Part shown: piece after piece, positions 1 to 44,408 of the stretch | How the letters are laid out: each line of letters opens with the position of its first letter | Numbering within the stretch: position 1 is the stretch's first letter | Assembly: GCA_024400275.1 (NCBI GenBank) | Contig: JAKSMY010000012.1 | Location: 1 to 44,408, forward strand | DNA length: 44,408 bases | Reading direction: 5' to 3' | Source: Paludibacteraceae bacterium | GTDB lineage: Bacteria; Bacteroidota; Bacteroidia; Bacteroidales; Paludibacteraceae | Notes under the pieces: generated by a model | Told to the model about the DNA's origin: nothing | What the model saw: only the letters and a program-made list of their open reading frames with translations | Databases searched by the model: none | Made by a program: the position numbers and the translations under genes

Positions 1-152
1 CTGTTAAAGAGCAAACCGGTCTTGGCCTGAAAGAGGCTAAAGATATCGTAGACGCAGCTCCTGCTACCGTTAAGGAAGGTCTTGACAAAGCCGCTGCTGA
101 GGCTCTCAAGAAAGCCCTCGAAGAGATTGGTGCTACCGTTGAACTGAAGTAA
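1..152 (+). CDS. rplL: 50S ribosomal protein L7/L12, C-terminal fragment
   Basis: The window opens inside this gene. The reading frame starts at base 3 and ends at the TAA at 150-152. The visible 49 residues run from [20 protein letters not shown] to [10 protein letters not shown], the conserved C-terminal domain of L7/L12, which contacts translation factors on the ribosomal stalk. It lies immediately upstream of rpoB, the standard bacterial rplJ-rplL-rpoB-rpoC order. The 5' part is outside the window, so the start and length cannot be judged. Confidence 0.95.
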
Positions 153-177
153 TCAGTCAGGTAATTTACCTGTCTCA

Positions 178-217
178 GGTTTAGATTCCGACCCTAAATC
201 GGAGTCTAAACCTTTTT
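178..217 (+). terminator. Hairpin with U-tract between rplL and rpoB (attenuator)
   Basis: GGTTTAGA plus TTCCGA pairs with TCGGAG plus TCTAAACC, giving a 14-bp stem with one T-G pair, loop CCCTAAA, then TTTTT. It looks like an intrinsic terminator. No TTTG-N20-TAnnTTTG promoter is visible in the 80 bases between it and rpoB, so rpoBC probably depends on readthrough. A partial terminator at this position is known in other bacteria, where it sets the ratio of ribosomal protein to polymerase mRNA. Confidence 0.8.
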
Positions 218-297
218 CTCTGAAAAGAGACCAAATCTTAAATATGTTAAAAATTTGGTAAAAATAGTGCTTTTAATTCTAAAACACGTTAAATAAA

Positions 298-3200
298 ATG
301 GCTACAAACCAAAAACAGCAAAGAGTCAACTTCTCGGCAATGCAGAAGCAGTTCCCGTACCCTGACTTTTTGGATATTCAACTAAAATCGTTCCGCGACT
401 TCGTTCAGATGGAGTCCAGTCCGGAACAACGCAAAAAAGAAGGATTGTTCCGCGTGTTCTCGGAAAACTTCCCGATTGCGGATACTCGTAATAATTTCAT
501 CCTCGAATTTTTGGATTATCAGGTGGATCATCCAAGATACACCATCGAGGAGTGTCTTCAACGTGGATTGACGTATTCCGTTCCGCTGAAGGCTAAACTT
601 AAACTATATTGTACCGACCCCGACCACGAGGATTTTGATACTGTCATTCAGGACGTTTATCTCGGTACAATTCCGTACATGACCCCTAAAGGCACCTTCG
701 TTATCAACGGAGCCGAGCGTGTTGTGGTCAGTCAGTTGCACCGTTCGCCCGGTGTCTTCTTTGGCACATCAATGCACTCCAATGGTACCAAGTTGTACAG
801 TGCCCGTATCATTCCGTTCCGTGGCTCATGGATTGAGTTCGCAACGGATATAAACAAAGTCATGTATGCTTACATCGACCGTAAGAAAAAACTCCCTGTT
901 ACCACGTTGCTCCGTGCAATCGGTTTCGAGAGTGATAAAGATATATTGGATTGCTTTGACCTGGCAGAAGAAGTTAAAGTAACCAAGGATAATCTGGCTG
1001 GCATGGCAGGTCGCACTTTGGCTGGTAATGTAATGAAGAGCTGGGCTGAGGACTTCGTGGATGAGGACACCGGTGAGGTCGTTTCCATCGAGCGTAACGA
1101 GGTCATCATGGAGCGCGAGAATGTCCTGACCGAAGAGATGATTAACACCATTCTTGAGGCAGGCGTTAAGACTATCTTGGTGCATAAGGAAGAGGCTCGT
1201 GAGGCTGACTTCTCCATTATCTTCAATACATTGCAGAAAGACCCTGCTCACTCCGAGAAAGAGGCTGTGCTATATATCTACCGCCAGTTGCGTAATGCAG
1301 AGCCGGCTGATGACCAAACAGCTCGTGAGGTGATTCAAAACCTCTTCTTCTCTGAAAAACGCTATGACTTGGGTGAGGTAGGTCGTTACCGTATCAACCG
1401 CAAGCTCAACACCTCTATTCCGGAAGGTACGCGCGTGCTGACTAAGGAGGATATTATTGAGATTATCAAATACCTTGTTTCGCTGATTAACTCCAATGCT
1501 GAGGTGGACGATATTGACCACTTGTCTAACCGTCGTGTTCGTACCGTGGGAGAGCAGCTCTTCAATCAGTTCGGTATCGGTCTGGCACGTATGGGCCGTA
1601 CCATCCGCGAGCGCATGAACGTACGCGATAATGAGGTCTTTACTCCTACCGACTTGATTAATGCCAAGGCTATCAGCAGTGTTATCAATAGTTATTTCGG
1701 TACCAATGCTTTGTCTCAGTTTATGGACCAGCAGAACCCCTTGGCTGAGATTACGCATAAACGTCGTATGTCTGCCTTAGGTCCCGGTGGCTTGAGCCGT
1801 GACCGTGCAGGTTTCGAGGTTCGTGACGTACACTATACCCACTATGGCCGTCTTTGCCCGATTGAGACACCTGAAGGACCTAACATCGGTCTTATCTCCA
1901 GTCTCTGTATCTACGCCAAGGTGAACGACCTCGGATTTATTGAAACTCCATATCGTAAGGCGGAGAATGGCGTAGTTGATTTGGATAATGATCGTGTTAT
2001 GTATCTCACGGCAGAGGACGAGGAACCGTTGACGGTTGCTCAAGGTAATGCTCCTCTGGATGAGAACGGACATTTCATTCGCAATAAGGTTAAAGCGCGT
2101 TACGGTGCTGATTTCCCTGTTGTAGCTCCCAATGAGGTCAATGCCATGGACGTGGCTCCTTCTCAGATTGCTTCTATTGCAGCTGCATTGATTCCCTTCT
2201 TGGAGCATGATGATGCTCACCGTGCTTTGATGGGATCTAACATGATGCGTCAGGGTGTGCCTTTGTTGCGCCCCGAGGCTCCTATCGTAGGAACAGGTAT
2301 CGAAGAGCAGTTGATTCGTGATAGCCGCACCCAGATTGTAGCCGAAGGTGCCGGTACTGTCACGTACGTAGATGCCGATACGATTCATGTGATGTATGAT
2401 CGTGACGAGGAACAAGAGTATATCTCTTTTGACTCGGCAGAGAAAATATATAAAATGCCTAAATTCCAGCGTACCAACCAGGATACCACGATGGACCTCC
2501 GTCCTATCGTCCGTAAGGGTGACCGCGTGGAGGAAGGACAGATATTGACCGAAGGTTATGCCACTGAAAACGGCGAGTTGGCATTGGGTAAGAACCTCAA
2601 GGTGGCTTATATTCCTTGGAAGGGTTATAACTATGAGGACGCTATCGTTTTGAGTGAACGTATTGTTCGTGAGGATATGTTTACCTCTGTCCATGTGGTG
2701 GAGAACCTGCTTGAGGTTCGCGAAACCAAACGTGGTTTGGAGGAATTTACGGCAGATATACCTAACGTAAGTGAAGAAGCCACCAAGGATTTGGACGAGA
2801 ACGGTCTTGTCCGTATCGGTGCTCACATCATGCCGGGTAGCATCATGGTTGGTAAGATTACCCCGAAGGGTGAGTCTGACCCCAGTCCTGAAGAAAAACT
2901 GCTGAAAGCTATCTTTGGTGACAAGGCAGGTGATGTGAAAGACGCTTCTCTGAAAGCTACTCCGTCTTTGGAAGGCGTGGTTATTGACCGCAAACTCTAC
3001 ACACGCGCTATGAAAGACCGTGAGCAGAAAAAAGCCGATAAACTGGTTATTAACGAATTGGACGAAAAGTTCAAGGAAGAGTCTGAGGCTTTGCGTCTGC
3101 TGCTGATTGATAAACTCTCCAACTTGCTGAAAGGCAGAAAGAGTGCCGGCGTTTACGACTTGATTGGCACGGAGATGATTGCCAAGGACCAGACTTTCAC

Positions 3201-4110
3201 CAAGGAACGTCTTGGATTGGTTGATTACCAAACCGTCCTGCTGGAGAATTGGACATCAGATGCTCACAAGAATGAACTGGTGCAACAGTGCGTAGTTAAT
3301 TATTTGAGCAAGTTGAAAGACTTGGACGCTAATCTCAAACGCGAGAAGTTCAACCTCACTATCGGTGATGAACTGCCCAATGGTATTATCCAAATGGCTA
3401 AGGTTTATTTGGCTAAGAGCCGTAAGATTCGCGTGGGTGATAAACTCGCCGGTCGTCACGGTAACAAGGGTATCGTTTCCAAGATTGTCCGCGTAGAAGA
3501 TATGCCGTTCTTGGCTGACGGTACGCCGGTTGATATAGTCCTCAACCCGCTGGGTGTGCCTTCTCGTATGAATATCGGTCAGATTTTCGAGGCTGTGCTC
3601 GGGTGGGCTGGTCAGGAACTGGGTGTCAAGTTCGCAACGCCTATCTTCGACGGTTGTACGTTGGAGAACTTGGACGAATGGACCGACAAAGCCGGTCTGC
3701 CGCGTGGCGGTAAGACGCAACTCTTCAATGGTGAGACGGGTGAACCGTTTGACCAGATGGCAACGGTTGGTGTCACCTACTTCATGAAACTGGGTCACAT
3801 GGTAGATGATAAGATGCACGCCCGTTCAATCGGTCCCTACAGCCTTATCACGCAACAACCTCTGGGTGGTAAAGCCCAGTTCGGTGGCCAGCGTTTCGGT
3901 GAGATGGAGGTGTGGGCGCTCGAGGCTCACGGTGCCGCCCATACGCTGCAAGAAATTCTTACCGTCAAATCAGATGATGTTACCGGTCGTGCTCGTACCT
4001 ACGAGGCTATCGTCAAGGGTGAACCTATGCCAACGCCGGGCTTGCCTGAGTCGCTCAATGTATTGATTCACGAATTGCAGGGGCTCGCCTTGGCAATCAC
4101 AATGGAATAA
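298..4110 (+). CDS. rpoB: DNA-directed RNA polymerase subunit beta
   Basis: This is the beta subunit of RNA polymerase, 1270 aa, the usual length in Bacteroidota. The rifampicin-pocket region is clear: [18 protein letters not shown] followed by [20 protein letters not shown]. The residues corresponding to E. coli D516, H526 and S531 are the sensitive type. The C-terminal part shows [17 protein letters not shown] and the [20 protein letters not shown] clamp-connector region. The start follows an A-rich leader, as is common in this phylum. The gene is separated from rpoC by 12 bases and follows rplL and its hairpin. No foreign micro-repeats were seen in it. Confidence 0.99.
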
Positions 4111-4122
4111 GGAGGTACAATT
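4111..4122 (+). promoter_or_regulatory. Strong Shine-Dalgarno GGAGG before rpoC
   Basis: The 12-base gap between the rpoB stop and the rpoC start reads GGAGGTACAATT, with GGAGG seven bases from the ATG. Strong Shine-Dalgarno sites are uncommon in Bacteroidota, where A-rich leaders are the norm. The same word (TAAGGAGGTACAA) precedes the small gene at 26505, with the same spacing. Confidence 0.7.
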
Positions 4123-7100
4123 ATGGCTTACAATAAACAAGAAAATACTACCAAGAAAACGGGTTTCACCAAGATTACCATCGGACTGGCTTCGCCGGAT
4201 GAGATGATAGCACTGTCCAGCGGTGAGGTGCTCAAACCCGAAACAATTAACTACCGCACCTACAAACCTGAACGGGACGGTTTGTTCTGCGAGCGTATCT
4301 TTGGTCCTACCAAGGACTATGAATGCCACTGCGGTAAGTATAAACGTATCCGTTACAAAGGTATCGTCTGCGAGCGTTGCGGCGTGGAAGTAACCGAGAA
4401 AAAAGTGCGCCGTGAGCGTATGGGACATATCAAACTCGTTGTGCCTGTAGCACATATTTGGTATCTCCGTTCGTTGCCGTCCAAAATGGCTGCTTTGCTG
4501 GGTATTCCTACCAAGAAACTGGATTCCGTCATCTACTATGAGAAATATATCATTCTCCAGGCCGGTGTTTTGGCAGGTCAGCAGATTGGCGATAATGTGG
4601 TGGAAGATAAACTGTTGCTGGACGAAGATGAGTACGAGGAACTCGTAAGTCGTCTGCCCGAAGGCAATCAGGAATTGGAGGATACCAATCCCGATAAGTT
4701 CATTGCCAAAATGGGTGCTGAGGCTGTCTATGACTTGCTTGTTAAGATAGACTTGGACGAACTCAGTTATGCTCTCCGTGCAGAGGCTGACCAGGATGGC
4801 TCGCAACAGAAAAAACAGGAGGCTTTGAAACGCCTGCAAATCGTTGAGTCGTTCCGTGCTTCCAAGGGCAAGAACCGTCCTGAATGGATGATCTTGCAGG
4901 TTATTCCTGTTACACCTCCCGAACTCCGTCCGCTTGTTCCGTTAGATGGTGGACGTTTCGCTACGTCCGACCTCAACGACCTCTACCGCCGCGTTATTAT
5001 ACGTAATAACCGGCTCAAACGTTTGGTGGAAATTAAGGCTCCTGATGTCATTCTGCGTAATGAAAAACGTATGTTGCAGGAGGCTGTTGACAGTTTGTTC
5101 GACAATAGTCGTAAGACCACGGCCATCAAGTCTGAGGCTAACCGCCCGCTGAAATCACTCTCCGACTCCTTGAAGGGTAAGCAGGGACGTTTCCGTCAGA
5201 ACTTGTTGGGTAAACGTGTGGACTATTCGGCTCGTTCTGTCATCGTTGTTGGTCCTGAGTTGAAGATGCACGAGTGCGGTCTGCCTAAAGAAATGGCTGC
5301 CGAACTGTATAAACCGTTTATCATTCGCAAACTCATCGAGCGCGGACTGGTGAAGACGGTCAAATCGGCCAAGAAAATCATTGACCGCCGTGACGCTGTT
5401 ATATGGGAAATCTTGGAGCATGTTATGGAAGGACACCCTGTCCTCCTCAACCGTGCACCAACCTTGCACCGTCATGGTATCTTGGCTTTCCAGCCCCGTA
5501 TGATTGAGGGTAAGGCTATTCAGTTGCACCCGTTGGCTTGTGCCGGATTTAACGCCGACTTCGATGGTGACCAGATGGCTGTCCATTTGCCGCTGTCTAA
5601 CGAGGCTGTCTTGGAGGCGCAACTGCTCATGTTGGGCTCGCACAATATCTTGGACCCGGCCAACGGTAATCCTATCACCGTGCCTTCCCAGGATATGATT
5701 CTTGGCTTGTATTACATCACCAAACCCCGTACCGGTGTCAAGGGTGAAGGACTCGTTTTCTATAGTCCTGAAGAGTGCTTTATCGCGCTTAACGAGGGTA
5801 GAGTGGATATACACGCCAATATCAAGATTCGTTTCAACGGTCAGTTGATTGAGACCACTCCGGGCCGGGCTATCGTGAACCAATACGTGCCGGAGGAAGT
5901 GGGCTATCAGAACACGACGCTGAAAAAAGGCGAGGTAAAGAAAATCATTGCCAAGGTTATTAAAACGTGCGGTGTAGCCCGTACGGCACAGTTCCTGGAC
6001 GATATTAAGAACCTCGGTTACCAAAAAGCCTTCGAGGGTGGCTTGTCCTTCAACTTGAACGATATCCTTATCCCTGACGAGAAAGCCGAACTGGTTAAGA
6101 AAGGTAATGAACAGATTGAGAACTTCACCGAGTTGTACAACTATGGTGAAATCAACGACGACGAACGTTATAACAACGTCGTTAATACATGGAATAAGAT
6201 AGACGACGAGATGACCGGTATTCTGATGAAGCACATGCAAGAGGCTGACCAGGGTTTCAATGCCGTGTATATGATGATGGATTCCGGTGCCCGTGGTAAT
6301 AAACAGCAGATTAAGCAGTTGGCGGGTATTCGTGGTATTATGGGTAAACCGCAAAAAGCCGGTGCTACCGATACGCGTACTTCTATCGAGAACCCTATCT
6401 TGTCCAACTTCAAAGAGGGTATGTCCGTGTTGGAGTACTTTATCGGTACCCACGGTGCTCGTAAAGGTCTGGCTGATACCGCCCTTAAGACTGCCGATGC
6501 CGGTTACCTGACCCGTCGTCTGGTCGATGTCTCGCACGATGTTATTATCAGTGAAACGGACTGCGGTACACTCCGTGGCTTGACGGCTCGCGCTATCAAG
6601 CAAAACGATAACGTGGTGGCTACGTTGGCACAGCGTATCTTGGGACGTGTCTCCGTACACGATATCCACGATGAACAGGGTAACCTGATTGTTGCAGCCG
6701 GTGAGGAGATTCGCGAAGCACAGTGCGACGCTATCGACGCTGCCGGTATAGAGGAAGTGGAGATTCGTTCCGTGCTCACTTGCGAAAGCAAACGCGGTGT
6801 CTGCGCTAAGTGCTACGGCCGTAACTTGGCTACACGTCTCATGGTGCAGAAAGGCGAGGCTGTCGGCGTTATCGCTGCACAAGCTATCGGTGAACCGGGT
6901 ACGCAGTTGACCTTGCGTACTTTCCACTCTGGTGGTTTGGCTGGTAATGCTGCTACGCAGAACACGTACGCTACCACACGTGACGGACGTATCGAGATTG
7001 ACGAGTTGCGTACTATCACCAACGCCGACGGCGATACTATCGTGGTTAGCCGTCTCAACGAGTTACGTCTGATTGACCCGCACACCGGTGTCGTGCTCAC

Positions 7101-8388
7101 TACTTTCAATATACCTTATGCAAGTAAGTTATTCGTTACTCCGGGTCAGGAGTATAAGAAAGGCACTGTCGTTTGCGAGTGGGATCCTTATAAGGCTGTC
7201 CTTGTCTTGGAGCAGGCCGGTACTTTGCGTTATAGCGATGTCATTGAGGGTATAACCTGCAAGACTATCATCGATGAACAGACGGGTAAGAAAGAGGTAC
7301 ATATTACCGATACGCGTGATAAGACCAAACTGCCTATGGCTAATGTCGTAGCGGCTGACGGTACTGTCTTGCGCTCGTATAACTTGCCTGTCAAGGCTAT
7401 GCTGACGCATAACGATGGTGATTCCGTCAAGGTGGGTGATTTCCTCTTCACGCAGATTCGTGCCTTCGGCTCTGCCGGTGATATTACCGGTGGTCTGCCG
7501 CGTGTTACCGAACTCTTTGAGGCACGTAACCCGTCTAATCCGGCTATCGTTAGTGAGATTGACGGTGAGGTCACCTACGGTAAGATCAAACGTGGTAATC
7601 GCGAGATTACCGTTACCAGCCGTCAGGGTGAGCAGAAATCTTATCTCATTCCTTTGACCAAGCAGATTTTGGTGCAGGAGGGCGACTATGTACGTGCCGG
7701 CGTGGCTTTGTCCGACGGTGCTGTCACGCCTGATGACATCTTGGCTATTCAGGGTCCCACGGCTGTGCAGGACTATATCGTCAATGAGGCTCAGTCCGTT
7801 TACCGTCTGCAAGGTGTGGAAATCAATGATAAGCACTTTGAGATTATTGTCCGTCAGATGATGCGTAAGGTTGAGATTCTCGATGCCGGTGATACACGTT
7901 ATCTGGAGGGTCAGGTAGTGGATAAGATGGATTTCATGGAAGAGAACGACCGTATCTGGGGTAAGAAAGTTATTACCAACCCGGGTGAGAGTGAGAATTT
8001 GCATGCCGGTCAGATTGTTACTGCCCGTCGTCTGCACGATGAGAACTCCACTTTGCGTCGTAAGGATAAGAAGTTGGCTGTTGCTCGTGACGCGCAGTGT
8101 GCTACGGCTAAGCAGATTCTGCAAGGTATCACGCGTGCCGCCTTGGGTACCAAGTCCTTTATGTCGGCTGCTTCCTTCCAGGAGACGACTAAGGTGCTTA
8201 ACGAGGCTGCCATTCAAGGTCGTGTAGATTATCTGGATGGTATGAAGGAGAACGTTATCTGTGGTAATTTGATTCCTGCCGGTACGGGTCTTCGTGACTT
8301 CCAGAAGTTGAGTGTGCATAATGCAGAGGAGTACGCTGCCATTCAGGCTGCTCGTGCTGCTGCCGAAGCCGCTTTTGAAGAGGATTAA
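4123..8388 (+). CDS. rpoC: DNA-directed RNA polymerase subunit beta'
   Basis: This is the beta' subunit of RNA polymerase, 1421 aa. The active-site motif [14 protein letters not shown] holds the three aspartates that bind catalytic magnesium. The N-terminal zinc site is CHCGKY with [20 protein letters not shown], and the second zinc site appears as [17 protein letters not shown]. The trigger-loop region is at [19 protein letters not shown]. It is co-transcribed with rpoB through a short gap carrying GGAGG, and ends in a glutamate-rich tail followed by an intrinsic terminator about 50 bases downstream. It is a normal family member with no disruptions. Confidence 0.99.
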
Positions 8389-8392
8389 GCCT

Positions 8393-8435
8393 ATTAATAG
8401 TTGCTTAATAGTTGCTTAATAGATACTTAATTGAT
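8393..8435 (+). repeat. Short tandem repeats TTAATAGTTGC downstream of rpoC
   Basis: TTAATAGTTGC occurs twice in tandem, followed by the degenerate copies TTAATAGATAC and TTAATTGATAC. It lies between the rpoC stop and its terminator. It has the same style (8-12 bp units repeated two to four times) as the micro-repeats elsewhere in the window. Confidence 0.6.
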
Positions 8436-8440
8436 ACATC

Positions 8441-8479
8441 AAAATCAACCCTGTCCTCCGACTGGGGTTGATTTTTTTT
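8441..8479 (+). terminator. Intrinsic terminator of the rpoBC operon
   Basis: AAAATCAACCC (8441-8451) pairs with GGGTTGATTTT (8465-8475) around a 13-base loop, and the right arm runs straight into a T-tract. This is a classical Rho-independent terminator ending the rpl-rpo transcript. Confidence 0.9.
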
Positions 8480-8502
8480 CTCTCTCTCCCTCCCATCGCC
8501 GT

Positions 8503-8788
8503 CCCCTCTAAACTCTAAACTCTAAACTGTAGGCAGCTCTGCTGCCGTCCTCTGAACTAATCCCCCTCCCCCTTTGGGCGGCGTATAGCACCCCGTAGCG
8601 ACAGTACATCCCTCTGGGCTTGGGCGGGGCAACTTGCGCGGAGTCGCCTAGGGGTGCTATCCGCTGCCTTCCTCTCTCCCCCTTACCGAGGGGGTCGGGG
8701 GGTGTCCCTCTCCTATCAAGCGGCTTGCCGCTACAACACTCTGCTCAGCAGAACATCAATGGCGCTTAGTCGTTTGCTGCCGTCCTCT
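8503..8788 (+). repeat. Composite GC-rich repeat R1 with hairpin core
   Basis: This is about 280 bases of non-coding sequence almost the same as 11726-12030 (R3). In order it holds CTAAACT tandem units, a mini-hairpin (GGCAGC 8532-8537 with GCTGCC 8541-8546), a C-rich stretch, a 92-nt imperfect inverted repeat (8577-8668), a G-rich stretch, then mini-hairpins AGCGG/CCGCT (8719-8732) and TCTGC/GCAGA (8740-8752). The core is bounded by direct copies of GCTGCCGTCCTCT at 8541-8553 and 8776-8788. The shorter repeat R2 at 10178 carries one copy and no core. No open frame here looks like a gene. R1 runs straight into the promoter of the ATPase gene at 8977. Confidence 0.8.
8577..8668. repeat. 92-nt structured inverted repeat inside R1
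   Basis: Arms 8577-8602 and 8643-8668 are 26 bases each and match as an imperfect inverted repeat; the longest perfect block is ATAGCACCCC with GGGGTGCTAT. The 40-base loop is G-rich and shared with R3. The C-rich flank on the left (8561-8573) could also pair with the G-rich flank on the right, giving a larger folded structure. This could be a terminal-inverted-repeat element or a structured RNA. No coding potential was recognised. Confidence 0.65.
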
Positions 8789-8804
8789 AAACCTGTTAAA
8801 AAAA

Positions 8805-8836
8805 TTTGCATATTCCAATTTTTTTCCGTACCTTTG
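8805..8836 (+). promoter_or_regulatory. Bacteroidota promoter for the first ATPase gene
   Basis: TTTG at 8805-8808 and TACCTTTG at 8829-8836 are separated by 20 bases, matching the Bacteroidota consensus TTTG-N19-21-TAnnTTTG. Transcription should start near 8843, giving a leader of about 134 bases. The promoter and about 40 surrounding bases are repeated almost exactly before the second ATPase gene (10240-10271). Confidence 0.85.
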
Positions 8837-8910
8837 CACCCGAATTGGAAAAATTAAACTCAAACTTTAAATTTTACACAATAAATCATAATATTATGAT
8901 AGATAGAGAT

Positions 8911-8954
8911 TTGTAAATACACTTTGCGAATTTTGTAAATACACTTTGCGAATT
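8911..8954 (+). repeat. Perfect 22-bp tandem repeat in the ATPase leader
   Basis: Two perfect head-to-tail copies of a 22-base unit beginning TTGTAAATACACTTTGCG lie at 8911-8932 and 8933-8954, ending 22 bases before the start codon. They lie inside the predicted 5' untranslated leader. Their position suggests an operator or RNA-level control site, but no regulator is evident from sequence. Confidence 0.75.
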
Positions 8955-8976
8955 TAGTAACCATATTTTACGAAAA

Positions 8977-10161
8977 ATGATAGAACGAAAACAGTTAAAT
9001 GTACTGCGTACCAGATTAGCAGAACCGAGAATGTTCATTCAGGTAATTGCAGGTCCGAGACAAGTCGGGAAAACGACTTTAGTTAGTCAATTGGTCACAA
9101 AACTGACTGTTCCTTACACGAATATATCTGCTGACGGAGTGTTACCGGATAATGCAGAATGGATTGGCGATCAATGGAACGTGGTGCGTAAAACCATGGA
9201 TTTACAGCACCAGACGGAGCACATTCTAATCATAGATGAGGTACAATTGCTGAATAGGTGGAGTGATATTGTTAAGCGGGAATGGGACGCAGACACACGG
9301 GATAAGCGCAATATCAAGTTAGTGTTATTGGGTAGTAGTCGGCTGTTGCTGAAAGATGGTCTGAATGAGAGTTTGGCAGGACGTTTTGAGTTGATACATG
9401 TGCCGCATTGGGATTTTCAGGAGATGCGTAATGCGTTTGACTTATCGCTGGAGCAGTTTATTTATTTTGGTAGTTATCCGGGGGCTGTTAAACTGATGAA
9501 GGAAGAACAGCGTTGGAGGCATTATATTCGTCAGTCCATCGTCAATCCTGCCATTGAAAAAGATGTTCTGATGACCAAGAGGATTTTGAAACCTGCTTTA
9601 TTGCGGCAGGTATTTGATATAAGTGCCAATCACAGTGGCGAGTTGTTGGCGTTGAATAAGATTGTTGGTCAGTTGCAAGATGCCGGCAATACAAGTACGG
9701 TTGCTAATTACATACAGGTTTTAGGTGAAGCAGAATTGATAACAGGTCTGCACATATATGCTCCTGATGTAGCACGTCAATACCAATCTATTCCTAAGTT
9801 TCAGGTGTATAATGCTGCTTTACAAGCGTGCTATTATTTATCTTCTTTTGAAACCACTTATATGGATTCTACACGTTGGGGAAGGCGAGTAGAAAGTGCT
9901 GTTGGGGTGCATTTAGTCAATTGTGCTGTGGAAGGAGATTATAACGTTATGTATTGGCGTGAGCGTAATGATGAAGTGGATTTTGTGATAACGAATGGTA
10001 ATAAGGTGCTTGGTATAGAGGTTAAGAGTGGGCATCGTAGTGCAGGTAATGGTTTGCGTGCTTTTGCCAAACGTTTTCCAAAGGCTCAGACATTAGTAGT
10101 TGGCACAGGAGGTATGCCATTGGATTTATTTATGTCCATCAATCCCATCGAGCTACTTTAG
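8977..10161 (+). CDS. AAA_14/DUF4143 family ATPase (first copy)
   Basis: A 394-aa ATPase of the AAA_14 plus DUF4143 architecture, common and multi-copy in Bacteroidota. Walker A is GPRQVGKTT (about residues 27-35) and Walker B is ILIIDEVQ. GSSRLLL lies at the sensor position. The C-terminal DUF4143 region carries a PD-(D/E)xK-like signature, EVDFVITNGNKVLGIEVKSG, suggesting a nuclease-like fold. The biological role of the family is not settled. The gene has its own promoter, embedded in a dispersed repeat, and a leader with two 22-bp iterons. It is about 26-30% similar in layout, by eye, to the neighbour at 10374, and the two look like independent insertions of one family rather than a recent duplication. 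Confidence 0.9.
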   Translation: MIERKQLNVLRTRLAEPRMFIQVIAGPRQVGKTTLVSQLVTKLTVPYTNISADGVLPDNAEWIGDQWNVVRKTMDLQHQTEHILIIDEVQLLNRWSDIVKREWDADTRDKRNIKLVLLGSSRLLLKDGLNESLAGRFELIHVPHWDFQEMRNAFDLSLEQFIYFGSYPGAVKLMKEEQRWRHYIRQSIVNPAIEKDVLMTKRILKPALLRQVFDISANHSGELLALNKIVGQLQDAGNTSTVANYIQVLGEAELITGLHIYAPDVARQYQSIPKFQVYNAALQACYYLSSFETTYMDSTRWGRRVESAVGVHLVNCAVEGDYNVMYWRERNDEVDFVITNGNKVLGIEVKSGHRSAGNGLRAFAKRFPKAQTLVVGTGGMPLDLFMSINPIELL

Positions 10162-10177
10162 CCCTCCCTCCCATCGC

Positions 10178-10239
10178 CCCCCCTAAACTCTAAACTGTAG
10201 GCAGCTTTGCTGCCGTCCTCTAAACTTGTTAAAAAAAAA
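10178..10239 (+). repeat. Coreless repeat R2 between the two ATPase genes
   Basis: This contains CTAAACTCTAAACTGTAG, one mini-hairpin (GGCAGC 10200-10205, GCTGCC 10209-10214) and a single GCTGCCGTCCTCT at 10209-10221, then leads directly into the same promoter segment as R1. Relative to R1 it lacks the approximately 235-bp core. It is what would remain if the core recombined out between its 13-bp direct repeats, or what existed before the core inserted. Confidence 0.75.
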
Positions 10240-10271
10240 TTTGCATATTCCAAATTTTTTCCGTACCTTTG
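10240..10271 (+). promoter_or_regulatory. Bacteroidota promoter for the second ATPase gene
   Basis: TTTG at 10240-10243 and TACCTTTG at 10264-10271 are separated by exactly 20 bases. The sequence is nearly identical to the promoter at 8805-8836, including the T-rich spacer, so the promoter belongs to the repeated unit. Confidence 0.85.
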
Positions 10272-10283
10272 CAGCGTCTTAAC

Positions 10284-10364
10284 CTCAAAATGGTGCTATT
10301 TTATATAGCTTGTTATCCTTAAAATGGTGCAGAAGTTATTATTTTTAATGTCTAAAATAGTGTG
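10284..10364 (+). repeat. Iterated AAAATGGTGC motif in the leader of the second ATPase
   Basis: CTCAAAATGGTGC (10284-10296), CTTAAAATGGTGC (10318-10330) and the degenerate TCTAAAATAGTG (10351-10362) are spaced 34 and 33 bases apart between promoter and start codon. This parallels the two 22-bp iterons before the first ATPase but uses a different sequence. It is a possible operator set, one per gene. Confidence 0.6.
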
Positions 10365-10373
10365 AATTCATAT

Positions 10374-11717
10374 ATGAAACGTAAGATTTACAACCGGTTA
10401 AAAGAATGGAAAATGAACCGTTCGCATCAGGAAGCTTTGCTTATTGACGGTGCCAGACGTGTTGGCAAGAGTTATATTGTTAAGGAATTCGGGCAAAACG
10501 AGTATAGATCGTATATGCTTTTTGATTTTTCCAATATCTCGTCTGATGTTCTTTATTTATTTGACCATTACCTTACGGATTTGGACACTTTATTTTCTCG
10601 TTTGACTTTATTATTGGGAGTTTCTCTCTATGAACATGAGTCACTTATCATTTTTGATGAGGTGCAGAATTACCCTAAGATTCGCCAAGCCATCAAGCAT
10701 CTTGTCGCGGACGGGCGATATGACTATATCGAGACTGGAAGTCTGATGAGTATTCATTATAATGTGAAAGATATTTTGATTCCGAGTGAAGAGGTGCATA
10801 TCAATATGTATCCGATGGATTTTGAGGAGTTTCTTTGGGCAATGGGTGAGGAACGGTTGATGGATTATGTCCGGGAATGTTTTTCAGAGTGTAAGCCTTT
10901 GGATGTGCCGTTGCATCGTAAGATGATGGAATTTGTCAGGTTATATACTGTGATAGGCGGCATGCCTCAGGCCATACAGGCTTATGTGGATCATAAAGAT
11001 TTTGTGGAAGTTGATGGTATTAAAAGACGTATTTTGACCTTATATCGTGAAGACATACAGAAATATGCGTTTGGCCAGTCGGAACGGGTAACACGTATTT
11101 TTGATGCCATTCCGGGGCAGTTGCAATGCCATGAGAAGAAGTTCAAATTAGTTTCTTTAGGTCATGGCTCGCGCATGCGTTCTTACGAGAATGCTTTTTT
11201 CTGGCTGCAAGAGTCGAGGGTGGTCAATGTGTGTTATAATGTTACGGCTCCTGAGGTCAATTTAGAGATGTTTCGTGGGGATAAGTTCAAGTTATATTTG
11301 GCGGATACCGGATTGTTGGTGTCGATGGCATTTCAGGATAGGGTAGAGGTTAGGGAGGTTTATAGTAAACTTTTGCAAGGCAAGTTGGAGATGAATAAGG
11401 GAATGGTTATGGAGAATATGGTCGCTCAGATGTTGGTAGCGAGTGGAAAGAGGCTTTTCTTTTTCAGTTCGGTGTCGCCTACGGCGGAGGATCGGATGGA
11501 GATAGATTTTCTTTTGCGTAAATCTCAGTTAACGTCTCGTCATAATATTCATCCCGTTGAAGTTAAGTCTGCCACTCGTTTTAGGACGACATCGTTGGAT
11601 AAGTTTTGTAAGAAGTATGTTCAGCGTGTAGCCACATCGATTGTTTTGTCCACTGAGAATCTCCGGCAGGACGGTAATATATTGTATTTGCCTCTTTACA
11701 TGACCCCCTTGCTTTAA
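10374..11717 (+). CDS. AAA_14/DUF4143 family ATPase (second copy)
   Basis: 447 aa from the ATG at 10374 (MKRKIYNRLKEWK). A GTG at 10362 would add four residues but is less likely. Walker A is GARRVGKSY, Walker B is LIIFDEVQNYP, and IETGSLMSI lies at the sensor position. The DUF4143-type C-terminus carries EIDFLLRKSQ with PVEVKSATRF, resembling a PD-(D/E)xK core. It has the same general architecture as the gene at 8977 but is too divergent to be a recent copy. Both sit between copies of one dispersed repeat, suggesting they travelled or were captured with it. The cellular function is unknown. Confidence 0.9.
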   Translation: MKRKIYNRLKEWKMNRSHQEALLIDGARRVGKSYIVKEFGQNEYRSYMLFDFSNISSDVLYLFDHYLTDLDTLFSRLTLLLGVSLYEHESLIIFDEVQNYPKIRQAIKHLVADGRYDYIETGSLMSIHYNVKDILIPSEEVHINMYPMDFEEFLWAMGEERLMDYVRECFSECKPLDVPLHRKMMEFVRLYTVIGGMPQAIQAYVDHKDFVEVDGIKRRILTLYREDIQKYAFGQSERVTRIFDAIPGQLQCHEKKFKLVSLGHGSRMRSYENAFFWLQESRVVNVCYNVTAPEVNLEMFRGDKFKLYLADTGLLVSMAFQDRVEVREVYSKLLQGKLEMNKGMVMENMVAQMLVASGKRLFFFSSVSPTAEDRMEIDFLLRKSQLTSRHNIHPVEVKSATRFRTTSLDKFCKKYVQRVATSIVLSTENLRQDGNILYLPLYMTPLL

Positions 11718-11725
11718 TCTCCCCC

Positions 11726-12030
11726 CCCTCTAAACTCTAAACTCTAAACTGTAGGCAGCTTTGCTGCCGTCCCCTAAACTGTAGCGCCTCCGGCGCGTCC
11801 TCTAAACTAATCCCCCCCCCTCCCCCTATGGGCGGCGTATAGCACCCCGCAGCGACAGTACATCCCTCTGGGCTTGGGCGGGGCTGTTTGCGTGGAGTCG
11901 CCAAGGGGTGCTATCCGCTGCTTCCACCTCTCTCCCCCTTACCGAGGGGGTCGGGGGGTGTCGTCCTATCAAGCGGCTTGCCGCTACAACACTCTGCTCA
12001 GCAGAACATCAATGGCGCTTAGTCGTTTGC
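11726..12030 (+). repeat. Composite GC-rich repeat R3, second full copy
   Basis: This aligns with R1 (8503-8777) along nearly its whole length. The difference is an extra 28-base cassette holding the mini-hairpin GCGCC (11784-11788) / GGCGC (11792-11796) between the same CTAAACTGTAG and CGTCCTCTAAAC flanks. The 26-nt inverted-repeat arms recur at 11831-11856 and 11897-11921. R3 ends at AGTCGTTTGC, after which the sequence departs from R1: the promoter segment found after R1 and R2 is absent here. The stretch has no convincing gene. Confidence 0.8.
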
Positions 12031-12059
12031 AGAAGAAAAAAGCAAGCGTCAGCGTTACC

Positions 12060-12079
12060 AAAAAAAGCCGGCTTTTTTT
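12060..12079. terminator. Perfect A7-GCCGGC-T7 palindrome
   Basis: Seven A, GCCGGC, seven T: a perfect 20-base palindrome that reads as a short GC core with a T-tract on both strands, so it could act as a weak bidirectional terminator. A second small hairpin, AATTTGC/GCAAATT, follows at 12106-12122. Both lie between R3 and the giant-gene promoter. Confidence 0.5.
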
Positions 12080-12176
12080 GGAGAGGAGGAGCAACCGAGT
12101 GCCCTAATTTGCATAGCAAATTCATTTCACGAGGTTTGCTCCGACGAAAAAATATGTTATAAAACATAAAAATTTA

Positions 12177-12208
12177 TTTGCGTAAGTTAATTTTTTCTTG
12201 TATCTTTG
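12177..12208 (+). promoter_or_regulatory. Promoter of the giant repeat-protein gene
   Basis: TTTG at 12177-12180 and TATCTTTG at 12201-12208 have a 20-base spacer, a full match to the Bacteroidota consensus. Transcription should start near 12215, leaving a leader of about 215 bases before the ATG at 12432. Confidence 0.85.
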
Positions 12209-12231
12209 CACTCGTATTTGAACAATTAACC

Positions 12232-12297
12232 ATGACTGTGAGTCCATACCAGGCTCATTTTGTCGTCGTGATGGCTGATAATCAACCACTTACCTAA
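12232..12297 (+). CDS. Possible 21-codon leader peptide upstream of the giant gene
   Basis: A short complete frame, ATG to TAA, encodes MTVSPYQAHF followed by VVVMADNQPLT. It begins about 17 bases after the predicted transcription start and is preceded by the A-rich GAACAATTAACC, typical of translated starts in this phylum. It ends 134 bases before the giant gene. Whether it is translated is unproven; a frame this short could occur by chance. If real, it could be a leader peptide controlling expression of a very costly protein. Confidence 0.35.
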   Translation: MTVSPYQAHFVVVMADNQPLT

Positions 12298-12329
12298 TTC
12301 CGCTTAATTATGAACAAGGAATAAAGAAA

Positions 12330-12352
12330 GTCTATACTCTATACTCTATACT
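12330..12352 (+). repeat. CTATACT tandem micro-repeat in the giant gene leader
   Basis: CTATACT is repeated three times in a row (in AAAGTCTATACTCTATACTC and onward) between the short leader frame and the giant gene. It has the same form as the CTAAACT runs in R1-R3 but a different unit sequence. Confidence 0.6.
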
Positions 12353-12431
12353 CCAACAGTAAGCGCAGCGAACGGTCCATACAATTGTTAATATATCTAA
12401 CCACAATATTACTAACTAAAAATTTTTTATT

Positions 12432-15400
12432 ATGAAAAACCATTACATTTTAACGAAGGGTGAACGAAGGGTGAACGAACCGTGTTCTTACCGTGCTCTT
12501 AACGGGGGTAGAACGGGAGTAGAGCCTACTGTTACCGACACGCTGAGCCCCTCTTGTGCTCACCAACAAGCAGCCCCACTGCCCAACAATGCCGCTTGCG
12601 GCAACAACAAGCGACTCCGTCGCTCAACAATTGCCCTCGGCACCTCTGCTATTTCTCGACTCGTCACTAACTCCACCGTCGAGGGTCATTCGAGGGTCGT
12701 TCGAGGGTCGCTCGAGGGTCGCTCAACAATTGCCACCGGCACCTCTGTTGCTTCTCAACAAGCAGCCCCGCTGCCCAACAATGGCGTCAGCCAGCATCAA
12801 GCGACCCCGTCGCACAACAACACCTTCCTAAGGAAGGTTGCCATGCTCCTCTTCGTCCTTATGCTTGGCATAGGTAATATGTGGGGAGCAGATGTAAACA
12901 AGAATACTATCATATATTTTGATAATTCAGTTGCCAACTGGGATTATAATTACATTTACTTTGCTATCGCAGGAAATGATAATAATTCCACTTTGTATAA
13001 GATGACAAAGATTGACAATACGAAATTATATGTTCATCAACGTACAGACAATACATGGACCGGATATAATTATGTACATCTTTTCGCAGCAACTAGTGAT
13101 TGGGGATCAAATGGAGGCTCGTGGAGTAATATGACCACCTATGGTGCGAATATTAGTTTATCTTATAACAACTATGGTTTTGGGTCTGGTTGTTATGGAA
13201 TTAAACTTGCTTCGGCAGGGACTAAAACTAATCCTTCTGCAATTACACCGACCTATTATGGTAGTGGTTATTCAAGTTTGAATAATGTTACTTTATATTT
13301 AAAATGTAAAACATCAACAAATGGAGGACAGTCATTTTCGGATAGTAAACCACCAGTTACATTGAGTCTTAAATACTATACTTTCAGTAGTGCTTATAAT
13401 AAACTTAGTTCACAGGGTACGCAAAATTTGAGTACCGGTGCTACTTCTACTAACAAGACTGTTGGTTATACTTGTAAAACCACACTGGTGGCGCAAAATG
13501 CAACTGGATATACATTTAATGGATGGTATGCAGGGGAAACAAAAATATCATCGGAATTACAATATGATGTTTATCCAACTGAGGGAACCACCTACTACGC
13601 ATATTACACCAAAGCACAATCTTCTTACACCGTCACATACAAGGCTAATGGCGGTACAGGTAGTGATATCGTGGATAATGTGAATGCTGGTGCTTCGCAT
13701 ACTGTTCGAGCTGCTAACACATTCTCTCGCACCAATTGGAGTTTCCTAAAGTGGAGCGATGGGGATGCTGTCGCTCATAACCCGAATGACAAAATAACGG
13801 TCAATAAAAATCTTACTCTTTATGCTCATTGGGAGACATGGATGGTTCGAGGTGATTTCGATGGTGATGGCAAATGGGAAGAGTATCAACTTGTTAATGG
13901 TTCTGCTACTATTCCTATTACTGCTGGTGGAGATCGGTCTTTCCAAATTATGTATGGTAAAACGGATACGGATAGCCAGTATTACAAAAATACTGGTACA
14001 ATGACCTCTTCCAATTGCACTGGTTGGACAATGAGTACAAGTGCAGCGTCTGATTGTAAGATTACCCCCACCATTACTGGAAACTACACGTTCTCTTTCA
14101 ACACAAGCAACAAAACACTCTCTGTCACTTATCCTACCACCTACACCGTCACCGTTGCTGCCACTCCGCCTGACTATGGTACAGTTGATAAAACCAGTGT
14201 GACAGACATTCCATCAGGGGCTACCGTTACCAAGAATAATAATAAATTCACAGTCAATGGCACTACCGTTACTGCAACGGCTACTACTCCTGCCACAGAT
14301 GATGGCTATACATATAGTTTCAAACAATGGAACAATGTGCCGGATGAGGTTACTGCCAATGTAACTAACGCACAAGCCGTATTCCAACGTACCGCAAAAG
14401 AATACACTATCACCTATCAAGGTTTAGAAGGTGCTACTCATAACAACCCTGACAAATATACAATTGAGTCCGAAACGATTACCTTTACTGCTCCTTCAGC
14501 ACGTACTGGCTACACTTTCAATGGTTGGTTGCCTGTTTCTATTGCCAAAGGTTCAAAGGGTAACACGGAGGTAACTGCTTCTTGGACTGAAAATGTCTGT
14601 GTTACTCCAAGCATTACTGCATCACAATTGGCTGCTGCCAACTATACGGTAAATTATGAAGCTACTGCCTTGAGTGTTACAGCATCAGTCACAGATGCTG
14701 GTACATTGTCTTACCAATGGTACAAAAACACCACTGCAAGCAACCAAAATGGTACGATTCTAGAAAATTGCACCACTGCCACTTACACCCCTTCTACTGC
14801 AAGTGAGGGCACACTATATTATTATTGTGTAGTCACCAACTCCAAAACTAACTACACCAGCAAGAGCACTACATCTTCTGTCTCTGGTGCCATCACTGTC
14901 ACTGGTGATACCCCTGGTTGCTATTCAACACTCGCTTATAGTGGTGGTTCTTCAATGCCTGAAGGGTGGACCATTCTTTCTCCCTCTCAAAATCCTCACC
15001 CTCAAATTAACAACAACACAATAGCTATGGCTAAAAGTAATAGCTACACCTATGATTCAGGGCAACCAGGAAAAGGTATGTATTTCGTAGCAAACAAAGA
15101 TGCGACTATATCCCTTAAAGCGTATTGTGATGGTACATCTATTTGTTTGGTTGAGTATAAAAACAATCAATACACTATTATTCGAACTTGGAATGGCAAA
15201 GACCAAACACTAGATGCTACAATAACAAATGGGAACACATACTATCTTACTCCTAAAGCAGGAAGCTCAACTAATGACAAATGTAACATCAAAACTATTT
15301 CTTTTAATTGCTCTTCTCCTGTCGTTACCACCACTTGGTATGTCTATGGTCTATTCAAAGGAGATGAAAGTTGGACTAATCACAATCTGACAAACGGTCA

Positions 15401-18400
15401 ATATTCGGTCACACTTGATAAAAACTCCTCTTATGATTTCAAGGTACGCAAGAATGTATCCAATGTAACAGAGGATGTATATTATGGTGCTTCTGCTGAT
15501 GATAATGCGTACAAAACCAGCGGTGCTCAGTGGACTCTTGATGGTAAGTATAATGTGCACCTCAAAACCGCTGCTGCCGGTTCTTACATATTCAATGTAA
15601 TTACTACTGGTGACAATCCACAAATCAAAGTCACTTACCCGGCAGCATATACGGTAACATTTGACATGCAAGGTCACGGTACAGCCCCTGACCCGCAAAC
15701 CAATATCGCTTTGGGAGAAAAAGCAGTTGAACCTGCTACTCCTGCTGATGTGGATGGTTGGCATTTCGTAGGCTGGTACAAAGAAGCAGCTTGTACCAAC
15801 GTGTGGAACTTCAACTCCGAAACCATTTCAGACAATACTACTATCTATGCTAAGTGGGTCAAAAAAGTAACAAGTATTACACTTTCGCAGGCACAAAGTA
15901 TATACGAAATGCAAGTGGCTGATAAGTTAAAACTCACTTTGGCTGCTTCTCCCGATGATGCCGAATACGGCACAACATATACTTGGTACTCGTCAAATGC
16001 AAGTCTGATAACTGTTGACCAAGACGGTGTTGTTACTGCTAAATCGGTTGGTAACGGTGCATACATCTATGTAACCAATAATGATGGCATTACGAGTAAT
16101 CATTATACTATCGATGTGGTATCCGGAGAATGTACCGGACATTGGTCTGTACACATGTGGAATAATGATAACTGGACCAACCGTCATTTGTGTTTCACAC
16201 AGGTTGGTAGTTCTACTACATGGATTACCCAACAAACTGTCTTACCAAGTAATAGTAGTTCCGAACGCATTAAGGTGTTATACGACAATGCAGATGGCTA
16301 TTATACCAAAGATTGGGCAACTCGTTATGTGGTTACCAATGGTTACCGCGATGGTGAGTGTACTGACGTATCCGATGGAAACCGTTACCCGGGACAAGAC
16401 GCGATAGGTTATTTCCGTATTTATGATAATTCTACGGATGAGAACTATTTCCTGTCATTTGAACCAATCTACGCTATTCGTTATGGATCTGGCGATAATT
16501 GGACAATTACCAATTTCAACACACCCGAGACTGCAAATAATTATTACACCGACTTATGGCAAGTGCCCAATAATTACACCTCTATACAAATATACGCAGG
16601 TGCGCGCACGGAAAATAATGTCAACTCTATTGGTGGGCGTAGCAATACGGTCAATATGAATACCATTACAGGATTGACTGGTGATAATCTCGCAGGTACA
16701 TACGGAAAATTTAAGATTAACGACAACTATTGTAACCAAACTAACTTTAATCTACAATTTATCCCTTACTACGTAGTTGAACTTTACAATAACGGTGAAC
16801 TCTTTGATGAACGCCAAAGCAGTTTGGCTTCCAGCCCCGGTAAAGTTGTCTTCAGCGTTCCTGAAGCACCAACAGGATATGACTTCGGTGGTTGGCAACG
16901 CGAGAATGACACATACATCGTCAAACAAAGTGATGCTGATTGGAACAACTATGAAATGTGGAAATCTTACGAACGCTTCAATGCTGTTTGGACACCACAA
17001 ACCTATACCATCAATTACAAAGACCAAGGCGGTTCTGATTTCTCTGGTCAGCATGCTGATGGTGCTCCTACCACATACACTTATGGTGTAGGTGCAACGC
17101 TGAAATCTGCCACCAAAACTGGCTATGAGTTTGGCGGTTGGTATTTCAGCTCAAATTGTTCAGGCACTGCTGTCACCTCTATTGGCACAGATGCCCACGA
17201 AAACAAAACCCTCTACGCCAAATGGACCGAAATAAAAGTAACTAAAATAGAATTATCAAAAGATGAATTTGACTTAAAAGTTGGTACTTATGAGGACATT
17301 ACACTCACCATCACACCTGCTACTGCTCTTAATAAAGACATTAATTACACATCATCTATAGCAAGCAACGTAACTATTACAACAGTTGATGGCAAATACA
17401 GAATGACTGCCAGCGGTGCTGATTATCAAAAAGTTGGTAAGTTCAAAAATGAGAAGAGTGGCATAGTTGCTGAATATACATTCTCCAGTTACTACGAAAT
17501 TGTATATAATACCAAAGGTGGCTCTGAAATCGCTGCACAACAGTACTATAGTAGTAGTCACAAGACATTCGCTAAACCAACTGACCCAACTAAAGATGGT
17601 TATGTATTCGCAGGTTGGTTCAAAGATGAAGATTGTGAAGGCACAGCATTTACTTCATTTGGTAGCAACCCAAACGACAACATCACCCTCTATGCTAAGT
17701 GGGCAAAGAAATACACCGTCACCTTTGCTGCCGGTGGAGGTTCTGGATCAATGGCTGCTGCTCAAGTAACAGAGGGTACGGAATACACTCTTCCTGCTTG
17801 CACTTTCACTGCTCCTTCCGGCAAAGAGTTTGACGCTTGGACCTCTACGGATGTTGAGATTGCCAACAACAAATTCACTATGCCTTCCAAAGCTGTCACC
17901 GTCACTGCTACTTGGAAAAACCTCCCCGAACCTACTGACTGTAATGCATACGTTATGAAGTGGAAAAGTAGTAAATTGTATGACGGCTCAACTGATGATT
18001 CATACACCTACACACCTGCTTCTACACACAGCGACTACCTAACACTATCATTCAAACAGGCAACAGGAATATCTAGCGACAATAAAGATGCAGCCAAAGA
18101 GGCAGAAAATGCGTCTCTTAACACTGGTAAATTTGTCGGAAACACATTTACCTTCACACCTAAGTCTGGTAAAATAACTAAGATACGTTATTTTGGTAAA
18201 GTATCAGGGCTTGCGGAATATTCACTAGATGGTAGTTCTTGGACGGAATATGGTACTAAATCAGAAGAGGCATATACCATTGATTTGAATGCAACTCCTG
18301 CCTCTCAATTCTCAATGCGAAATAAAGGTGCAACTGAGGGCAATTCTCATGCGGGTGTTTGGATTCGCAATATGGAAATAACCATTTGCCCAAGTTCATC

Positions 18401-21400
18401 ACCAACTCTCTCTTCTATTGCAGTTAAGACTCCTCCTACCAAAACTTCTTATACTGCTGGCGATAACTTTGACCCAACTGGTTTGGTTATTACCAAGACT
18501 ATGAGCGATGAATCTACAGAAGATGTTGCTTATAAAGATGAGTCAAGTAGTTTCTCATTTGAACCTTCTACATCACTTGTGGCTGGTACTACCTCTGTCA
18601 CCATCACCTATGGCGGCAAAACGACCACACAAGCCGTCACCGTCACCGCTGCCCCTCAACCCGGCGAGTGTACAGATACTTATACGTACGACTACAGCAC
18701 ACATAATAATGGTGGAACATACACCACTCCAGATGGACAAACTGCTGCAAGTGGAGATAACAAAGATGTATCAAGTAATCCATGGCAGATGTATTCTGGT
18801 GATGGCATTTCTGTTTCTCTTACCAAAGGTATGTACGATGGCAAGGGAACTTATATGAATGCATACATTAAGATGAACAAATCTGATGCATCTTCCCCAT
18901 CTTCTCTCACCATCATATTAGCAGAAGGATATACAGGAACTCTGAAAATAAAAATAGGAGGATATAATGGTGGTTCAAGAACTATCAAGGTAACAGGAAA
19001 TGATGATCAAACATCATCTGGTAGTCATACACCAGCAGATGATTTTAAGGAATTGACTTTCAACTTAGCAAAAGGTGCTAACATATTGACCGTTAGCGGT
19101 GGTACTGCATACATTTCTTACATGAAGATTGATGTTTCTAGAGAATGCGAATGCACTGCTCCGACTTCTCCAACCATCACAGGCAATTCGGGCAATGCTC
19201 GAACCAACATGACCTTGACCGCTTCCGCTACGGGTACAGATGCCAACACAACTTATACTTGGTACAAAGGCAACACAAGCGGAACTCCTGAACAAGCAGC
19301 TGCAACGGCAAGCAATAATGGTAACAAATTGTCATTGGGTACTATTCACTATTCCAACAATGATGATAAATACATCTGCGTTATCTCCAATGGCGATGGT
19401 TGTACTGCCAATGTCGAGGCAACTTTGAGTATATCTCGCATTGCTGCTCCTACCTTAACTGCTTCGGTTACATCTACAAATCTGACACTCTCTTCTGGTA
19501 GTGCCTCTACTACCGTTAGCAGCGAGGGTGGCAATGGCGCAACGGTTGCTTACAAGGTTTATACCAATGAAGCTTGCACCACAGAAGTGGCTGCGGCTAC
19601 TGCTAAAGTAGAAAATACCACCTTCACCGCTACCGCCGCAGGCACTTACTACCTCCGTGCCGAGCAAGCCGCTAATGACGACTACAATGCCGTTAATTCT
19701 GCCTCTGTAGCCATCACCGTCACCGGCACCACTCCTACCCCAAGTGGCGATTGTTTCTCTCTCGAAATGAAGAGCGATGCAAGTGATCAAAATTTAGCAG
19801 CAGGTGGCAGTTATGATTTGCTTAAATCTGGGAAAGCAACCATTTCTGGTGCAACATCGGTTCAACTAATCAACAAGGCTGCTGGTAAGGCATATGACGT
19901 AATTAAAAATAACGAGATTGACTTTAGTTCGGATAATATTGGTCTTAAAATAGAGTTGTCCAACGCTTTGGCAAAAGGTGATAAAATTAGTTTCACTACT
20001 GGACAATCAACTGTAAGACAAATTTGTTTCACAACAACAGATTCAAGAGCCACCACAATCCCAACGACATCGCAATCATATACAATTCCAGAAGGTAGTC
20101 CATTAATAGGTTCTAATGTTTTGTATGTTTGGAGAGTTAGCAATACAACCTATGTCAAGACAATCAATATTGAGTGTTCTGCTACTCCTCCTACTTGCAC
20201 ACCTCCTACCGCAGTGAACATCACTGGCGAGACCAATTACAAAGCAGGTGATAATATTTCACTCACAGCTACTCCTGTAGGTGGCGAAGGCACACCTGTT
20301 ACTTACCAATGGTACAAGAATGGTAAGATTATCTCTGGTGCTACTGCCACATACACTATAGAAGACTGCAAAGCAAGCGATGCTGGCGTATATTCGTGCA
20401 AAGTATCCATGGGCGATTGCAGCAAGACCTCCTTCGGTCTGCAAGTCACAGTCACCGGCGATGAACCTTGTGCAGAACCTAATTTCACTACTCAACCAAG
20501 CAATGTGTCTGCTAAATTAGGCAAAGAAGCCACATTTACCGTAGATGCTACAGGTGCTGCATTCTACCAATGGTACACCTGCGATGCCGAGGGAAATAAC
20601 TGCGACCCATTGCCCGATGCCAACAACGCTTCCTACATAATGCCTCTCACTATGGAGAAAGTAGGTGTAGCATATCTCCGTTGCAAAGCTATCGCTGCTT
20701 GTGGTGCTGAAAAATGGAGCAATGTGGCTTCCGCTTCGTTCTCACCTGTTGAGTTCACTGTGAAATATACCACTTATACCAGTTCTTCTTCCGACATCTC
20801 GTCTGCTGACGCATTTACGGTGAACAAAGAAATCAACCCGGCTGCTTCTGCTTATGTATCCAATCCTACCAACATAGCGTTTGCTGGTACATGTCAGCCG
20901 TCAGGCAAAGGTGACGGTAGCAACTGGTCTGCCCAAATCGCTATACCTACCGCAACATCTGATGCCGACTATTTGAGTTATACTTTCGATGTCGCTCACG
21001 ACTACTATATGGCAATCTCTGAAATACACTTGCCCGTGCTAATGGCTACCTCTGACAAAGAGATTTACCTCACTGCCACTATCACGGACGAGATAGGCAC
21101 TACCCTGTCGGTTTCACAAACTATTACTTCTACCGAATCGTCTGACTTTGTATTCGATTTGGATGATGAGAAATTAGTTGGTACAGTCACAGTCAAGATT
21201 GCAGCATACGGCAGTAGCAGTTATCGTCTCTACAAAGAACTGACAATTGCCGGTACTATCAACTCGTTGCCTACTCCTACTATTGCGTGGAAAACAGCTC
21301 CTGTAAATGGTACTGTGGCAACAGACAACACCCAGATAGAAGCAATCGATCCAAACGAGGGCGATGATGCACAATACTACACCATCACTTATCGTAGCGA

Positions 21401-24400
21401 ACATCCTACAATTGCCAATGTGGTTGAAAATGGTGGTAAATACTATGTAGATTATCTCTCTGCCGGTGTTGCCAACATCATCGCTACTATCCAAGGTGAT
21501 GGCTTACACCTCAATAGCCAACCTCCTCACAGCGTAACCAAGGAAATAGATGTAGCTTGTGCCGAACCTACTTTGGCTTGGGCTGAACAAAATCCTCTCG
21601 CTACTGCTGCAAAAGTTGGTGGAGATGACATCACTGCTTCCGTTTTAGTAAATGGCGCATCTACAGTAGGCGAGGGCTTGACCTTGACCGCTGAAAGCGA
21701 CAATACAGCTATCGCTACCGTTTCTCTTAGCGGAACTACCATCACTGTTCACCCTGTTGCTGCTGGCAATGTCACTATCACCGTCACCCTAACTGGTAAT
21801 GGCAAGTACTACTGCACCGATGCTGTCAGCTTGCAAAAAGAACTGACCATCGCTCCTGCTGCTGGTACATACACTATCGCATACACCCTGAATGATGGCT
21901 CACAAGGCACGAATCATCCAACAAGTGCTAATACAAATGAAGCATTTGCCGTTAGTGCTCCTACGCGCACTGGCTACACATTCACAGGGTGGACGGTTAG
22001 CCAAGGTTTAGTTAATTCTACTGCTTTGTGGGGAACGACTGCTAATCCTGCCAGCACCATCGACAATGTTTCTACACTATGTGCAAATGGTACTAACGAT
22101 GTTTATTTCAAAGACCTTGCTGCAGCAGGTGGCTCTGTCACCCTCACCGCCAACTGGCGTGCTGAATGCCAAGGTGGCGGCGGAGGAAGTGCCGTGCCTT
22201 ACCTATCTGAAGATGCAGAAACTGGTACTTATCTCACACGTACTATTTCACAAGATGGTTTAACTAGTGAGTGGACATACAACACATCTTCTTCTCAAGG
22301 CGACCATGCAGTAGCGGAAGGTAAGACTCCTATTATTGAAACAGGTGTTGGACTCCCATTTGTTGGTAAGATGAATTATGGAGGAACAAGCAACTATCTC
22401 ACTTTCAAGAATACAACAGGAACTGCAACCACGATGTATATCCCCGTTCCTGACGTTGCTTCTTCAGGTACATTAACTATGCACTTTATGGCATCTAATA
22501 CGGGTCGTCATTTAGGTTTGATTGATAATGATGGCGAGGAGGTTGAAGATAAGTATATTGATTATAAGCAAGGTGACCAATCTCTACAATTTGAAGCTAG
22601 TGAATTGACGCAATACAATAGCAAATATTATGTGCAAATACGTAATTTATCTGGACAAGATGTTAAAAAAATATCTTCGTTTAAGATAACATTGAACTCT
22701 ACCGGTTCTGGCGGTTCGGGCACATGCTACTATGTCAGATATAATGTCAATACACCTGACGCTACAGGTAGCACTATGGACGCTGCTGCTTACAGCGAAG
22801 GCGCAAGTGTTACTACTGCTGCCAACGGATTTACACACAAAGACAGCAACTACGAGTTCAAGGGTTGGAACACCAAAGCCGATGGGTCTGGCTCTATGTA
22901 TGAGGCAAGCGAAGCTAACGCATTCGCTATCTCTGCCAACACTACTCTATATGCTATTTGGGCATCTAAGACCACCTACACCGTTACTTACAACGATGGC
23001 AATGAGAACGATATGGCAGATCCTAATTCTCCTTATACTGCAAATAGTAGCGTACAAGTTCTCGCTTACGAAGACTTAGAGTTCACTCTGCCTGAGAACA
23101 AAGAGTTCGATTATTGGAAGAATCAAGATGACGAGCGACTAGAAGTAGGTGAGTCCTTTACTATCACAGAAGACATCACTATCACCGCTGTGCTGAAAGA
23201 TAAACAAATTGTGGGTGAGGAACATACTATTACCTATGCCGCAGGTCCAGGTGCTACAGGTACAGCACCTGCTCCGCAAACTGTTGAATCGGGTACCACC
23301 ATCACGATGCCAGAAAAAGGTGAGTTGGCTAAAGAGGGCTATTCGTTCACAGGTTGGAGCGATGGCACTACTACCTACTCTGCTGGGCAAAACTATACGA
23401 TGCCTAACAACGATGTCAAGATGACTGCTCAATGGGAACTGATTAAAGTCATCACTTGCACCGAGTCAACATCGGGACAATACCTGTTCGAGGGCTATAC
23501 CACTGTAGGTGAAGACCCCAAGAAAACAGTCTCCACTACGGGTACAACCTATGAGGCATTCTCCATCGACAATATCGACTTCTCAAAGATGAAGATTACC
23601 TTCGAAGGTGGTACAGGTGGATTCGGCGGTTGGAAAATCAATACAGACAAAGCTACTATCACTTTCTGTGTCGCAGAAGACGCACAAGTGGCTATTCGTT
23701 TGGGTACTTGTAAATCGGATATGAAGATTACCTATGTTAAATCTTCTTCTACCGATGGTAGCACCACTACCACTACCCTGACCAAGGAAGCGAATAATAC
23801 ATTCAGTGTGAAAGGTGATACCAAGGTGATACTCACTACCGCAGGTTCTTCTACTATCACCCTCAAGGAAATCAATGTAGATAATCCTTGCAGCATGAGT
23901 CCTGACTTCACCGCCAATCGTATCGGTCTATTGAAGAAAGATGTAGCAATATCTGCTACTCAGATAGCTACAGTATCTCTCACCAAAGGAGCAGTATCTT
24001 ATTCCTATGTGGACAACTCTGCTACTATTGACGAGGATTGTGGTTTGACCGTATCTGTCACAAGTGACGGCAAGATGTCTGTAGAAGGTACTCCTGTAAA
24101 TAACGGTACTTCTATGCGTACAGTCTATGCACAAGCTACCTTTACCAACGATTGCAGTTCTGCTACTGAATTCAATGTACGCGTACCTGTTTATATCAGT
24201 TCAGGCAAACCTTATGTGGCTTATGTAGTAGATGGTACTGCCAATGGTGCTTTCAATGCATATAGTGAACACTCTGACGATGCATTATACACCAAGTTGA
24301 CTGCCAACTTTGATGTACAAATGGTGAATGCTTATGCTTCTGTTGATCAAGACAAGATTTTGGATTACTACAGCCAATTCGATGTAGTGGTTATTACCGA

Positions 24401-26492
24401 CTATCCTAACACGAAAAATAAGTCTGGTGATATATCCTACTCTAACGCTTTGGGTTGGTTGGTAGATATTAAACCAGTGCTCACGATGGAAACCTTTGTT
24501 TCTAACTTGAGCAACTGGAAAGCCAAAGGTTTAACCTCTGACCCTATTAACCCAACGGGTGATGACAAGACCAATGAATTGACCCTGCTCTGCAATGCCA
24601 ACGATATATTCGGTACGGGTAGCACAAGTCAAGCTGACCACTTCAAAGCAGGTTCTATACACGTGGTTACAACTGACCTGACTGACCCCTGCTTGCAAGG
24701 TTTTGCACCTATGGAAGCTCCTGATTATGTCTTCATCGCTTCGATTCATACACCTGAGACGGGTCAAACTTTGATTACCTGCTGCGAGCGTCAAGTTAAT
24801 CCTGCTGCCCGTATGGTGGTACTCGGTATGCAACAGAAGGTTTATCCTAAGATTTCTGACTGCGGCTACGACATTGTGAAAGGTCTTATCAACTACCTCA
24901 CTATCTCCGATCCTGCAAGCATACCTGACTGCTCACTTATCTTTAATGGTGAGGGTGGCAATAGCAACTGGTCCAATGCCAATAACTGGGAAGGTATGGT
25001 TACACCTAATCATATATCACCTGTTCGTATTGACGCACCTTGTGTAGTAGATGTAAAGAATGCGGCAGCAGGTTCTGTTAAGATTCACCAAGGAACTGCT
25101 AATGAGGTTACTTACAATGGTAGCATCACGGTTAATCCTGGCAAAGCGTTGTCTGTTAGCAAGTCTATCTCACGTATTGAGGGTCGCGAATACTCTACTT
25201 TGTTGAATACGGAGGCTGACGATATCAAGTTACTGGCTGATGAGACAAACGGAAGTGGAGCGTTGATTATTGGCGCTGAAGAAGGAACCAACCAAGCCAC
25301 TATGCAACTCTACTCCAAATCAAGAGAGGAAAATGGTTACTATTACTGGCAATACATAGGTTTCCCGTCTGAAGACATCAATCTGGCTAAAGCTTTCCCG
25401 GGCGGTTATCTGTATCAACAAAAAGAGACCACAGATGGGTATTGGACTTACATCACATCCGGTAAAGCAGAGGCATTCGGTGCTTATGGTATCTCACTGG
25501 ATTATAAAGACCTTTATACCTACACCGGACATCTTGTGCCAACTACAGACAAGGAGATTAACTTGACCTATTCTGCTTGCGAAGGTATCAATATGATAGG
25601 TAACTCTTGGACTGCTCCTATCCAAATCACCAAGATGGAAACAACAGACTTCGGTGAAGCTACTCCAACTATCTATATCTACAATACAGGTAATGATGAA
25701 GAAGCCGGAGGAGGAGATGGTGTGACTGTCGAAGGAGATGAAACAGGTACATGGTCTGTCATTCCTATCAGTGCTACAAAAGACGATATTTGGAAAGGTA
25801 AAAAGACAATTCCATCTATGCAGGCATTTGAGGTACACACTGCTACTCCAACCACTTTGACTTTGGATTATTCACGCATTGTGATGCCTGAAGCAAATAC
25901 GGAAGTATTGGTAGAACCTCTATATGCCCCTGTTAGAAAACAGGCAGCAGAACGCCATACCTCAATGCGAATTGTTGTTACGGGTCAAAACAAGATGGCT
26001 GACTTATACCTATTCGAAGGAGAGAACTTCTCTGAAACCTACGATAGAGGTTGGGACGGTGACTTTGTAGAAGGTGACGACAACACAATGCAATTCTATT
26101 CCACTTGTGCCTTAGGCAATATGGCGGTTAATGCTCTGCCTGATTTGGAAGGATTGCCAATCATCTTCAAACCTTTGGCTAAAGTGAATAATTATACCAT
26201 TAGTTTCAATCAATATGGTGATGACACTTGGTACTTTAATGACATCAAGACACAAACTTCCACTTTGATAGATGCCGCCAATACATACACCTTCACCAGC
26301 GAACCGGGCGACGATGAAGCACGCTTCTATATCTCCCGCATACCGTTCCGCACTACGCCAACCGACTACGAGACCTTGGACGAAGATGCAGAGAACACGC
26401 TGAAGAAGATGATTTATAAGGAACACTTCTTTATGATTATCAACGGCAAGATGTATGACGGCGTAGGTAAACTGTTTAACAAACAAAAGTAA
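12432..26492 (+). CDS. Giant secreted multidomain repeat protein (InlB-type B-repeats, Ig-like and Big domains)
   Basis: 4686 aa from the ATG at 12432, which has a good A-rich leader. An internal ATG at 12843 (residue 138) would start directly at the signal peptide, MLLFVLMLGIGNMWGA. About a dozen InlB/Listeria-type B-repeats of about 70 residues recur (pattern YTVTY...G..F.GW......LYA.W), at roughly residues 317-470, 655-720, 1070-1143, 1447-1600, 1688-1833, 3144-3245 and 3430-3670. Between them are Ig-like modules with QWYK (near 723-825 and 2587-2770), Big_2-like modules (near 1147-1230) and a twice-seen WxVxGxF domain (near 470-570 and 968-1072). Residues 3923-4165 form a different, flavodoxin-like alpha/beta stretch. 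The tail MIINGKMYDGVGKLF resembles type IX secretion C-terminal signals; this is inference. It is probably an exported surface protein. Residues 9-135 are built from hairpin and tandem repeats. Confidence 0.85.
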   Translation: MKNHYILTKGERRVNEPCSYRALNGGRTGVEPTVTDTLSPSCAHQQAAPLPNNAACGNNKRLRRSTIALGTSAISRLVTNSTVEGHSRVVRGSLEGRSTIATGTSVASQQAAPLPNNGVSQHQATPSHNNTFLRKVAMLLFVLMLGIGNMWGADVNKNTIIYFDNSVANWDYNYIYFAIAGNDNNSTLYKMTKIDNTKLYVHQRTDNTWTGYNYVHLFAATSDWGSNGGSWSNMTTYGANISLSYNNYGFGSGCYGIKLASAGTKTNPSAITPTYYGSGYSSLNNVTLYLKCKTSTNGGQSFSDSKPPVTLSLKYYTFSSAYNKLSSQGTQNLSTGATSTNKTVGYTCKTTLVAQNATGYTFNGWYAGETKISSELQYDVYPTEGTTYYAYYTKAQSSYTVTYKANGGTGSDIVDNVNAGASHTVRAANTFSRTNWSFLKWSDGDAVAHNPNDKITVNKNLTLYAHWETWMVRGDFDGDGKWEEYQLVNGSATIPITAGGDRSFQIMYGKTDTDSQYYKNTGTMTSSNCTGWTMSTSAASDCKITPTITGNYTFSFNTSNKTLSVTYPTTYTVTVAATPPDYGTVDKTSVTDIPSGATVTKNNNKFTVNGTTVTATATTPATDDGYTYSFKQWNNVPDEVTANVTNAQAVFQRTAKEYTITYQGLEGATHNNPDKYTIESETITFTAPSARTGYTFNGWLPVSIAKGSKGNTEVTASWTENVCVTPSITASQLAAANYTVNYEATALSVTASVTDAGTLSYQWYKNTTASNQNGTILENCTTATYTPSTASEGTLYYYCVVTNSKTNYTSKSTTSSVSGAITVTGDTPGCYSTLAYSGGSSMPEGWTILSPSQNPHPQINNNTIAMAKSNSYTYDSGQPGKGMYFVANKDATISLKAYCDGTSICLVEYKNNQYTIIRTWNGKDQTLDATITNGNTYYLTPKAGSSTNDKCNIKTISFNCSSPVVTTTWYVYGLFKGDESWTNHNLTNGQYSVTLDKNSSYDFKVRKNVSNVTEDVYYGASADDNAYKTSGAQWTLDGKYNVHLKTAAAGSYIFNVITTGDNPQIKVTYPAAYTVTFDMQGHGTAPDPQTNIALGEKAVEPATPADVDGWHFVGWYKEAACTNVWNFNSETISDNTTIYAKWVKKVTSITLSQAQSIYEMQVADKLKLTLAASPDDAEYGTTYTWYSSNASLITVDQDGVVTAKSVGNGAYIYVTNNDGITSNHYTIDVVSGECTGHWSVHMWNNDNWTNRHLCFTQVGSSTTWITQQTVLPSNSSSERIKVLYDNADGYYTKDWATRYVVTNGYRDGECTDVSDGNRYPGQDAIGYFRIYDNSTDENYFLSFEPIYAIRYGSGDNWTITNFNTPETANNYYTDLWQVPNNYTSIQIYAGARTENNVNSIGGRSNTVNMNTITGLTGDNLAGTYGKFKINDNYCNQTNFNLQFIPYYVVELYNNGELFDERQSSLASSPGKVVFSVPEAPTGYDFGGWQRENDTYIVKQSDADWNNYEMWKSYERFNAVWTPQTYTINYKDQGGSDFSGQHADGAPTTYTYGVGATLKSATKTGYEFGGWYFSSNCSGTAVTSIGTDAHENKTLYAKWTEIKVTKIELSKDEFDLKVGTYEDITLTITPATALNKDINYTSSIASNVTITTVDGKYRMTASGADYQKVGKFKNEKSGIVAEYTFSSYYEIVYNTKGGSEIAAQQYYSSSHKTFAKPTDPTKDGYVFAGWFKDEDCEGTAFTSFGSNPNDNITLYAKWAKKYTVTFAAGGGSGSMAAAQVTEGTEYTLPACTFTAPSGKEFDAWTSTDVEIANNKFTMPSKAVTVTATWKNLPEPTDCNAYVMKWKSSKLYDGSTDDSYTYTPASTHSDYLTLSFKQATGISSDNKDAAKEAENASLNTGKFVGNTFTFTPKSGKITKIRYFGKVSGLAEYSLDGSSWTEYGTKSEEAYTIDLNATPASQFSMRNKGATEGNSHAGVWIRNMEITICPSSSPTLSSIAVKTPPTKTSYTAGDNFDPTGLVITKTMSDESTEDVAYKDESSSFSFEPSTSLVAGTTSVTITYGGKTTTQAVTVTAAPQPGECTDTYTYDYSTHNNGGTYTTPDGQTAASGDNKDVSSNPWQMYSGDGISVSLTKGMYDGKGTYMNAYIKMNKSDASSPSSLTIILAEGYTGTLKIKIGGYNGGSRTIKVTGNDDQTSSGSHTPADDFKELTFNLAKGANILTVSGGTAYISYMKIDVSRECECTAPTSPTITGNSGNARTNMTLTASATGTDANTTYTWYKGNTSGTPEQAAATASNNGNKLSLGTIHYSNNDDKYICVISNGDGCTANVEATLSISRIAAPTLTASVTSTNLTLSSGSASTTVSSEGGNGATVAYKVYTNEACTTEVAAATAKVENTTFTATAAGTYYLRAEQAANDDYNAVNSASVAITVTGTTPTPSGDCFSLEMKSDASDQNLAAGGSYDLLKSGKATISGATSVQLINKAAGKAYDVIKNNEIDFSSDNIGLKIELSNALAKGDKISFTTGQSTVRQICFTTTDSRATTIPTTSQSYTIPEGSPLIGSNVLYVWRVSNTTYVKTINIECSATPPTCTPPTAVNITGETNYKAGDNISLTATPVGGEGTPVTYQWYKNGKIISGATATYTIEDCKASDAGVYSCKVSMGDCSKTSFGLQVTVTGDEPCAEPNFTTQPSNVSAKLGKEATFTVDATGAAFYQWYTCDAEGNNCDPLPDANNASYIMPLTMEKVGVAYLRCKAIAACGAEKWSNVASASFSPVEFTVKYTTYTSSSSDISSADAFTVNKEINPAASAYVSNPTNIAFAGTCQPSGKGDGSNWSAQIAIPTATSDADYLSYTFDVAHDYYMAISEIHLPVLMATSDKEIYLTATITDEIGTTLSVSQTITSTESSDFVFDLDDEKLVGTVTVKIAAYGSSSYRLYKELTIAGTINSLPTPTIAWKTAPVNGTVATDNTQIEAIDPNEGDDAQYYTITYRSEHPTIANVVENGGKYYVDYLSAGVANIIATIQGDGLHLNSQPPHSVTKEIDVACAEPTLAWAEQNPLATAAKVGGDDITASVLVNGASTVGEGLTLTAESDNTAIATVSLSGTTITVHPVAAGNVTITVTLTGNGKYYCTDAVSLQKELTIAPAAGTYTIAYTLNDGSQGTNHPTSANTNEAFAVSAPTRTGYTFTGWTVSQGLVNSTALWGTTANPASTIDNVSTLCANGTNDVYFKDLAAAGGSVTLTANWRAECQGGGGGSAVPYLSEDAETGTYLTRTISQDGLTSEWTYNTSSSQGDHAVAEGKTPIIETGVGLPFVGKMNYGGTSNYLTFKNTTGTATTMYIPVPDVASSGTLTMHFMASNTGRHLGLIDNDGEEVEDKYIDYKQGDQSLQFEASELTQYNSKYYVQIRNLSGQDVKKISSFKITLNSTGSGGSGTCYYVRYNVNTPDATGSTMDAAAYSEGASVTTAANGFTHKDSNYEFKGWNTKADGSGSMYEASEANAFAISANTTLYAIWASKTTYTVTYNDGNENDMADPNSPYTANSSVQVLAYEDLEFTLPENKEFDYWKNQDDERLEVGESFTITEDITITAVLKDKQIVGEEHTITYAAGPGATGTAPAPQTVESGTTITMPEKGELAKEGYSFTGWSDGTTTYSAGQNYTMPNNDVKMTAQWELIKVITCTESTSGQYLFEGYTTVGEDPKKTVSTTGTTYEAFSIDNIDFSKMKITFEGGTGGFGGWKINTDKATITFCVAEDAQVAIRLGTCKSDMKITYVKSSSTDGSTTTTTLTKEANNTFSVKGDTKVILTTAGSSTITLKEINVDNPCSMSPDFTANRIGLLKKDVAISATQIATVSLTKGAVSYSYVDNSATIDEDCGLTVSVTSDGKMSVEGTPVNNGTSMRTVYAQATFTNDCSSATEFNVRVPVYISSGKPYVAYVVDGTANGAFNAYSEHSDDALYTKLTANFDVQMVNAYASVDQDKILDYYSQFDVVVITDYPNTKNKSGDISYSNALGWLVDIKPVLTMETFVSNLSNWKAKGLTSDPINPTGDDKTNELTLLCNANDIFGTGSTSQADHFKAGSIHVVTTDLTDPCLQGFAPMEAPDYVFIASIHTPETGQTLITCCERQVNPAARMVVLGMQQKVYPKISDCGYDIVKGLINYLTISDPASIPDCSLIFNGEGGNSNWSNANNWEGMVTPNHISPVRIDAPCVVDVKNAAAGSVKIHQGTANEVTYNGSITVNPGKALSVSKSISRIEGREYSTLLNTEADDIKLLADETNGSGALIIGAEEGTNQATMQLYSKSREENGYYYWQYIGFPSEDINLAKAFPGGYLYQQKETTDGYWTYITSGKAEAFGAYGISLDYKDLYTYTGHLVPTTDKEINLTYSACEGINMIGNSWTAPIQITKMETTDFGEATPTIYIYNTGNDEEAGGGDGVTVEGDETGTWSVIPISATKDDIWKGKKTIPSMQAFEVHTATPTTLTLDYSRIVMPEANTEVLVEPLYAPVRKQAAERHTSMRIVVTGQNKMADLYLFEGENFSETYDRGWDGDFVEGDDNTMQFYSTCALGNMAVNALPDLEGLPIIFKPLAKVNNYTISFNQYGDDTWYFNDIKTQTSTLIDAANTYTFTSEPGDDEARFYISRIPFRTTPTDYETLDEDAENTLKKMIYKEHFFMIINGKMYDGVGKLFNKQK
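12456..12482 (+). repeat. Left arm of a 27-bp perfect inverted repeat
   Basis: The sequence AAGGGTGAACGAAGGG continuing TGAACGAACCG is the exact reverse complement of 26868-26894. The arm lies within codons 9-17 of the giant gene and is itself an internal direct repeat (AAGGGTGAACG twice). Its partner begins on the base after the stop codon of the 120-aa gene, so the pair brackets both genes. Confidence 0.85.
12484..12836 (+). repeat. In-frame array of mini-hairpins and tandem words in the giant gene's 5' end
   Basis: At least five short hairpins joined by AACAA-type linkers: GCAG/CTGC near 12569, GCCGC/GCGGC (12591-12602), AGCGAC/GTCGCT (12610-12624), GCAGC/GCTGC (12762-12774) and GCGAC/GTCGC (12801-12813). 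GGTCGTTCGAGG-type tandem units lie at about 12684-12723. Two longer segments are duplicated (GCTCAACAATTGCC at 12622 and 12721; CAACAAGCAGCCCC at 12564 and 12757). The style matches the intergenic repeats R1, R3 and 42140-42215. It is translated as part of the giant protein if the 12432 start is used. Confidence 0.75.
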
Positions 26493-26504
26493 GGAGGTAC
26501 AACG
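26493..26504 (+). promoter_or_regulatory. Strong Shine-Dalgarno GGAGG before the 120-aa gene
   Basis: The 12-base gap between the giant gene stop and the next ATG reads GGAGGTACAACG, with GGAGG seven bases from the start. It repeats the rpoB-rpoC junction almost exactly and fixes the start of the small gene at 26505 rather than the internal ATG at 26532. Confidence 0.7.
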
Positions 26505-26867
26505 ATGAAAGAACAAAAAGAAAATAGTATAATGAATAAGGTAATTTTAGTTTTTCTACTGAGTATATCAGTAGGTGTGTTTGCTCAAACCGATGGCGCG
26601 TCTGCGCCATCGGCAGGGTTCGGTTCAACCAGCAGCATGATGGGTTCCGGCAGTGCGTATAGTTCCTCTCCGTCTATCAATGCATACGGCATGGCAGAAG
26701 CCCCGATGGGCGAGGTTGCCTCTGTTCCTAACGAAGGTAGGGGAGCAGGTCACACACCCAACCCGGAACGCCCTAATACACCTATCGGTGATGCCGTGCC
26801 GTTCCTGTTGCTCCTTGCAGCGGCTTATGCTGTGGTGGCTTTATGCCGCCGCAAAGCGGTTCGTTAG
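26505..26867 (+). CDS. Small exported protein with C-terminal anchor, possible exosortase substrate
   Basis: 120 aa. After a short polar start come a signal peptide (NKVILVFLLSISVGVFA, cleavage near AQ|TDG), a Gly/Ser/Ala/Pro-rich middle, and a C-terminus with PIGD, a hydrophobic stretch VPFLLLLAAAYAVVALC and the basic tail RRKAVR. This tripartite end resembles C-terminal sorting signals of exosortase substrates. It is coupled to the giant gene by a 12-base gap with GGAGG, so the two are made together. A perfect 10-bp-stem hairpin at 26590-26613 lies in frame directly after the signal peptide. No named family is recognised. The sorting role is an inference, supported by an exosortase gene at 34319 in the same window. 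Confidence 0.75.
   Translation: MKEQKENSIMNKVILVFLLSISVGVFAQTDGASAPSAGFGSTSSMMGSGSAYSSSPSINAYGMAEAPMGEVASVPNEGRGAGHTPNPERPNTPIGDAVPFLLLLAAAYAVVALCRRKAVR
26590..26613. repeat. Perfect 10-bp-stem hairpin inside the 120-aa gene
   Basis: CCGATGGCGC (26590-26599) and GCGCCATCGG (26604-26613) are exact reverse complements around a 4-base GTCT loop. It encodes part of TDGASAPSA just after the signal peptide cleavage site. Its form, a GC-rich perfect stem with a tiny loop, matches the dispersed mini-hairpins in the intergenic repeats. Confidence 0.75.
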
Positions 26868-26894
26868 CGGTTCGTTCACCCTTCGTTCACCCTT
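26868..26894 (-). repeat. Right arm of the 27-bp perfect inverted repeat
   Basis: This is the exact reverse complement of 12456-12482. It begins on the base after the TAG of the 120-aa gene and ends seven bases before the terminator stem. The interval between the arms is 14.4 kb and holds exactly the giant gene (from codon 9) and the small gene. Confidence 0.85.
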
Positions 26895-26900
26895 GCTTGA

Positions 26901-26940
26901 AATAAAAATCGACATACATTTGCGTATGTCGATTTTTATT
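26901..26940 (+). terminator. Terminator of the giant-gene operon, fused to the next promoter
   Basis: AATAAAAATCGACATAC pairs perfectly with GTATGTCGATTTTTATT, a 17-bp stem around a 6-base loop (ATTTGC), with a T-rich right arm. The loop contains the TTTG -33 element (26919-26922) of the following promoter, so termination and initiation signals share the same bases. Confidence 0.85.
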
Positions 26941-26950
26941 TGTATCTTTG
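26919..26950 (+). promoter_or_regulatory. Promoter of the nucleotidase-pepO-uvrA-tsaD-exosortase operon
   Basis: TTTG at 26919-26922 lies in the terminator loop, followed by a 20-base spacer and TATCTTTG at 26943-26950. Transcription should start near 26957. This excludes the upstream in-frame ATG at 26948 as the start of the nucleotidase gene and supports the ATG at 26978. Confidence 0.85.
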
Positions 26951-26977
26951 CAGTCCAATTTACATAAAATCTACGAT

Positions 26978-28636
26978 ATGAAAAAACATTTACTTATGTT
27001 ATGGGCGATGTGTTGCGCGATGGGACTGTATGCAGCCAATAAACCCCTCAAGATTGTGTACGAAAACGATGTGCACGGTAATATCCAAAACTACGCCGCT
27101 ATAGCCGGACTGCGCGACTCGTTGCGTAAAGCCGGTTATCCGGTCATAACCGTTTCGTCGGGCGATTTCTTGCAAGGCACAGCCTATGCCAGTATGTCCA
27201 AGGGCCGCTTCTGCGTTGATGTGGTGAACGCGCTGCCGTACGACGTGATAGCCGTAGGCAACCACGACTTGGACTACGGAGGCGCACGGTTGATGGAACT
27301 GCGCGATACGCTGAGCCACCGCACTGCCTTATTATGCTGCAACCTATACGACTCGCTCAACCGCCGCTGCATGGACGCTTACACGGTGCGGGAAGCCGGT
27401 GGCTACAAAGTGGCTTTTGTTGCCGTACTGACCACCGCTACCGAAGATTTGGAGGCAAACGTGGTTTTTAACGCGCAGGGTAAACAGATATATACTTTCT
27501 GCAAGGACTCGCTGGCTGCCGTTACACAACGTGCCATCGATGCCGCCCGGGCACAAAACCCGGACTATGTAATTCTACTGGCGCACATGGGAGAAATGCC
27601 TTTGGACGAACATATATCCATCGGCCAGTTGATGGACCAGCTGACGGGCGTGGACGTGATTCTGGACGGTCATAGCCACTCGCAGATTGAATCTATTTAC
27701 GTGCAAGATAAAGACGACAAGGACGTGCTGCTGTCCCAAACAGGCTCCAACTTGCAGAAAGTGGGTTGCCTGACGCTTGCCAAAGGCGAGGACGCTACAA
27801 CAATGCTGATAGATAGCAAGCAACTGCCGTGTAATGCTACCGTAAAAGCAGCATTTGACCGTGTCGATAAGCAGATGAAACCTATCTTGGGGCGCGTAAT
27901 GGGCAAGACGGACTTTGAACTGTGCTATTCGATGGACGGCAAACGCGCCGTGCGTAACCGTGAGACTAATCTGGGCGACTTGGTGGCAGATGCTTATAGC
28001 ACCACCTTGGATACGCATATAGGCTGGGTAAACGGCGGCGCTATCCGTACTGCCATCGGTGCCGGCGACATAACCTACGGCGAGATGATGAATGTATCGC
28101 CATTCAATAACTTTATGTGCGTGGTGGAAGTGACCGGCAAAATGTTGGCAGACGCTTTGGAGGAATGTTATCGCGACTGCCCGTTGGAATTGGGTATGTT
28201 CGGCCAAATAAGTAACGTGCGCTGTAAGATAGATACCACCATACATAACACCCTGCAATGGACCGACGACAACCAACTGATAACGTCCGGTCCAAGACGT
28301 GTGTACGACATCGAAATACACACCGATGGAGGTTGGCGGCCCTTATTGCCCGAAGATACGCTGACAATGGGTAGCACCTACTATATCGTTTATAACGGTG
28401 AGTCCCGTGCGTTCCATAATGCCCGCTTGCTGAAAGATAAAGTGATGACCGACTTGGAGAGCCTGACATCGTATGTGGTTGATTATCTGCACGGCAATGT
28501 GTCTGATACCTATCGTCAGCCGCAAGGACGTATCGTGATGACCGATGCCCGTCCGCAACCCATGCCGGACAAATCCAAGGCAAAGAAAGGAAAACGTGCC
28601 CGTACACGCGTGAGAAAACCGAAAGTGTTATTTTAA
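26978..28636 (+). CDS. 5'-nucleotidase / 2',3'-cyclic phosphodiesterase family protein
   Basis: 552 aa with a signal peptide (MKKHLLMLWAMCCAMGLYA), so periplasmic or outer-surface. The metallophosphatase signatures are in order: ENDVHGN (metal ligands DxH), SSGDFLQG, VGNHDLDYGG (usual GNHE has D here) and LDGHSHS. The C-terminal 5'-nucleotidase domain shows VNGGAIRT and ITYGEMMNVSPFNN, which normally bind substrate. Members hydrolyse nucleotides or cyclic nucleotides to nucleosides and phosphate. The last 20 residues are strongly basic (KSKAKKGKRARTRVRKPK), an unusual tail. It is first in a five-gene operon, 10 bases ahead of the peptidase. The start is set by the promoter position. Confidence 0.92.
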   Translation: MKKHLLMLWAMCCAMGLYAANKPLKIVYENDVHGNIQNYAAIAGLRDSLRKAGYPVITVSSGDFLQGTAYASMSKGRFCVDVVNALPYDVIAVGNHDLDYGGARLMELRDTLSHRTALLCCNLYDSLNRRCMDAYTVREAGGYKVAFVAVLTTATEDLEANVVFNAQGKQIYTFCKDSLAAVTQRAIDAARAQNPDYVILLAHMGEMPLDEHISIGQLMDQLTGVDVILDGHSHSQIESIYVQDKDDKDVLLSQTGSNLQKVGCLTLAKGEDATTMLIDSKQLPCNATVKAAFDRVDKQMKPILGRVMGKTDFELCYSMDGKRAVRNRETNLGDLVADAYSTTLDTHIGWVNGGAIRTAIGAGDITYGEMMNVSPFNNFMCVVEVTGKMLADALEECYRDCPLELGMFGQISNVRCKIDTTIHNTLQWTDDNQLITSGPRRVYDIEIHTDGGWRPLLPEDTLTMGSTYYIVYNGESRAFHNARLLKDKVMTDLESLTSYVVDYLHGNVSDTYRQPQGRIVMTDARPQPMPDKSKAKKGKRARTRVRKPKVLF

Positions 28637-28646
28637 GTACAGAAAT

Positions 28647-30659
28647 ATGAAAAAAGAAGTGATGTTTTTAGCTATGGCTACTATGATGACAGCATGTGGA
28701 CATAAGAATTTAAGTGTCGGTATTCAGCAGGCTAACCTTGATACGGCAGCCAATCCCGTTGCGGATTTCTATCAATATGCTTGCGGCGGTTGGATGGTTA
28801 ATCACCCCTTGGAAGCCGAGTACAGCCGCTTTGGCAGTTTTGACGAGTTGGGGTTGCGTAATCTGGAGCAGGTAAACGGCTTAATCAAAGAAATAGCCGG
28901 TGCGGAGCAAACAAAAGGTAGTGTGGAGCAGAAAATAGGCGACCTGTATAATATGGTTATGGACACCACACGGCGCGATTCGCTGGGCGTTATGCCGGCG
29001 TACAAGAACATCGGGCCCTTGCAGGAAATAACATCTAAGGAGGACCTGTTGCGCTATTTGGCACATAGTCTGGAATGTAGCATGTGGGCGATGTATGTGG
29101 AAGCCGATGCCATGAACAGCACCATGAATATACTGAACGAGTGCCAAGCCGGCTTCGCCTTGGGCGAGAAAGAGTATTACTTCGACCAGGACGAACATAC
29201 TACCATGATTCGTGACGAATACAAGAAGCACATCGCCAAGATGTTTGAGTTGTTCGGTTATCTGGACGGAGACTTGGCAGCCGATGTTATCCTTCGCATG
29301 GAGACCCGTCTTGCCGGTGCAGCCCTGAATAACGTCGAGTTGCGCGACCCCGTGGCTAACTACAACAAGATGAGCATTGCCGAACTGCAACAGATGGTGC
29401 CGCAAATAGATTGGCGCACCTATTTGGACTTGAGTGGACTGCATACAGACAGTATCAACGTAGGGCAGGTGGAACACCTGAAAGAAGCCGGCAAGATGTG
29501 GGCTGACGAGTCCTTGGAGGACCTCAAAACCTTCTTTATATGGCAGATAATAGACGGCAGTGCGGGTTACCTGAGTCAAGACGTGTATATGGAGAACTTC
29601 CACTTCTATGGTCAGATACTAAGCGGTACTCCCGAACCCAAGCCGCTGTGGAAACGTGCTACCGGCATGGTGAACGGTACGTTGGGCGAGGCTGTGGGAC
29701 AGATGTACGTCAAAAAATACTTCCCCGAAGAAAACAAAGCCCGTATGCTCGCCTTGGTTAAGAACCTGCAAAAATCCTTGGGCGAACGTATTCAAGCCCT
29801 GGACTGGATGAGCGATACCACCAAAGCCAAAGCACAGGAGAAACTGGACGCTTTCACCATCAAGATAGGTTACCCTGACAAGTGGCGCGACTATACGGCA
29901 CTGGATATAGACCCCTCTTTGTCGCTATACGAAAACGTGCTGCGTGCCAGCCGCTTTGAACAGGACTACAGCATCAGCTATTTGGATAAACCGGTAGATA
30001 AAGCCAAATGGTATATGACCCCGCAAACCGTGAATGCTTATTACAACCCCAGCAGCAATGAGATATGCTTCCCTGCTGCCATACTGCAATACCCCTTCTT
30101 TGATATGAGTGCCGACGATGCGTTCAACTACGGCGCGATAGGTGTGGTGATTGGTCACGAGATGACACACGGCTTTGACGACCAAGGCTGTCAGTTTGAC
30201 AAAGACGGTAACCTGAATAACTGGTGGACAGCAGAGGACAAAGCCGCCTTTGATGCCCGTACCAAGGTAATGGAAGAGTATTTCAATGCCATAGAGGTGG
30301 CTCCGGGCATACACGCCAATGGCGCGTTCACTTTGGGTGAGAATATAGCCGATCACGGCGGATTGCAAATCAGTTATCAGGCGTTCAGCCAACTGCTTGC
30401 CAGTGGTCAAGCCCAGTTGAGTAAAGACGAGAGTGTTTATACGCCCGAACAGCGTTTCTTCCTCAGTTACGCCAATGTCTGGGCAGGCAATATACGTGAC
30501 GAAGAGGTCTTGCGCCGCACCAAGTCCGACCCGCATAGTTTGGGTAGATGGCGTGTGAACGGTGCCCTGCCCCATATCGGTGCATGGTACGACGCTTGGG
30601 GTGTAACACCCGATAGCCCGATGTTTGTTCCCGAAGAGAAACGTGTCCACATCTGGTAA
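28647..30659 (+). CDS. pepO: M13 family metallopeptidase lipoprotein (PepO-like)
   Basis: 670 aa, a neprilysin-type zinc endopeptidase. A lipoprotein signal ends MATMMTAC, so the mature protein is lipid-anchored in the envelope. The zinc motif is VVIGHEMTHGFDDQG (two His and the catalytic Glu) with the third ligand in ENIADHGGL. The C-terminal SDPHSLGRWRVNGALPHI and the final HIW are family hallmarks. It probably degrades short peptides outside the cytoplasm. It sits 10 bases after the nucleotidase gene, and its last 35 bases overlap the start of uvrA, suggesting translational coupling. The length is normal for the family. Confidence 0.95.
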   Translation: MKKEVMFLAMATMMTACGHKNLSVGIQQANLDTAANPVADFYQYACGGWMVNHPLEAEYSRFGSFDELGLRNLEQVNGLIKEIAGAEQTKGSVEQKIGDLYNMVMDTTRRDSLGVMPAYKNIGPLQEITSKEDLLRYLAHSLECSMWAMYVEADAMNSTMNILNECQAGFALGEKEYYFDQDEHTTMIRDEYKKHIAKMFELFGYLDGDLAADVILRMETRLAGAALNNVELRDPVANYNKMSIAELQQMVPQIDWRTYLDLSGLHTDSINVGQVEHLKEAGKMWADESLEDLKTFFIWQIIDGSAGYLSQDVYMENFHFYGQILSGTPEPKPLWKRATGMVNGTLGEAVGQMYVKKYFPEENKARMLALVKNLQKSLGERIQALDWMSDTTKAKAQEKLDAFTIKIGYPDKWRDYTALDIDPSLSLYENVLRASRFEQDYSISYLDKPVDKAKWYMTPQTVNAYYNPSSNEICFPAAILQYPFFDMSADDAFNYGAIGVVIGHEMTHGFDDQGCQFDKDGNLNNWWTAEDKAAFDARTKVMEEYFNAIEVAPGIHANGAFTLGENIADHGGLQISYQAFSQLLASGQAQLSKDESVYTPEQRFFLSYANVWAGNIRDEEVLRRTKSDPHSLGRWRVNGALPHIGAWYDAWGVTPDSPMFVPEEKRVHIW

Positions 30660-33273
30660 CATAGAAGTAGTAGGTGCCCGGGTACACAACCTGAAGAACA
30701 TAACCGTCAGCATGCCTCAAGGTAAGTTGACGGTTATTACCGGATTAAGCGGCAGCGGCAAGAGTTCGCTGGCGTTTGATACTATTTTTGCAGAAGGGCA
30801 ACGGCGTTATTTGGAGACGTTCTCCAGTTACGCCCGTGGCTATATAGGTCAGTTGCAACGTCCCGACGTGGATAAGATATCCGGCTTGAGCCCGGTAATC
30901 AGTATAGACCAAAAAACGACAGGCAGGAACCCGCGTTCAACGGTTGGCACGATAACCGAGGTGTATGATTTCCTCCGTCTGCTTTACGCCCGTGCCGGCA
31001 CGGCCTATTCGTACCGGACCGGCAAGGAAATGATTCAGATGAACGATGAGGAGATCGTACAACATATCGTGAAAGACTATGCCGGACAGAAAATCCTACT
31101 GCTGGCTCCTTTGGTACAAGGGCGAAAAGGACATTACCGTGAACTGTTGGATTCGGTTCGGAAAAAAGGCTACCTGCATGTGCGCGTAGATGGCGAGGTG
31201 GTGGAACTGTATCAGGGAATGAAAGTGGACCGCTATCAAAACCACTTTATAGAGGTAGTGATAGACAGACTGAAAGTGGGAACACAGGGCGATGCCGTAG
31301 ATGAGAAGAGATTATTGGAATCGGTGAATAAAGCCATGCTGGTGGGTGACGGGCTGATTATGATTCTCCCCCAACAGTCAGATGTCAATTGTCAGTTATC
31401 AACTATCCACTCTCCCCGTTTTTTCTCGCGCAACATGATGGACCCTGAAACAGGGTTGAGTTACCGTCAGGCAGCTCCGCATACTTTCTCGTTCAATAGT
31501 CCCAGCGGTTGGTGCCCGTGCTGCAAAGGACTCGGAAAAGTTAAGGCGAACGAAAACGCAAAAGCAGACGTAAACGATATAATCCACGATGAGGAAAACT
31601 GGTTTGAACGGCTGGTGGAGGCTGTGAAGGAGAACGATAACGCAAACGAGAACGAGGACGAGATTTGGCAGGAGTGCCCGGTGTGTCACGGTCAGCGGTT
31701 GAATAAGGAAGCATTGAGTTATCGCATAGGGGGCAAGAACATAGCCGAATTGGCAGAGATGGATATAGATATGCTGCTGGACTTTTTGCAATCATTGTGC
31801 ATCGTGCATTGTCAATCGTCAACCAAAAAAGCCATTGCCGAACCGATTGTGAAAGAGATTTGCGGACGACTGCATTTCATGCTGAGTGTGGGACTGAATT
31901 ATCTGAACCTGAACCGTTCGTCGGATAGTCTGAGTGGCGGAGAAAGTCAGCGTATCCGTCTGGCAACACAGATAGGGTCACGGTTGGTGAATGTGCTGTA
32001 TATATTGGATGAACCCTCAATCGGCTTGCACCAGCGCGATAACCAGCGGCTGATAGATAGTCTGAAGGAGTTGCGCGACATGGGCAATACGGTGCTGGTG
32101 GTGGAGCATGACGAGCAGATGATGCGCCAAGCCGATTATGTGGTGGACATAGGTCCCCGTGCCGGACGATTGGGAGGCGAAGTGGTGTTTGCCGGTACGC
32201 CTGCCCAAATGCTCAAAGCCGATACCCTAACTGCCCAGTATCTGAGAGGGGAGAAGGTGTGCCTTTCGGGCAATCGGGCAATCGGGCAATCAAGCCATCG
32301 AATCCGCCTAAGCGGCTGCCGTGGCAATAACCTGAAAAACATTTCCGTGGAGTTTCCGCTGGGTAGTATGATATGCGTTACCGGCGTAAGCGGCAGCGGT
32401 AAATCAACACTAATCAACCAAACCCTGTATCCTATTTTGCGCCACCAACTGCATAGAAGTTTGCAAAAACCGCTGGCATATGACAAGATAGAGGGTGTTG
32501 AATATATAGACAAAGTGGTGGCTGTGGATCAGTCGCCGATTGGACGTACCCCACGCAGCAATCCGGCAACCTATACGAATGTGTTTACCGATATACGTGA
32601 TTTATTTGCCCAACTGCCGGAATCCCGTATTCGCGCTTGGCGACCCGGACGCTTCTCGTTCAATACCCCCGGTGGCAGGTGTGAAGAATGTACGGGAAAC
32701 GGTTATAAAACGATCCGGATGCATTTCCTGCCTGATGTGTACGTGCCTTGTGAAGCGTGTGGCGGCACCCGATACCAGAAAGAGACCTTGGAAGTGAGGT
32801 TCAAAGGCAAGACAATAGCCGATGTGCTGGACATGACTGTCAACCAGGCCGTTGAGTTCTTTGAGAGCCAGCCGCATATACTGAAGAAAATAAAAACCAT
32901 TCAGGACGTAGGTTTAGGTTATGTCAAATTGGGGCAGTCCTCCACTACGTTAAGCGGCGGCGAGAGTCAACGTATGAAACTGGCTACCGAGTTGAGCAAA
33001 CCCTCTACAGGAAGAACAGTGTATATATTGGACGAACCCACAACAGGTTTGCATTTCGAGGACATACGAATCTTGATGCAGGTGCTGCGCCGATTGACGG
33101 AGCAGGGCAATACGGTGATTATCATTGAACATAACCCCGATGTTATCAAAGTATCGGATTGGATTATCGATATGGGACCGGAAGGCGGACGAGGCGGAGG
33201 CGAACTGGTCGCTGAAGGTACATTGGAAGATATACGGAAAAATAAACGTTCCCTAACAGGACAATATGTATAA
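30625..33273 (+). CDS. uvrA: Excinuclease ABC subunit A, with reduced insertion domain
   Basis: 882 aa, the damage-recognition ATPase of nucleotide excision repair. Walker A motifs are GLSGSGKSS and GVSGSGKST, signatures LSGGESQRIRLA and LSGGESQRMKLA, Walker B LYILDEPSIGLH and VYILDEPTTGLH. Zinc cysteine pairs are CPCC/CPVC and CEEC/CEAC. The UvrB-binding region (APLVQGRKGHYRELLDSVRK) is present. The part between the first zinc pairs, which holds the insertion domain, is only about 60 residues against roughly 150 in E. coli. Micro-repeats lie in frame at residues about 251-263, 309-313, 337-345, 390-399 and 548-555. The ATG at 30625 overlaps pepO by 35 bases; no better start is visible before the conserved IEVVGARVHNLKNI. 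The stop abuts tsaD. Confidence 0.95.
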   Translation: MFPKRNVSTSGNIEVVGARVHNLKNITVSMPQGKLTVITGLSGSGKSSLAFDTIFAEGQRRYLETFSSYARGYIGQLQRPDVDKISGLSPVISIDQKTTGRNPRSTVGTITEVYDFLRLLYARAGTAYSYRTGKEMIQMNDEEIVQHIVKDYAGQKILLLAPLVQGRKGHYRELLDSVRKKGYLHVRVDGEVVELYQGMKVDRYQNHFIEVVIDRLKVGTQGDAVDEKRLLESVNKAMLVGDGLIMILPQQSDVNCQLSTIHSPRFFSRNMMDPETGLSYRQAAPHTFSFNSPSGWCPCCKGLGKVKANENAKADVNDIIHDEENWFERLVEAVKENDNANENEDEIWQECPVCHGQRLNKEALSYRIGGKNIAELAEMDIDMLLDFLQSLCIVHCQSSTKKAIAEPIVKEICGRLHFMLSVGLNYLNLNRSSDSLSGGESQRIRLATQIGSRLVNVLYILDEPSIGLHQRDNQRLIDSLKELRDMGNTVLVVEHDEQMMRQADYVVDIGPRAGRLGGEVVFAGTPAQMLKADTLTAQYLRGEKVCLSGNRAIGQSSHRIRLSGCRGNNLKNISVEFPLGSMICVTGVSGSGKSTLINQTLYPILRHQLHRSLQKPLAYDKIEGVEYIDKVVAVDQSPIGRTPRSNPATYTNVFTDIRDLFAQLPESRIRAWRPGRFSFNTPGGRCEECTGNGYKTIRMHFLPDVYVPCEACGGTRYQKETLEVRFKGKTIADVLDMTVNQAVEFFESQPHILKKIKTIQDVGLGYVKLGQSSTTLSGGESQRMKLATELSKPSTGRTVYILDEPTTGLHFEDIRILMQVLRRLTEQGNTVIIIEHNPDVIKVSDWIIDMGPEGGRGGGELVAEGTLEDIRKNKRSLTGQYV
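31376..31420 (+). repeat. In-frame micro-repeat in uvrA (NCQLST type)
   Basis: TGTCAATTGTCAGTTATC and the following AACTATCCACTC form degenerate tandem units, encoding SDVNCQLSTIHSP. They lie where UvrA proteins normally pass directly from the LP turn to RFFS(K/R)N, so the stretch looks inserted. Confidence 0.6.
31547..31665 (+). repeat. In-frame AACGNNAACGC micro-repeats in uvrA (NENAN type)
   Basis: Two patches, GCGAACGAAAACGCAAAAGC near 31547 and AACGATAACGCAAACGAGAA near 31632, encode ANENAKA and ENDNANENED. They fall inside the shortened insertion-domain region. The same word, encoding NANENANEN, occurs in the DUF3987 gene at 43211-43242. Confidence 0.7.
31792..31824 (+). repeat. In-frame GTGCATTGTCAA micro-repeat in uvrA
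   Basis: TCATTGTGCATCGTGCATTG followed by TCAATCGTCAACC encodes SLCIVHCQSST. The identical DNA family is found at 35850 and 42984, where it is read from the other strand as NAQCTM. Confidence 0.75.
32267..32290 (+). repeat. 8-bp x 3 tandem repeat in uvrA
   Basis: CGGGCAAT is repeated three times exactly, 24 bases in total, so the frame is kept. It encodes GNRAIGQS in the linker before the second ATPase half (RIRLSGCRGNNLKNI). Confidence 0.85.
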
Positions 33274-34350
33274 ATGGATATAATAATTTTAGCTATTGAA
33301 TCAAGTTGCGATGATACATCGGCTGCCGTCATCAAAGACGGACTGCTGATGAGCAATGTGATTGCCTCTCAAAGCGTACATGAAGAATTTGGCGGGGTGG
33401 TGCCGGAGTTGGCTTCGCGCGCCCATCAGCAGAATATCATGCCGGTGGTAGATACGGCATTGCGTCGTGCGGGAGTAGATAAATCGGAACTGTCGGCTAT
33501 TGCCTTTACGCGTGGTCCGGGCTTGTTGGGTTCGCTGTTGGTGGGTACCAGTTTTGCCAAAGGCTTGGCACTGTCGCTGCATATCCCCTTGGTGGAAGTG
33601 AACCACCTGCAGGGGCATATCATGGCGCATTTTGTGGAGCCCTCGCCCGAATATATAGCCACCAATCCCAAACTGCAAGGTGTTGAGATTCGTCACCCCC
33701 AGTTCCCGTTCCTCTGTCTGTTGGTTAGCGGCGGTAATTCGCAGATTGTGAAAGTAGATGCCTATAACAAAATGCAGATAATCGGTCAGACAATTGATGA
33801 CGCTGCCGGAGAGGCGTTTGATAAATGTGCCAAAGTGATGGGGCTGCCTTACCCGGGCGGTCCGTGGATAGACAAACTTGCCAAATCGGGTAATGCTGCG
33901 GCTTTCCCGTTTGCCAAACCCAATATAGCCGGTTATGACTATTCGTTCTCCGGCTTGAAAACATCGTTTCTCTATACCTTGCGCGATTTGATGAAAGAAC
34001 ATAAGGTGGAAACGGTGGAAGAACTTTACGGGCATATTCCCAACCTGAAAGAAGATTTATGTGCTGCTTTGCAGACCACGATAATTGATATATTGCTGAA
34101 AAAAGTAAAAAAAGCAGCCAAAGATTTAGGTATTACCCGGATAGCCGTTGCCGGTGGCGTGAGTGCCAATTCGGGATTGCGCGATGCTATTGCGGATATG
34201 TGTTGTCGTCAGCATTGGGAGGCGTTTATTCCGCCTTTCTCCTTCACCACCGATAACGCCGCTATGATAGCCCAAGCCGGTTATTATAAGTATAAAGACA
34301 ACGATTTATGTTCCATTGATGCCGTCCCGTATGCCAAAACGACTATTTGA
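33274..34350 (+). CDS. tsaD: tRNA N6-threonylcarbamoyladenosine transferase TsaD
   Basis: 358 aa. Transfers the threonylcarbamoyl group onto A37 of tRNAs reading ANN codons, together with TsaB and TsaE. The start is LAIESSCDDTSAAV. Metal-binding histidines are in VNHLQGHIMAHF, the ATP-site glycine motif is LLVSGGNSQIV, then DDAAGEAFDKCAK, YPGGPWIDKLA and the C-terminal GGVSANSGLR with FTTDNAAMIA. It starts on the base after the uvrA stop and its last 32 bases overlap the exosortase gene. Full length, with no repeats inserted. Confidence 0.98.
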   Translation: MDIIILAIESSCDDTSAAVIKDGLLMSNVIASQSVHEEFGGVVPELASRAHQQNIMPVVDTALRRAGVDKSELSAIAFTRGPGLLGSLLVGTSFAKGLALSLHIPLVEVNHLQGHIMAHFVEPSPEYIATNPKLQGVEIRHPQFPFLCLLVSGGNSQIVKVDAYNKMQIIGQTIDDAAGEAFDKCAKVMGLPYPGGPWIDKLAKSGNAAAFPFAKPNIAGYDYSFSGLKTSFLYTLRDLMKEHKVETVEELYGHIPNLKEDLCAALQTTIIDILLKKVKKAAKDLGITRIAVAGGVSANSGLRDAIADMCCRQHWEAFIPPFSFTTDNAAMIAQAGYYKYKDNDLCSIDAVPYAKTTI

Positions 34351-34909
34351 CACATTGCGTCCTTACCAAGATATATTGGTGTTTGTCGTTGCCTTGTTGG
34401 TCGCCAATTGTTTCTGGAAATACACCGTTCATGGCGATGAAGCCGGCTACGGCGATGTGACGTGGTTCGGCTTGGTGCTGACTCCTTTTTTTGATATGGT
34501 GGCGCAGCAGGTGGCGCAAACGGTATATGCGTTGGTGGCTGTGGTGCGTGATACCGTTCACCTACAGGGAACCCATCTGTTCTTTGACTCAGGCAACGGG
34601 TCACATATCGTGTGGAGTTGTACGCCTATCAAGCAAAGTTTTATATGGCTGTGCCTGATACTGGCGGCTCGCGGTCCGTGGGTGCATAAGATATGGTATA
34701 TTCCGGCAGGCTGGGTGGTGATATACGGAATCAATATAGTGCGTATAGCTGCCATTTCGCTCATAATAGAACATCACCCCGAATTATTCGAGGTGATGCA
34801 CACATACGTTTTCAAATACGTTTTTTACGGACTTATGTTCTTGATGTGGTTGCTGTGGATCGAGTGTCTGGTTAAGCATTTCACTGCCGACTCAGATACG
34901 CGTGCATAG
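34319..34909 (+). CDS. Exosortase/archaeosortase family protein
   Basis: 196 aa, a polytopic membrane protein with about five hydrophobic segments. The exosortase catalytic residues are recognisable in order: Cys101 in WSCTPIKQSF, Arg142 in GINIVRIAAI, His161 in EVMHTYVFKYVFYG. Exosortases are thought to cleave C-terminal sorting signals of exported proteins at the membrane and pass them on. The start is ATG 34319 or ATG 34331 (MPKRLF), both inside the end of tsaD, so translation is probably coupled. The 3' end overlaps the convergent oxidoreductase gene by 29 bases. A candidate substrate is encoded at 26505. Family assignment is good; the substrate is inference. Confidence 0.85.
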   Translation: MPSRMPKRLFDTLRPYQDILVFVVALLVANCFWKYTVHGDEAGYGDVTWFGLVLTPFFDMVAQQVAQTVYALVAVVRDTVHLQGTHLFFDSGNGSHIVWSCTPIKQSFIWLCLILAARGPWVHKIWYIPAGWVVIYGINIVRIAAISLIIEHHPELFEVMHTYVFKYVFYGLMFLMWLLWIECLVKHFTADSDTRA

Positions 34910-37115
34910 CTTTGGCGGCTTTCCGTCCGTCGGACATGGCAAGAATGACGGTAGCCCCGCCGCGAACTATATCGCCTCCGGCAAAGAGGGTAGGTAGCGA
35001 ACTCTGCATCGTGTCTTCGTTTACAGCAATCGTGCCCTTTTTGCTAATCTCCAATCCGTCCACCGAATTGGGGATAAGAGGATTAGGACTGACACCTACG
35101 CTCACGATAACCAAATCCACAGGCAAGGTTATTGTTTTTCCCTCTACCGCTATCGGGCTGCGGCGACCTGACTCGTCAGGTTCACCCAGTTCCATCACTT
35201 GCAGCACGGCTTCTTTGACACGTCCGTTCTCGTCAGCATGATATTCAATGGGGTTGTGCAAGGTCATAAACTCTATGCCTTCTTCTTTGGCGTGACGCAC
35301 TTCTTCCACTCGGGCAGGCATCTCCTCCTCGCTGCGGCGGTAGATAATCATTGCGCGCTCTGCGCCGAGACGCTTGGCAGTACGGACAGCGTCCATTGCC
35401 GTATTACCGCCACCGATGACGGCTACGTTCTTGCCGTAGAGAAGCGGCGTATCGGTCATTTTATTGCCGGCATCCATCAGGTTGACGCGCGTCAGGTACT
35501 CGTTGCAACTCATCACGCCGTTCAGGTTCTCGCCGGGTATATTCATAAATCGGGGCAGACCGGCTCCCGAGCCGACAAAGACAGCAGCGTATCCCTGTGC
35601 CTTCAAATTGTCTATGGTCAATGTCTTACCGATGATAGTGTCCGTTTGAAACGATACACCCAACTGGCGCAGACCCTCAATCTCTTTATCTACGATGCGG
35701 TTAGGCAGACGGAACTCGGGAATACCGTATTTCAGTACACCGCCTATCTCGTGAAGTGCCTCAAAGACGGTAACCTGATAGCCGTATTTAGCCATGTCAC
35801 CGGCAAAAGCCAATCCGGAAGGACCACTGCCCACCACAGCAATCTTCTTATCATTGTGCATTGTGCATTGTGAACCGTGCATCGCGCTCTGCGCGTGATC
35901 AGCCACAAAACGTTCCAAGTAGCCGATGGCAACGGGTTGATGTCCCATTTTATGATGAATACAGCGTGCCTCACACTGTTTCTCCTGCGGGCATACACGT
36001 CCGCAAACTGCCGGCAGCGTACTGCTTTGCCGGATAATAGCGGCTGCCTCGTTGATATGCCCATGCTCCACTTGTTTGATAAAATCGGGAATGTGGATAT
36101 TGACGGGACAACCTTCTACGCAGGTCGGGTTCTTGCAGTTCAGGCAACGGTGGGCTTCGGTGACAGCCTGTTCCCATGTAAGACCTTGGTTCACTTCGGC
36201 ATGCATACTGTGTACACGGATCTCCGGTGCCAACTCGTTCATTTTTACACGAGGAATAGCCACACGCTCCTTGGGCTTGAGTTCATAATCCTTAATCCTT
36301 AATTCATAATCCTTCATTGCCTCGGCTTCCTCGGCTTTATAGGTGCGTAGCCGCGTCATCATCTCGTCCCAATTGACTTGGTGGGCATCAAATTCCGGTC
36401 CGTCTACGCACACGAACTTAGTCTGTCCGCCTACCGATACGCGGCAGGCTCCGCACATACCCGTGCCGTCCACCATGATGGTGTTGAGACTGGCATCGGT
36501 GGGGATGTTGTATTTGGCAGTGGTCAGGCTGACAAATTTCATCATGATAGCAGGACCGATGGTGATACATTTATCCACTTTCTCGCGTTGGATAACCTGC
36601 TCTACACCTACGGTAACTACGCCCTGTTGTCCCATGCTGCCGTCGTCGGTCATGATGATAACCTCGTCGGACCATTGAGCCAGTTCGTCCTTTAATATGA
36701 TAAGGTCTTTATTTCTTGCGGCAAGAACGGTGATTACCCGGTTTCCCGCTTTCTTTAGTGCTTCGGCAATAGGCAACATCGGAGCAGCCCCCACACCGCC
36801 GCAGGCACAAACAACCGTACCGAAATGCTCAATATGTGTGGCTTTGCCCAGTGGACCGACAATATCTTGCACTTGCTGACCGGGCTCCATCGCGCATAGT
36901 TTGGAAGAGGAAACGCCAATACGCTGAACGACCAACGTGATAGTGCCTTTGTCGGTATCGGCGGCACTGATGGTAAGTGGCATACGTTCGGAATGGTTAT
37001 CTACCCGAACGATGACGAAATGACCGGCACGGCGGCTACGGGCGATTAGTGGTGCTTCAATCACCAATTCGGCTACGTTGTCTGAGAAAAAACGTTTCGA
37101 GATAATGGTATTCAT
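34881..37115 (-). CDS. Fused FNR-like (DHOD B/NfnA type) and GltA-type NADPH oxidoreductase
   Basis: 744 aa from the ATG at 37115 (MNTIISKRFF); the longer frame lacks a sensible start, because the predicted transcript begins near 37133. Residues 1-250 are a ferredoxin-reductase-like FAD/NAD module with cysteines CGACRVSVGGQTKFVC for a [2Fe-2S] cluster. Residues about 290-400 hold CLNCKNPTCVEGCPVN and CGRVCPQEKQCEARC for [4Fe-4S] clusters, followed by FAD site VVGSGPSGLAFAGDMA and NADPH site VIGGGNTAMDAVRTAKRLG. Databases name such fusions DHOD B NAD-binding subunit/NADPH-dependent glutamate synthase; related NfnAB transfers electrons between NADH, NADPH and ferredoxin. Micro-repeats encode KDYELRIKDYELK (about 268-280) at the domain junction and SQCTMHN (about 411-422). 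Confidence 0.93.
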   Translation of the reverse strand: MNTIISKRFFSDNVAELVIEAPLIARSRRAGHFVIVRVDNHSERMPLTISAADTDKGTITLVVQRIGVSSSKLCAMEPGQQVQDIVGPLGKATHIEHFGTVVCACGGVGAAPMLPIAEALKKAGNRVITVLAARNKDLIILKDELAQWSDEVIIMTDDGSMGQQGVVTVGVEQVIQREKVDKCITIGPAIMMKFVSLTTAKYNIPTDASLNTIMVDGTGMCGACRVSVGGQTKFVCVDGPEFDAHQVNWDEMMTRLRTYKAEEAEAMKDYELRIKDYELKPKERVAIPRVKMNELAPEIRVHSMHAEVNQGLTWEQAVTEAHRCLNCKNPTCVEGCPVNIHIPDFIKQVEHGHINEAAAIIRQSSTLPAVCGRVCPQEKQCEARCIHHKMGHQPVAIGYLERFVADHAQSAMHGSQCTMHNDKKIAVVGSGPSGLAFAGDMAKYGYQVTVFEALHEIGGVLKYGIPEFRLPNRIVDKEIEGLRQLGVSFQTDTIIGKTLTIDNLKAQGYAAVFVGSGAGLPRFMNIPGENLNGVMSCNEYLTRVNLMDAGNKMTDTPLLYGKNVAVIGGGNTAMDAVRTAKRLGAERAMIIYRRSEEEMPARVEEVRHAKEEGIEFMTLHNPIEYHADENGRVKEAVLQVMELGEPDESGRRSPIAVEGKTITLPVDLVIVSVGVSPNPLIPNSVDGLEISKKGTIAVNEDTMQSSLPTLFAGGDIVRGGATVILAMSDGRKAAKAMHAYLSRQ
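35850..35897 (-). repeat. In-frame micro-repeat and mini-hairpin in the FNR/GltA gene
   Basis: On the plus strand, TTGTGCATTGTGCATTGTG is followed by a small hairpin GCGC-TCT-GCGC (35884-35894). Read on the minus strand this gives AQSAMHGSQCTMHNDKK, immediately before the FAD motif IAVVGSGPSG. It is the same DNA word as in uvrA (31792) and the DUF3987 gene (42984). Confidence 0.7.
36281..36314 (-). repeat. Tandem TTCATAATCCTTAATCC repeat in the FNR/GltA gene
   Basis: TTCATAATCC and CCTTAATCCTTAA units occur in tandem; on the coding strand they give KDYELRIKDYELK. They sit exactly in the linker between the FNR half and the GltA half. Confidence 0.7.
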
Positions 37116-37139
37116 AGTGAATGTATCTGAATGGAGACG

Positions 37140-37171
37140 CAAAGTTACATTTTTTTTTGCATATGTGCAAA
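37140..37171 (-). promoter_or_regulatory. Minus-strand promoter of the FNR/GltA gene
   Basis: On the minus strand TTTG (37171-37168), a 20-base spacer and TAACTTTG (37147-37140) match the consensus. The element overlaps the plus-strand promoter for the transporter (37156-37187) across about half its length, so polymerases cannot occupy both at once. Confidence 0.8.
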
Positions 37172-37187
37172 TATTTTTGTACTTTTG
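37156..37187 (+). promoter_or_regulatory. Plus-strand promoter of the NSS transporter
   Basis: TTTG at 37156-37159, a 20-base spacer and TACTTTTG at 37180-37187. Transcription should start near 37194, leaving a leader of only about 15 bases before the ATG at 37209. It interlocks with the divergent promoter 37140-37171. Confidence 0.8.
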
Positions 37188-37208
37188 CACGGTAAATTGT
37201 TATAGAGT

Positions 37209-38609
37209 ATGAAATCAGATGCTTTTTCGTCACGGATAGGTGTGATCTTGGCAGCGGCCGGAGGTGCTGTCGGATTGGGTAATATATGGAAGTTCCCCTA
37301 TATGTTGGGGCAGAATGGCGGAGGTGCCTTTTTGTTGGTGTATATCCTCTGTGTGGCTGTTTTCGGTGTGCCGTTGATGATGACGGAATTTATGATGGGT
37401 AAACGCAGCGGCAAATCGGTGTTCAGCGCGTACGAGAGTTTGGTAAACAACCGTCATTGGAACTGGTTGCCGTTTGTTACGTTCTTTTCCACATTGCTGA
37501 TTACCGGGTTTTATTGTGTCGTTACCGGCTGGTGCATCTGCTATTTGTATTATTCTTGCGTCGGGATATTCCACAACATAGATGTCAATGCGGCTAACGC
37601 GCTTTTTTCGGGTCTTGCTCAAAACGGTTGGCAATCGTTTGCTTGCAGTGCCGTAGCGGTTGCGTGTGCAGCAGGTATCTTGTGGGTTGGAGTAGGCAAG
37701 GGTATAGAGCAATTAAGCAAGATTCTCATGCCGCTGCTGCTGGTTATTCTGTTAGTCCTGATTGTGCGCGTAACCATGTTGGAAGGTGCTTTTCGCGGAG
37801 TGGCGTTCCTTTTCGCTTCGGACCTGAGTAAGATAACACCCCGTATTATTCTGGACGCGATGGGGCAGTGCTTTTATTCGTTGAGTATAGCCATGGGAGC
37901 CTTGATTACCTACGGTGCCTATATGCCTAAAAATCAGAATGTAGCCTCTACCACATTACAAATCGTTGTTCTGGATACTCTCGTGGCGGTATTGGCAGGC
38001 TGCGCCATTTTTCCGGCTGTCTTTGCCTACGGATTTAGCCCTACGGAAGGTCCTCAGTTGGTCTTCTGTGTATTGCCGATGGTCTTTGACCGGATGGCGG
38101 GGGGAATGTTTTTTGCGGCACTCTTTTTTGCTCTGCTGACCATAGCGGCAGTAACGTCTGCCATGTCGCTCATAGAGATGCAGACGGCTTTCTTGTACGA
38201 TTGGTCGCGTGCCCGCACGGAACGTCGTGCGTTGGCTGGAAATACCGATATACCTCGCTCTCTGTCACGGCACGAAGCAATCAGTATCTCGTCGCTCTGT
38301 TCGCTACTGGTGGCTTTCGTATGTGCATGGTCGATGAGTGATGCGGCTCCTTGGCTGACGTGGGGCGGTGTCAATGCTTTTGATTGGGTGGACCGCCTTA
38401 CATCGCATATCACTTTGCCTTCGATAGCCTTCTTTACGGTCCTTTTCTTCGGCTGGTATGTCAGTCGCGACGTTGTGGTAGCCGAGATGCGTCTTTACCA
38501 TGGGGTCAAACCATGGAACATCCTCGCGTACCGCTTTCTGATACGCTGGTTTATACCGATTATTATTCTGCTTATTTTCCTAAACGGTATAGGTGTTATT
38601 TCGTTGTAA
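37209..38609 (+). CDS. Sodium-dependent transporter, NSS/SNF family
   Basis: 466 aa, about eleven or twelve membrane segments. The family signature is at the start: RIGVILAAAGGAVGLGNIWK followed by FPYMLGQNGGGAFLLVY, which forms the sodium and substrate site of LeuT-like transporters. Members import amino acids or related amines with sodium; the substrate here cannot be told. The leader is very short and the promoter overlaps that of the divergent oxidoreductase gene. The stop is 6 bases from that of the convergent deoC, with no terminator between. Length and layout are normal. Confidence 0.95.
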   Translation: MKSDAFSSRIGVILAAAGGAVGLGNIWKFPYMLGQNGGGAFLLVYILCVAVFGVPLMMTEFMMGKRSGKSVFSAYESLVNNRHWNWLPFVTFFSTLLITGFYCVVTGWCICYLYYSCVGIFHNIDVNAANALFSGLAQNGWQSFACSAVAVACAAGILWVGVGKGIEQLSKILMPLLLVILLVLIVRVTMLEGAFRGVAFLFASDLSKITPRIILDAMGQCFYSLSIAMGALITYGAYMPKNQNVASTTLQIVVLDTLVAVLAGCAIFPAVFAYGFSPTEGPQLVFCVLPMVFDRMAGGMFFAALFFALLTIAAVTSAMSLIEMQTAFLYDWSRARTERRALAGNTDIPRSLSRHEAISISSLCSLLVAFVCAWSMSDAAPWLTWGGVNAFDWVDRLTSHITLPSIAFFTVLFFGWYVSRDVVVAEMRLYHGVKPWNILAYRFLIRWFIPIIILLIFLNGIGVISL

Positions 38610-38615
38610 AGACAG

Positions 38616-39491
38616 TTAGAAGTATTTGGTTTCTGCTCCAACTATGGATGTTAACAGGTTGTTGGCCAATCTGCTGGCACCGAAACGGAATGATTGGTTA
38701 TTCAGCCACTCTTGACCCAGAATTTCTTTTACCAACGTATAGTGCGTGACGGCTTCTTCGGTCGTGGAAACGCCTCCTGCCGGCTTGTAGCATATTTTCT
38801 GCCCTGTTTGGCTTTTCCATGCTTTTATCGCGGAGCACATGACGTAGGTGGCTTCAGGGGTGGCATTGACTTTGATTTTGCCGGTAGATGTTTTGATAAA
38901 ATCTGCACCGGCAGCCATTGCCAAAATGGATGCTTTCCATATATTCTCTGCCGTTGCCAATGCGCCTGTTTCCAGGATAACTTTGAGATGTTTGTCTCCG
39001 CAGACTGCTTTTATCTCGCTTATCTCGTCAAATACCTCCTGATAGCGTCCTTCCAGGAATTTGCCGACGGAAATGACAATATCTATCTCTGAGGCACCTG
39101 CTTTGATTGCCAGTGCCGTTTCTGCCACTTTGACTTCGATAAAGGTCTGCGAAGCCGGAAATCCGGCACTGACACAAGCCACACCGATACCTTTCGGCAG
39201 ATAGGCTGCCGCCACATGGGCCAAAGCCGGATACACGCACATGGCAGCCACATTGGGCAGGTCGGGGTAGTGCTTGGGGAAATCCGCTACTTTTTTAGCC
39301 ATATTTTCCACTTTGGCTATGGTGTCTTCTCCGTTGAGTGTGGTCAAGTCGATTTGGTTAAGACATTGCATCCACACCGGCCGGTTGTTGTTTTCGGAGA
39401 AATGTTGGTCCAAGATTGTTTTTGTGGCAACAGCCACTTCGGCATCCGTCATAGTGAACGGATATGCCGCAAAAAGTTCATTAAAATCCAT
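38616..39491 (-). CDS. deoC: Deoxyribose-phosphate aldolase
   Basis: 291 aa. Cleaves 2-deoxyribose 5-phosphate into glyceraldehyde 3-phosphate and acetaldehyde in deoxynucleoside salvage. The Schiff-base lysine lies in GADFIKTSTGK; the second active-site lysine region is KICYKPAGGVST. The upstream Asp/Lys motif is seen in EIDIVISVGKFLEGRY. It is the last gene of a minus-strand operon after psd (20-base gap) and converges on the NSS transporter. Normal length for the Bacteroidota form, which is longer than E. coli DeoC. Confidence 0.96.
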   Translation of the reverse strand: MDFNELFAAYPFTMTDAEVAVATKTILDQHFSENNNRPVWMQCLNQIDLTTLNGEDTIAKVENMAKKVADFPKHYPDLPNVAAMCVYPALAHVAAAYLPKGIGVACVSAGFPASQTFIEVKVAETALAIKAGASEIDIVISVGKFLEGRYQEVFDEISEIKAVCGDKHLKVILETGALATAENIWKASILAMAAGADFIKTSTGKIKVNATPEATYVMCSAIKAWKSQTGQKICYKPAGGVSTTEEAVTHYTLVKEILGQEWLNNQSFRFGASRLANNLLTSIVGAETKYF

Positions 39492-39511
39492 ATTCGACGA
39501 TAATTAAATTG

Positions 39512-40201
39512 CTATTCCGGAAGACGGCCTATAATAGTCTCGTTGCCCCGTACGGATTCTCCGATGGCTACAAAGATTTCGGTGTTCATCGGCAGATACA
39601 TGTCCACGCGCGAACCTAATTTGATAAATCCCATGTGCTCGTTGCGGTGGCTCTGCTTGCCCACTTTGGCATACGTTACGATACGCCTTGCCATAGCCCC
39701 TGCAATCTGTCTGACGGCTATCTGAAGTTTAGACGGCGTTTCTATAACCACCAGCGAACGTTCGTTCTCGGTGGAAGATTTGGGCAGCCAGGCTCCCATG
39801 TGACGGCCTTTCTGGTGTTCGCTGCGAACGATAGTCCCTTCCACGGGGTACCAGTTGGCGTGGACGTTAAAAGGAGACATGAAAATACTGACTTGCAGTC
39901 TCTGTTCATGGAAAATCTCATCTTCCATGGTCGGCTCTATTACTACCACATGCCCGTCTGCCGGTGCCAAAAGAAAATTAGGGTCGGTAATATCTACCAC
40001 ACGTACCGGATTGCGGAAGAAATAGGCGACAAAAACCAGCAGGAGCATCATGGCTATTAAGGTAATGGCAAACAACCAATGATGCTGTTGATAGACAAAA
40101 ATGTACATGGGAATGTTAATCATCAGCAATAGCAGTACAATACCCAGTATGGAATGTCTGCCCTCTTGATGAATGCGATGGTGAAGATGTTGGTGTTTCA
40201 T
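39512..40201 (-). CDS. psd: Phosphatidylserine decarboxylase proenzyme
   Basis: 229 aa, the short, archaetidylserine-decarboxylase-like type. Makes phosphatidylethanolamine at the inner membrane. Two N-terminal hydrophobic segments (ILGIVLLLLMINIPMYIFVY and WLFAITLIAMMLLLVFVAYF) anchor it. The self-cleavage site is LGS in MGFIKLGSRVDMYLP, where the serine becomes the pyruvoyl group. Core motifs are APADGHVVVIEP, SIFMSPFNVHANWYPVEG and HMGAWLPKSSTENERS. It starts 4 bases after the SRPBCC gene and is followed by deoC in the same operon. Confidence 0.95.
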   Translation of the reverse strand: MKHQHLHHRIHQEGRHSILGIVLLLLMINIPMYIFVYQQHHWLFAITLIAMMLLLVFVAYFFRNPVRVVDITDPNFLLAPADGHVVVIEPTMEDEIFHEQRLQVSIFMSPFNVHANWYPVEGTIVRSEHQKGRHMGAWLPKSSTENERSLVVIETPSKLQIAVRQIAGAMARRIVTYAKVGKQSHRNEHMGFIKLGSRVDMYLPMNTEIFVAIGESVRGNETIIGRLPE

Positions 40202-40205
40202 AGTA

Positions 40206-40637
40206 TTATATCCATTGATTATAAGGGAATTGCGCTAACATTTGTGCCGCCTCGTCCAGCCCCTTTTGCATCTTTTTGTCCAACATAAACTTGAACATCA
40301 TGGGGATGTCGGCTTTCAGCGTAAGCCGGATGCGGGTGTCAAGAGGGGCTATCTGCTTCAGCTGAATCCAGAAATTAGCCTCCACCGGCGCACCTTCGGC
40401 TCCGAATTTGATGGTGTCGTTCTCGATGCGATCGACAATTCGGATAGTTATTTTTTGTCCTAAGCCGTCTACTTTCATGCGGATATAGTCCGCCGCTATC
40501 TCCATTTCCTGTACCTTGTCTTGGGGAATCATGTCTTTTACGCGGTTCAGGTTTTCCAGATTGGACAACACCTTATAAACGTTGGCGGCACTGTTGGGGA
40601 TAGAGCATACTTGGCTCTCGTATTTTACTTCTGACAT
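40206..40637 (-). CDS. SRPBCC (START-like) family protein
   Basis: 143 aa from the ATG at 40637 (MSEVKYESQV). This start overlaps the end of pyrE by 13 bases in another frame, and the longer frame would extend further into pyrE. The fold is indicated by SIPNSAANVYKVLSNLENLN, VDGLGQKITIRIVDRIEND and the C-terminal helix KMQKGLDEAAQMLAQF, as in small polyketide-cyclase-like lipid-binding proteins. The ligand and role are unknown. It sits between pyrE and psd in an operon; the pyrE-SRPBCC pair is, from memory, a common Bacteroidales arrangement. Confidence 0.8.
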   Translation of the reverse strand: MSEVKYESQVCSIPNSAANVYKVLSNLENLNRVKDMIPQDKVQEMEIAADYIRMKVDGLGQKITIRIVDRIENDTIKFGAEGAPVEANFWIQLKQIAPLDTRIRLTLKADIPMMFKFMLDKKMQKGLDEAAQMLAQFPYNQWI

Positions 40638-41269
40638 TCTTGGTTCCAATTTAGAGGATCGGCGTGCCACGTGTTCAGCACATCGATTACCTCGGATGAA
40701 TATTGATTGGTTGATTGTAATTGCTGTATCAGGGCGGGGAAATTGGTCAGTGCTATCAGTTTGACATCTACATCGGTCAGACTCTCCCGTGCAACGGGAA
40801 AATCGTAATCAAACAGCGTGATGGCACCCAATACACTGCATCCGCTGTTTCGCAACGCTTCTACCGCACGCAAAATATGTTCGCCCATGTTGACCTGATT
40901 CTCGATAATAACCACGTTCTGACTCAGCCGCAGATTGCCCTCTATCTGGTTCTCCATTCCGTGATTCTTGGGATAGGGATATACGGAAACAAACGGCAGG
41001 GCTAACTGGTCCGCTACCAGAATACCGTGGGCAATGGCATTGGTGGCTATTCCTGCTATAATCTCTGCCTCCGGAAAATATTCCGCCACCAGTTGAGCCA
41101 TCTTCCTGCGGAAGAAATTGCGCGTGGCTGGGTAACTGAGAATCTTACGGTCGTCTAAATAGATAGGCGCACGCCAACCGTTTCCCCACGTAAAGGGATT
41201 GCCCGTTTGTATGCTGACTGCTTTCAGATTAACAAACTCATTGGCGGCTTGTTGCTCAAAGGGTGTCAT
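40625..41269 (-). CDS. pyrE: Orotate phosphoribosyltransferase-like protein with altered PRPP loop
   Basis: 214 aa. The overall match to PyrE is good: NPFTWGNGWRAPIYLDDRK, LSYPATRNFF, the PKNHGMENQIEG flexible-loop region and TLFDYDFPVA. PyrE joins orotate to PRPP in pyrimidine synthesis. The PRPP-binding loop, normally VVVVEDLxSTGGS, reads VVIIENQVNMGEH: the second acidic residue is Asn and the TGG core is lost. The usual arginine of the YVR motif is also absent (SVYPYPKNHG). The gene may encode a catalytically altered or inactive form, or the phylum's local variant. It leads the operon pyrE-SRPBCC-psd-deoC from a clear promoter. Confidence 0.82.
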   Translation of the reverse strand: MTPFEQQAANEFVNLKAVSIQTGNPFTWGNGWRAPIYLDDRKILSYPATRNFFRRKMAQLVAEYFPEAEIIAGIATNAIAHGILVADQLALPFVSVYPYPKNHGMENQIEGNLRLSQNVVIIENQVNMGEHILRAVEALRNSGCSVLGAITLFDYDFPVARESLTDVDVKLIALTNFPALIQQLQSTNQYSSEVIDVLNTWHADPLNWNQECQK

Positions 41270-41291
41270 TATATTCGATCAAAAGAACGTG

Positions 41292-41323
41292 CAAAGATAC
41301 AAATTTATTTTCAAATATGCAAA
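41292..41323 (-). promoter_or_regulatory. Promoter of the pyrE-SRPBCC-psd-deoC operon
   Basis: On the minus strand TTTG (41323-41320), a 20-base spacer and TATCTTTG (41299-41292). The -33 element lies directly after the stop codon of the upstream lipoprotein gene (41325), so no terminator separates them. The leader to the ATG at 41269 is short. Confidence 0.85.
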
Positions 41324-41324
41324 T

Positions 41325-42062
41325 TTATTTGCGTTCGGGGTGCTTTTTCTCGTACTTTTTTATTTGCAGATCGGAAACATGGATAGCGCGCTCCAGCGCA
41401 TCTATGTTGCTCATCAACACGGCTAATCGGTACGTGTCCGCCAACGCCTGCTTCTCCCCGTTGCTCAGATAATAGGAACAGCGCGCTTCGTGACGGACAT
41501 CAAGCGCGGTAACCCGGATACGCTCCTCCGGATGTGAGGAGATAAAAGCCAGTATCCGGTTGGCGTTCTCTCCGTCTATGGTCAGTATTTCGTGCCAACC
41601 TTCCGCCTCGAAAGCATGGTTACTGCCTTCTTCCTCTACAAAATCTTCACCCGCCTCCACACGGACGGTTTGCTGCCGGCACGCAACACTGCCGAAATAA
41701 TAGGATTGGACACTCGTCTGACGGTTGTCGGACACGTACGCCTGAAGATAGTTGCGGCTGGCGTTGCCGGTCGTCTGCAACAGGCGGTGAACATAATGAC
41801 CGTAATCTTCGTTCTTCTCGTCCTTGCTGTAAACGAACGAGGTCAGCATAGAATCGGTCCGGGGTAGCAGTAACTGCAATACCGAATCGGAATAGTGCAT
41901 ATTCTGTTGGGCACGGACATACGTAAGGCTGTCTTTGCGCGCTTTCTCAAGACGCATCTGCTCAACGGCGGAGGGACGGTGAGTGCATGACGATAAGACC
42001 AACATACCTGTCAGCCATAGCCCGTAATACCAACCGCATGCTTTGAAAATAGGGTGTCTCAT
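41325..42062 (-). CDS. Putative lipoprotein of unknown function
   Basis: 245 aa from the ATG at 42062 (MRHPIFKACGWYYGLWLTGM). The longer frame would begin upstream of the predicted transcription start and is rejected. The lipobox is LVLSSC, so the mature protein would be lipid-anchored. The mature part is charged, with tyrosine-rich stretches (RNYLQAYVSDNRQTSVQSYY) and an acidic patch DFVEEEGSN. The C-terminal third (ILAFISSHPEERIRVTALDV) faintly recalls OmpA-like domains but lacks clear motifs. It ends in a lysine-rich tail. No family is recognised. It has its own promoter. Confidence 0.75.
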   Translation of the reverse strand: MRHPIFKACGWYYGLWLTGMLVLSSCTHRPSAVEQMRLEKARKDSLTYVRAQQNMHYSDSVLQLLLPRTDSMLTSFVYSKDEKNEDYGHYVHRLLQTTGNASRNYLQAYVSDNRQTSVQSYYFGSVACRQQTVRVEAGEDFVEEEGSNHAFEAEGWHEILTIDGENANRILAFISSHPEERIRVTALDVRHEARCSYYLSNGEKQALADTYRLAVLMSNIDALERAIHVSDLQIKKYEKKHPERK

Positions 42063-42085
42063 AGTGCTTAATCTGAATTCGGCTG

Positions 42086-42117
42086 CAAAGATACAAAAAA
42101 AAATAGTCATACGCAAA
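42086..42117 (-). promoter_or_regulatory. Promoter of the lipoprotein gene
   Basis: On the minus strand TTTG (42117-42114), a 20-base spacer and TATCTTTG (42093-42086). This places the transcription start near 42079 and fixes the coding start at 42062. Confidence 0.85.
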
Positions 42118-42131
42118 TTTTTCTATAATCT

Positions 42132-42215
42132 CTCCCCTCTAAACTGTAGGCGCTTGCGCCGTTCTATTATCAACGCAAGCCCCGCTTGCTATCAACAAGC
42201 GCGTCAGCGCTACAA
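42132..42215. repeat. Mini-hairpin cassette cluster
   Basis: CTCTAAACTGTAG leads to hairpin GGCGC/GCGCC (42149-42160), then GCAAGC/GCTTGC (42175-42189) and AGCGC/GCGCT (42198-42211), joined by ATCAACAA-like linkers. Flanks match R1-R3 (CTAAACTGTAG before, CTACAACA after) while the stems differ from them with both arms changed together. No gene is visible here; it lies between two minus-strand genes. Confidence 0.75.
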
Positions 42216-42264
42216 CAATCTGCGTCTTCTTCTCCTCTGCCTGCAACATAACATCAACATAACA

Positions 42265-42567
42265 TCACCGTACTTTCTCCCTACCTTCTACCAGTTGCGC
42301 CAATATGTAGCGATACCTGCTGGTGTATCCTTTGCCTTTCCAATCTTGGTACTCGTCTTTTCTCCCCTCGTCTTTATTGATTTGCGAGGCGGTCTTGGTC
42401 AGTTCACCGAAACTCCTGCGGTACGCTTTCTCGTGCTCCGAAAAGTCTTTCTCTGTTCGTGGGTGAAGCAGATAATAGGTGTGTCCGCCTCTAAAACTTA
42501 CTCGTGAATAGTGTTTCACTTTACCGTGTGCCCTTTCTACTGGGGCTATATATTCTACTTTTGCCAT
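42265..42567 (-). CDS. Small protein of unknown function
   Basis: 100 aa from the ATG at 42567 (MAKVEYIAPVERAHGKVKHY); a longer frame reaches into the hairpin at 42589 and is less likely. Rich in Lys, Arg and Tyr, without signal peptide or membrane segment: FRGGHTYYLLHPRTEKDFSE and DEYQDWKGKGYTSRYRYIL. From memory, the MAKxEYxAP start is shared with small proteins near mobile-type genes in Bacteroidales, but I cannot confirm a family. It lies downstream of the DUF3987 gene with no promoter motif between, so probably co-transcribed with it, behind two hairpins. Confidence 0.65.
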   Translation of the reverse strand: MAKVEYIAPVERAHGKVKHYSRVSFRGGHTYYLLHPRTEKDFSEHEKAYRRSFGELTKTASQINKDEGRKDEYQDWKGKGYTSRYRYILAQLVEGREKVR

Positions 42568-42588
42568 AATTAAATCTTTTGTTGTGTA

Positions 42589-42679
42589 GCGAAAGTGCAA
42601 TTGCATTTTGCACTTTCGCTTATAATTGATTGATTTTTAATAACTTGTTTAGAAAATGCAAAATGCAATTGCATTTTCT
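42589..42679. promoter_or_regulatory. Twin hairpins sharing the core TGCAATTGCA
   Basis: Hairpin one: GCGAAAGTGCAA (42589-42600) with TTGCACTTTCGC (42608-42619), 12 bp, loop 7. Hairpin two: AGAAAATGCAA (42651-42661) with TTGCATTTTCT (42669-42679), 11 bp, loop 7. They lie between the DUF3987 stop and the small gene. Each contains TGCAATTGCA-like palindromic sequence. No T-tract follows either on the minus strand, so an intrinsic terminator is unlikely; a processing, translation-control or protein-binding site is possible. Confidence 0.65.
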
Positions 42680-42681
42680 TT

Positions 42682-43974
42682 TTATGCTGCTTTTTCGTAT
42701 TGTCCGTGACTGGCATGTTTTATCAATCCTTTGTCGGACCATTCTACTAACCAATATTTCGCCATTCGTTCACTCACGCCCATCTGCTGAGCCAATTTCA
42801 CGCACTCGCCGGTACTGAATTCGATTGGCAGACTGGCCAGGAACGTGGATTTTTGGTAACTGCCCTTCACTTCCGGCACCGCCAATTGGTCCTTGCCGCC
42901 TATCTGGTTATACGCATCGGCAGCATTCAGCAGCAGTTTGGTCGAAATCACCATCGCCGTCTCAAAATCCTCATCTGAACATGTCATCGTGCATTGTGCA
43001 TTGTCAATCGTCATCGTGCATTGTGCATTGTCAACCGTCAACCTTCTCAACACACTTAATATACATGCCACGCGCACATGCGTGGTGGCATTGCGTACGA
43101 TAGTGGCATGAAAGCCGTCGCCCAACTGTTGCAGATAGGTTCCGTACTCGCTCTCCATCACGGTGCCTATTCGTTGTGCCTGCTCGGCGGTCAGGCAGAA
43201 CTCAATCCTTCCGTTCTCGTTTGCGTTTTCGTTTGCGTTATCATACCATTTTTTCAGTTGGGTTGCCCAGTAGCCGTAGATACGTTCTGTCTCCTGCCCT
43301 GCGTTGCTGGGCATAAACACGCTACCGTCAAATGGTTGGCACTCGCGTACCATCAGCATATTCAGACGGGAGAAAAAGCCGTTTTCCGCACTCGGCACTA
43401 ATTTCTCAAACTGGCTGCACGTACCTGTCAGTAGCATACTCACTTGGGGTTCTTGGATATACGTCACTCCACTCTTGATGCGGCCTTTGGACAAGGTCTC
43501 ATGTTCGGCACATTTACGCAAAGCGGTGTTGTAGTTGGTGCAGGACGATTTCCAGATGTCGGTTATCACGCTACCCTCTGTCTCAAACAGCAGTCCCTTG
43601 CCGTCTTGCTCGTGCAGTTGTTCATAAAAAGACGGATACGTACTGTCGCCGGGTATCAGTAGCGGCTGGTCTTGGTGGATAGGTTCCACCAGTTTGGTGG
43701 CCAAGTCTGCTATGCCTTTCCCGCTGGCAGCACCTGCCATAATAAAAGTGAGCAGATTGGGATAGTAGCGTTTGCCGTAGTGGGCATAACGGAACGACAC
43801 GTTGTTCATTACCGAGGACGTGGCTGTTAACACACTCATCAGCAGCATGTCCCGTGTGGACGGAGTCTTGGCTACACTCAGGCATTCTTGCAACATCTGG
43901 GGTAAGCACTCCATGTTCAGATTAGGCGTGATCTGTAAATCATCTGCCTCAAGGTTTAAATTTTCCGTTTTCAT
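42682..43974 (-). CDS. DUF3987-like P-loop protein with C-terminal winged helix
   Basis: 430 aa. The N-terminal part resembles DUF3987, found in Bacteroidota mobile and phage-derived regions: LTFIMAGAASGKGIADLATK carries a Walker A-like loop (residues 81-87), followed by GLLFETEGSVITDIW and VSMLLTGTCSQFEKLV. The C-terminus (STGECVKLAQQMGVSERMAK onward) looks like a winged-helix DNA-binding domain. A role in replication or mobilisation is suggested by family context only. Two micro-repeats are in frame: NANENANEN (about 245-255) and a 27-bp x 2 repeat giving two copies of DNAQCTMT (313-330). The start follows a TTAATTG-rich leader. Confidence 0.75.
   Translation of the reverse strand: MKTENLNLEADDLQITPNLNMECLPQMLQECLSVAKTPSTRDMLLMSVLTATSSVMNNVSFRYAHYGKRYYPNLLTFIMAGAASGKGIADLATKLVEPIHQDQPLLIPGDSTYPSFYEQLHEQDGKGLLFETEGSVITDIWKSSCTNYNTALRKCAEHETLSKGRIKSGVTYIQEPQVSMLLTGTCSQFEKLVPSAENGFFSRLNMLMVRECQPFDGSVFMPSNAGQETERIYGYWATQLKKWYDNANENANENGRIEFCLTAEQAQRIGTVMESEYGTYLQQLGDGFHATIVRNATTHVRVACILSVLRRLTVDNAQCTMTIDNAQCTMTCSDEDFETAMVISTKLLLNAADAYNQIGGKDQLAVPEVKGSYQKSTFLASLPIEFSTGECVKLAQQMGVSERMAKYWLVEWSDKGLIKHASHGQYEKAA
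42984..43037 (-). repeat. 27-bp x 2 in-frame tandem repeat in the DUF3987 gene
   Basis: Two units of 27 bases (42984-43010, 43011-43037) beginning TCATCGTGCATTGTGCATTG differ at one position. They encode VDNAQCTMT and IDNAQCTMT on the minus strand. The word GTGCATTGTGCATTGT is shared with uvrA and the FNR/GltA gene. Confidence 0.85.
43211..43242 (-). repeat. In-frame NENAN-type micro-repeat in the DUF3987 gene
   Basis: The coding strand carries AACGCAAACGAAAACGC units, giving DNANENANENG between WY and RIEF. It is the same word as in uvrA (31547-31665), in the same orientation relative to the gene. Confidence 0.75.
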
Positions 43975-44003
43975 AATTGTTAATTGTTAATTGGTTAATA
44001 AAT
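43975..44003. repeat. TTAATTG tandem micro-repeat before the DUF3987 gene
   Basis: AATTGTTAATTGTTAATTGG is a short tandem of a 7-base unit directly upstream of the DUF3987 start codon on the minus strand. It provides an A-rich leader and matches the tandem-word style of the other leaders. Confidence 0.55.
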
Positions 44004-44011
44004 GGTACATT

Positions 44012-44257
44012 GTACATATCAAAATGGTACATAATTTATCTGTTACCTGTTATCTGTACTGCGAAGCGATGTTAAGAAGCGTTATAACGGTGGCGAAGCC
44101 CCCTTAACGGAGCGAAGCCGGTACATATCAAAATGGTACATAATTTATCTGTTACCTGTTATCTGTACTGCGAAGCGATGTTAAGAAGCGTTATAACGGT
44201 GGCGAAGCCCCCTTAACGGAGCCCCCTTAACGGAGCGAAGCCGGTACATATCAACAT
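44012..44257. repeat. 109-bp tandem repeat, two copies plus a partial third
   Basis: Copy one spans 44012-44120 and copy two 44121-44243, the second longer by an exact 14-base internal duplication (GCCCCCTTAACGGA). A third partial copy starts GTACATATCAA at 44244. Inside the unit the word GCGAAGC recurs. It lies in the predicted leader of the DUF3987 gene. No open frame looks real. Confidence 0.85.
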
Positions 44258-44377
44258 TGTACATTGTGTTTTTGTTCATTTATCCGGCGATACCATCGCC
44301 ATTCTATCCTCTCCCCTCTATTATTTTGATTACGAACTTTTCTGCCAAACATTACATCAAACTTTCAAAATCCGCTG

Positions 44378-44385
44378 CAAAGGTA
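44378..44385 (-). promoter_or_regulatory. Possible -7 element of the DUF3987 gene
   Basis: On the minus strand TACCTTTG matches the Bacteroidota -7 consensus. The matching -33 element would fall at or just beyond the window edge, so the call is partial. If real, the leader is about 400 bases and includes the 109-bp repeats. Confidence 0.5.
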
Positions 44386-44408
44386 CAACAAAAGAATTGG
44401 GCATTGAC

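Follow-up and report, generated by a model that had tools for sequence, protein, structure and literature searches.

A 33-bp micro-repeat dispersed through genes and intergenic regions of gut Paludibacteraceae-like bacteria

A 33-bp DNA word recurs at many sites in a Paludibacteraceae-like bacterium and its relatives, often in frame within unrelated, conserved protein genes. We read it, with a probability of roughly 0.6, as a dispersed micro-element that is copied at the DNA level, mostly purged from genes, and tolerated in protein loops. The word came to light in a 44,408-nucleotide contig from a Paludibacteraceae metagenome assembly (the window, here meaning this whole stretch of DNA), whose first-pass annotation proposed a spreading micro-repeat. 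That reading is supported, because neither the comparison of orthologues nor the genome-wide count refuted it. The proposed spread is inferred from copy number and species-specific sites.

The word and its hosts in the window

The annotation reported four occurrences of a 19-bp word: one in uvrA, one in an FNR/GltA gene, and two in a DUF3987 gene. The word is indeed found at positions 31797 and 35856 (one mismatch each) and at 42989 and 43016 (both exact), and Pfam confirms the hosts. With up to three mismatches allowed, five occurrences are seen in the window, against 0.03 expected by chance; none of 100 shuffles reached five.

All four copies are present, but one is degenerate and one is truncated. 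The uvrA gene (30625..33273, forward strand; Pfam UvrA_inter and ABC_tran) holds one 33-bp copy (31793..31825, forward strand; score 23), read in sense as SLCIVHCQSST within a variable linker. The copy in the fused FNR/GltA-like gene (34881..37190, reverse strand; DHODB Fe-S, Fer4_20, and Pyr_redox_2 domains) is degenerate (35852..35884, forward strand; score 21), and is read from the opposite strand as HGSQCTMHN. The DUF3987 gene (42682..43974, reverse strand; Pfam match) hosts a tandem pair: a copy cut to 27 bp (42985..43011, forward strand; antisense IDNAQCTM), and a second copy scoring 32/33 (43012..43044, forward strand; antisense LTVDNAQCTM).

Each site had been described as in frame and in a linker or loop; all of them fall inside ORFs with matches to known families, and most of the DUF3987 pair is modelled as coil. 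In the AlphaFold2 model of that protein (mean pLDDT 85), residues 312-327, which make up most of the doubled word, are predicted as coil, flanked by a helix on one side and a strand on the other (block pLDDT 66). The FNR/GltA model is poor (pLDDT 54.7) and carries no weight here.

The same genes carry other repeats. Two further uvrA loops contain, respectively, a GAGAACG/GCAAACG-type short repeat (31630..31662, forward strand; ENDNANENEDE), at a position where relatives differ in sequence, and an 8-bp tandem repeat, TCGGGCAA (32263..32295, forward strand), in place of which relatives have other repeats or plain loops. A TTCTCG/TTTGCG short repeat occupies a second DUF3987 linker (43214..43239, forward strand; NANENANEN). 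An ATTAAGG/ATTATGA 7-bp repeat (KDYELRIKDYELK; 36276..36317, reverse strand) lies close to where the FNR and GltA halves meet. The two halves form one gene in the window and are split by stop codons in many more distant genomes (L122-L137); close relatives are fused without such a repeat. Because this AT-rich 7-bp repeat sits at the junction in the window, it may have helped the fusion.

Elsewhere in the window are a 109-bp tandem duplication beyond the DUF3987 gene (44012-44222; 1.9 copies, 100% match) and two 11-bp-period arrays (12449-12484 and 12678-12726) near the start of a 4686-codon ORF. No Rfam family reaches threshold anywhere in the window, and phage records gave no match to positions 42900-43100; the exact word is present in one viral contig.

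A bounded unit, its copy number and its clade

The 19-bp word is real as the core of a larger unit. Across 56 copies from the clade, conservation runs from 4 bases before the 19-mer to 9-10 bases after it, with background outside both ends, so that the true unit is 33 bp. It is non-palindromic and built of 7-bp units: CATC, then GTGCATT twice, GTCAACC twice, and a final G. When over-represented 12-mers were counted blind across 392 kb of G001 (JAKSNJ, record title Paludibacteraceae, from horse faeces), the top 12-mer lay inside the word. The same 392 kb yielded 35 copies in an ungapped scan, compared with none in 200 kb of shuffled DNA; the window yielded 4, and 379 kb of G164 yielded 3.

The word is not restricted to three genes; further hosts occur across G001 and G005 (JAGHSG, record title Bacteroidales). 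Sixteen whole genomes were searched for the 28 central bp with at most three mismatches, the reversed pattern serving as control. Near-matches numbered 58 in G001 and 40 in G005, the two densest genomes, followed by G011 (5), G002 (3), G016 (3), and G164 (2); the other ten genomes gave none, and neither did the control. The exact 19-mer occurs in 7 of 300 genomes of the G001 family, 28 times in G001 and once or twice in each of the other six. An exact scan of the genome collection returned 76 stretches with the word, mostly in G001 and G005, and other word-bearing records are titled Candidatus Colicola. All of the genomes examined are metagenome assemblies. In a tree of one gene (the C-terminal half of UvrA), the window groups with G001, G005, G002, and G008, and this set of five has full support. 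The label Paludibacteraceae-like is based on record titles and this single gene.

The 33-bp form as such is a property of this clade, because in other taxa (28 copies) the 19-mer terminates longer generic arrays that reach upstream. The same 19-mer lies within generic 7-bp arrays in MAGs titled Gracilibacteraceae, Caldilineaceae, and Oscillospiraceae (L015, L036, L044, L055, L075, L076), where it may reflect transfer, convergence, or binning error.

The word belongs to a wider population of short-period repeats. Period 7 is a genome-wide signature of G001, whose 392 kb contain 30 arrays at period 7 (14 of them in genes), 10 at period 11, and 6, 8, and 3 at periods 14, 21, and 22, with one each at periods 9, 12, and 20. 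None was found at periods 4, 5, 6, 8, or 10, and random sequence gave none at any lag tested. Purity is equal within genes (0.933, n=14) and outside them (0.934, n=16). Many different period-7 words coexist in G001, and these other arrays are purer than the 33-bp word. Three of 269 G001 genes start with such an array, among them the neighbours L178:3333-5195 and L178:5254-5964, whose signal-peptide-like starts, MKRLLYLLSVICYLLPANAQ and MKRLLCLLSFICYLLSVSADD, come from TTATCTG-type arrays. The balance of periods differs between genomes: G025 has 4 period-7 arrays (none in genes) and G164 has 11 (3 in genes), whereas G168 has 2 but 23 at period 11. The latter (L301-L320) include arrays such as TATCTATCGTA; 1 of the 23 lies in a gene.

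Genes, reading frames and the same loops in relatives

Copies are depleted in genes. Of the 34 copies that could be scored in the 392-kb G001 sample, 21 fall within predicted genes, compared with 90% coding DNA (p 7e-6), and genic density per kb is about one-sixth of intergenic density; single gene assignments may be wrong, since the genes come from our own simple hexamer model. Four frames of the consensus, three sense and one antisense, are free of stops, and 20 of the 21 genic copies use one of these; the exception matches just part of the word. When only exact copies are counted, G001 has 17 of its 27 within genes and G005 has 18 of its 21. The polar antisense reading VDNAQCT accounts for 16 of 33 exact copies, against one in four expected (p 0.003; two copies at predicted gene starts excluded), but for antisense copies as a whole the figure in the unbiased G001 sample is 7/21 (p 0.26), and a preference for this reading is not established.

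A Pfam scan of 30 proteins (three without a family, one gene scanned twice, and about five carrying other arrays) named a broad range of word hosts: a KdsB-type cytidylyltransferase, IspD, RsgA, a RecQ-type helicase, CoaE, CinA, a SpoU methylase, a gyrase/topoisomerase IV A subunit, NIF3, NqrA, glycine dehydrogenase, a FecCD permease, a pseudouridine synthase, riboflavin kinase, RuvA, Mfd (TRCF), and a GH26 enzyme. Another, a tRNA synthetase, combines TGS and SAD domains and is judged from this combination to be of threonyl type. Six sites are common to G001 and G005: NqrA, RuvA, FecCD, the tRNA synthetase, SpoU, and the N-terminus of a TPR protein. N-termini elsewhere also hold copies (for example, MKRLLFIIVTLTLCIVHCQSSTAF), and in some core enzymes the word adjoins catalytic motifs. 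A possible enrichment in repair-type genes was noticed among the hosts (UvrA, RecQ, RuvA, Mfd, and gyrase/topoisomerase IV A, with MutS2 carrying another repeat).

The annotation held that the likeness lies in the DNA, and the hosts agree: their families are unrelated, and several frames are in use, antisense included. Shared protein ancestry of the hosts is ruled out by these unrelated families and by the use of three sense frames and one antisense frame. Chance is ruled out by the window shuffles, the random-sequence arrays, and the shuffled-DNA scan.

The residues are not shared by orthologues. Of the 13 other rows covering the UvrA linker, G001 alone has the word; the linker is shorter by 1-3 residues in 11 rows and longer, with another repeat, in G010. 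In this Prevotellaceae MAG, a quite different inverted-type repeat (CCCTCCCTTGTAGGGAGGGG) lies in frame at the same UvrA linker (L090). Among the best 120 of 7997 FNR homologues, the word's peptide occurs only in the window's own entry, P0003, and P0032; among the best 120 of 736 DUF3987 homologues, it occurs only in the window's own entry and P0126. The remaining homologues listed for both proteins have unrelated linkers, some of them other repeats. In the same DUF3987 set, the linker is the word in P0121 and P0126, a PSPEGEG-type or similar peptide in P0122, P0123, P0124, and P0130, short and plain in P0125, and other sequence in others. FNR linkers vary in the same way, and more distant genomes keep one 69-nt linker; a lag test pooled over 47 distinct FNR linkers, most of whose source genomes have the plain 69-nt form, gave no lag-7 peak.

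Loops of RsgA, RecQ, MutS2, the tRNA synthetase, and KdsB were compared across 12 genomes, and in orthologues they are plain or otherwise filled. In RsgA, the turn directly before the DTPG motif shows five different fillings: G001 has the 33-bp word; G002, G008, and G164 share a CTCTAAA/CTCTCCA array; G005 has a CGATTCA array; G020 and G006 have one of AAATCGT type; and G016 has a palindrome. In G109 a CTCTAAA array is joined by other sequence, the loop is short in G011 and G168, and that of G092 is unclassified. MutS2 of G001 exceeds that of 7 of 11 other genomes by 17 residues, through a 7/21-bp array immediately before the P-loop strand. In G001 only, two RecQ loops are filled: one by the word and the other, before the VCTNAFGMG motif, by a long TCAACTA-type array. 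The tRNA synthetase site has the word in G001, G005, and G008, lacks it in G164, G002, G168, G109, and G006, and has a palindromic repeat in G020; three genomes gave no match there.

The annotation described the word as inserted, a term that applies only in part. One RecQ loop appears, from its length, to fit a clean 33-bp gain: it measures 54 nt in G001 and 15-21 nt in 15 of 27 distinct loops listed, and in G168 it is exactly 33 nt shorter than in G001. A clean insertion would add 11 residues. A usable word-free relative was available for 21 of 48 word-bearing proteins, and the net change in these 21 pairs ranges from -1 to +14 residues, with a median of +3. The pairs count RuvA and SpoU from both MAGs; the RsgA comparator carries another array and the IspD comparator may; and one low-score genic match (L187, score 15) is probably ordinary homology. 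Because the median is +3 rather than +11, either native loop sequence was lost afterwards or the arrival of the word was coupled to a deletion. The available relatives are too divergent to tell these two apart or to reveal exact breakpoints, and a genus-wide search for the exact empty site found no closer species. The UvrA orthologues, only slightly shorter, likewise imply that native linker residues were also lost. Clean copying-in is thus supported for RecQ only, since the net change elsewhere is mostly below 33 bp.

Proposed spread of the word, rival explanations and known repeat systems

In the reading that we favour, a gut Paludibacteraceae-like lineage carries the 33-bp element within a wider vocabulary of micro-repeats with periods of 7 or 11. 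New copies would arise when the whole word is copied at the DNA level; the simplest transposase-free route would be the templated copying of filler or patches where DNA breaks or forks stall. Slippage by 7 bp would then lengthen or trim arrays. Most genic copies would be purged; the survivors have stop-free frames, keep the reading frame, and occupy loops, linkers, N-termini, and signal-peptide-like segments, where the word's peptide would be nearly neutral.

The main rival to transposase-free copying is an unknown transposase. In that case a host transposase would act in trans on the word, which would be a miniature mobile element in the manner of an RPE, REP, or MITE. Fixed ends and many copies would suit such an element, as would the mixture of sites shared between genomes and species-specific sites, and the one RecQ loop whose size fits a clean gain; in-frame sites in conserved and repair genes are also told for REPs in excerpts of PMC3733652. 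We nevertheless consider a mobile element rather unlikely. The word forms no hairpin (DNA fold z-score +0.4, both strands), a result that also rules out a hairpin function, and it has no inverted ends by eye. A search for the Y1 (IS200/RAYT) transposase family gave no match in 10 of 12 possibly incomplete MAGs, G001 and G005 included; G016 has two matches, and G020 has one below the cut-off.

Ordinary microsatellites are an improbable source. Here polymerase slippage would act on the spot, and the likeness among sites would be convergence on easy 7-bp words. Many different period-7 words do coexist in G001, and excerpts of PMC4679880 rank heptamers as the top 5-11 nt class in most genomes and propose slippage. 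Independent slippage, however, would not be expected to yield a fixed order of unlike units with fixed ends at unrelated sites, and for this reason copying of the whole unit is preferred; the blind 12-mer count also speaks against convergence. Slippage may explain the purer arrays of other words.

A putative functional DNA site (an uptake signal, or a recombination or protein-binding site), kept by selection at many places, would account for the sharp bounds and for the exact 19-mer retained where G001 and G005 have sites in common, NqrA, RuvA, and FecCD among them. It is very hard to square with the many other words that occupy the same loops in relatives, with the very unequal copy number among near relatives (58, 40, 3, and 0), and with the depletion in genes. 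Although every genome is a metagenome assembly, an assembly artefact can be set aside almost entirely: independent MAGs share sites, frames are open through conserved domains that flank the word on both sides, and proteins from other sources contain the same peptide (P0003, P0032, and P0126).

Together, these results suggest that very small repeats, as they spread, can reshape the proteins of bacteria. More tentatively, and at somewhat less than even odds, non-palindromic micro-words with a step of 7 bp (and 11 bp) might spread without a transposase in gut Bacteroidales as an interchangeable lexicon of loops, linkers, and signal peptides, through an undescribed copying process linked to repair or replication. 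Different words in the same orthologous loop are natural replicates for studying spread without an obvious transposase and the tolerance of loops, and for asking if linkers and signal peptides can arise from repeats. They also counsel caution, in that variable linkers in these genomes may derive from DNA repeats rather than from conserved protein features.

No prior account of the word, or of in-frame 7-bp words in Bacteroidales, was found in the open-licence literature, surveyed mostly at title and abstract level. The best known protein-coding repeats in bacteria are the palindromic elements of Rickettsia and Wolbachia. The annotation likened the word to the Rickettsia elements, and the likeness holds for the effect but not for the structure. 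The available parts of PMC2229807 describe RPEs (Rickettsia, with likenesses in Wolbachia) as dispersed repeats that occupy many conserved protein genes in frame and occur in intergenic DNA as well; the word, too, is in frame in conserved protein genes. Those parts give RPEs a length of 105-146 bp, inverted ends, and long stem-loops, whereas the word consists of 33 bp of direct 7-bp units without a hairpin.

REPs are closer in size. Excerpts of PMC3733652 give them 20-40 bp and high copy number, with some in genes that include uvrA and other repair genes, and the word matches both the length and, among its hosts, uvrA and other repair-type genes. REPs as described there form palindromic stem-loops, one end of which bears a GTAG or CGTC tag, and the GTAG type accompanies RAYT transposases. 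In contrast, the word has no stem-loop, the letters CGTC inside it tag no hairpin, and a RAYT gene was not found in the incomplete MAGs G001 and G005. As regards MITEs, inspection by eye shows no inverted ends on the word, and the available relatives are too far removed to reveal a target-site duplication.

Heptamer simple sequence repeats share the 7-bp period. Examples in the available portions of PMC4679880 and PMC4692102 are TAACTGA in Beggiatoaceae and others and GGGAATC in Xanthomonas and Nostoc; such repeats are described there as common, genome-wide, taxonomically patchy, and mainly intergenic arrays of one unit. The word differs from these in two respects: it is a fixed 33 bp of mixed units instead of a variable number of one pure unit; and, though denser between genes, it has more than half of its scorable copies (21/34) within them.
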